Positions 1 through 64,000 of a stretch of DNA of 64,000 nt are shown one piece after another. How positions within the stretch are numbered: position 1 is the first letter of the stretch; every line of letters starts with the position of its first letter. The stretch is taken from contig CASCJZ010000520.1 of the NCBI GenBank assembly GCA_949152475.1, forward strand, positions 1 through 64,000, in the 5' to 3' direction. The translations under genes and the position numbers were made by a program. This DNA comes from Terebella lapidaria (taxonomy: Eukaryota > Annelida > Polychaeta > Terebellida > Terebellidae). A model generated the notes under the pieces. The model ran no database searches. It was not told the origin of the DNA and worked only from the letters and a program-made list of their open reading frames with translations.

Positions 1-2880
1 CCATCGTACGATGGACCTGTGATGCTCCACCATACAATGGACATCTGACGCTCCACCGTACGATGGACATGCTATGCTCCACCGTACGATAGACATGTGA
101 CGCTCCACCGTACGATGGGCATGGGATGCTTCATCGTACGATGGACATGTGACGCTCCACTGTACGATGGACATGTGACGCTCCACCATATGATGGACAT
201 GCAAGGCTCCACTGTACAATGGACATGTGACGCTCCACCGTACGATGGACATGCGATGCTCCACTGTACGATGGAAATGTGACGCTCCACCGAACGATGG
301 ACATGCAACGCTCCATCGTACGATGATCTAGCGACGCTCCACCGTAAGATGGCCATGCGACGCTCCATGTACGATGGACATGTGACGCTCCACCGTACGA
401 TGGACATGCGACGCTCCACTGTATGATGGACATGCGATGCTTTACTGTACAATGGACATGTGACGCTCCACCGTATGATGGACATGTGACGCTCCATCGT
501 ACGATGGACTAGCGAAGCTCCACCGTCAGGTGGACATGCGACGCTCCACAGTACGATGGACATGGGACGCTCCATTGTACGATGGACTTGTGACACTCCA
601 CCGTACGATCGACATGCAATGCTTCACAGTACCATGGACATGTGATGCTCCACCTTACTATGTACATCTAATGCTCCACCATACGATGGACATGCGATGC
701 TCCACCGTAGGATGGACATGTGATGCTCCACTGTACGATGGACATGTGACACTCCACCATATGAAGGACATGCAAGGCTCCACTGTACAATGGACATGTG
801 ACGCTCCACCGTACGATGGACATGTGATGCTCCATCGTACGATGGACTAGCGATGCTCCACCGTAAGATGGACATGCGACGCTCCACAGTACGATGGACA
901 TGTGATGCTCCACCATACGATCGACATGCGACGCTCCATCGTACGATGGACATGTGATGCTCCACCATACGATGGACATCTGACGCTCCACCATACGATG
1001 GACATGCGATGATCCACTGTACGATGGACATGTGACGCTCCATCGTACGATGGACTAGCGACGCTCCACCGTAAGATGGACGTGCGACGCTCCACGTACA
1101 ATGGACATGTGATGCTCCACTGTACGATGGACATGTGACGCTCCACCGTACGATGGACATGGGATGCTCCATCGTACGATGGATATGTGACGCTCCACCG
1201 TACGATCGACATGCGATGCTCCACCGTATGATGGACATGTGATGCTCCATCGTACGATGGACATCTGACGCTCCACTGTACGATGGACATGCTATGCTCC
1301 ACCGTACGATAGACATGTGACGCTCCACCGTACGATGGGCATGGGATGCTCCATCGTACGATGGACATGTGACGCTCCACCGTACGATCGACATGCGATA
1401 CTCCACCGTATGATGGACATGTGATGCTCCACCGTACGATGGACATGTGACGCTCCACCGTACGATGGACATGCGACGCTCCACTGTATGATGGACATGC
1501 GATGCTTTACTGTACAATGGACACGTGACGCTCCACCGTATGATGGACATGCGACGCTCCATCGTACGATGGACTAGCGAAGCTCCACCGTAAGATGGAC
1601 ATGTGATGCTCCACAATACAATGGACATGAGATGCTCCATCATACGATGGACATGTGGCACTCCACCGTACGATGGACATCTGACGCTCCTCCGTACGAT
1701 GGACATGCGACGCTCCACCGAAAGGTGGACATGCGACGCTCCACCGTACGATGGACATGTGACGCTCCACCGTACGATGGACATCTGACGCTCCTCCTTA
1801 CGATGGACATGCGACGCTCAAATGTACGATGGACATGTGACGCTCCATCGTACGATGGACGTGCGACGCTCCATCGTATGAAGGCCTAGTGACGCTCCAT
1901 CGTAAGATGGACATGCGACGCTCCACCGTACGATGGACATGTGATTCTCCACTGTATGATGGACATGTGACGCTCCACCGTACGATGGACATGGGACGCT
2001 CCAATGTACGATGGACATGCGACGCTCCACTGTACGATGGACATGCGATGCTCCACTGTACGATGGACATGGGACGCTCCACCATATTATGGACATGCGA
2101 GGCTCCACCGTACGATGGACATGGGATGCTCCATCGTACGATGGACATGTGACGCTCCGCCGTACGATCGACATGCGATGCTCCATCGTACGATGGACAT
2201 GTGATGCTCCACTGTACGATGGACATCTGACGCTCCTCCGTACGATGGACATCTGATGCTCCAACGTACGATGGACATGCTATGCTCCACCGTACATTGG
2301 ACATGTGACGCTCCACCGTACGATGGACATGGGACAATCCACCGTATAATGGCCATGTGACGCTCCACCGTACGATGGACATGTGACGCTCCACCGAATG
2401 ATGGACATGCGAGGCTCCACAGTAAGATGGACATGTGACGCTCCACCATACGATGGACATGCGACGCTCCATCGTACGATGGACATGGGATGCTCCACCG
2501 TATGATGGACATGTGACGCTCCACCGTACGATGGACATGCGTTGCTCCACTGTACGATGGACATGTGATGCTCCACCGTACGATGGACATCTGACGCTCC
2601 ACCGTACGATCGACATGCGATGCTGCACCGTATGATGGACATCTGACGCTCCACCATACGATGGACATGCGACGCTCTACCATACAATGGACATGTGACG
2701 CTCCACCGTACGATAAAAATGGGACGCTCCACCGTACGATGGACATGTGATGCTCCACCATATGATGGACATGCGAGGCTCCACTGTACGATGGACATGT
2801 GACACTTCACCGTACGATGGACATGGGATGCTCTATCGTACGATGGACATGTGACGCTCCACCGTACGATCGACATGCGA
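1..2880. repeat. Family A: 26-bp minisatellite array, about 111 degenerate copies
   Basis: The block is a continuous head-to-tail array with a 26-bp period. The typical unit reads gctccaccgtacgatgga followed by catgtgac (15 of 26 bases are G/C). Units differ from one another at several positions: accg/atcg/actg/acca before the central tacgatgg, and catgtgac/catgcgac/catgggat/catctgac at the end. The register is kept almost perfectly. A recurrent ctagcga variant occurs at 328, 509, 847, 1055, 1574 and 1886; the spacings are 181, 338, 208, 519 and 312, which are multiples of 26 apart from two units that each lack one base (near 368 and 1095). The left end is cut by the window, so the true length is unknown. 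There is no unique sequence inside. The family is not recognised. The high divergence between units suggests an older or less homogenised array than B or C. Confidence 0.97.
1280..1385. repeat. Local segmental duplication inside family A
   Basis: The variant pattern from about 60 to 165 recurs here, displaced by 1220 bp (47 units minus the two 1-bp-short units). Both copies carry the same rare changes in order: a gctatgctcc unit end, then acgatagacatg, then acgatgggcatggg. A second such pair shares gcaaggctccactgtacaat at 201 and 772 (571 bp = 22 units minus 1). These shared variant strings show that blocks of several units, not only single units, have been copied within the array. Confidence 0.8.
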
Positions 2881-2890
2881 CTGGGCAGTG
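2869..2890. other. Junction of family A and family B
   Basis: Family A continues unbroken to catgcgac at 2873-2880, and the sequence then reads ctgggcagtgag, which is the interior of the family B monomer (normally gatgtgactgggcagtgag). Both families have an atg-Y-gac string at this point (A: catgtgac or catgcgac; B: gatgtgac), so the switch lies within about 7 bp of microhomology. The B monomer is entered in its middle, with 80 bp remaining before the next full monomer at 2961. No target-site duplication or filler is visible. Confidence 0.85.
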
Positions 2891-5800
2891 AGATATAGCT
2901 GACCTCGGGGACGAGGTCTCTCCGAAGGGGGAAAGCACTTGAGCGTTATGACGTGGTGGCTACATTAGTAGTGACATCACAATTACAGAGCGAACATGCA
3001 TACAGGTTAATAAGACATTCGGTGACACTTCAGTAATGGGGTATACCTCTTAAATCGTGGGATCGCCGAACATTATATTAATGCCTGACCTTTCGAGCCA
3101 CTGTGGGTTTCTCGGCGTCGCTCCCGGGTCGGCACCTCACTGTGATTCACATCGCAGCCAAGAATGTGTACATATCGGGTACGTAGCGGCGGCCCTAGAC
3201 CTTCAGTTTTGTGATGTGACTGGGCAGTGAGATATAGCTGACCTCGGGTACGAGGTCTCTCCGAAAGGGGAAAGCACTGGAGCGTTATGACGTGGTGGCT
3301 ACTTTAGTAGTGACACCACAATTATAGAGCGAACGTGCGGACAGGTTAACAAGACATTCGGTGACACTTCAGTAATGGGGTATGCCTCTTAAATCGTGGG
3401 GTCGCCGAACCTTACATTGGCCCCTCACCTTTCGAACCACTGTGGGTTTCTCGACGTCACTCCCGGGTCGGCACCTCACTGTGATTCACATCGCAGCCAA
3501 GAATGTGTACATATCGGGTACGATGCGGCGGCCTTAGACCTTCAGTGTTGTGATGTGACTTGGCAGTGAGATATAGCTTACCTCGGGGACGAGGTCTCTC
3601 CGAAAAGGGAAAGCACTGGAGCATTATGACGTGGTGGCTACATTAGTAGTGACACCACAATTATAAAGCGAGCGTGCGGACAGGTTAATAAGACATTCGG
3701 TGACACTTCAGTAATGGGGAATACCTCTTAAATCGTGGGGGGCGCCGAACCTTACATAGGCGCCTGACCTTTCGAACCACTGTGGGTTTCTCGGCGTCGT
3801 TCCCGGGTCGGCCCCTCACTGTGATTCACATCGCAGCCAAGAATGTGTACATATCGGGTACGTTGCGGCGGCCCTAGACCTTCAGTTTTGTGATGTGACT
3901 GGGCAGTGAGATATAGCTGACCTCGGGTACGAGGTCTCTCCAAAAGGGGAAAGCGCTGGAGCGTTATGACGTGGTGGCTATATAGTAGTGACACCACAAT
4001 TATAGAGCAAACGTGCGGACACGTTAATAAGACATTTGGTGACACTTCGGTAATGGGGTATACCTCTTAAATTGTGGGGTCGCCGAGCCTTACATTGGCG
4101 CCTGACCTTTCGAACCACTGTGGGTTTCTCGGCGTCGCTCCCGGGTCGGCCCGTCACTGTGATTCACATCGCAGCCAAGAATGTGTACATATCGGGTACG
4201 TTGCGGCGGCCCTAGGCCTTCAATGTTGTGATGTGACTGGGCAGTGAGATAAAGCTGACCTCGCCGACGAGGTCTCTCTGAAAAGGGAAAGCACTGGAGC
4301 GTTGTGACGTGGTGGCTACATTAGTAGTGACACCACAATTATAGAGCGAGCGTGCGGACAGGTTAATAAGACATTCGGTGACACTTCAGTAATGGGGTAT
4401 ACCTCTTAAATCGTATGGGCGCCGAACCTTACATTGGAGCCTGACCTTTCGAACCACTGTTAGTTTCTAGGCATCGCTCCCGGGTCGGCCCCTCACTGTG
4501 ATTCACATCGCAGCCAAGAATGTGTACATATCGGCTACGTTGCCGCGGCCCTAGACCTTCAGTGTTGTGATGTGACTGGGCAGTGAGATATAGCTGACCT
4601 CGGTGACGAGGTCTCTCCGAAAAGGGAAAGCACTGGAGCGTTATGACGTGGTGGCTACATTAGTAGTGACACCACAATTATAGACCGAACGTGCGGACAG
4701 GTTAATAAGGTCAGCCCCTCACTGTGATTCACATCGCAGCCAAGAATGTGTACATATCGGGTACGTTGCCACGGCCCTAGACCTTCAGTGTTGTGATGTG
4801 ACTGGGCAGTGAGATATAGCTGACCTCGGGGACGAGGTCTTTCCGAAAAGGGAAAGCACTTGAGCGTTATGACGTGGTGGTTACATTAGTAGTGACACCA
4901 CAATTATAAAGCGAACGTGCGGACAGGTTAATAAGAGATTCGGTGGCACTTCAGTAATGGGGTATACTTCTTAATTCGTGGGGGCGCCAAACCTTACATT
5001 GGCGCCTGACCTTTCGAACCACTGTGGGTTTCTCGGCGTCGCTCCCGGGTCAGCCCCTCACTGTGATTCACATCGCAGCCAAGAATGTGTACATATCGGG
5101 TACGTTGCGGCAGCCCTAGACCTTCAGTGTTGTGATGTGACTGGGCAGTGAGATATAGCTGACCTCGGGGACGAGGTCTCTTTGAAAAGGGAAAGCACTG
5201 GAGCGTTATGACGTGGTGGCTACATTAGTAGTGACACCACAATTATAGAGCGAGAGTGCAGAGAGGTTAATAAGACATTCGGTGACACATCAGTAATGGG
5301 GTATACCTCTTAAATCGTGGAGGCGCCGAACCTTACATTGGCCTATGTCCTTTCGAATCACTGAGGGTTTCTCGGCATCGCTCCCGGGTCGGCACCTCAC
5401 TGTGATTCACAGCGCAGCCAAAAATGTGTACATATCGGGTACGTTGCCGCGGGTGTTGTGATGTGACTGGACAGTGAGATATAGCTGACCTCGGGGACGA
5501 GATCTCTCCGAAAAGGGAAAGCACTGGAGCGTTATGACGTGGTGGCTACATTAGTAGTGACACCACAATTATAGAGCGAGCGTGCGGAGAGGTTAATAAG
5601 ACATTCGGTGACACTTCAGTAATGGGGTATACTTCTTAAATCGTGAGGGCGCCGAACCTTACATTGGCACCTGACCTTTCGAACCACTGTGGGTTTCTCG
5701 GCGTCGCTCCCGGGTCGGCCCCTCACTGTGATTCACATCGCAGCCAAGAATGTGTACATATCGTGTACGTTGCGGCGGCCTTAGACATTCACTGTTGTGA

Positions 5801-6102
5801 TGTGACTGGGCAGTGGGATACAGCTGACCTCGAAGACGAGGTCTCTCCGAAAGGGGAAAGCACTGGAGCGTTATGACGTGGTGGCTACATAAGTAGTGAC
5901 ACCACAATTATAGAGCGAACGTGCGGACAGGTTAATAAGGTCGGCCCCTCACTGTGATTCACATCGCAGCCAAGAATGTGTACATATCGGGTACGTTGCC
6001 GCGGCCCTAGACCTTCAGTGCTGTGATGTGACTGGGCAGTGAGATATAGCTGACCTCGGGGACGAGGTCTTTCCGAAAAGGGAAAGCACTGGAGCGTTAT
6101 GA
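2881..6102. repeat. Family B satellite, left block (mostly 339-bp L monomers)
   Basis: Taking tacattagtag as monomer start, the block contains an 80-bp partial unit (2881-2960), five L monomers (2961-4655), one S monomer (4656-4881), three L monomers (4882-5885; the one at 5221-5546 lacks 13 bp) and a truncated S monomer (5886-6102, 217 of 226 bp). L is 339 bp and about 53% G+C. Monomers differ by scattered substitutions. Only two of about ten monomers are S, unlike the right block where S and L alternate, so this edge lacks the higher-order organisation. No coding sequence is credible: the short frames here recur with the monomer. Confidence 0.95.
5446..5458. other. 13-bp deletion in a B monomer
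   Basis: The monomer 5221-5546 is 326 bp instead of 339. The usual gccgcggccctagaccttca followed by gtgttgtg is shortened to gccgcgg joined directly to gtgttgtg, removing 13 bp. This accounts exactly for the length deficit. I saw no other copy with this deletion, so it appears private to this monomer and was not spread by amplification. Confidence 0.85.
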
Positions 6103-6112
6103 GGTCCTAGAC
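6091..6112. other. Left junction of B block and C array
   Basis: The B monomer beginning at 5886 reads normally to ggagcgttatga (ends 6102). The normal continuation cgtggtggc, the last 9 bp of the monomer, is missing. In its place are four bases, ggtc (6103-6106), and family C then begins at ctagactaac (6107). The ggtc may be filler, or a remnant of the lost B bases with further small losses. B (gttatga) and C (actatgtac) share tatg near the break. No target-site duplication is seen when this is compared with the right junction. Confidence 0.88.
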
Positions 6113-9100
6113 TAACTGTTAGCCGAAAATACTCGCTGAATAAATTAACTTAAAATTTACGATATGCCCCATTATAAAATACGATGAGCGCCTATGCTAT
6201 AACATGGGGTCAAAAAATTAACTCTCAGAAACGGCCCCATATTATGTCACAATGTACTATGTACCTAGACTAACTGTTAGCCGAAAATACTCGCTGAATA
6301 AATTAACTTAAAATTTACGATATGCCCCATTATAAAATACGATGAGCGCCTATGCTATAACATGGGGTCAAAAAATTAACTCTCAGAAACGGCCCCATAT
6401 TATGTCACAATGTACTATGTACCTAGACTAACTGTTAGCCGAAAATACTCGCTGAATAAATTAACTTAAAATTTACGATATGCCCCATTATAAAATACGA
6501 TGAGCGCCTATGCTATAACATGGGGTCAAAAAATTAACTCTCAGAAACGGCCCCATATTATGTCACAATGTACTATGTACCTAGACTAACTGTTAGCCGA
6601 AAACACTCGCTGAATAAATTAACTTAAAATTTACGATATGCCCCATTATAAAATACGATGAGCGCCTATGCTATAACATGGGGTCAAAAAATTAACTCTC
6701 AGAAACGGCCCCATATTATGTCACAATGTACTATGTACCTAGACTAACTGTTAGCCGAAAATACTCGCTGAATAAATTAACTTAAAATTTACGATATGCC
6801 CCATTATAAAATACGATGAGCGCCTATGCTATAACATGGGGTCAAAAAATTAACTCTCAGAAACGGCCCCATATTATGTCACAATGTACTATGTACCTAG
6901 ACTAACTGTTAGCCGAAAATACTCGCTGAATAAATTAACTTAAAATTTACGATATGCCCCATTATAAAATACGATGAGCGCCTATGCTATAACATGGGGT
7001 CAAAAAATTAACTCTCAGAAACGGCCCCATATTATGTCACAATGTACTATGTACCTAGACTAACTGTTAGCCGAAAATACTCGCTGAATAAATTAACTTA
7101 AAATTTACGATATGCCCCATTATAAAATACGATGAGCGCCTATGCTATAACATGGGGTCAAAAAATTAACTCTCAGAAACGGCCCCATATTATGTCACAA
7201 TGTACTATGTACCTAGACTAACTGTTAGCCGAAAATACTCGCTGAATAAATTAACTTAAAATTTACGATATGCCCCATTATAAAATACGATGAGCGCCTA
7301 TGCTATAACATGGGGTCAAAAAATTAACTCTCAGAAACGGCCCCATATTATGTCACAATGTACTATGTACCTAGACTAACTGTTAGCCGAAAATACTCGC
7401 TGAATAAATTAACTTAAAATTTACGATATGCCCCATTATAAAATACGATGAGCGCCTATGCTATAACATGGGGTCAAAAAATTAACTCTCAGAAACGGCC
7501 CCATATTATGTCACAATGTACTATGTACCTAGACTAACTGTTAGCCGAAAATACTCGCTGAATAAATTAACTTAAAATTTACGATATGCCCCATTATAAA
7601 ATACGAGGAGCGCCTATGCTATAACATGGGGTCAAAAAATTAACTCTCAGAAACGGCCCCATATTATGTCACAATGTACTATGTACCTAGACTAACTGTT
7701 AGCCGAAAATACTCGCTGAATAAATTAACTTAAAATTTACGATATGCCCCATTATAAAATACGATGAGCGCCTATGCTATAACATGGGGTCAAAAAATTA
7801 ACTCTCAGAAACGGCCCCATATTATGTCACAATGTACTATGTACCTAGACTAACTGTTAGCCGAAAATACTCGCTGAATAAATTAACTTAAAATTTACGA
7901 TATGCCCCATTATAAAATACGATGAGCGCCTATGCTATAACATGGGGTCAAAAAATTAACTCTCAGAAACGGCCCCATATTATGTCACAATGTACTATGT
8001 ACCTAGACTAACTGTTAGCCGAAAATACTCGCTGAATAAATTAACTTAAAATTTACGATATGCCCCATTATAAAATACGAGGAGCGCCTATGCTATAACA
8101 TGGGGTCAAAAAATTAACTCTCAGAAACGGCCCCATATTATGTCACAATGTACTATGTACCTAGACTAACTGTTAGCCGAAAATACTCGCTGAATAAATT
8201 AACTTAAAATTTACGATATGCCCCATTATAAAATACGATGAGCGTCTATGCTATAACATGGGGTCAAAAAATTAACTCTCAGAAACGGCCCCATATTATG
8301 TCACAATGTACTATGTACCTAGACTAACTGTTAGCCGAAAATACTCGCTGAATAAATTAACTTAAAATTTACGATATGCCCCATTATAAAATACGATGAG
8401 CGCCTATGCTATAACATGGGGTCAAAAAATTAACTCTCAGAAACGGCCCCATATTATGTCACAATGTACTATGTACCTAGACTAACTGTTAGCCGAAAAT
8501 ACTCGCTGAATAAATTAACTTAAAATTTACGATATGCCCCATTATAAAATACGATGAGCGCCTATGCTATAACATGGGGTCAAAAAATTAACTCTCACAA
8601 ACGGCCCCATATTATGTCACAATGTACTATGTACCTAGACTAACTGTTAGCCGAAAATACTCGCTGAATAAATTAACTTAAAATTTACGATATGCCCCAT
8701 TATAAAATACGATGAGCGCCTATGCTATAACATGGGGTCAAAAAATTAACTCTCAGAAACGGCCCCATATTATGTCACAATGTACTATGTACCTAGACTA
8801 ACTGTTAGCCGAAAATACTCGCTGAATAAATTAACTTAAAATTTACGATATGCCCCATTATAAAATACGATGAGCGCCTATGCTATAACATGGGGTCAAA
8901 AAATTAACTCAGAAACGGCCCCATATTATGTCACAATGTACTATGTACCTAGACTAACTGTTAGCCGAAAATACTCGCTGAATAAATTAACTTAAAATTT
9001 ACGATATGCCCCATTATAAAATACGATGAGCGCCTATGCTATAACATGGGGTCAAAAAATTAACTCTCAGAAACGGCCCCATATTATGTCACAATGTACT

Positions 9101-9267
9101 ATGTACCTAGACTAACTGTTAGCCGAAAATACTCGCTGAATAAATTAACTTAAAATTTACGATATGCCCCATTATAAAATACGATGAGCGCCTATGCTAT
9201 AACATGGGGTCAAAAAATTAACTCTCAGAAACGGCCCCATATTATGTCACAATGTACTATGTACCTC
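6107..9267. repeat. Family C, left edge zone with variant monomers
   Basis: Twenty monomers, most of them identical to consensus. By eye there are seven departures: substitutions at 6604, 7607, 8081, 8245, 8598 and 9267, and a 2-bp loss near 8910. The changes at 7607 and 8081 are the same T-to-G in the acgatgagcg stretch and lie 474 bp apart, which is 3 monomers, so a three-monomer block was probably copied. Confidence 0.85.
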
Positions 9268-12200
9268 GACTAACTGTTAGCCGAAAATACTCGCTGAATA
9301 AATTAACTTAAAATTTACGATATGCCCCATTATAAAATACGATGAGCGCCTATGCTATAACATGGGGTCAAAAAATTAACTCTCAGAAACGGCCCCATAT
9401 TATGTCACAATGTACTATGTACCTAGACTAACTGTTAGCCGAAAATACTCGCTGAATAAATTAACTTAAAATTTACGATATGCCCCATTATAAAATACGA
9501 TGAGCGCCTATGCTATAACATGGGGTCAAAAAATTAACTCTCAGAAACGGCCCCATATTATGTCACAATGTACTATGTACCTAGACTAACTGTTAGCCGA
9601 AAATACTCGCTGAATAAATTAACTTAAAATTTACGATATGCCCCATTATAAAATACGATGAGCGCCTATGCTATAACATGGGGTCAAAAAATTAACTCTC
9701 AGAAACGGCCCCATATTATGTCACAATGTACTATGTACCTAGACTAACTGTTAGCCGAAAATACTCGCTGAATAAATTAACTTAAAATTTACGATATGCC
9801 CCATTATAAAATACGATGAGCGCCTATGCTATAACATGGGGTCAAAAAATTAACTCTCAGAAACGGCCCCATATTATGTCACAATGTACTATGTACCTAG
9901 ACTAACTGTTAGCCGAAAATACTCGCTGAATAAATTAACTTAAAATTTACGATATGCCCCATTATAAAATACGATGAGCGCCTATGCTATAACATGGGGT
10001 CAAAAAATTAACTCTCAGAAACGGCCCCATATTATGTCACAATGTACTATGTACCTAGACTAACTGTTAGCCGAAAATACTCGCTGAATAAATTAACTTA
10101 AAATTTACGATATGCCCCATTATAAAATACGATGAGCGCCTATGCTATAACATGGGGTCAAAAAATTAACTCTCAGAAACGGCCCCATATTATGTCACAA
10201 TGTACTATGTACCTAGACTAACTGTTAGCCGAAAATACTCGCTGAATAAATTAACTTAAAATTTACGATATGCCCCATTATAAAATACGATGAGCGCCTA
10301 TGCTATAACATGGGGTCAAAAAATTAACTCTCAGAAACGGCCCCATATTATGTCACAATGTACTATGTACCTAGACTAACTGTTAGCCGAAAATACTCGC
10401 TGAATAAATTAACTTAAAATTTACGATATGCCCCATTATAAAATACGATGAGCGCCTATGCTATAACATGGGGTCAAAAAATTAACTCTCAGAAACGGCC
10501 CCATATTATGTCACAATGTACTATGTACCTAGACTAACTGTTAGCCGAAAATACTCGCTGAATAAATTAACTTAAAATTTACGATATGCCCCATTATAAA
10601 ATACGATGAGCGCCTATGCTATAACATGGGGTCAAAAAATTAACTCTCAGAAACGGCCCCATATTATGTCACAATGTACTATGTACCTAGACTAACTGTT
10701 AGCCGAAAATACTCGCTGAATAAATTAACTTAAAATTTACGATATGCCCCATTATAAAATACGATGAGCGCCTATGCTATAACATGGGGTCAAAAAATTA
10801 ACTCTCAGAAACGGCCCCATATTATGTCACAATGTACTATGTACCTAGACTAACTGTTAGCCGAAAATACTCGCTGAATAAATTAACTTAAAATTTACGA
10901 TATGCCCCATTATAAAATACGATGAGCGCCTATGCTATAACATGGGGTCAAAAAATTAACTCTCAGAAACGGCCCCATATTATGTCACAATGTACTATGT
11001 ACCTAGACTAACTGTTAGCCGAAAATACTCGCTGAATAAATTAACTTAAAATTTACGATATGCCCCATTATAAAATACGATGAGCGCCTATGCTATAACA
11101 TGGGGTCAAAAAATTAACTCTCAGAAACGGCCCCATATTATGTCACAATGTACTATGTACCTAGACTAACTGTTAGCCGAAAATACTCGCTGAATAAATT
11201 AACTTAAAATTTACGATATGCCCCATTATAAAATACGATGAGCGCCTATGCTATAACATGGGGTCAAAAAATTAACTCTCAGAAACGGCCCCATATTATG
11301 TCACAATGTACTATGTACCTAGACTAACTGTTAGCCGAAAATACTCGCTGAATAAATTAACTTAAAATTTACGATATGCCCCATTATAAAATACGATGAG
11401 CGCCTATGCTATAACATGGGGTCAAAAAATTAACTCTCAGAAACGGCCCCATATTATGTCACAATGTACTATGTACCTAGACTAACTGTTAGCCGAAAAT
11501 ACTCGCTGAATAAATTAACTTAAAATTTACGATATGCCCCATTATAAAATACGATGAGCGCCTATGCTATAACATGGGGTCAAAAAATTAACTCTCAGAA
11601 ACGGCCCCATATTATGTCACAATGTACTATGTACCTAGACTAACTGTTAGCCGAAAATACTCGCTGAATAAATTAACTTAAAATTTACGATATGCCCCAT
11701 TATAAAATACGATGAGCGCCTATGCTATAACATGGGGTCAAAAAATTAACTCTCAGAAACGGCCCCATATTATGTCACAATGTACTATGTACCTAGACTA
11801 ACTGTTAGCCGAAAATACTCGCTGAATAAATTAACTTAAAATTTACGATATGCCCCATTATAAAATACGATGAGCGCCTATGCTATAACATGGGGTCAAA
11901 AAATTAACTCTCAGAAACGGCCCCATATTATGTCACAATGTACTATGTACCTAGACTAACTGTTAGCCGAAAATACTCGCTGAATAAATTAACTTAAAAT
12001 TTACGATATGCCCCATTATAAAATACGATGAGCGCCTATGCTATAACATGGGGTCAAAAAATTAACTCTCAGAAACGGCCCCATATTATGTCACAATGTA
12101 CTATGTACCTAGACTAACTGTTAGCCGAAAATACTCGCTGAATAAATTAACTTAAAATTTACGATATGCCCCATTATAAAATACGATGAGCGCCTATGCT

Positions 12201-15200
12201 ATAACATGGGGTCAAAAAATTAACTCTCAGAAACGGCCCCATATTATGTCACAATGTACTATGTACCTAGACTAACTGTTAGCCGAAAATACTCGCTGAA
12301 TAAATTAACTTAAAATTTACGATATGCCCCATTATAAAATACGATGAGCGCCTATGCTATAACATGGGGTCAAAAAATTAACTCTCAGAAACGGCCCCAT
12401 ATTATGTCACAATGTACTATGTACCTAGACTAACTGTTAGCCGAAAATACTCGCTGAATAAATTAACTTAAAATTTACGATATGCCCCATTATAAAATAC
12501 GATGAGCGCCTATGCTATAACATGGGGTCAAAAAATTAACTCTCAGAAACGGCCCCATATTATGTCACAATGTACTATGTACCTAGACTAACTGTTAGCC
12601 GAAAATACTCGCTGAATAAATTAACTTAAAATTTACGATATGCCCCATTATAAAATACGATGAGCGCCTATGCTATAACATGGGGTCAAAAAATTAACTC
12701 TCAGAAACGGCCCCATATTATGTCACAATGTACTATGTACCTAGACTAACTGTTAGCCGAAAATACTCGCTGAATAAATTAACTTAAAATTTACGATATG
12801 CCCCATTATAAAATACGATGAGCGCCTATGCTATAACATGGGGTCAAAAAATTAACTCTCAGAAACGGCCCCATATTATGTCACAATGTACTATGTACCT
12901 AGACTAACTGTTAGCCGAAAATACTCGCTGAATAAATTAACTTAAAATTTACGATATGCCCCATTATAAAATACGATGAGCGCCTATGCTATAACATGGG
13001 GTCAAAAAATTAACTCTCAGAAACGGCCCCATATTATGTCACAATGTACTATGTACCTAGACTAACTGTTAGCCGAAAATACTCGCTGAATAAATTAACT
13101 TAAAATTTACGATATGCCCCATTATAAAATACGATGAGCGCCTATGCTATAACATGGGGTCAAAAAATTAACTCTCAGAAACGGCCCCATATTATGTCAC
13201 AATGTACTATGTACCTAGACTAACTGTTAGCCGAAAATACTCGCTGAATAAATTAACTTAAAATTTACGATATGCCCCATTATAAAATACGATGAGCGCC
13301 TATGCTATAACATGGGGTCAAAAAATTAACTCTCAGAAACGGCCCCATATTATGTCACAATGTACTATGTACCTAGACTAACTGTTAGCCGAAAATACTC
13401 GCTGAATAAATTAACTTAAAATTTACGATATGCCCCATTATAAAATACGATGAGCGCCTATGCTATAACATGGGGTCAAAAAATTAACTCTCAGAAACGG
13501 CCCCATATTATGTCACAATGTACTATGTACCTAGACTAACTGTTAGCCGAAAATACTCGCTGAATAAATTAACTTAAAATTTACGATATGCCCCATTATA
13601 AAATACGATGAGCGCCTATGCTATAACATGGGGTCAAAAAATTAACTCTCAGAAACGGCCCCATATTATGTCACAATGTACTATGTACCTAGACTAACTG
13701 TTAGCCGAAAATACTCGCTGAATAAATTAACTTAAAATTTACGATATGCCCCATTATAAAATACGATGAGCGCCTATGCTATAACATGGGGTCAAAAAAT
13801 TAACTCTCAGAAACGGCCCCATATTATGTCACAATGTACTATGTACCTAGACTAACTGTTAGCCGAAAATACTCGCTGAATAAATTAACTTAAAATTTAC
13901 GATATGCCCCATTATAAAATACGATGAGCGCCTATGCTATAACATGGGGTCAAAAAATTAACTCTCAGAAACGGCCCCATATTATGTCACAATGTACTAT
14001 GTACCTAGACTAACTGTTAGCCGAAAATACTCGCTGAATAAATTAACTTAAAATTTACGATATGCCCCATTATAAAATACGATGAGCGCCTATGCTATAA
14101 CATGGGGTCAAAAAATTAACTCTCAGAAACGGCCCCATATTATGTCACAATGTACTATGTACCTAGACTAACTGTTAGCCGAAAATACTCGCTGAATAAA
14201 TTAACTTAAAATTTACGATATGCCCCATTATAAAATACGATGAGCGCCTATGCTATAACATGGGGTCAAAAAATTAACTCTCAGAAACGGCCCCATATTA
14301 TGTCACAATGTACTATGTACCTAGACTAACTGTTAGCCGAAAATACTCGCTGAATAAATTAACTTAAAATTTACGATATGCCCCATTATAAAATACGATG
14401 AGCGCCTATGCTATAACATGGGGTCAAAAAATTAACTCTCAGAAACGGCCCCATATTATGTCACAATGTACTATGTACCTAGACTAACTGTTAGCCGAAA
14501 ATACTCGCTGAATAAATTAACTTAAAATTTACGATATGCCCCATTATAAAATACGATGAGCGCCTATGCTATAACATGGGGTCAAAAAATTAACTCTCAG
14601 AAACGGCCCCATATTATGTCACAATGTACTATGTACCTAGACTAACTGTTAGCCGAAAATACTCGCTGAATAAATTAACTTAAAATTTACGATATGCCCC
14701 ATTATAAAATACGATGAGCGCCTATGCTATAACATGGGGTCAAAAAATTAACTCTCAGAAACGGCCCCATATTATGTCACAATGTACTATGTACCTAGAC
14801 TAACTGTTAGCCGAAAATACTCGCTGAATAAATTAACTTAAAATTTACGATATGCCCCATTATAAAATACGATGAGCGCCTATGCTATAACATGGGGTCA
14901 AAAAATTAACTCTCAGAAACGGCCCCATATTATGTCACAATGTACTATGTACCTAGACTAACTGTTAGCCGAAAATACTCGCTGAATAAATTAACTTAAA
15001 ATTTACGATATGCCCCATTATAAAATACGATGAGCGCCTATGCTATAACATGGGGTCAAAAAATTAACTCTCAGAAACGGCCCCATATTATGTCACAATG
15101 TACTATGTACCTAGACTAACTGTTAGCCGAAAATACTCGCTGAATAAATTAACTTAAAATTTACGATATGCCCCATTATAAAATACGATGAGCGCCTATG

Positions 15201-18050
15201 CTATAACATGGGGTCAAAAAATTAACTCTCAGAAACGGCCCCATATTATGTCACAATGTACTATGTACCTAGACTAACTGTTAGCCGAAAATACTCGCTG
15301 AATAAATTAACTTAAAATTTACGATATGCCCCATTATAAAATACGATGAGCGCCTATGCTATAACATGGGGTCAAAAAATTAACTCTCAGAAACGGCCCC
15401 ATATTATGTCACAATGTACTATGTACCTAGACTAACTGTTAGCCGAAAATACTCGCTGAATAAATTAACTTAAAATTTACGATATGCCCCATTATAAAAT
15501 ACGATGAGCGCCTATGCTATAACATGGGGTCAAAAAATTAACTCTCAGAAACGGCCCCATATTATGTCACAATGTACTATGTACCTAGACTAACTGTTAG
15601 CCGAAAATACTCGCTGAATAAATTAACTTAAAATTTACGATATGCCCCATTATAAAATACGATGAGCGCCTATGCTATAACATGGGGTCAAAAAATTAAC
15701 TCTCAGAAACGGCCCCATATTATGTCACAATGTACTATGTACCTAGACTAACTGTTAGCCGAAAATACTCGCTGAATAAATTAACTTAAAATTTACGATA
15801 TGCCCCATTATAAAATACGATGAGCGCCTATGCTATAACATGGGGTCAAAAAATTAACTCTCAGAAACGGCCCCATATTATGTCACAATGTACTATGTAC
15901 CTAGACTAACTGTTAGCCGAAAATACTCGCTGAATAAATTAACTTAAAATTTACGATATGCCCCATTATAAAATACGATGAGCGCCTATGCTATAACATG
16001 GGGTCAAAAAATTAACTCTCAGAAACGGCCCCATATTATGTCACAATGTACTATGTACCTAGACTAACTGTTAGCCGAAAATACTCGCTGAATAAATTAA
16101 CTTAAAATTTACGATATGCCCCATTATAAAATACGATGAGCGCCTATGCTATAACATGGGGTCAAAAAATTAACTCTCAGAAACGGCCCCATATTATGTC
16201 ACAATGTACTATGTACCTAGACTAACTGTTAGCCGAAAATACTCGCTGAATAAATTAACTTAAAATTTACGATATGCCCCATTATAAAATACGATGAGCG
16301 CCTATGCTATAACATGGGGTCAAAAAATTAACTCTCAGAAACGGCCCCATATTATGTCACAATGTACTATGTACCTAGACTAACTGTTAGCCGAAAATAC
16401 TCGCTGAATAAATTAACTTAAAATTTACGATATGCCCCATTATAAAATACGATGAGCGCCTATGCTATAACATGGGGTCAAAAAATTAACTCTCAGAAAC
16501 GGCCCCATATTATGTCACAATGTACTATGTACCTAGACTAACTGTTAGCCGAAAATACTCGCTGAATAAATTAACTTAAAATTTACGATATGCCCCATTA
16601 TAAAATACGATGAGCGCCTATGCTATAACATGGGGTCAAAAAATTAACTCTCAGAAACGGCCCCATATTATGTCACAATGTACTATGTACCTAGACTAAC
16701 TGTTAGCCGAAAATACTCGCTGAATAAATTAACTTAAAATTTACGATATGCCCCATTATAAAATACGATGAGCGCCTATGCTATAACATGGGGTCAAAAA
16801 ATTAACTCTCAGAAACGGCCCCATATTATGTCACAATGTACTATGTACCTAGACTAACTGTTAGCCGAAAATACTCGCTGAATAAATTAACTTAAAATTT
16901 ACGATATGCCCCATTATAAAATACGATGAGCGCCTATGCTATAACATGGGGTCAAAAAATTAACTCTCAGAAACGGCCCCATATTATGTCACAATGTACT
17001 ATGTACCTAGACTAACTGTTAGCCGAAAATACTCGCTGAATAAATTAACTTAAAATTTACGATATGCCCCATTATAAAATACGATGAGCGCCTATGCTAT
17101 AACATGGGGTCAAAAAATTAACTCTCAGAAACGGCCCCATATTATGTCACAATGTACTATGTACCTAGACTAACTGTTAGCCGAAAATACTCGCTGAATA
17201 AATTAACTTAAAATTTACGATATGCCCCATTATAAAATACGATGAGCGCCTATGCTATAACATGGGGTCAAAAAATTAACTCTCAGAAACGGCCCCATAT
17301 TATGTCACAATGTACTATGTACCTAGACTAACTGTTAGCCGAAAATACTCGCTGAATAAATTAACTTAAAATTTACGATATGCCCCATTATAAAATACGA
17401 TGAGCGCCTATGCTATAACATGGGGTCAAAAAATTAACTCTCAGAAACGGCCCCATATTATGTCACAATGTACTATGTACCTAGACTAACTGTTAGCCGA
17501 AAATACTCGCTGAATAAATTAACTTAAAATTTACGATATGCCCCATTATAAAATACGATGAGCGCCTATGCTATAACATGGGGTCAAAAAATTAACTCTC
17601 AGAAACGGCCCCATATTATGTCACAATGTACTATGTACCTAGACTAACTGTTAGCCGAAAATACTCGCTGAATAAATTAACTTAAAATTTACGATATGCC
17701 CCATTATAAAATACGATGAGCGCCTATGCTATAACATGGGGTCAAAAAATTAACTCTCAGAAACGGCCCCATATTATGTCACAATGTACTATGTACCTAG
17801 ACTAACTGTTAGCCGAAAATACTCGCTGAATAAATTAACTTAAAATTTACGATATGCCCCATTATAAAATACGATGAGCGCCTATGCTATAACATGGGGT
17901 CAAAAAATTAACTCTCAGAAACGGCCCCATATTATGTCACAATGTACTATGTACCTAGACTAACTGTTAGCCGAAAATACTCGCTGAATAAATTAACTTA
18001 AAATTTACGATATGCCCCATTATAAAATACGATGAGCGCCTATGCTATAA
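9268..18050. repeat. Family C, invariant core
   Basis: Across about 8.8 kb, or some 55 consecutive monomers, I found no departure from the 158-bp consensus when reading line by line. This is the most homogeneous stretch of the window. It implies very recent amplification or strong homogenisation, with the caveat that assembly consensus over such a stretch can hide rare variants or miscount copies. Confidence 0.82.
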
Positions 18051-21000
18051 AATGGGGTCAAAAAATTAACTCTCAGAAACGGCCCCATATTATGTCACAA
18101 TGTACTATGTACCTAGACTAACTGTTAGCCGAAAATACTCGCTGAATAAATTAACTTAAAATTTACGATATGCCCCATTATAAAATACGATGAGCGCCTA
18201 TGCTATAACATGGGGTCAAAAAATTAACTCTCAGAAACGGCCCCATATTATGTCACAATGTACTATGTACCTAGACTAACTGTTAGCCGAAAATACTCGC
18301 TGAATAAATTAACTTAAAATTTACGATATGCCCCATTATAAAATACGATGAGCGCCTATGCTATAACATGGGGTCAAAAAATTAACTCTCAGAAACGGCC
18401 CCATATTATGTCACAATGTACTATGTACCTAGACTAACTGTTAGCCGAAAATACTCGCTGAATAAATTAACTTAAAATTTACGATATGCCCCATTATAAA
18501 ATACGATGAGCGCCTATGCTATAACATGGGGTCAAAAAATTAATTCTCAGAAACGGCCCCATATTATGTCACAATGTACTATGTACCTAGACTAACTGTT
18601 AGCCGAAAATACTCGCTGAATAAATTAACTTGAAATTTACGATATGCCCCATTATAAAATACGATGAGCGCCTATGCTATAACATGGGGTCAAAAAATTA
18701 ACTCTCAGAAACGGCCCCATATTATGTCACAATGTACTATGTACCTAGACTAACTGTTAGCCGAAAATACTCGCTGAATAAATTAACTTAAAATTTACGA
18801 TATGCCCCATTATAAAATACGATGAGCGCCTATGCTATAACATGGGGTCAAAAAATTAACTCTCAGAAACGGCCCCATATTATGTCACAATGTACTATGT
18901 ACCTAGACTAACTGTTAGCCGAAAATACTCGCTGAATAAATTAACTTAAAATTTACGATATGCCCCATTATAAAATACGATGAGCGCCTATGCTATATCA
19001 TGGGGTCAAAAAATTAACTCTCAGAAACGGCCCCATATTATGTCACAATGTACTATGTACCTAGACTAACTGTTAGCCGAAAATACTCGCTGAATAAATT
19101 AACTTAAAATTTACGATATGCCCCATTATAAAATACGATGAGCGCCTATGTTATAACATGGGGTCAAAAAATTAACTCTCAGAAACGGCCCCATATTATG
19201 TCACAATGTACTATGTACCTAGACTAACTGTTAGCCGAAAATACTCGCTGAATAAATTAACTTAAAATTTACGATATGCCCCATTATAAAATACGATGAG
19301 CGCCTATGCTATAACATGGGGTCAAAAAATTAACTCTCAGAAACGGCCCCATATTATGTCACAATGTACTATGTACCTAGACTAACTGTTAGCCGAAAAT
19401 ACTCGCTGAATAAATTAACTTAAAATTTACGATATGCCCCATTATAAAATACGATGAGCGCCTATGCTATAACATGGGGTCAAAAAATTAACTCTCAGAA
19501 ACGGCCCCATATTATGTCACAATGTACTATGTACCTAGACTAACTGTTAGCCGAAAATACTCGCTGAATAAATTAACTTAAAATTTACGATATGCCCCAT
19601 TATAAAATATGATGAGCGCCTATGCTATAACATGGGGTCAAAAAATTAACTCTCAGAAACGGCCCCATATTATGTAACAATGTACTATGTACCTAGACTA
19701 ACTGTTAGCCGAAAATACTCGCTGAATAAATTAACTTAAAATTTACGATATACCCCATTATAAAATACGATGAGCGCCTATGCTATAACATGGGGTCAAA
19801 AAATTAACTCTCAGAAACGGCCCCATATTATGTCACAATGTACTATGTACCTAGACTAACTGTTAGCCGAAAATACTCGCTGAATAAATTAACTTAAAAT
19901 TTACGATATGCCCCATTATAAAATACGATGAGCGCCTATGCTATAACATGGGGTCAAAAAATTAACTCTCAGAAACGGCCCCATATTATGTCACAATGTA
20001 CTATGTACCTAGACTAACTGTTTGCCGAAAATACTCGCTGAATAAATTAACTTAAAATTTACGATATGCCCCATTATAAAATACGATGAGCGCCTATGCT
20101 ATAACATGGGGTCAAAAAATTAACTCTCAGAAACGGCCCCATATTATGTCACAATGTACTATGTACCTAGACTAACTGTTAGCCGAAAATACTCGCTGAA
20201 TAAATTAACTTAAAATTTACGATATGCCCCATTATAAAATACGAAGAGCGCCTATGCTATAACATGGGGTCAAAAAATTAACTCTCAGAAACGGCCCCAT
20301 ATTATGTCACAATGTACTATGTACCTAGACTAACTGTTAGCCGAAAATACTCGCTGAATAAATTAACTTAAAATTTACGATATACCCCATTATAAAATAC
20401 GATGAGCGCCTATGCTATAACATGGGGTCAAAAAATTAACTCTCAGAAACGGCCCCATATTATGTCACAATGTACTATGTACCTAGACTAACTGTTAGCC
20501 GAAAATACTCGCTGAATAAATTAACTTAAAATTTACGATATGCCCCATTATAAAATACGATGAGCGCCTATGCTATAACATGGGGTCAAAAAATTAACTC
20601 TCAGAAACGGCCCCATATTATGTCACAATGTACTATGTACCTAGACTAACTGTTAGCCGAAAATACTCGCTGAATAAATTAACTTAAAATTTACGATATG
20701 CCCCATTATAAAATACGATGAGCGCCTATGCTATAACATGGGGTCAAAAAATTAACTCTCAGAAACGGCCCCATATTATGTCACAATGTACTATGTACCT
20801 AGACTAACTGTTAGCCGAAAATACTCGCTGAATAAATTAACTTAAAATTTACGATATGCCCCATTATAAAATACGATGAGCGCCTATGCTATAACATGGG
20901 GTCAAAAAATTAACTCTCAGAAACGGCCCCATATTATGTCACAATGTACTATGTACCTAGACTAACTGTTAGCCGAAAATACTCGCTGAATAAATTAACT

Positions 21001-21430
21001 TAAAATTTACGATATGCCCCATTATAAAATACGATGAGCGCCTATGCTATAACATGGGGTCAAAAAATTAACTCTCAGAAACGGCCCCATATTATGTCAC
21101 AATGTACTATGTACCTAGACTAACTGTTAGCCGAAAATACTCGCTGAATAAATTAACTTAAAATTTACGATATGCCCCATTATAAAATACGATGAGCGCC
21201 TATGCTATAACATGGGGTCAAAAAATTAACTCTCAGAAAGGGCCCCATATTATGTCACAATGAACTATGTACCTAGACTAACTGTTAGCCGAAAATACTC
21301 GCTGAATAAATTAACTTAAAATTTACGATATGCCCCATTATAAAATACGATGAGCGCCTATGCTATAACATGGGGTCAAAAAATTAACTCTCAGAAACGG
21401 CCCCATATTATGTCACAATGTACTATGTAC
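18051..21430. repeat. Family C, right edge zone with variant monomers
   Basis: About 21 monomers with 13 substitutions seen by eye: 18051, 18544, 18632, 18998, 19151, 19610, 19676, 19752, 20033, 20245, 20384, 21240 and 21263. The changes at 19752 and 20384 are the same G-to-A (gatatgcccc to gatatacccc) and lie 632 bp apart, which is 4 monomers, indicating copying of a four-monomer block. Two changes fall in the final two monomers next to family B. Confidence 0.85.
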
Positions 21431-21440
21431 TACATTAGTA
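21421..21440. other. Right junction of C array and B block
   Basis: Family C ends at its monomer end (tactatgtac, to 21430), where the next C monomer would begin ctagac. Instead family B begins at tacattagtag, which is the first base of the B monomer in the register used here. One base of overlap (c of gtac, or of ggctacatt) is shared. Together with the left junction, only 9 bp of one B monomer are missing across the whole C array. Confidence 0.9.
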
Positions 21441-24400
21441 GTGACACCACAATTATAGAGCGAGTGTGCGGACAGGTTATTAAGACATTCGGTGACACAT
21501 CAGTAATGGGGTATACCTCTTAAATCGTGGGGGCGCCGAACCTTACATTGGCGTATGTCCTTTCGAACCACTGTGGGTTTCTCGGCGTCGCTCCCGGGTC
21601 AGCACCTCACTGTGATTCACAGCGCAGCCAAAAATGTGTACACATCGGGTACGTTGCCGCGGCCCTAGATCTTTACTGTTGTGATGTGACTGGGCAGTGG
21701 AATACAGCTGACCTCGAAGACGAGGTATCGACGAAAGGGGAAAGCACTGGAGCGTTATGACGTGGTGGCTACATAAGTAGTGACACCACAATTATAGAGC
21801 GAACGTGCGGACAGGTTAATAAGACATTCGGTGACACTTCAGTAATGGGGTATACCTCTTAAATCGTGGGGTCGCCGAACCTTACATTGGCGCCTGACCT
21901 TTCGAACCACTGTGGGTTTCTTGGCGTCGCTCCCGGGTCGGCCCCTCACTGTGATTCACATCGCAGCCAAAAATGTGTACATATCGGGTACGTTGCAACG
22001 GCCTTAGACCTTCAGTGTTGTGATGTGACTGGGCAGTGAGATATAGCTGACCGCGGGGACGAGGTCTCTCTGAAAGGGGAAAGCACTGGAGCGTTATGAC
22101 GTGGTGGCTACATAAGTAGTGACACCACAATTATAGAGCGAACGTGTGGACAGGTTAAGAAGGTCGGTCCCTCACTGTGATTCACATCGCAGCCAAGAAT
22201 GTGTACATATCGGGTACGTTGCCACGGCCCTAGACCTTCAGTGTTGTGATGTGACTGGGCAGTGAAATATAGCTGACCTCGAGGACGAGGTCTCTCTGAA
22301 AAGGGAAAGCACTGGAGCGTTATGACGTGGTGGCTACATTAGTAGTGACACCACAATTATAGAGTGAGCGTGCGGACAGGTTAATAAGACATTCGGTGAC
22401 ACTTCAGTAATGGGGTATACCTCTTAAATCGTGGGGTCGCCGAACCTTACATTGGCGCCTGACCTTTCGAACCACTGTGGGTTTCTCGGCGTCGCTCCCG
22501 GGTCGGCCCCTCACTGTGATTCACATCGCAGCCAACAATGTGTACATATCGGGTACGTTGCAACGGCCTTAGACCTTCAGTGTTGTGATGTGACTGGGCA
22601 GTGAGATATAGCTGACCTCGAGGACGAGGTCTCTCCAAAAAAAGAAAGCACTACAACATTATGACATGGTGGCTACATTAGCAGTGACACCACAATTATA
22701 GAGCGAGCGTGCGGAGAGGTTAATAAGACATTCGGTGACACTTCAGTAATGTGCTATACCTCTTAAATCGTGGGGGCGCCGAATCTTACATTGGCGCCTG
22801 ACCTTTCGAACCATGGTATGTTTCTCGGCGTCGATGCCGGGTCGGCCCCTCACTGTGATTCACATCGCAGCCAAGAATGTGTACATATCGGGTACGTTGC
22901 GGCGGCCCTAGACCTTCAGTGTTGCGATGTGACTGGGCAGTGAGATACAGCTGACCTCGGGGACGAGGTCTCTCCGAAAAGGGAAAGCACTGGAGAGTTA
23001 TGACGTGGTGGCTACATTAGTAGTGACATCACAATTATAGAGCGAGCGTGCGGAGAGGTTATTAAGACATTCGGTGACACAACAGTAATGGGGTATACCT
23101 CTTAAATCGTGGGGGCGCCGAACCTTACATTGGCGTATGTCCTTTCGAACCACTGTGGGTTTCTCGGCGTCGCTCCCGGGTCAGCACCTCACTGTGATTC
23201 ACAGCGCAGCCAAAAATGTGTACACATCGGGTACGTTGCCGCGGCCCTAGATCTTCACTGTTGTGATGTGACTGGGCAGTGGGATACAGCTGACCTCGAA
23301 GACGAAGTATCTCCGAAAGGGGAAAGCACTGGAGCGTTATGACGTGGTGGCTACATAAGTAGTGACACCACAATTATAGAGCGAACGTGCGGACAGGTTA
23401 ATAAGACATTCGGTGACACTTCAGTAATGGGGTATACCTCTTAAATCGTGGGGTCGCCGAACCTTACATTGGCGCCTGACCTTTCGAACCACTGTGGGTT
23501 TCTCGGCGTCGCTCCCGGGTCGGCCCCTCACTGTGATTCACATCGCAGCCAACAATGTGTACATATCGGGTACGTTGCGACGGCCTTAGACCTTCAGTGT
23601 TGTGATGTGACTGGGCAGTGAGATAAAGCTGACCTCGGGGACGAGGTCTCTCTGAAAGGGGAAAGCACTGGAGCGTTATGACGTGGTGGCTACATAAGTA
23701 GTGACACTACAATTATAGAGCGAACGTGCGGACAGGTTAAGAAGGTCGATCCCTCACTGTGATTCACATCGCAGCCAAGAATGTGTACATATCGGGTACG
23801 TTGCCGCGGCCTTAGGCCTTCAGTGTTGTGATGTGACTGGGCAGTGAGATATAGCTGACCTCGAGGACGAGGTCTCTCCGAAAAGGGAAAGCACTTGAGC
23901 GTTATGACGTGGTGGCTACATTAGTAGTGACACCACAATTATACAACGAACGTGCGGACAGGTTAATAAGTAATTCGGTGACACTACAGTAATGGGGTAT
24001 ACTTCTTAAATCGTGACGGCGCCGAACCTTACATTGGCACCTGACCTTTCGAACCACTGTGGGTTTCTCGGCGTCGCTCCCGGATCGGCACTTCACTGTG
24101 ATTCACAGCGCAGCCAAGAATGTGTACATATCGGGTACGTTGCTGCGGCCCTAGATCTTCAGTGTTGTGATGTGACTGGGCAGTGAGATATAGCTGACCT
24201 CGAGGACGAGGTCTCTCCGAAAAGGGAAAGCACTACAGCGTTATGACGTGGTGGCTACATTAGTAGTGACACCACAATTATAGAGCGAGCGTGCGGAGAG
24301 ATTAATAAGACATTCGGTGACACTTCAGTAATGTGCTATACCTCTTAAATCGTGGGGGCGCCGAATCTTACATTGGCGCCTGACCTTTCGAACCATGGTA

Positions 24401-27400
24401 TGTTTCTCGGCGTCGATGCCGGGTCGGCCCCTCACTGTGATTCACATCGCAGCCAAGAATGTGTACATATCGGGTACGTTGCGGCGGCCCTAGACCTTCA
24501 GTGTTGCAATGTGACTGGGCAGTGAGATACAGCTGACCTCGGGGACGAGGTCTCTCCGAAAAGGGAAAGCACTGGAGCGTTATGACGTGGTGGCTACATT
24601 GGTAGTGACACCACAATTATAGAGCGAGCGTGCGGAGAGGTTATTAAGACATTCGGTGACACATCAGTAATGGGGTATACCTCTTAAATCGTGGGGGCGC
24701 CGAACCTTACATTGGCGTATGTCCTTTCGAACCACTGTGGGTTTCTCGGCGTCGCTCCCGGGTCAGCACCTCACTGTGATTCACAGCGCAGCCAAAAATG
24801 TGTACACATCGGGTACGTTGCCGCGGCCCTAGATCTTCACTGTTGTGATGTGACTGGGCAGTGGGATACAGCTGACCTCGAAGACGAGGTATCTCCGAAA
24901 GGGGAAAGCACTGGAGCGTTATGACGTGGTGGCTACATAAGTAGTGACACCACAATTATAGAGCGAACGTGCGGACAGGTTAATAAGGTCGGCCCCTCAC
25001 TGTGATTCACATCGCAGCCAAGAATGTGTACATATCGGGTACGTTGCGGCGGCCCTAGACCTTAAGTGCTGTGATGTGACTGGGCAGTGAGATATAGCTG
25101 ACCTCGGGGACAAGGTCTCTCCGAAAAGGGAAAGCACTGGAGCGTTATGACGTGGTGGCTACATTAGTAGTGACACCACAATTATAGAGCGAGCGTCCGG
25201 ACAGGTTAATAAGGTCGGCCCCTCACTGTGATTCACATCGCAGCCAAGAATGTGTACATATCGGGTACGTTGCCGAGGCCCTAGACCTTCAGTGTTGTGA
25301 TGTGACTGGGCAGTGAGATATAGCTGACCTCGGGGACGAGGTCTCTCCGAAAGGGGAAAGCACTGGAGCGTTATGACGTGGTGGCTACATAAGTAGTGAC
25401 ACCACAATTATAGAGCGAACGTGCGGACAGGTTAATAAGGTCGGCCCATCACTGTGATTCACATCGCAGCCAAGAATGTGTACATATCGGGTACGTTGCC
25501 GCGGCCCTAGACCTTCAGTGTTGTGATGTGACTGGGCAGTGAGATATAGCTGACCTCGGGGACGAGGTCTCTCCGAAAAGGGAAAGCACTGGAACGTTAT
25601 GACGTGGTGGCTACATTAGTAGTGACACCACAGTTATAGAGCGAGCGTGCAGACAGGTTAATAAGACATTCGGTGACACTTCAGTAATGGGGTATACCTC
25701 TTAAATCGTGGGGTCGCCGAACCTTACATTGGCGCCTGACCTTTCGAACCACTGTGGGTTTCTTGGCGTCGCTCCCGGGTCGGCCCCTCACTGTGATTCA
25801 CATCTCAGCCAAGAATGTGTACATATCGGGTACGTTGCGGCGGCCTTAGACCTTCACTGTTGTGATGTGACTGGGCAGTGGGATACAGCTGACCTCGAAG
25901 ACGAGGTATCTCCGAAAGGGGAAAGCACTGGAGCGTTATGACGTTGTGGCTACATAAGTAGTGACACCACAATTATAGAGCGAACGTGCGGACAGGTTAA
26001 GAAGGTCGGCCCCTCACTGTGATTCACATCGCAGCCAAGAATGTGTACATATCGGGTAGGTTTCGGCGGCCCTAGACCTTCAGTGTTGGGATGTGACTAA
26101 GCAGTGAGATATAGCTGACCTCTGGGACGAGGTCTTTCCGAAAATGGAAAGCACTGGAGCGTTATGACGTGGTGGCTACATTAGTAGTGACACCACAATT
26201 ATGGAGCGAGCGTGCGAAGAGGTTAATAAGACATTCGGTGACACTTCAGTAATGGGGTATACCTCTTAAATCGTGGGGACGCCGAACCTTACATTGGCGC
26301 CTGACCTTTCAAACCACGGTATGTTTCTCGGCGTCGATCCCGGGTCGGCCCCTCACTGTGATTCACATCGCAGTCAAGAATGTGTACATATCGGGTACGT
26401 TGCGGCGGCATTAGACCTTCAGTGTTGTGATGTGACTGGGCAGTGAGATATAGCTGACCTCGAGGACGAAGTCTCTCCGAAAAGGGAAAGCACTGGAGCG
26501 TTATGACGTGGTGGCTACATAAGTAGGGACACCACAATTATAGAGCGAATGTGCGGACAGGTTAATAAGGTCGACCCCTCACTGTGATTCACATCGCAGC
26601 CAAGGATGTGTACATATCGGGTACGTTGCCGCGGCCCTAGACCTTCATTGTTGTGATGTGACTGGGCAGTGAGATATAGCTGACCTCGAGGACGAGGTCT
26701 CTCTGAAAAGGGAAAGCACTTGAGCGTTATGACGTGGTGGCTACATTAGTAGTGACACCACAATTATAGAGCGAACGTGCGGACAGGTTAATAAGAGATT
26801 CGGTGACACTTCAGTAATGGGGTATACTTCTTAAATCGTGGGGGCGCCGAACCTTACATTGGCGCCTGACCTTTCGAACCACTGTGGGTTTCTCGGCGTC
26901 GCTCCCGGGTCGGCCCCTCACTGTGATTCACATCGCAACCAAGAATGTGTACATATCGGGTACGTTGCGGCGGCCCTAGACCTTCAGTGCTGTGATGTGA
27001 CTGGGCAGTGAGATATAGCTGACCTCGGGGACGAGGTATGTCCGAAAAAAGAAAGCACTGGAGCGTTATGACGTGGTGGCTACATTAGTAGGGACACCAC
27101 AATTATAGAGCGAGCGTGCGGAGAGGTTATTAAGACATTCGGTGACACATCAGTAATGGGGTATACCTCTTAAATTGTGGGGGCGCCGAACCTTACATTG
27201 GCGTATGTCCTTTCGAACCACTGTGGGTTTCTCGGCGTCGCTCCCGGATCGGCACCTCACTGTGATTCACAGCGCAGCCAAGAATGTGTACATATCGGGT
27301 ACGTTGCTGCGGCCCTAGATCTTCAGTGTTGTGATGTGACTGGGCAGTGAGATATAGCTGACCTCGAGGACGAGGTCTCTCCGAAAAGGGAAAGCACTAC

Positions 27401-28974
27401 AGCGTTATGACGTGGTGGCTACATTAGTAGTGACACCACAATTATAGAGCGAGCGTGCGGAGAGGTTAATAAGACATTCGGTGACACTTCAGTAATGTGC
27501 TATACCTCTTAAATCGTGGGGGCGCCGAATCTTACATTGGCGCCTGACCTTTCGAACCATGGTATGTTTCTCGGCGTCGATGCCGGGTCGGCCCCTCACT
27601 GTGATTCACATCGCAGCCAAGAATGTGTACATATCGGGTACGTTGCGGCGGCCCTAGATCTTCAGTGTTGCGATGTGACTGGGCAGTGAGATACAGCTGA
27701 CCTCGGGGACGAGGTCTCTCCGAAAAGGGAAAGCACTGGAGCGTTATGACGTGGTGGCTACATTAGTAGTGACACCACAATTATAGAGCGAGCGTGCGGA
27801 GAGGTTATTAAGACATTCGGTGACACATCAGTAATGGGGTATACCTCTTAAATCGTGGGGGCGCCGAACCTTACATTGGTGTATGTCTTTTCGAACCATT
27901 GTGGGTTTCTCGGCGTCGCTCCCGGGTCAGCACCTCACTGTGATTCACAGCGCAGCCAAAAATGTGTACATATCGGGTACGTTGCGGCGGCCTTAGACCT
28001 TCACTGTTGTGATGTGACTGGGCAGTGGGATACAGCTGACCTCGAAGACGAGGTCTCTCCGAAAGGGGAAAGCACTGGAGCGTTATGACGTGGTGGCTAC
28101 ATAAGTAGTGACACCACAATTATAAAGCGAACGTGCGGACAGGTTAATAAGGTCGGCCCCTCACTGTGATTCACATCGCAGCCAAGAATGTGTACATATC
28201 GGGTACGTTGCCGCGGCCCTAGACCTTCAGTGTTGTGATGTGACTGGGCAGTGAGATATAGCTGACCTCGAGGACGAGGTCTCTCCGAAAAGGGAAAGCA
28301 CTTGAGCGTTATGACGTGGTGGCTACATTAGTAGTGACACCACAATTATAGAGCGAACGTGCGGACAGGTTAATAAGAGATTCGGTGACACTTCAGCAAT
28401 GGGGTATACTTCTTAAATCGTGAGGGCGCCGAACCTTACATTGGCGCCTGACCTTTCGAACCACTGTGGGTTTCTCGGCGTCACTCCCGGGTCGGCCCCT
28501 CACTGTGATTCACATCGCCGCCAAGAATGTGTACATATCGTGTACGTTGCGGCGGCCTAAGACCTTCACTGTTGTGATGTGACTGGGCAGTGGGATACAG
28601 CTGACCTCGAAGACGAGGTCTCTCCGAAAGGGGAAAGCACTGGAGCGTTATGACGTGGTGGCTACATTAGTAGTGACACCACAATTATAGAATGAGCGTC
28701 CGGACAGGTTAATAAGGTCGGCCCCTCACTGTGATTCACATCGCAGCCAAGAATGTGTACATATCGGGTACGTTGCCGCGGCCCTAGACCTTCAGTGTTG
28801 TGATGTGACTGGGCAGTGGGATATAGCTGACGTGGGGCACGAGGTCTCTCCGAAAAGGGAAAGCACTTGAGCGTTATGACGTGGTGGCTACATTAGTAGT
28901 GACACCACAATTATAGAGGGAACGTGCAGACAGGTTAATAAGAGATTCGGTGACACTTCAGTAATGGGGTATAC

Positions 28975-28990
28975 TTCTTACATTGGCGCC
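28975..28990. other. 23-bp microhomology deletion in an L monomer
   Basis: The monomer 28889-29204 is 316 bp, 23 shorter than L. The sequence jumps from tatacttctta directly to cattggcgcc, leaving out aatcgtgggg through gaacctta. Both sides of the loss carry ctta, so one ctta copy remains. This is the pattern of replication slippage or microhomology end joining. Confidence 0.85.
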
Positions 28991-29604
28991 TGACCTTTCG
29001 AACCACTGTGGGTTTCTCGGCGTCGCTCCCGGGTCGGCCCCTCACTGTGATTCACATCGCAGCCAAGAATGTGTACATATCGGGTACGTTGCGGCGGCCT
29101 TAGACCTTCACTGTTGTGATGTGACTGGGCAGTGGGATACAGCTGACCTCGAAGACGAGGTCTCTCCGAAAGGGGAAAGCACTGGAGCGTTATGACGTGG
29201 TGGCTACATAAGTAGTGACACCACAATTATAGAGCGAACGTGCGGACAGGTTAATAAGGTCGGCCTCTCACTGTGATTCACATCGCAGCCAAGAATGTGT
29301 ACATATCGGTTACGTTGCCGCGGCCCTAGACCTTCAGTGTTGTGATGTGACTGGGCAGTGAGATATAGCTGACCTCGAGGACGAGGTCTCTCCGAAAAGA
29401 GAAAGCACTTGAGCGTTATGACGTGGTGGCTACATTAGTAGTGACACCACAATTATAGAGCGAACGTGCGGAGGGTTAATAAGACATTCGGTGACACTTC
29501 AGTAATGGGGTATACCTCTTAAATCGTGGAGGCGCCGAACCTTACATTGGCGCCTGACCTTTCGAACCACGGTATGTTTCTCGGCGTCGCTCCAGGGTCG
29601 GCAC

Positions 29605-29630
29605 CTCACTATGATTCACAATTATAGAGC
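29605..29630. other. 169-bp microhomology deletion fusing B monomers
   Basis: An L monomer reads gattcaca and then attatagagc, which belongs 169 bp further on (normally after gacaccaca). The shared string caca marks the join. The region 29431-29938 is 508 bp, which equals two L monomers (678) minus 169 and minus a 1-bp loss near 29470. I saw no second copy of this fusion. Confidence 0.85.
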
Positions 29631-30842
29631 GAGCGTGCGAAGATTTTAATAAGACATTCGGTGACACATCAGTAACGGGGTATACCTCTTAAATCGTGGG
29701 GGCGCCGAACCTTACATTGGCGCCTGCCCTTTCGAACCACTGTTGGTTTCTCGACGTCGCTCCCGGGTCGGCACCTCACTGTGATTCACAGCGCAGCCAA
29801 AAATGTGTACATATCGGGTACGTTGCCGCGGCCCTAGATCTTCAGTGTTGTGATGTGACTGGGCAGTGAGATATAGCTGACCTCGAGGACGAGGTCTCTC
29901 CGAAAAGGGAAAGCACTTGAGCGTTATGACGTGATGGCTACATTAGTAGTGACACCACAATTATAGAGCGAACGTGCGGACAGGTTAATAAGAGATTCGG
30001 TGACACTTCAGCAATGGGGTATACTTCTTAAATCGTGAGGGCGCCGAACCTTACATTGGCGCCTGACCTTTCGAACCACTGTGGGTTTCTCGGCGTCGCT
30101 CCCGGGTCAGCCCCTCACTGTGATTTACATCGCAGCCAAGAATGTGTACATATCGTGTACGTTGCGGCGGCCTTAGACCTTCACTGTTGTGATGTGACTG
30201 GGCAGTGGGATACAGCTGACCTCGAAGACGAGGTCTCTCCGAAAGGGGAAAGCACTGGAGCGTTATGACGTGGTGGCTACATAAGTAGTGACACCACAAT
30301 TATAGAGCGAACATGCGGACAGGTTAATAAGGTCGGCCCCTCACTGTGATTCACATCGCAGCCAAGAATGTGTACATATCGGGTAGGTTGCGGCGGCCCT
30401 AGACCTTCAGTGTTGAGATGTGACTAAGCAGTGAGATATAGCTGACCTCTGGGACGAGGTCTCTCCGAAAATGGAAAGCACTGGAGCGTTATGACGTGGT
30501 GGCTACATTAGTAGTGACACCACAATTATAGAGCGAGCGTGCGAAGAGGTTAATAAGACATTCGGTGACACATCAGTAACGGGGTATACCTCTTAAATCG
30601 TGGGGGCGCCGAACCTTACATTGGCGCCTGTCCTTTCGAACCACTGTGGGTTTCTCGACGTCGCTCCCGGGTCGGCACCTCACTGTGATTCACAGCGCAG
30701 CCAAAAATGTGTACATATCGGGTACGTTGCCGCGGCCCTAGATCTTCAGTGTTGTGATGTGACTGGGCAGTGAGATATAGATGACCTCGGGGACGAGGTC
30801 TCTCCGAAAAGGGAAAGCACTGGAGCGTTATGACGTGGTGGC

Positions 30843-31972
30843 TACATTAGTAGTGACACCACAATTATAGAGCGAGCGTGCGGAGAGGTTAATAAGACAT
30901 TCGGTGACACTTCAGTAATGGGGTATACCTCTTAAATCGTGAAGGCGTCGAAAACTACATTGGCGCCTGACCTATCGAACCACTGTGGGTTTCTTGGCGT
31001 CGCTCCCGGGTTGGCCTTTCACTGTGATTCACATCGCAGCCAAGAATGTGTACATATCGGGTACGTTGCGGCGGCGTTAGACCTTCAGTGTTGTGATGTG
31101 ACTGGGCAGTGAGATATAGCTGACCTTGAGGACGAACTCTCTCCGAAAGGGGAAAGCACTGGAGCGTTATGACGTGGTGGCTACATAAGTAGTGACACCA
31201 CAATTATAGAGCGAACATGCGGACAGGTTAATAAGGTCGGCCCCTCACTGTGATTCACATCGCAGCCAAGAATGTGTACATATCGGGTACGTTGCCGCGG
31301 CCCTAGACCTTCAGTATTGTGATGTGACTGGGCAGTGAGATATAGCTGACCTCGGGGACGAGGTCTCTCCGGAAAGGGAAAGCACTGGAACGTTATGACG
31401 TGGTGGCTACATTAGTAGTGACACCACAATTATAGAGCGAGCGTGCGGAGAGGTTAATAAGACATTCGGTGACACTTCAGTAATGGGGTATACCTCTTAA
31501 ATCGTGAAGGCGTCGAAAACTACATTGGCGCCTGACCTATCGAACCACTGTGGGTTTCTTGGCGTCGCTCCCGGGTTGGCCTTTCACTGTGATTCACATC
31601 GCAGCCAAGAATGTGTACATATCGGGTACGTTGCGGCGGCGTTAGACCTTCAGTGTTGTGATGTGACTGGGCAGTGAGATATAGCTGACCTTGAGGACGA
31701 ACTCTCTCCGAAAGGGGAAAGCACTGGAGCGTTATGACGTGGTGGCTACATAAGTAGTGACACCACAATTATAGAGCGAACATGCGGACAGGTTAATAAG
31801 GTCGGCCCCTCACTGTGATTCACATCGCAGCCAAGAATGTGTACATATCGGGTACGTTGCCGCGGCCCTAGACCTTCAGTGTTGTGATGTGACTGGGCAG
31901 TGAGATACAGCTGACCTCGGGGACGAGGTCTCTCCGGAAAGGGAAAGCACTGGAACGTTATGACGTGGTGGC
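30843..31972. repeat. Tandem pair of 565-bp L-S dimers
   Basis: L+S at 30843-31407 and L+S at 31408-31972 are nearly identical. They share unusual changes in L: gaaggcgtcgaaaactacat in place of gggggcgccgaaccttacat, cgggttggcc in place of cgggtcggcc, and gaccttgaggacgaactctc, which breaks the usual hairpin sequence. I see two differences in the S halves (cagtattgtg or cagtgttgtg; gatatagctg or gatacagctg). This is a recent tandem duplication of one dimer. Confidence 0.88.
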
Positions 31973-33780
31973 TACATTAGTAGTGACACCACAATTATAG
32001 AGCAAGCGTGCGGACAGGTTAATAAGACATTCGGTGACACTTCAGTAATGGGGTATACCTCTTAAATCGTGGGGTCGCCGAACCTTACATTGGCGCCTGA
32101 CCTTTCGAACCACTGTGGGTTTCTCGGCGTCGGTCCCGGGCCGGCCCCTCACTGTGATTCACATCGCAGCCAAGAATGTGTACATATCGGGTACGTTGCG
32201 GCGGCCTTAGACCTTCACTGTTGTGATGTGACTGGGCAGTGGGATACAGCTGACCTCGAAGACGAGGTATCGCCGAAAGGGGAAAGCACTGGAGCGATAT
32301 GACGTGCTGGCTACATAAGTAGTGACACCACAATTATAGAGCGAACGTGCGGACAGGTTAATAAGGTCGGTCCCTCACTGTGATTCACATCGCAGCCAAG
32401 AATGTGTACATATCGGGTACGTTGCGGCGGCCCTAGACCTTCAGTGTTGGGATGTGACTAAGCAGTGAGATATAGCTGACCTCTGGGACGAGGTCTCTCC
32501 GAAAATGGAAAGCACTGGAGGGTTATGGCGTGGTGGCTACATTAGTAGTGACACCACAATTATAGAGCGAGCGTGCGGAGAGGTTAATAAGACATAAGGT
32601 GACACATCAGTAACGGGGTATACTTCTTAAATCGTGGGGGCGCCGAACCTTACATTGGCGCCTGTCCTTTCGAACCAATGTGGGTTTCTCGACGTCGCTC
32701 CCGGGTCGGCACCTCACTGTGATTCACAGCGCAGCCAAAAATGTGTACATATCGGGTACGTTGCCGCGGCCCTAGATCTTCAGTGTTGTGATGTGACTGG
32801 GCAGTGAGATATAGATGACCTCGGGGACGAGGTCTCTCCGAAAAGGGAAAGCACTGGAGCGTTATGACGTGGTGGCTACATTAGTAGTGACACCACAATT
32901 ATAGAGCGAGCGTGCAGAGAGGTTAATAAGACATTCGGTGACACTTCAGTAATGGGGTATATCTCTTAAATCGTGGAGGCGCCGAACCTTACATTGGCGC
33001 CTGACCTTTCGAACCACGGTATGTTTCTCGGCGTCGCTCCAGGGTCGGCACCTCACTGTGATTCACATCGCAACCAAAAATGTGCACATATCGGGTACGT
33101 TGCCGCGGCCCTAGACCTTCACTGTTGTGATGTGACTGGGCAGTGAGATATAGCTGACCTCGGGGACGAGGTTTCTCCAAAAGGGGAAAACATTTGAGCG
33201 TTATGACGTGTTGGCTACATCAGTAGTGACACCTCAATTATAGAGCGAATGTGCGGACATGATAATAAGACATTCGGTGACACTTCAGTAATGGGGTATA
33301 CCTCTTGAATCGTGGGGTCGCCGAACCTTACATTGGCGCCTGACCTTTCGAACCACTGTGAGTTTCTCGGCGTCGCTCCCGGGTCGGCCCCTCACTGTGA
33401 TTCACAGCGCAGCCAAAAATGTGTACACATCGGGTACGTTGCCGCGGCCCTAGATCTTCACTGTTGTGATGTGACTGGGCAGTGGGATACAGCTGACCTC
33501 GAAGACGAGGTATCTCCGAAAGGGGAAAGCACTGGAGCGTTATGACGTGGTGGCTACATAAGTAGTGACACCACAATTATAGAGCGAACGTGCGGACAGG
33601 TTAATAAGGTCGGCCCCTCTCTGTCATTCACATCGCAGCCAAGAATGTGTACATATCGGGTACGTTGCCGCGCCCCTAGACCTTCAGTGTTGTGATGTGA
33701 CTGGGCAGTGAGATATAGCTGACCTCGGGGACGAGGTCTCTCCGAAAAGGGAAAGCACTGGAGCGTTATGACGTGGTGGC

Positions 33781-34338
33781 TACATTAGTAGTGACACCAC
33801 AATTATAGAGAGAACGTGCAGACAGGTTAATAAGACATTCGGTGACACTTCAGTAATCGGGTATACCTCTTAAATCGTGGGGGCGCCGAAAACTACATTG
33901 GCGCCTGACCTTTTGAACCACTGTGGGTTTCTCGGCGTCCCTCCCGGGTCGGCCCCTCACTGTGATTCACATCGCAGCCAAGAATGTGTACATATCGTGT
34001 ACGTTGCGGCGGCCTTAGACCTTCACTGTTGTGATGTGACTGGGCAGTGGGATACAGCTGACCTCGAATCGAGGTCTCTCCGAAAGGGGAAAGCACTGGA
34101 GTGTTATGACGTGGTGGCTACATAAGTAGTGACACCACAATTATAGAGCGAACGTGCGGACAGGTTAATAAGGTCGGCCCCTCACTGTGATTCACATCGC
34201 AGCCAAGAATGTACGGCCGTGTCCGCCGCGGCCCTAGACCTTCAGTGTTGTGATGTGACTGGGCAGTGAGATATAGCTGACCTCGAGGACGAGGTCTCTC
34301 CGAAAAGGGAAAGCACTGGAGCGTTATGACGTGGTGGC
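33781..34338. repeat. Marker dimer (558 bp): shortened L plus shortened S, first of six
   Basis: This L monomer carries gccgaaaactacattgg and tatcgtgtacg and is 1 bp short in the hairpin loop. The following S monomer has aatgtacggccgtgtccgccg in a region that is normally 6 bp longer (220 bp instead of 226). The 558-bp pair recurs at 36260-36817, 40209-40766, 51503-52060, 52852-53409 and 55557-56114, always with L and S together. It traces how blocks were copied across about 22 kb. Confidence 0.88.
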
Positions 34339-37300
34339 TACATTAGTAGTGACACCACAATTATAGAGCGAACGTGCGGACAGGTTAATAAGAGATTCGG
34401 TGACACTTCAGTAATGGGGTATACTTCTTAAATCGTGGGGGCGCCGAACCTTACATTGGGGCCTGACCTTTCGAACCACTGTGGGTTTCTCGGCGTCGCT
34501 CTCGGGTCGGCCCCTCACTGTGATTCACATCCCAGCCAAGAATGTGAACATATCGTGTACGTTGCGGCGGCCCTAGACCTTCACTGTTGTGATGTGACTG
34601 GGCAGTGGGATACAGCTGACCTCGAAGACGAGGTCTCTCCGAAAGGGGAAAGCACTGGAGCGTTATGACGTGGTGGCTACATAAGTAGTGACACCACAAT
34701 TATAGAGCGAACGTGCGGACAGGTTAATAAGGTCAGCCCCTCACTGTGATTCACATCGCAGCCAAGGATGTGTACATATCGGGTACGTTGCCGTGGCCCT
34801 AGACCTTCAGTGTTGTGATGTGACTGGGCAGTGAGATATAGCTGAAATCGAGGACGAGGTCTCTCCGAAAAGGGAAAGCACTTGAGCGTTATGACGTGGT
34901 GGCTACATTAGTAGTGACACCACAATTATAGAGCGAACGTGCGGACAGGTTAATAAGAGATTCGGTGACACTTCAGTAATGGGGTATACCTCTTAAATCG
35001 TGGGGGCGCCGAACCTTACATTGGCGCCTGACCTTTCGAACCATGGTATGTTTCTCGGCGTCGATCCCGGGTCGGCCCCTCACTGTGATTCACATCGCAG
35101 CCAAGAATGTGTACATATCGGGTACGTTGCGGCGGCCCTAGACCTTCAGTGTTGCGATGTGACTGGGCAGTGAGATACAGCTGACCTCGGGGACGAGGTC
35201 TCTCCGAAAAGGGAAAGCACTGGAGCGTTATGACGTGGTGGCTACATAAGTAGTGACACCACAATTATAGAGCGAACGTGCGGACAGGTTAATAAGGTCG
35301 GCCCCTCACTGTGATTCACATCGCAGCCAAGAATGTGTACATATCGGGTAAGTTGCGGCGGTCCTAGACCTTCAGTGCTGTGATGTGACTGGGCAGTGAG
35401 ATATAGCTGACCTCGGGCACGAGGTCTCTCCGAAAAGGGAAAGCACTGGAGCATTATGACGTGGTGGCTACATTAGTAGTGACACCACAATTATAGAGGG
35501 AGCGTCCGGACAGGTTAATAAGGTCGGCCCCTCACTGTGATTCACATCGCAGCCAAGAATGTGTACATATCGGGTACGTTGCCGCGCCCCTAGACCTTCA
35601 GTGTTGTGATGTGACTGGGCAGTGAGATATAGCTGACCTCGGGGACGAGGTCTCTCCGAAAGGGGAAAGCACTGGAGCGTTATGACGTGGTGGCTACATA
35701 AGTAGTGACACCACAATTATAGAGCGAACGTGCAGACAGGTTAATAAGAGATTCGGTGACACTTCAGTAATGGGGTATACTTCTTAAATCGTGGGGGCGC
35801 CGAACCTTACATTGGCGCCTGACCTTTCGAACCACTGTGGGTTTCTCGGCGTCGCTCCCGGGTCGGCCCCTCACTGTGATTCACATCGCAGCCAAGAATG
35901 TGTACATATCGGGTACGTTGCGGCGGCCCTAGACCTTCACTGTTGTGATGTGACTGGGCAGTGGGATACAGCTGACCTCGAAGACGAGGTCTCTCCGAAA
36001 AGGGAAAGCACTGGAGCGTTATGACGTGGTGGCTACATAAGTAGTGACACCACAATTATAAAGCGAACGTGCGGACAGGTTAATAAGGTCAGCCCCTCAC
36101 TGTGATTCACATCGCAGCCAAGGATGTGTACATATCAGGTACGTAGCGGCGGCCCTAGACCTTCAATGTTGTGATGTGACTGGGCAGTGAGATATAGCTG
36201 ACCTCGAGGACGAGGTCTCTCCGAAAGGGGAAAACACTTGAGCGTTATGACGTGTTGGCTACATTAGTAGTGACACCACAATTATAGAGAGAACGTGCAG
36301 ACAGTTTAATAAGACATTCGGTGACACTTCAGTAATCGGGTATACCTCTTAAATCGTGGGGGCGCCGAAAACTACATTGGCGCCTGACCTTTCGAACCAC
36401 TGTGGGTTTCTCGGCGTCGCTCCCGGGTCGGCCCCTCACTGTGATTCACATCGCAGCCAAGAATGTGTACATATCGTGTACGTTGCGGCGTCCTTAGACC
36501 TTCACTGTTGTGATGTGACTGGGCAGTGGGATACAGCTGACCTCGAAACGAGGTCTCTCCGAAAGGGGAAAGCACTGGAGCGTTATGACGTGGTGGCTAC
36601 ATAAGTAGTGACACCACAATTATAGAGCGAACGTGCGGACAGGTTAATAAGGTCGGCCCCTCACTGTGATTCACATCGCAGCCAAGAATGTACGGCTGTG
36701 TCCGCCGCGGCCCTAGACCTTCAGTGTTGTGATGTGACTGGGCAGTGAGATATAGCTGACCTCGAGGACGAGGTCTCTCCGAAAAGGGAAAGCACTGGAG
36801 CGTTATGACGTGGTGGCTACATTAGTAGTGACACCACAATTATAGAGCGAACGTGCAGACAGGTTAATAAGAGATTCGGTGACACTTCAGTAATGGGGTA
36901 TACTTCTTAAATCGTGGGGGCGCCGAACCTTACATTGGGGCCTGACCTTTCGAACCACTGTGGGTTTCTCGGCGTCGCTCTCGGGTCGGCCCCTCACTGT
37001 GATTCACATCCCAGCCAAGAATGTGTACATATCGGGTACGTTGCGGCGGCCCTAGACCTTCACTGTTGTGATGTGACTGGGCAGTGGGATACAGCTGACC
37101 TCGAAGACGAGGTCTCTCCGAAAGGGGAAAGCACTGGAGCGTTATGACGTGGTGGCTACATAAGTAGTGACACCACAATTATAGAGCGAACGTGCGGACA
37201 GGTTAATAAGGTCAGCCCCTCACTGTGATTCACATCGCAGCCAAGGATGTGTACATATCGGGTACGTTGCCGCGGCCCTAGACCTTCAGTGTTGTGATGT

Positions 37301-38512
37301 GACTGGGCAGTGAGATATAGCTGAAATCGAGGACGAGGTCTCTCCGAAAAGGGAAAGCACTTGAGCGTTATGACGTGGTGGCTACATTAGTAGTGACACC
37401 ACAATTATAGAGCGAACGTGCGGACAGGTTAATAAGAGATTCGGTGACACTTCAGTAATGGGGTATACCTCTTAAATCGTGGGGGCGCCGAACCTTACAT
37501 TGGCGCCTGACCTTTCGAACCATGGTATGTTTCTCGGCGTCGATCCCGGGTCGGCCCCTCACTGTGATTCACATCGCAGCCAAGAATGTGTACATATCGG
37601 GTACGTTGCGGCGGCCCTAGACCTTCAGTGTTGCGATGTGACTGGGCAGTGAGATACAGCTGACCTCGGGGACGAGGTCTCTCCGAAAAGGGAAAGCACT
37701 GGAGCGTTATGACGTGGTGGCTACATAAGTAGTGACACCACAATTATAGAGCGAGCGTCCGGACAGGTTAATAAGGTCGGCCCTTCACTGTGATTCACAT
37801 TGCAGCCAAGAATGTGTACATATCGGGTACGTTGCCGCGCCCCTAGACTTTCAGTGTTGTGATGTGACTGGGCAGTGAGATATAGCTGACCTCGGAGACG
37901 AGGTCTCTCCGAAAGGGGAAAGCACTGGAGCGTTATGACGTGGTGGCTACATAAGTAGTGACACCACAATTATAGAGCGAACGTGCAGACAGGTTAATAA
38001 GAGATTCGGTGACACTTCAGTAATGGGGTATACTTCTTAAATCGTGGGGGCGCCGAACCTTACATTGGCGCCTGACCTTTCGAACCACTGTGGGTTTCTC
38101 GGCGTCGCTCCCGGGTCGGCCCCTCACTGTGATTCACATCGCAGCCAAGAATGTGTACATATCGGGTACGTTGCGGCGGCCCTAGACCTTCACTGTTGTG
38201 ATGTGACTGGGCAGTGGGATACAGCTGACCTCGAAGACGAGGTCTCTCCGAAAGGGGAAAGCACTGGAGCGTTATGACGTGGTGGCTACATAAGTAGTGA
38301 CACCACAATTATAGAGCGAACGTGCGGACAGGTTAATAAGGTCAGCCCCTCACTGTGATTCACATCGCAGCCAAGGATGTGTACATATCGGGTACGTTGC
38401 CGCGGCCCTAGACCTTCAGTGTTGTGATGTGACTGGGCAGTGAGATATAGCTGAAATCGAGGACGAGGTCTCTCCGAAAAGGGAAAGCACTTGAGCGTTA
38501 TGACGTGGTGGC

Positions 38513-38851
38513 TACATTAGTAGTGACACCACAATTATAGAGCGAACGTGCGGACAGGTTAATAAGAGATTCGGTGACACTTCAGTAATGGGGTATACCT
38601 CTTAAATCGTGGTGGCGCCGAACCTTACAATGGCGCCTGACCTTTCGAACCATGGTATGTTTCTCGGCGTCGATCCCGGGTCGGCCCCTCACTGTGATTC
38701 ACATCGCAGCCAAGAATGTGTACATATCGGGTACGTTGCGGCGGCCCTAGACCTTCACTGTTGTGATGGGACTGGGCAGTGGGATACAGCTGACCTCGAA
38801 GACGAGGTCTCTCCGAAAGGGGAAAGCACTGGAGCGTTATGACGTGGTGGC
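38513..38851. repeat. Chimeric L monomer (L2 front, L1 back), one of three
   Basis: The first part has the L2 mark accatggtatg, while the second part has the L1 marks cttcactgttgtg, gggatacag and gaagacgagg. The same combination occurs at 42463-42801 and 60974-61312. The switch lies in the roughly 100 bp between the two sets of marks. The chimeras imply crossing-over or gene conversion between unlike L monomers, followed by copying. Confidence 0.82.
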
Positions 38852-41800
38852 TACATAAGTAGTGACACCGCAATTATAGAGCGAACGTGCGGACAGGTTA
38901 ATAAGGTCAGCCCCTCACTGTGATTCACATCGCAGCCAAGGATGTGTACATATCGGGTACGTTGCCGCGGCCCTAGACCTTCAGTGTTGTGATGTGACTG
39001 GGCAGTGAGATATAGCTGAAATCGAGGACGAGGTCTCTCCGAAAAGGGAAAGCACTTGAGCGTTATGACGTGGTGGCTACATTAGTAGTGACACCACAAT
39101 TATAGAGCGAACGTGCGGACAGGTTAATAAGAGATTCGGTGACACTTCAGTAATGGGGTATACCTCTTAAATCGTGGGGGCGCCGAACCTTACATTGGCG
39201 CCTGACCTTTCGAACCATGGTATGTTTCTCGGCGTCGATCCCGGGTCGGCCCCTCACTGTGATTCACATCGCAGCCAAGAATGTGTACATATCGGGTACG
39301 TTGCGGCGGCCCTAGACCTTCAGTGTTGCGATGTGACTGGGCAGTGAGATACAGCTGACCTCGGGGACGAGGTCTCTCCGAAAAGGGAAAGCACTGGAGC
39401 GTTATGACGTGGTGGCTACATAAGTAGTGACACCACAATTATAGAGCGAGCGTCCGGACAGGTTAATAAGGTCGGCCCCTCACTGTGATTCACATCGCAG
39501 CCAAGAATGTGTACATATCGGGTACGTTGCCGCGCCCCTAGACCTTCAGTGTTGTGATGTGACTGGGCAGTGAGATATAGCTGACCTCGGAGACGAGGTC
39601 TCTCCGAAAGGGGGAAAGCACTGGAGCGTTATGACGTGGTGGCTACATAAGTAGTGACACCACAATTATAGAGCGAACGTGCAGACAGGTTAATAAGAGA
39701 TTCGGTGACACTTCAGTAATGGGGTATACTTCTTAAATCGTGGGGGCGCCGAACCTTACATTGGCGCCTGACCTTTCGAACCACTGTGGGTTTCTCGGCG
39801 TCGCTCCCGGGTCGGCCCCTCACTGTGATTCACATCGCAGCCAAGAATGTGTACATATCGGGTACGTTGCGGCGGCCCTAGACCTTCACTGTTGTGATGT
39901 GACTGGGCAGTGGGATACAGCTGACCTCGAAGACGAGGTCTCTCTGAAAAGGGAAAGCACTGGAGCGTTATGACGTGGTGGCTACATAAGTAGTGACACC
40001 ACAATTATAAAGCGAACGTGCGGACAGGTTAATAAGGTCATCCCCTCACTGTGATTCACATCGCAGCCAAGGATGTGTACATATCAGGTACGTAGCGGCG
40101 GCCCTACACCTTCAATGTTGTGATGTGACTGGGCAGTGAGATATAGCTGACCTCGAGGACGAGGTCTCTCCGAAAGGGGAAAACACTTGAGCGTTATGAC
40201 GTGTTGGCTACATTAGTAGTGACACCACAATTATAGAGAGAACGTGCAGACAGATTAATAAGACATTCGGTGACACTTCAGTAATCGGGTATACCTCTTA
40301 AATCGTGGGGGCGCCGAAAACTACATTGGCGCCTGACCTTTCGAACCACTGTGGGTTTCTCGGCGTCGCTCCCGGGTCGGCCCCTCACTGTGATTCACAT
40401 CGCAGCCAAGAATGTGTACATATCGTGTACGTTGCGGCGGCCTTAGACCTTCACTGTTGTGATGTGACTGGGCAGTGGGATACAGCTGACCTCGAAACGA
40501 GGTCTCTCCGAAAGGGGAAAGCACTGGAGCGTTATGACGTGGTGGCTACATAAGTAGTGACACCACAATTATAGAGCGAACGTGCGGACAGGTTAATAAG
40601 GTCGGCCCCTCACTGTGATTCACATCGCAGCCAAGAATGTACGGCCGTGTCCGCCGCGGCCCTAGACCTTCAGTGTTGTGATGTGACTGGGCAGTGAGAT
40701 ATAGCTGACCTCGAGGACGAGGTCTCTCCAAAAAGGGAAAGCACTGGAGCGTTATGACGTGGTGGCTACATTAGTAGTGACACCACAATTATAGAGCGAA
40801 CGTGCAGACAGGTTAATAAGAGATTCGGTGACACTTCAATAATGGGGTATACTTCTTAAATCGTGGGGGCGCCGAACCTTACATTGGGGCCTGACCTTTC
40901 GAACCACTGTGGGTTTCTCGGCGTCGCTCTCGGGGTCGGCCCCTCATTGTGATTCACATCCCAGCCAAGAATGTGTACATATCGGGTACGTTGCGGCGGC
41001 CCTAGACCTTCACTGTTGTGATGTGACTGGGCAGTGGGATACAGCTGACCTCGAAGACGAGGTCTCTCCGAAAGGGGAAAGCACTGGAGCGTTATGACGT
41101 GGTGGCTACATAAGTAGTGACACCACAATTATAGAGCGAACGTGCGGACAGGTTAATAAGGTCAGCCCCTCACTGTGATTCACATCGCAGCCAAGGATGT
41201 GTACATATCGGGTACGTTGCCGCGGCCCTAGACCTTCAGTGTTGTGATGTGACTGGGCAGTGAGATATAGCTGAAATCGAGGACGAGGTCTCTCCGAAAA
41301 GGGAAAGCACTTGAGCGTTATGACGTGGTGGCTACATTAGTAGTGACACCACAATTATAGAGCGAACGTGCGGACAGGTTAATAAGAGATTCGGTGACAC
41401 TTCAGTAATGGGGTATACCTCTTAAATCGTGGGGGCGCCGAACCTTACATTGGCGCCTGACCTTTCGAACCATGGTATGTTTCTCGGCGTCGATCCCGGG
41501 TCGGCCCCTCACTGTGATTCACATCGCAGCCAAGAATGTGTACATATCGGGTACGTTGCGGCGGCCCTAGACCTTCAGTGTTGCGATGTGACTGGGCAGT
41601 GAGATACAGCTGACCTCGGGGACGAGGTCTCTCCGAAAAGGGAAAGCACTGGAGCGTTATGACGTGGTGGCTACATAAGTAGTGACACCACAATTATAGA
41701 GCGAGCGTCCGGACAGGTTAATAAGGTCGGCCCCTCACTGTGATTCACATCGCAGCCAAGAATGTGTACATATCGGGTACGTTGCCGCGCCCCTAGACCT

Positions 41801-43366
41801 TCAGTGTTGTGATGTGACTGGGCAGTGAGATATAGCTGACCTCGGAGACGAGGTCTCTCCGAAAGGGGAAAGCACTGGAGCGTTATGACGTGGTGGCTAC
41901 ATAAGTAGTGACACCACAATTATAGAGCGAACGTGCAGACAGGTTAGTAAGAGATTCGGTGACACTTCAGTAATGGGGTATACTTCTTAAATCGTGAGGG
42001 CGCCGAACCTTACATTGGCGCCTGACCTTTCGAACCACTGTGGGTTTCTCGGCGTCGCTCCCGGGTCGGCCCCTCACTGTGATTCACATCGCAGCCAAGA
42101 ATGTGTACATATCGGGTACGTTGCGGCGGCCCTAGACCTTCACTGTTGTGATGTGACTGGGCAGTGGGATACAGCTGACCTCGAAGACGAGGTCTCTCCG
42201 AAAGGGGAAAGCACTGGAGCGTTATGACGTGGTGGCTACATAAGTAGTGACACCACAATTATAGAGCGAACGTGCGGACAGGTTAATAAGGTCAGCCCCT
42301 CACTGTGATTCACATCGCAGCCAAGGATGTGTACATATCGGGTACGTTTCCGCGGCCCTAGACCTTCAGTGTTGTGATGTGACTGGGCAGTGAGATATAG
42401 CTGAAATCGAGGACGAGGTCTCTCCGAAAAGGGAAAGCACTTGAGCGTTATGACGTGGTGGCTACATTAGTAGTGACACCACAATTATAGAGCGAACGTG
42501 CGGACAGGTTAATAAGAGATTCGGTGACACTTCAGTAATGGGGTATACCTCTTAAATCGTGGGGGCGCCGAACCTTACATTGGCGCCTGACCTTTCGAAC
42601 CATGGTATGTTTCTCGGCGTCGATCCCGGGTCGGCCCCTCACTGTGATTCACATCGCAGCCAAAAATGTGTACATATCGGGTACGTTGCGGCGGCCCTAG
42701 ACCTTCACTGTTGTGATGTGACTGGGCAGTGGGATACAGCTGACCTCGAAGACGAGGTCTCTCCGAAAGGGGAAAGCACTGGAGCGTTATGACGTGGTGG
42801 CTACATAAGTAGTGACACCACAATTATAGAGCGAACGTGCGGACAGGTTAATAAGGTCAGCCCCTCACTGTGATTCACATCGCAGCCAAGGATGTGTACA
42901 TATCGGGTACGTTGCCGCGGCCCTAGACCTTCAGTGTTGTGATGTGACTGGGCAGTGAGATATAGCTGAAATCGAGGACGAGGTCTCTCCGAAAAGGGAA
43001 AGCACTTGAGCGTTATGACGTGGTGGCTACATTAGTAGTGACACCACAATTATAGAGCGAACGTGCGGACAGGTTAATAAGAGATTCGGTGACACTTCAG
43101 TAATGGGGTATACCTCTTAAATCGTGGGGGCGCCGAACCTTACATTGGCGCCTGACCTTTCGAACCATGGTATGTTTCTCGGCGTCGATCCCGGGTCGGC
43201 CCCTCACTGTGATTCACATCGCAGCCAAGAATGTGTACATATCGGGTACGTTGCGGCGGCCCTAGACCTTCAGTGTTGCGATGTGACTGGGCAGTGAGAT
43301 ACAGCTGACCTCGGGGACGAGGTCTCTCCGAAAAGGGAAAGCACTGGAGCGTTATGACGTGGTGGC

Positions 43367-44496
43367 TACATAAGTAGTGACACCACAATTATAGAGCGAG
43401 CGTCCGGACAGGTTAATAAGGTCGGCCCCTCACTGTGATTCACATCGCAGCCAAGAATGTGTACATATCGGGTACGTTGCCGCGCCCCTAGACCTTCAGT
43501 GTTGTGATGTGACTGGGCAGTGAGATATAGCTGACCTCGGAGACGAGGTCTCTCCGAAAGGGGAAAGCACTGGAGCGTTATGACGTGGTGGCTACATAAG
43601 TAGTGACACCACAATTATAGAGCGAACGTGCAGACAGGTTAATAAGAGATTCGGTGACACTTCAGTAATGGGGTATACTTCTTAAATCGTGGGGGCGCCG
43701 AACCTTACATTGGCGCCTGACCTTTCGAACCACTGTGGGTTTCTCGGCGTCGCTCCCGGGTCGGCCCCTCACTGTGATTCACATCGCAGCCAAGAATGTG
43801 TACATATCGGGTACGTTGCGGCGGCCCTAGACCTTCACTGTTGTGATGTGACTGGGCAGTGGGATACAGCTGACCTCGAAGACGAGGTCTCTCCGAAAGG
43901 GGAAAGCACTGGAGCGTTATGACGTGGTGGCTACATAAGTAGTGACACCACAATTATAGAGCGAACGTGCGGACAGGTTAATAAGGTCAGCCCCTCACTG
44001 TGATTCACATCGCAGCCAAGGATGTGTACATATCGGGTACGTTGCCGCGGCCCTAGACCTTCAGTGTTGTGATGTGACTGGGCAGTGAGATATAGCTGAA
44101 ATCGAGGACGAGGTCTCTCCGAAAAGGGAAAGCACTTGAGCGTTATGACGTGGTGGCTACATTAGTAGTGACACCACAATTATAGAGCGAACGTGCGGAC
44201 AGGTTAATAAGAGATTCGGTGACACTTCAGTAATGGGGTATACCTCTTAAATCGTGGGGGCGCCGAACCTTACATTGGCGCCTGACCTTTCGAACCATGG
44301 TATGTTTCTCGGCGTCGATCCCGGGTCGGCCCCTCACTGTGATTCACATCGCAGCCAAGAATGTGTACATATCGGGTACGTTGCGGCGGCCCTAGACCTT
44401 CAGTGTTGCGATGTGACTGGGCAGTGAGATACAGCTGACCTCGGGGACGAGGTCTCTCCGAAAAGGGAAAGCACTGGAGCGTTATGACGTGGTGGC
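43367..44496. repeat. Example of the 1130-bp higher-order repeat unit (S1-L1-S2-L2)
   Basis: S1 is 43367-43592, L1 43593-43931, S2 43932-44157 and L2 44158-44496 (226+339+226+339 = 1130). The next unit follows at 44497-45626. Regular units also run at 57019-58148 and 58149-59278. Equivalent monomers in neighbouring units are nearly identical, while S1 and S2, or L1 and L2, within one unit differ at clear diagnostic sites. That contrast is the definition of a higher-order repeat. Confidence 0.9.
43872..43889. other. Conserved inverted repeat of family B (representative copy)
   Basis: gacctcg (43872-43878), aaga, cgaggtc (43883-43889) can form a perfect 7-bp stem with a 4-base loop. Most B monomers carry it, with loops ggga, gaga, gagga-type or aaga. 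It is altered in the S2 subtype, where the left arm reads gaaatcg, and in the copies with gaccttgagg. Some L copies have a 3-base loop (gacctcgaaacgaggtc). Its function is unknown; it could be a protein-binding dyad or simply a feature of the founding sequence. Confidence 0.75.
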
Positions 44497-46620
44497 TACA
44501 TAAGTAGTGACACCACAATTATAGAGCGAGCGTCCGGACAGGTTAATAAGGTCGGCCCCTCACTGTGATTCACATCGCAGCCAAGAATGTGTACATATCG
44601 GGTACGTTGCCGCGCCCCTAGACCTTCAGTGTTGTGATGTGACTGGGCAGTGAGATATAGCTGACCTCGGGGACGAGGTCTCTCCGAAAGGGGAAAGCAC
44701 TGGAGCGTTATGACGTGGTGGCTATATAAGTAGTGACACCACAATTATAGAGGGAACGTGCAGACAGGTTAATAAGAGATTCGGTGACACTTCAGTAATG
44801 GGGTATACTTCTTAAATCGTGGGGGCGCCGAACCTTACATTGGCGCCTGACCTTTCGAACCACTGTGGGTTTCTCGGCGTCGCTCCCGGGTCGGCCCCTC
44901 ACTGTGATTCACATCGCAGCCAAGAATGTGTACATATCGGGTACGTTGCGGCGGCCCTAGACCTTCACTGTTGTGATGTGACTGGGCAGTGGGATACAGC
45001 TGACCTCGAAGACGAGGTCTCTCCGAAAGGGGAAAGCACTGGAGCGTTATGACGTGGTGGCTACATAAGTAGTGACACCACAATTATAGAGCGAACGTGC
45101 GGACAGGTTAATAAGGTCAGCCCCTCACTGTGATTCACATCGCAGCCAAGGATGTGTACATATCGGGTACGTTGCCGCGGCCCTAGACCTTCAGTGTTGT
45201 GATGTGACTGGGCAGTGAGATATAGCTGAAATCGAGGACGAGGTCTCTCCGAAAAGGGAAAGCACTTGAGCGTTATGACGTGGTGGCTACATTAGTAGTG
45301 ACACCACAATTATAGAGCGAACGTGCGGACAGGTTAATAAGAGATTCGGTGACACTTCAGTAATGGGGTATACCTCTTAAATCGTGGGGGCGCCGAACCT
45401 TACATTGGCGCCTGACCTTTCGAACCATGGTATGTTTCTCGGCGTCGATCCCGGGTCGGCCCCTCACTGTGATTCACATCGCAGCCAAGAATGTGTACAT
45501 ATCGGGTACGTTGCGGCGGCCCTAGACCTTCAGTGTTGTGATGTGACTGGGCAGTGAGATATAGCTGACCTCGGGGACGAGGTCTCTCCGGAAAGGGAAA
45601 GCACTGGAACGTTATGACGTGGTGGCTACATTAGTAGTGACACCACAATTATAGAGCGAGCGTGCGGAGAGGTTAATAAGACATTCGGTGACACTTCAGT
45701 AATGGGGTATACCTCTTAAATCGTGAAAGCGTCGAAAACTACATTGGCGCCTGACCTATCGAACCACTGTGGGTTTCTTGGCGTCGCTCCCGGGTTGGCC
45801 TTTCACTGTGATTCACATCGCAGCCAAGAATGTGTACATATCGGGTACGTTGCGGCGGCGTTAGACCTTCAGTGTTGTGATGTGACTGGGCAGTGAGATA
45901 TAGCTGACCTTGAGGACGAACTCTCTCCGAAAGGGGAAAGCACTGGAGCGTTATGACGTGGTGGCTACATAAGTAGTGACACCACAATTATAGAGCGAAC
46001 ATGCGGACAGGTTAATAAGGTCGGCCCCTCACTGTGATTCACATCGCAGCCAAGAATGTGTACATATCGGGTACGTTGCCGCGGCCCTAGACCTTCAGTG
46101 TTGTGATGTGACTGGGCAGTGAGATATAGCTGACCTCGGGGACGAGGTCTCTCCGGAAAGGGAAAGCACTGGAACGTTATGACGTGGTGGCTACATTAGT
46201 AGTGACACCACAATTATAGAGCAAGCGTGCGGACAGGTTAATAAGACATTCGGTGACACTTCAGTAATGGGGTATACCTCTTAAATCGTGGGGTCGCCGA
46301 ACCTTACATTGGCGCCTGACCTTTCGAACCACTGTGGGTTTCTCGGCGTCGGTCCCGGGCCGGCCCCTCACTGTGATTCACATCGCAGCCAAGAATGTGT
46401 ACATATCGGGTACGTTGCGGCGGCCTTAGACCTTCACTGTTGTGATGTGACTGGGCAGTGGGATACAGCTGACCTCGAAGACGAGGTATCGCCGAAAGGG
46501 GAAAGCACTGGAGCGATATGACGTGCTGGCTACATAAGTAGTGACACCACAATTATAGAGCGAACGTGCGGACAGGTTAATAAGGTCGGTCCCTCACTGT
46601 GATTCACATCGCAGCCAAGA

Positions 46621-49600
46621 ATGTGTACATATCGGGTACGTTGCCGCGGCCCTAGACCTTCAGTGTTGTGATGTGACTGGGCAGTGAGATATAGCTGAAA
46701 TCGAGGACGAGGTCTCTCCGAAAAGGGAAAGCACTTGAGCGTTATGACGTGGTGGCTACATTAGTAGTGACACCACAATTATAGAGCGAACGTGCGGACA
46801 GGTTAATAAGAGATTCGGTGACACTTCAGTAATGGGGTATACCTCTTAAATCGTGGGGGCGCCGAACCTTACATTGGCGCCTGACCTTTCGAACCATGGT
46901 ATGTTTCTCGGCGTCGATCCCGGGTCGGCCCCTCACTGTGATTCACATCGCAGCCAAGAATGTGTACATATCGGGTACGTTGCGGCGGCCCTAGACCTTC
47001 AGTGTTGCGATGTGACTGGGCAGTGAGATACAGCTGACCTCGGGGACGAGGTCTCTCCGAAAAGGGAAAGCACTGGAGCGTTATGACGTGGTGGCTACAT
47101 AAGTAGTGACACCACAATTATAGAGCGAGCGTCCGGACAGGTTAATAAGGTCGGCCCCTCACTGTGATTCACATCGCAGCCAAGAATGTGTACATATCGG
47201 GTACGTTGCCGCGCCCCTAGACCTTCAGTGTTGTGATGTGACTGGGCAGTGAGATATAGCTGACCTCGGAGACGAGGTCTCTCCGAAAGGGGAAAGCACT
47301 GGAGCGTTATGACGTGGTGGCTACATAAGTAGTGACACCACAATTATAGAGCGAACGTGCAGACAGGTTAATAAGAGATTCGGTGACACTTCAGTAATGG
47401 GGTATACTTCTTAAATCGTGGGGGCGCCGAACCTTACATTGGCGCCTGACCTTTCGAACCACTGTGGGTTTCTCGGCGTCGCTCCCGGGTCGGCCCCTCA
47501 CTGTGATTCACATCGCAGCCAAGAATGTGTACATATCGGGTACGTTGCGGCGGCCCTAGACCTTCACTGTTGTGATGTGACTGGGCAGTGGGATACAGCT
47601 GACCTCGAAGACGAGGTCTCTCCGAAAGGGGAAAGCACTGGAGCGTTATGACGTGGTGGCTACATAAGTAGTGACACCACAATTATAGAGCGAACGTGCG
47701 GACAGGTTAATAAGGTCAGCCCCTCACTGTGATTCACATCGCAGCCAAGGATGTGTACATATCGGGTACGTTGCCGCGGCCCTAGACCTTCAGTGTTGTG
47801 ATGTGACTGGGCAGTGAGATATAGCTGAAATCGAGGACGAGGTCTCTCCGAAAAGGGAAAGCACTTGAGCGTTATGACGTGGTGGCTACATTAGTAGTGA
47901 CACCACAATTATAGAGCGAACGTGCGGACAGGTTAATAAGAGATTCGGTGACACTTCAGTAATGGGGTATACCTCTTAAATCGTGGGGGCGCCGAACCTT
48001 ACATTGGCGCCTGACCTTTCGAACCATGGTATGTTTCTCGGCGTCGATCCCGGGTCGGCCCCTCACTGTGATTCACATCGCAGCCAAGAATGTGTACATA
48101 TCGGGTACGTTGCGGCGGCCCTAGACCTTCAGTGTTGCGATGTGACTGGGCAGTGAGATACAGCTGACCTCGGGGACGAGGTCTCTCCGAAAAGGGAAAG
48201 CACTGGAGCGTTATGACGTGGTGGCTACATAAGTAGTGACACCACAATTATAGAGCGAGCGTCCGGACAGGTTAATAAGGTCGGCCCCTCACTGTGATTC
48301 ACATCGCAGCCAAGAATGTGTACATATCGGGTACGTTGCCGCGCCCCTAGACCTTCAGTGTTGTGATGTGACTGGGCAGTGAGATATAGCTGACCTCGGG
48401 GACGAGGTCTCTCCGAAAGGGGAAAGCACTGGAGCGTTATGACGTGGTGGCTATATAAGTAGTGACACCACAATTATAGAGGGAACGTGCAGACAGGTTA
48501 ATAAGAGATTCGGTGACACTTCAGTAATGGGGTATACTTCTTAAATCGTGGGGGCGCCGAACCTTACATTGGCGCCTGACCTTTCGAACCACTGTGGGTT
48601 TCTCGGCGTCGCTCCCGGGTCGGCCCCTCACTGTGATTCACATCGCAGCCAAGAATGTGTACATATCGGGTACGTTGCGGCGGCCCTAGACCTTCACTGT
48701 TGTGATGTGACTGGGCAGTGGGATACAGCTGACCTCGAAGACGAGGTCTCTCCGAAAGGGGAAAGCACTGGAGCGTTATGACGTGGTGGCTACATAAGTA
48801 GTGACACCACAATTATAGAGCGAACGTGCGGACAGGTTAATAAGGTCAGCCCCTCACTGTGATTCACATCGCAGCCAAGGATGTGTACATATCGGGTACG
48901 TTGCCGCGGCCCTAGACCTTCAGTGTTGTGATGTGACTGGGCAGTGAGATATAGCTGAAATCGAGGACGAGGTCTCTCCGAAAAGGGAAAGCACTTGAGC
49001 GTTATGACGTGGTGGCTACATTAGTAGTGACACCACAATTATAGAGCGAACGTGCGGACAGGTTAATAAGAGATTCGGTGACACTTCAGTAATGGGGTAT
49101 ACCTCTTAAATCGTGGGGGCGCCGAACCTTACATTGGCGCCTGACCTTTCGAACCATGGTATGTTTCTCGGCGTCGATCCCGGGTCGGCCCCTCACTGTG
49201 ATTCACATCGCAGCCAAGAATGTGTACATATCGGGTACGTTGCGGCGGCCCTAGACCTTCAGTGTTGTGATGTGACTGGGCAGTGAGATATAGCTGACCT
49301 CGGGGACGAGGTCTCTCCGGAAAGGGAAAGCACTGGAACGTTATGACGTGGTGGCTACATTAGTAGTGACACCACAATTATAGAGCGAGCGTGCGGAGAG
49401 GTTAATAAGACATTCGGTGACACTTCAGTAATGGGGTATACCTCTTAAATCGTGAAAGCGTCGAAAACTACATTGGCGCCTGACCTATCGAACCACTGTG
49501 GGTTTCTTGGCGTCGCTCCCGGGTTGGCCTTTCACTGTGATTCACATCGCAGCCAAGAATGTGTACATATCGGGTACGTTGCGGCGGCGTTAGACCTTCA

Positions 49601-50349
49601 GTGTTGTGATGTGACTGGGCAGTGAGATATAGCTGACCTTGAGGACGAACTCTCTCCGAAAGGGGAAAGCACTGGAGCGTTATGACGTGGTGGCTACATA
49701 AGTAGTGACACCACAATTATAGAGCGAACATGCGGACAGGTTAATAAGGTCGGCCCCTCACTGTGATTCACATCGCAGCCAAGAATGTGTACATATCGGG
49801 TACGTTGCCGCGGCCCTAGACCTTCAGTGTTGTGATGTGACTGGGCAGTGAGATATAGCTGACCTCGGGGACGAGGTCTCTCCGGAAAGGGAAAGCACTG
49901 GAACGTTATGACGTGGTGGCTACATTAGTAGTGACACCACAATTATAGAGCAAGCGTGCGGACAGGTTAATAAGACATTCGGTGACACTTCAGTAATGGG
50001 GTATACCTCTTAAATCGTGGGGTCGCCGAACCTTACATTGGCGCCTGACCTTTCGAACCACTGTGGGTTTCTCGGCGTCGGTCCCGGGCCGGCCCCTCAC
50101 TGTGATTCACATCGCAGCCAAGAATGTGTACATATCGGGTACGTTGCGGCGGCCTTAGACCTTCACTGTTGTGATGTGACTGGGCAGTGGGATACAGCTG
50201 ACCTCGAAGACGAGGTATCGCCGAAAGGGGAAAGCACTGGAGCGATATGACGTGCTGGCTACATAAGTAGTGACACCACAATTATAGAGCGAACGTGCGG
50301 ACAGGTTAATAAGGTCGGTCCCTCACTGTGATTCACATCGCAGCCAAGA
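46621..50349. repeat. 3,729-bp tandem duplication in family B, copy 2
   Basis: Second copy of the 42892-46620 segment. The match with copy 1 runs on to 50373; at 50374 the sequence reads ttgcggcgg where copy 1 plus 3,729 has ttgccgcgg (46645). Beyond that point this copy instead follows the block at about 32.4 kb (ttgggatgtgactaagcag), displaced by 17,948 bp. Copy 2 therefore looks like the one still attached to its older downstream neighbour. Confidence 0.83.
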
Positions 50350-51502
50350 ATGTGTACATATCGGGTACGTTGCGGCGGCCCTAGACCTTCAGTGTTGGGA
50401 TGTGACTAAGCAGTGAGATATAGCTGACCTCTGGGACGAGGTCTCTCCGAAAATGGAAAGCACTGGAGCGTTATGACGTGGTGGCTACATTAGTAGTGAC
50501 ACCACAATTATAGAGCGAGCGTGCGGAGAGGTTAATAAGACATTCGGTGACACATCAGTAACGGGGTATACTTCTTAAATCGTGGGGGCGCCGAACCTTA
50601 CATTGGCGCCTGTCCTTTCGAACCACTGTGAGTTTCTCGGCGTCGCTCCCAGGTCGGCCCCTCACTGTGATTCACAGCGCAGCCAAAAATGTGTACACAT
50701 CGGGTACGTTGCCGCGGCCCTAGATCTTCACTGTTGTGATGTGACTGGGCAGTGGGATACAGCTGACTTCGAAGACGAGGTATCTCCGAAAGGGGAAAGC
50801 ACTGGAGCGTTATGACGTGGTGGCTACATAAGTAGTGACACCACAATTATAGAGCGAACGTGCGGACAGGTTAATAAGGTCGGCCCCTCACTGTGATTCA
50901 CATCGCAGCCAAGAATGTGTACATATCGGGTAAGTTGCGGCGGTCCTAGACCTTCAGTGCTGTGATGTGACTGGGCAGTGAGATATAGCTGACCTCGGGC
51001 ACAAGGTCTCTCCGAAAAGGGAAAGCACTGGAGCATTATGACGTGGTGGCTACATTAGTAGTGACACCACAATTATAGAGCGAGCGTCCGGACAGGTTAA
51101 TAAGGTCGGCCCCTCACTGTGATTCACATCGCAGCCAAGAATGTGTACATATCGGGTACGTTGCCGCGCCCCTAGACCTTCAGTGTTGTGATGTGACTGG
51201 GCAGTGAGATATAGCTGACCTCGGGGACGAGGTCTTTCCGAAAGGGGAAAGCACTGGAGCGTTATGACGTGGTGGCTACATAAGTAGTGACACCACAATT
51301 ATAGAGCGAACGTGCGGACAGGTTAATAAGGTCGGCCCCTCACTGTCATTCACATCGCAGCCAAGAATGTGTACATATCGGGTACGTTGCCGCGCCCCTA
51401 GACCTTCAGTGTTGTGATGTGACTGGGCCGTGAGATATAGCTGACCTCGGGGACGAGGTCTCTCCGAAAGGGGAAAGCACTGGAGCGTTATGACGTGGTG
51501 GC

Positions 51503-54200
51503 TACATAAGTAGTGACACCACAATTATAGAGGGAACGTGCAGACAGGTTAATAAGACATTCGGTGACACTTCAGTAATCGGGTATACCTCTTAAATCGT
51601 GGGGGCGCCGAAAACTACATTGGCGCCTGACCTTTCGAACCACTGTGGGTTTCTCGGCGTCGCTCCTGGGTCGGCCCCTCACTGTGATTCACATCGCAGC
51701 CAAGAATGTGTACATATCGTGTACGTTGAGGCGGCCTTAGACCTTCACTGTTGTGATGTGACTGGGCAGTGGGATACAGCTGACCTCGAAACGAGGTCTC
51801 TCCGAAAGGGGAAAGCACTGGAGCGTTATGACGTGGTGGCTACATAAGTAGTGACACCACAATTATAGAGCGAACGTGCGGACAGGTTAATAAGGTCGGT
51901 CCCTCACTGTGATTCACATCGCAGCCAAGAATGTACGGCCGTGTCCGCCGCGGCCCTAGACCTTCAGTGTTGTGATGTGACTGGGCAGTGAGATATAGCT
52001 GACCTCGAGGACGAGGTCTCTCCGAAAAGGGAAAGCACTGGAGCGTTATGACGTGGTGGCTACATTAGTAGTGACACCACAATTATAAAGCGAACGTGCG
52101 GACAGGTTAATAAGAGATTCGGTGACACTTCAGTAATGGGGTATACTTCTTAAATCGTGGGGGCGCCGAACCTTACATTGGGGCCTGACCTTTCGAACCA
52201 CTGTGGGTTTCTCGGCGTCGCTCTCGGGTCGGCCCCTCACTGTGATTCACATCCCAGCCAAGAATGTGTACATCTCGGGTACGTTGCGGCGGCCCTAGAC
52301 CTTCACTGTTGTGATGTGACTGGGCAGTGGGATACAGCTGACCTCGAAGACGAGGTATCTCCGAAAGGGGAAAGCACTGGAGCGTTATGACGTGGTGGCT
52401 ACATAAGTAGTGACACCACAATTATAGAGCGAACGTGCGGACAGGTTAATAAGGTCGGCCCCTCACTGTGATTCACATCGCAGCCAAGAATGTGTACATA
52501 TCGGGTACGTTGCGGCGGCCCTAGACCTTCAGTGTTGTGATGTGACTGGGCAGTGGGATAAAGCTGACCTTGGGGACGAGGTCTCTCCGAAAGGGGAAAG
52601 CACTGGAGCGTTATGACGTGGTGGCTACATAAGTAGTGACACCACAATTATAGAGCGAACGTGCGGACAGGTTAATAAGGTCGGCCCCTCACTGTGATTC
52701 ACATCGCAGCCAAGAATGTGTACATATCAGGTACGTAGCGGCGGCCCTAGACCTTCAATGTTGTGATGTGACTGGGCCGTGAGATATAGCTGACCTCGGG
52801 GACGAGGTCTCTCCGAAAGGGGAAAGCACTGGAGCGTTATGACGTGGTGGCTACATAAGTAGTGACACCACAATTATAGAGGGAACGTGCAGACAGGTTA
52901 ATAAGACATTCGGTGACACTTCAGTAATCGGGTATACCTCTTAAATCGTGGGGGCGCCGAAAACTACATTGGCGCCTGACCTTTCGAACCACTGTGGGTT
53001 TCTCGGCGTCGCTCCTGGGTCGGCCCCTCACTGTGATTCACATCGCAGCCAAGAATGTGTACATATCGTGTACGTTGCGGCGGCCTTAGACCTTCACTGT
53101 TGTGATGTGACTGGGCAGTGGGATACAGCTGACCTCGAAACGAGGTCTCTCCGAAAGGGGAAAGCACTGGAGCGTTATGACGTGGTGGCTACATAAGTAG
53201 TGACACCACAATTATAGAGCGAACGTGCGGACAGGTTAATAAGGTGGGCCCCTCACTGTGATTCACATCGCAGCCAAGAATGTACGGCCGTGTCCGCCGC
53301 GGCCCTAGACCTTCAGTGTTGTGATGTGACTGGGCAGTGAGATATAGCTGACCTCGAGGACGAGGTCTCTCCGAAAAGGGAAAGCACTGGAGCGTTATGA
53401 CGTGGTGGCTACATTAGTAGTGACACCACAATTATAAAGCGAATGTGCGGACAGGTTAATAAGAGATTCGGTGACACTTCAGTAATGGGGTATACTTCTT
53501 AAATCGTGGGGGCGCCGAACCTTACATTGGGGCCTGACCTTTCGAACCACTGTGGGTTTCTCGGCGTCGCTCTCGGGTCGGCCCCTCACTGTGATTCACA
53601 TCCCAGCCAAGAATGTGTACATATCGGGTACGTTGCGGCGGCCCTAGACCTTCACTGTTGTGATGTGACTGGGCAGTGGGATACAGCTGACCTCGAAGAC
53701 GAGGTATCTCCGAAAGGGGAAAGCACTGGAGCCTTATGACGTGGTGGCTACATAAGTAGTGACACCACAATTATAGAGCGAACGTGCGGACAGGTTAATA
53801 AGGTCGGCCCCTCACTGTGATTCACATCGCAGCCAAGAATGTGTACATATCGGGTACGTTGCGGCGGCCCTAGACCTTCAGTGTTGTGATGTGACTGGGC
53901 AGTGGGATATAGCTGACCTTGGGGACGAGGTCTCTCCGAAAGGGGAAAGCACTGGAGCGTTATGACGTGGTGGCTACATAAGCAGTGACACCACAATTAT
54001 AGAGCGAACGTGCGGACAGGTTAATAAGGTCGGCCCCTCACTGTGATTCACATCGCAGCCAAGAATGTGTACATATCAGGTACGTAGCGGCGGCCCTAGA
54101 CCTTCAATGTTGTGATGTGACTGGGCAGTGAGATATAGCTGAAATCGAGGACGAGGTCTCTCCGAAAAGGGAAAGCACTTGAGCGTTATGACGTGGTGGC
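51503..54200. repeat. 1,349-bp tandem duplication containing the marker dimer
   Basis: The marker dimer and the following monomers starting at 51503 reappear from 52852, a displacement of 1,349 bp (12 x 113 minus the 7 bp lost in the marker dimer). Equivalent positions further on (the L monomers containing 52157 and 53506, the S monomers containing 52399 and 53748) keep the same displacement. The right limit is approximate, since the match fades near 54.1 kb where the S2-type gctgaaatcgagg sequence begins. Confidence 0.78.
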
Positions 54201-57200
54201 TACATTAGTAGTGACACCACAATTATAGAGCGAACGTGCGGACAGGTTAATAAGAGATTCGGTGACACTTCAGTAATGGGGTATACCTCTTAAATCGTGG
54301 GGGCGCCGAACCTTACATTGGCGCCTGACCTTTCGAACCATGGTATGTTTCTCGGCGTCGATCCCGGGTCGGCCCCTCACTGTGATTCACATCGCAGCCA
54401 AGAATGTGTACATATCGGGTACGTTGCGGCGGCCCTAGACCTTCAGTGTTGCGATGTGACTGGGCAGTGAGATACAGCTGACCTCGGGGACGAGGTCTCT
54501 CCGAAAAGGGAAAGCACTGGAGCGTTATGACGTGGTGGCTACATAAGTAGTGACACCACAATTATAGAGCGAACGTGCGAACAGGTTAATAAAGTCGGCC
54601 CCTCACTGTGATTCACATCGCAGCCAAGAATGTGTACATATCGGGTAAGTTGCAGCGGTCCTAGACCTTCAGTGCTGTGATGTGACTGGGCAGTGAGATA
54701 TAGCTGACCTCGGGCACGAGGTCTCTCCGAAAAGGGAAAGCACTGGAGCATTATGACGTGGTGGCTACATTAGTAGTGACACCACAATTATAGAGGGAGC
54801 GTCCGGACAGGTTAATAAGGTCGGCCCCTCACTGTGATTCACATCGCAGCCAAGAATGTGTACATATCGGGTACGTTGCCGCGCCCCTAGACCTTCAGTG
54901 TTGTGATGTGACTGGGCAGTGAGATATAGCTGACCTCGGGGACGAGGTCTCTCCGAAAGGGGAAAGCACTGGAGCGTTATGACGTGGTGGCTACATAAGT
55001 AGTGACACCACAATTATAGAGCGAACGTGCAGACAGGTTAATAAGAGATTCGGTGACACTTCAGTAATGGGGTATACTTCTTAAATCGTGGGGGCGCCGA
55101 ACCTTACATTGGCGCCTGACCTTTCGAACCACTGTGGGTTTCTTGGCGTCGCTCCCGGGTCGGCCCCTCACTGTGATTCACATCGCAGCCAAGAATGTGT
55201 ACATATCGGGTACGTTGCGGCGGCCCTAGACCTTCACTGTTGTGATGTGACTGGGCAGTGGGATACAGCTGACCTCGAAGACGAGGTCTCTCCGAAAGGG
55301 GAAAGCACTGGAGCGTTATGACGTGGTGGCTACATAAGTAGTGACACCACAATTATAAAGCGAACGTGCGGACAGGTTAATAAGGTCAGCCCCTCACTGT
55401 GATTCACATCGCAGCCAAGGATGTGTACATATCAGGTACGTAGCGGCGGCCCTAGACCTTCAATGTTGTGATGTGACTGGGCAGTGAGATATAGCTGACC
55501 TCGAGGACGAGGTCTCTCCGAAAGGGGAAAACACTTGAGCGTTATGACGTGTTGGCTACATTAGTAGTGACACCACAATTATAGAGAGAACGTGCAGACA
55601 GGTTAATAAGACATTCGGTGACACTTCAGTAATCGGGTATACCTCTTAAATCGTGGGGGCGCCGAAAACTACATTGGCGCCTGACCTTTCGAACCACTGT
55701 GGGTTTCTCGGCGTCGCTCCCGGGTCGGCCCCTCACTGTGATTCACATCGCAGCCAAGAATGTGTACATATCGTGTACGTTGCGGCGGCCTTAGACCTTC
55801 ACTGTTGTGATGTGACTGGGCAGTGGGATACAGCTGACCTCGAAACGAGGTCTCTCCGAAAGGGGAAAGCACTGGAGCGTTATGACGTGGTGGCTACATA
55901 AGTAGTGACACCACAATTATAGAGCGAACGTGCGGACAGGTTAATAAGGTCGGCCCCTCACTGTGATTCACATCGCAGCCAAGAATGTACGGCCGTGTCC
56001 GCCGTGGCCCTAGACCTTCAGTGTTGTGATGTGACTGGGCAGTGAGATATAGCTGACCTCGAGGACGAGGTCTCTCCGAAAAGGGAAAGCACTGGAGCGT
56101 TATGACGTGGTGGCTACATTAGTAGTGACACCACAATTATAGAGCGAACGTGCAGACAGGTTAATAAGAGATTCGGTGACACTTCAGTAATGGGTTATAC
56201 TTCTTAAATCGTGGGGGCGCCGAACCTTACATTGGGGTCTGACCTTTCGAACCACTGTGGGTTTCTCGGCGTCGCTCTCGGGTCGGCCCCTCACTGTGAT
56301 TCACATCCCAGCCAAGAATGTGTACATATCGGGTACGTTGCGGCGGCCCTAGACCTTCACTGTTGTGATGTGACTGGGCAGTGGGATACAGCTGACCTCG
56401 AAGACGAGGTCTCTCCGAAAGGGGAAAGCACTGGAGCGTTATGACGTGGTGGCTACATAAGTAGTGACACCACAATTATAGAGCGAACGTGCTGACAGGT
56501 TAATAAGGTCAGCCCCTCACTGTGATTCACATCGCAGCCAAGGATGTGTACATATCGGGTACGTTGCCGCGGCCCTAGACCTTCAGTGTTGTGATGTGAC
56601 TGGGCAGTGAGATATAGCTGAAATCGAGGACGAGGTCTCTCCGAAAAGGGAAAGCACTTGAGCGTTATGACGTGGTGGCTACATTAGTAGTGACACCACA
56701 ATTATAGAGCGAACGTGCGGACAGGTTAATAAGAGATTCGGTGACACTTCAGTAATGGGGTATACCTCTTAAATCGTGGGGGCGCCGAACCTTACATTGG
56801 CGCCTGACCTTTCGAACCATGGTATGTTTCTCGGCGTCGATCCCGGGTCGGCCCCTCACTGTGATTCACATCGCAGCCAAGAATGTGTACATATCGGGTA
56901 CGTTGCGGCGGCCCTAGACCTTCAGTGTTGCGATGTGACTGGGCAGTGAGATACAGCTGACCTCGGGGACGAGGTCTCTCCGAAAAGGGAAAGCACTGGA
57001 GCGTTATGACGTGGTGGCTACATAAGTAGTGACACCACAATTATAGAGCGAGCGTCCGGACAGGTTAATAAGGTCGGCCCCTCACTGTGATTCACATCGC
57101 AGCCAAGAATGTGTACATATCGGGTACGTTGCCGCGCCTCTAGACCTTCAGTGTTGTGATGTGACTGGGCAGTGAGATATAGCTGACCTCGGAGACGAGG

Positions 57201-57700
57201 TCTCTCCGAAAGGGGAAAGCACTGGAGCGTTATGACGTGGTGGCTACATAAGTAGTGACACCACAATTATAGAGCGAACGTGCAGACAGGTTAATAAGAG
57301 ATTCGGTGACACTTCAGTAATGGGGTATACTTCTTAAATCGTGGGGGCGCCGAACCTTACATTGGCGCCTGACCTTTCGAACCACTGTGGGTTTCTCGGC
57401 GTCGCTCCCGGGTCGGCCCCTCACTGTGATTCACATCGCAGCCAAGAATGTGTACATATCGGGTACGTTGCGGCGGCCCTAGACCTTCACTGTTCTGATG
57501 TGACTGGGCAGTGGGATACAGCTGACCTCGAAGACGAGGTCTCTCCGAAAGGGGAAAGCACTGGAGCGTTATGACGTGGTGGCTACATAAGTAGTGACAC
57601 CACAATTATAGAGCGAACGTGCGGACAGGTTAATAAGGTCAGCCCCTCACTGTGATTCACATCGCAGCCAAGGATGTGTACATATCGGGTACGTTGCCGC
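54200..57700. repeat. Copy of the 34.9-38.4 kb block, 19.3 kb away
   Basis: The order L, S, S, L, S, marker L, marker S, L, S, L, S, L seen from about 34904 recurs here with a constant displacement of 19,297 bp (171 x 113 minus 26, the 26 being accounted for by small indels in between). Both blocks share an S monomer with ttgcggcggtcctagacc or its ttgcagcggtcc derivative and gggcacgagg (35243-35468 and about 54540). Block limits are estimated by eye. Confidence 0.72.
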
Positions 57701-60069
57701 GGCCCTAGACCTTCAGTGTTGTGATGTGACTGGGCAGTGAGATATAGCTGAAATCGAGGACGAGGTCTCTCCGAAAAGGGAAAGCACTTGAGCGTTATGA
57801 CGTGGTGGCTACATTAGTAGTGACACCACAATTATAGAGCGAACGTGCGGACAGGTTAATAAGAGATTCGGTGACACTTCAGTAATGGGGTATACCTCTT
57901 AAATCGTGGGGGCGCCGAACCTTACATTGGCGCCTGACCTTTCGAACCATGGTATGTTTCTCGGCGTCGATCCCGGGTCGGCCCCTCACTGTGATTCACA
58001 TCGCAGCCAAGAATGTGTACATATCGGGTACGTTGCGGCGGCCCTAGACCTTCAGTGTTGCGATGTGACTGGGCAGTGAGATACAGCTGACCTCGGGGAC
58101 GAGGTCTCTCCGAAAAGGGAAAGCACTGGAGCGTTATGACGTGGTGGCTACATAAGTAGTGACACCACAATTATAGAGCGAGCGTCCGGACAGGTTAATA
58201 AGGTCGGCCCCTCACTGTGATTCACATCGCAGCCAAGAATGTGTACATATCGGGTACGTTGCCGCGCCCCTAGACCTTCAGTGTTGTGATGTGACTGGGC
58301 AGTGAGATATAGCTGACCTCGGAGACGAGGTCTCTCCGAAAGGGGAAAGCACTGGAGCGTTATGACGTGGTGGCTACATAAGTAGTGACACCACAATTAT
58401 AGAGCGAACGTGCAGACAGGTTAATAAGAGATTCGGTGACACTTCAGTAATGGGGTATACTTCTTAAATCGTGGGGGCGCCGAACCTTACATTGGCGCCT
58501 GACCTTTCGAACCACTGTGGGTTTCTCGGCGTCGCTCCCGGGTCGGCCCCTCACTGTGATTCACATCGCAGCCAAGAATGTGTACATATCGGGTACGTTG
58601 CGGCGGCCCTAGACCTTCACTGTTGTGATGTGACTGGGCAGTGGGATACAGCTGACCTCGAAGACGAGGTCTCTCCGAAAGGGGAAAGCACTGGAGCGTT
58701 ATGACGTGGTGGCTACATAAGTAGTGACACCACAATTATAGAGCGAACGTGCCGACAGGTTAATAAGGTCAGCCCCTCACTGTGATTCACATCGCAGCCA
58801 AGGATGTGTACATATCGGGTACGTTGCCGCGCCCCTAGACCTTCAGTGTTGTGATGTGACTGGGCAGTGAGATATAGCTGAAATCGAGGACGAGGTCTCT
58901 CCGAAAAGGGAAAGCACTTGAGCGTTATGACGTGGTGGCTACATTAGTAGTGACACCACAATTATAGAGCGAACGTGCGGACAGGTTAATAAGAGATTCG
59001 GTGACACTTCAGTAATGGGGTATACCTCTTAAATCGTGGGGGCGCCGAACCTTACATTGGCGCCTGACCTTTCGAACCATGGTATGTTTCTCGGCGTCGA
59101 TCCCGGGTCGGCCCCTCACTGTGATTCACATCGCAGCCAAGAATGTGTACATATCGGGTACGTTGCGGCGGCCCTAGACCTTCAGTGTTGCGATGTGACT
59201 GGGCAGTGAGATACAGCTGACCTCGGGGACGAGGTCTCTCCGAAAAGGGAAAGCACTGGAGCGTTATGACGTGGTGGCTACATAAGTAGTGACACCACAA
59301 TTATAGAGCGAGCGTCCGGACAGGTTAATAAGGTCGGCCCCTCACTGTGATTCACATCGCAGCCAAGAATGTGTACATATCGGGTACGTTGCCGCGCCCC
59401 TAGACCTTCAGTGTTGTGATGTGACTGGGCAGTGAGATATAGCTGACCTCGGGGACGAGGTCTCTCCGAAAGGGGAAAGCACTGGAACGTTATGACGTGG
59501 TGGCTACATAAGTAGTGACACCACAATTATAGAGCGAACGTGCAGACAGGTTAATAAGAGATTCGGTGACACTTCAGTAATGAGGTATACTTCTTAAATC
59601 GTGGGGGCGCCGAACCTTACATTGGCGCCTGACCTTTCGAACCACTGTGGGTTTCTCGGCGTCGCTCCCGGGTCGGCCCCTCACTGTGATTCACATCGCA
59701 GCCAAGAATGTGTACATATCGGGTACGTTGCGGCGGCCCTAGACCTTCACTGTTGTGATGTGACTGGGCAGTGGGATACAGCTGACCTCGAAGACGAGGT
59801 CTCTCCGAAAGGGGAAAGCACTGGAGCGTTACGACGTGGTGGCTACATAAGTAGTGACACCACAATTATAGAGCGAACGTGCGGACAGGTTAATAAGGTC
59901 AGCCCCTCACTGTGATTCACATCGCAGCCAAGGATGTGTACATATCGGGTACGTTGCCGCGGCCCTAGACCTTCAGTGTTGTGATGTGACTGGGCAGTGA
60001 GATATAGCTGAAATCGAGGACGAGGTCTCTCCGAAAAGGGAAAGCACTTGAGCGTTATGACGTGGTGGC

Positions 60070-60408
60070 TACATTAGTAGTGACACCACAATTATAGAGC
60101 GAACGTGCGGACAGGTTAATAAGAGATTCGGTGACACTTCAGTAATGGGGTATACCTCTTAAATCGTGGGGGCGCCGAACCTTACATTGGCGCCTTACCT
60201 TTCGAACCATGGTATGTTTCTCGGCGTCGATCCCGGGTCGGCCCCTCACTGTGATTCACATCGCAGCCAAGGATGTGTACATATCGGGTACGTTGCGGCG
60301 GCCCTAGACCTTCAGTGTTGTGATGTGACTGGGCAGTGAGATATAGCTGAAATCGAGGACGAGGTCTCTCCGAAAAGGGAAAGCACTTGAGCGTTATGAC
60401 GTGGTGGC
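60070..60408. repeat. Chimeric L monomer with an S2-like back half
   Basis: The front carries the L2 mark accatggtatg (near 60207), and the back carries S2 marks: caaggatgtg (60271), gctgaaatcgagg and agcacttgagc. The L-specific 113-bp segment is retained, so length is 339 bp. The change of type falls between about 60217 and 60270. It disturbs the regular S1-L1-S2-L2 order at this point and leaves L next to L. Confidence 0.8.
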
Positions 60409-63400
60409 TACATTAGTAGTGACACCACAATTATAGAGCGAACGTGCGGACAGGTTAATAAGAGATTCGGTGACACTTCAGTAATGGGGTATACCTCTTA
60501 AATCGTGGGGGCGCCGAACCTTACATTGGCGCCTGACCTTTCGAACCATGGTATGTTTCTCGGCGTCGATCCCGGGTCGGCCCCTCACTGTGATTCACAT
60601 CGCAGCCAAGAATGTGTACATATCGGGTACGTTGCGGCGGCCCTAGACCTTCAGTGTTGCGATGTGACTGGGCAGTGAGATACAGCTGACCTCGGGGACG
60701 AGGTCTCTCCGAAAAGGGAAAGCACTGGAGCGTTATGACGTGGTGGCTACATAAGTAGTGACACCACAATTATAGAGCGAACGTGCGGACAGGTTAATAA
60801 GGTCAGCCCCTCACTGTGATTCACATCGCAGCCAAGGATGTGTACATATCGGGTACGTTGCCGCGGCCCTAGACCTTCAGTGTTGTGATGTGACTGGGCA
60901 GTGAGATATAGCTGAAATCGAGGACGAGGTCTCTCCGAAAAGGGAAAGCACTTGAGCGTTATGACGTGGTGGCTACATTAGTAGTGACACCACAATTATA
61001 GAGCGAACGTGCGGACAGGTTAATAAGAGATTCGGTGACACTTCAGTAATGGGGTATACCTCTTAAATCGTGGGGGCGCCGAACCTTACATTGGCGCCTG
61101 ACCTTTCGAACCATGGTATGTTTCTCGGCGTCGATCCCGGGTCGACCCCTCACTGTGATTCACATCGCAGCCAAGAATGTGTACATATCGGGTACGTTGC
61201 GGCGGCCCTAGACCTTCACTGTTGTGATGTGACTGGGCAGTGGGATACAGCTGACCTCGAAGACGAGGTCTCTCCGAAAGGGGAAAGCACTGGAGCGTTA
61301 TGACGTGGTGGCTACATAAGTAGTGACACCACAATTATAGAGCGAACGTGCGGACAGGTTAATAAGGTCAGCCCCTCACTGTGATTCACATCGCAGCCAA
61401 GGATGTGTACATATCGGGTACGTTGCCGCGGCCCTAGACCTTCAGTGTTGTGATGTGACTGGGCAGTGAGATATAGCTGAAATCGAGGACGAGGTCTCTC
61501 CGAAAAGGGAAAGCACTTGAGCGTTATGAGGTGGTGGCTACATTAGTTGTGACACCACAATTATAGAGCGAACGTGCGGACAGGTTAATAAGAGATTCGG
61601 TGACACTTCAGTAATGGGGTATACCTCTTAAATCGTGGGGGCGCCGAACCTTACATTCGCGCCTGACCTTTCGAACCATGGTATGTTTCTCGGCGTCGAT
61701 CCCGGGTCGGCCCCTCACTGTGATTCACATCGCAGCCAAGAATGTGTACATATCGGGTACGTTGCGGCGGCCCTAGACCTTCAGTGTTGCGATGTGACTG
61801 GGCAGTGAGATACAGCTGACCTCGGGGACGAGGTATCTCCGAAAAGGGAAAGCACTGGAGCGTTATGACGTGGTGGCTACATAAGTAGTGACACCACAAT
61901 TATAGAGCGAGCGTCCGGACAGGTTAATAAGGTCGGCCCCTCACTGTGATTCACATCGCAGCCAAGAATGTGTACATATCGGGTACGTTGCCGCGCCCCT
62001 AGACCTTCAGTGTTGTGATGTGACTGGGCAGTGAGATATAGCTGACCTCGGAGACGAGGTCTCTCCGAAAGGGGAAAGCACTGGAGCGTTATGACGTGGT
62101 GGCTACATAAGTAGTGACACCACAATTATAGAGCGAACGTGCAGACAGGTTAATAAGAGATTCGGTGACACTTCAGTAATGGGGTATACTTCTTAAATCG
62201 TGGGGGCGCCGAACCTTACATTGGCGCCTGACCTTTCGAACCACTGTGGGTTTCTCGGCGTCGCTCCCGGGTCGGCCCCTCACTGTGATTCACATCGCAG
62301 CCAAGAATGTGTACATATCGGGTACGTTGCGGCGGCCCTAGACCTTCACTGTTGTGATGTGACTGGGCAGTGGGATACAGCTGACCTCGAAGACGAGGTC
62401 TCTCCGAAAGGGGAAAGCACTGGAGCGTTATGACGTGGTGGCTACATAAGTAGTGACACCACAATTATAGAGCGAACGTGCGGACAGGTTAATAAGGTCA
62501 GCCCCTCACTGTGATTCACATCGCAGCCAAGGATGTGTACATATCGGGTACGTTGCCGCGGCCCTAGACCTTCAGTGTTGTGATGTGACTGGGCAGTGAG
62601 ATATAGCTGAAATCGAGGACGAGGTCTCTCCGAAAAGGGAAAGCACTTGAGCGTTATGACGTGGTGGCTACATTAGTAGTGACACCACAATTATAGAGCG
62701 AACGTGCGGACAGGTTAATAAGAGATTCGGTGACACTTCAGTAATGGGGTATACCTCTTAAATCGTGGGGGCGCCGAACCTTACATTGGCGCCTGACCTT
62801 TCGAACCATGGTATGTTTCTCGGCGTCGATCCCGGGTCGGCCCCTCACTGTGATTCACATCGCAGCCAAGAATGTGTACATATCGGGTACGTTGCGGCGG
62901 CCCTAGACCTTCAGTGTTGCGATGTGACTGGGCAGTGAGATACAGCTGACCTCGGGGACGAGGTCTCTCCGAAAAGGGAAAGCACTGGAGCGTTATGACG
63001 TGGTGGCTACATAAGTAGTGACACCACAATTATAGAGCGAGCGTCCGGACAGGTTAATAAGGTCGGCCCCTCACTGTGATTCACATCGCAGCAAAGAATG
63101 TGTACATATCGGGTACGTTGCCGGGCCCCTAGACCTTCAGTGTTGTGATGTGACTGGGCAGTGAGATATAGCTGACCTCGGGGACGAGGTCTCTCCGAAA
63201 GGGGAAAGCACTGGAGCGTTATGACGTGGTGGCTACATAAGTAGTGACACCACAATTATAGAGCGAACGTGCAGACAGGTTAATAAGAGATTCGGTGACA
63301 CTTCAGTAATGGGGTATACTTCTTAAATCGTGGGGGCGCCGAACCTTACATTGGCGCCTGACCTTTCGAACCACTGTGGGTTTCTCGGCGTCGCTCCCGG

Positions 63401-64000
63401 GTCGGCCCCTCACTGTGATTCACATCGCAGCCAAGAATGTGTACATATCGGGTACGTTGCTGCGGCCCTAGACCTTCACTGTTGTGATGTGACTGGGCAG
63501 TGGGATACAGCTGACCTCGAAGACGAGGTCTCTCCGAAAGGGGAAAGCACTGGAGCGTTATGACGTGGTGGCTACATAAGTAGTGACACCACAATTATAG
63601 AGCGAACGTGCGGACAGGTTAATAAGGTCAGCCCCTCACTGTGATTCACATCGCAGCCAAGGATGTGTACATATCGGGTACGTTGCCGCGGCCCTAGACC
63701 TTCAGTGTTGTGATGTGACTGGGCAGTGAGATATAGCTGAAATCGAGGACGAGGTCTCTCCGAAAAGGGAAAGCACTTGAGCGTTATGACGTGGTGGCTA
63801 CATTAGTAGTGACACCACAATTATAGAGCGAACGTGCGGACAGGTTAATAAGAGATTCGGTGACACTTCAGTAATGGGGTATACCTCTTAAATCGTGGGG
63901 GCGCCGAACCTTACATTGGCGCCTGACCTTTCGAACCATGGTATGTTTCTCGGCGTCGATCCCGGGTCGGCCCCTCACTGTGATTCACATCGCAGCCAAG

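Follow-up and report, generated by a model that had tools for sequence, protein, structure and literature searches.

An in-register satellite array inside another satellite is probably one dispersed copy of an older B-C-B cassette

Introduction

How does a long array of one satellite come to lie inside another satellite without disturbing the register of its host? To our knowledge, the entry of a satellite into another satellite has mostly been deduced from mixed arrays. The question is raised here by the window, by which we mean the whole stretch of 64,000 nucleotides analysed, which opens contig C408 (981,200 bp) in an assembly of 761.6 Mb and 438 contigs. It contains an array of a 158-bp satellite (C) bounded on both sides by a satellite with 226/339-bp monomers (B). 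A literature search made without the species name found no description of this B/C pair, and one could easily be missed.

Results

Both satellites keep their register across the seams

Direct reading of the left seam gave GCGTTATGA, the triplet GGT and then CCTAGACTAAC, and at the right seam ACTATGTA was found to pass directly into CTACATTAGTAG. Intact B monomers continue from GCGTTATGA through CGTGGTGG to CTACAT (124 of the 131 window sites match), and the left seam therefore lacks 8 bp of B and carries 3 bp of extra sequence (GGT). The last B site left of C is at 5885, so that a 226-bp monomer would be expected to end at 6110, and B actually ends at 6102. B restarts at 21430 with base 1 of a 339-bp monomer, and the following B site is at 21769. 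An earlier note on this DNA had described C as lying in phase inside the B array, a description that holds now that both seams have been read directly, with the coordinates moved by 1–2 bp (5885 in place of 5886, 21430 in place of 21431). The 9-bp shortfall and possible 4-bp filler given there become 8 and 3 bp; one C base at the seam is ambiguous, and the earlier figures correspond to placing it differently, which is just as valid.

The B register, the only one mentioned in that note, is kept across C to 8 bp, and the C register is kept as well, to whole units. The stretch 6106–21429 is filled by 97 units of 158 bp minus a single 2-bp deletion (unit 17), so both edges are in C register: the first unit of the insert begins at base 1, the last one ends at base 158, and the number of units is whole. 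Monomer type also continues across C: the left stub is of the short type opening with A and the right monomer of the long type opening with T, and AS-to-TL is the commonest neighbour pair in the right B block (38 instances, the next pairs having 36 and 18), as counted with a pattern that missed some degenerate B sites. Two random B breakpoints would agree within 8 bp with a chance of 8.0%, or give a net loss of 0–9 bp with a chance of 4.7%, and a random C fragment would consist of whole units within 1 bp with a chance of 1.9%. The joint chance of the B and C registers is about 0.15% if the two are independent.

We found no target-site duplication at the window seams (left ...TGAGGT, right CTACATT...). 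The damage amounts to 5–8 bp of B lost and 0–3 bp added, with an overlap of at most 1 bp at the right seam; small losses and additions of this kind, with no target-site duplication, look like the products of end joining. Among monomers of the window and the fetched loci, the closest intact relatives of the truncated monomer differ from it at 2 of 217 positions and then continue CGTGGTGGCTACATTAG. Where other B monomers have TGACGTGGTGG, the one with its motif at 61524 has TGAGGTGGTGG, and the left-seam GGT may therefore be B sequence and not filler. Moreover, the first seven bases of C, CCTAGAC, are found within B too (window 6003–6012 vs 6103–6112), and GGTCCTAGAC at the left seam also exists as a B variant, from which the left join was possibly templated or based on microhomology, an idea that arose post hoc. 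Apart from the shared heptamer, no similarity between pieces of C and B was detected at E 1e-5, and no Rfam family was detected in window 1–27000 at gathering thresholds.

To the left, a 26-bp tandem array of CCACCGTACGATGGACATGTGACGCT occupies window 1–2881 and adjoins the left B block at ATG(T/C)GAC, a stretch that by eye is present in both repeats and suggests a microhomology seam. Feature coordinates are collected in Table 1.

Table 1 Satellite features of the window and the evidence on which each was placed
Feature	Coordinates	Strand	Evidence
Left B satellite block (226/339-bp monomers)	2882..6102	+	TRF; site spacing; near-identical C9:39.54 Mb copy
Truncated 226-type B monomer, bases 1–218 of 226	5885..6102	+	Seam reading; closest intact monomers
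3-bp filler GGT at left seam, or alternatively B sequence	6103..6105	+	TGAGGTGGTGG at 61524; GGTCCTAGAC within B
C satellite array, 97 whole 158-bp units	6106..21429	+	TRF; unit walk
First B monomer right of C, hybrid	21430..21768	+	Comparison with other right-seam loci
Right B satellite block, 226 and 339 monomers mostly in alternation	21430..64000	+	TRF; monomer-type order

Both seams are found again at other places in the genome

The exact left-seam 25-mer occurs at four places (C9:39.54 Mb, C9:39.99 Mb, the end of C15 and the window) and the exact right-seam 30-mer at seven, with no hit for the reversed-pattern control in the left search or for the control in the right search. When the genome was searched with seam patterns allowing 0–30 bp of any filler, the same four left and seven right seams were returned, and no variant seams beyond these. 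Contigs C9, C15, C45, C87, C141, C368 and C408 carry at least one seam, and both are present in the assembly only at the window and on C15. At C9:39.54 and C9:39.99, B is followed by C and then by N gaps; C141 and C368 start within C, at base 1; C45 and C87 terminate in C, one C87 sample at 45 kb being without a C match. Of the five right-seam loci for which the assembly shows no left seam, four lie on a contig that stops within C. No difference separates C45 from C368 in 1,500 bp of right flank or in 1,400 bp of C, so that a single locus may be represented twice there; other near-identical copies, too, could in some cases be haplotigs or duplicates made in assembly.

At C9:37.69 Mb (L020, C9:37687957) the right seam is present and the left edge of C falls mid-unit, adjoining a truncated dispersed element and not B; the two other copies of this element that we examined extend past the truncation point. 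An exact C 32-mer was found at 3,387 places. Among the matches listed, which run in contig-number order, the first is at C9:37,687,958, and by that order exact C cores are apparently absent from C1–C8, including C6 with its large B arrays.

The flanks are related by descent and the window has lost one B monomer

Left flanks show 0–1 differences over 766–1,400 bp in all six pairs. Right flanks of the six non-window loci show 0–10 mismatches (0–4 gap columns) per ~700 bp in 15 pairs, an identity of ~98% or better. The window right flank differs from each of these six at 55–59 positions over ~700 bp because the window lacks one 339-bp monomer. When an exact 339-bp shift is applied, it is 98.5–99.0% identical to all six over the first 400 bp and, in a longer query, 99.0–99.1% identical over 1,176 bp to the four loci listed (L013, L015, L017 and L018).

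The monomer at 21430–21768 is a hybrid of monomers 1 and 2 of the other right-seam loci, with the switch mainly between bases 44 and 51. At informative sites it agrees with monomer 1 at bases 36 and 44, whereas from base 51 onward most sites agree with monomer 2, with totals for monomer 1 vs monomer 2 of 4 vs 26 (L013), 4 vs 27 (L015) and 4 vs 24 (L017). The switch is not perfectly clean, because two later sites per comparison return to monomer 1 and base 41 in the L013 comparison reads monomer 2. The comparison was ungapped, and L014 and L016, which have 1-bp indels, were left out, as was L018, which is identical to L015 over the stretch; L017 is out of step on the C side, for a similar reason. 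The window hybrid contains GAGTGTGCGGACAGG, which is also present in monomer 1 at five of the six other loci and differs by one base at the sixth. This sequence occurs at one place in the window (145 B sites) and, among the fetched loci, also in two intact B monomers of C6. Given the hybrid-monomer sites and the sharing of GAGTGTGCGGACAGG, one 339-bp monomer was most likely lost by homologous recombination beside an already existing C-B seam, and the hybrid fits such a loss. Removal of one whole monomer next to C with no change of register shows how register is kept. As the seams recur with homologous flanks, the most satisfactory reading of the in-phase arrangement is that it dates from a single founding event and has since been maintained by homologous recombination within B.

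C turns over between fixed seams

Counting the last unit as complete, 79 of the 97 window C units are identical to unit 0, and units 21–74 (0-based; window 9422–17953) form a run of 54 such units. C variants were seen in units closer to both edges and not within this run. The variants 3:T25C, 9:T80G and 12:T80G are common to the window, C9:39.99 and C15, and 20:A4C is common to the window and C9:39.99; units 13, 15 and 17 show slight differences. C9:39.54 carries a different set of C variants despite a flank almost identical to that of the window (8 differences in 2,801 bases against window 1615–4415, which covers 26-bp array and B, and 1 in 1,500 in a separate comparison). C9:39.99 is identical to the window over 4439–7590, through the seam, and diverges further left, its 26-bp array being 92–94% identical to that of the window and that of C9:39.54 near-identical. 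Because C9:39.99 matches 4439–7590 and diverges leftward where C9:39.54 stays near-identical, the window looks like a mosaic of these two C9 copies, arising by exchange or by assembly.

Repeat number between the fixed seams also varies: by coordinates, the seams are 15.3 kb apart in the window and 46.3 kb apart on C15, a comparison of two loci in which C15 was read in part. The C15 array holds a 2,366-bp LTR element whose 734-bp LTRs are identical to each other (L072, C15:34337100-34345600), which suggests a likely recent insertion. With this element subtracted, arithmetic on the partly read C15 C tract leaves it some 20 bp below the length of 278 units, and internal indels must therefore be assumed.

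Intact B sites are paralogous

The earlier note had proposed looking for an intact B monomer at the insertion position. Intact sites do exist, 96 of them lying within 3 mismatches of the 94-base joined flank, and these are paralogous; no allelic empty site was found in the assembly, the best of the 96 having 2 mismatches and none 0–1. Flanks were compared at eight fetched loci (L005–L008, L076–L079). The intact site on C13 (L005, L007) had the best flank among these and was rejected as an allele, with 15 mismatches in 600 on the left and 6 in 200 on the right.

Elsewhere in the assembly, C438 (15,973 bp) carries cox1, as identified by a Pfam match, between frames that we take to be nad2 and cox2 (translated with genetic code table 5). 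A second cox1 match, split and with stops, is located on the 61-kb contig C417 (L081) and is perhaps a nuclear copy of mitochondrial DNA.

Discussion

In our judgement the window is probably one dispersed copy of an older B-C-B satellite cassette that goes back to one founding insertion, followed by copying, exchange and turnover of C. That it is a dispersed copy and not a fresh local event is argued by the recurrence of the same two seams elsewhere in the genome. The proposal that C entered a B array already in place, at the cost of a few bp, is supported, as the B register, the C register and the monomer pair agree and the damage resembles end joining. The further suggestion that the locus is a clean snapshot of a fresh event had to be given up: it has its left seam at four places and its right seam at seven, with flanks homologous by descent.

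The founding insertion may have begun with a double-strand break in a B monomer, where end-joining repair would have captured whole-unit C DNA with a loss of 5–8 bp of B. With a chance that we put near even, if slightly under it, the captured DNA was a circle of at least one C monomer opened at one point. The C tract would then have grown and shrunk by unequal exchange, which would be unable to change its edges, and homologous exchange within B would leave the register unchanged. The B-C-B block would have been copied and exchanged among places in the genome, likely chromosome ends.

The strongest alternative concerns the capture step alone, so that its odds overlap those of the dispersed cassette: a single C monomer or very short seed was inserted and expanded in place. 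Expansion of a seed would also yield fixed edges and whole units, and the run of 54 units identical to unit 0 is as expected after recent expansion, but the duplication endpoints would need to coincide with the insertion endpoints. We consider this a real possibility that falls somewhat short of an even chance. The whole-unit C tract itself fits an opened circle and an expanded one-unit seed equally, the same appearance being expected from both. A bolder extension of the circle proposal, which we regard as rather unlikely, is that the double register records a multimeric C circle integrated into a broken B monomer and that C tracts have since then served as exchange platforms between chromosome ends. 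The left seam region and early C units are identical in the window, C9:39.99 and C15, and a one-monomer difference together with point mutations sets the right flank of the window apart from that of C15. If this extension is true, the left and right halves of cassettes now carry different histories.

The remaining alternatives dispute the cassette itself. Two separate joins, C-B first and B-C later, for example by chromosome-end exchange, would account for C9:37.69, where a right seam is present but no B lies left of C, and for the excess of right over left seams (7 vs 4). Their registers would then match by chance, at the joint figure of about 0.15% given above, and most of the right-seam loci without a left seam simply have a contig that ends in C; this leaves the two joins only a small chance. 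A recent independent entry of C at the window locus agrees with the sharp seams and the great homogeneity of C, but identical seams at four (left) and seven (right) places, homologous flanks and a common B monomer start make it very improbable. Least credible of all is an assembly artefact joining C and B. Gaps and contig ends are indeed located in C, but the right seam is found in seven contigs, and several of the flanks differ by SNPs, small indels and the 339-bp deletion.

Duplication of subtelomeric blocks with ectopic exchange between them is a known process. In likeness to it, B is found near the ends of chromosome-size contigs (C6, end; C13, start; C15, end), which suggests a location at chromosome ends even though no telomere was seen, and the copies look mosaic; unlike the subtelomeric case, more interior parts of C9 and C12 hold B as well.

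The closest known case is that of Tribolium madens, where TmSat2 ‘cassettes’ are embedded in the major satellite TmSat1; their transition zones are highly conserved, the number of repeats varies from cassette to cassette, and the copies, found on many contigs, show signs of having exchanged sequence (PMC13081366). As there, the major satellite, here B, borders C on either side (window and C15, the other loci being open, gapped or differently bounded), seam sequences are conserved across contigs, exactly so at four left and seven right seams, and repeat number differs between fixed seams (window vs C15). TmSat2 is related to TmSat1, and its repeats form inverted dyads around an inversion site (PMC13081366). 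By contrast, C does not match B at the threshold used here, and the window C array is one-directional with no inverted subarrays, as are the samples taken from other C arrays. Thousands of arrays were analysed in T. madens (same source); the seams here number four on the left and seven on the right, with both registers preserved. In plants, circular satellite DNA whose size is a multiple of the monomer has been documented (PMC2543021). Such circles would supply whole-unit C for capture, although those of plants are free circles and the circle step proposed here is inferred.

The value of this locus lies in the precision of its seams: one junction pair has been copied to several places, and frozen edges can be told apart from a churning middle. 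A register-preserving loss of one B monomer has been caught at the seam, and the whole-unit register of C would offer a testable sign of circular-repeat capture.
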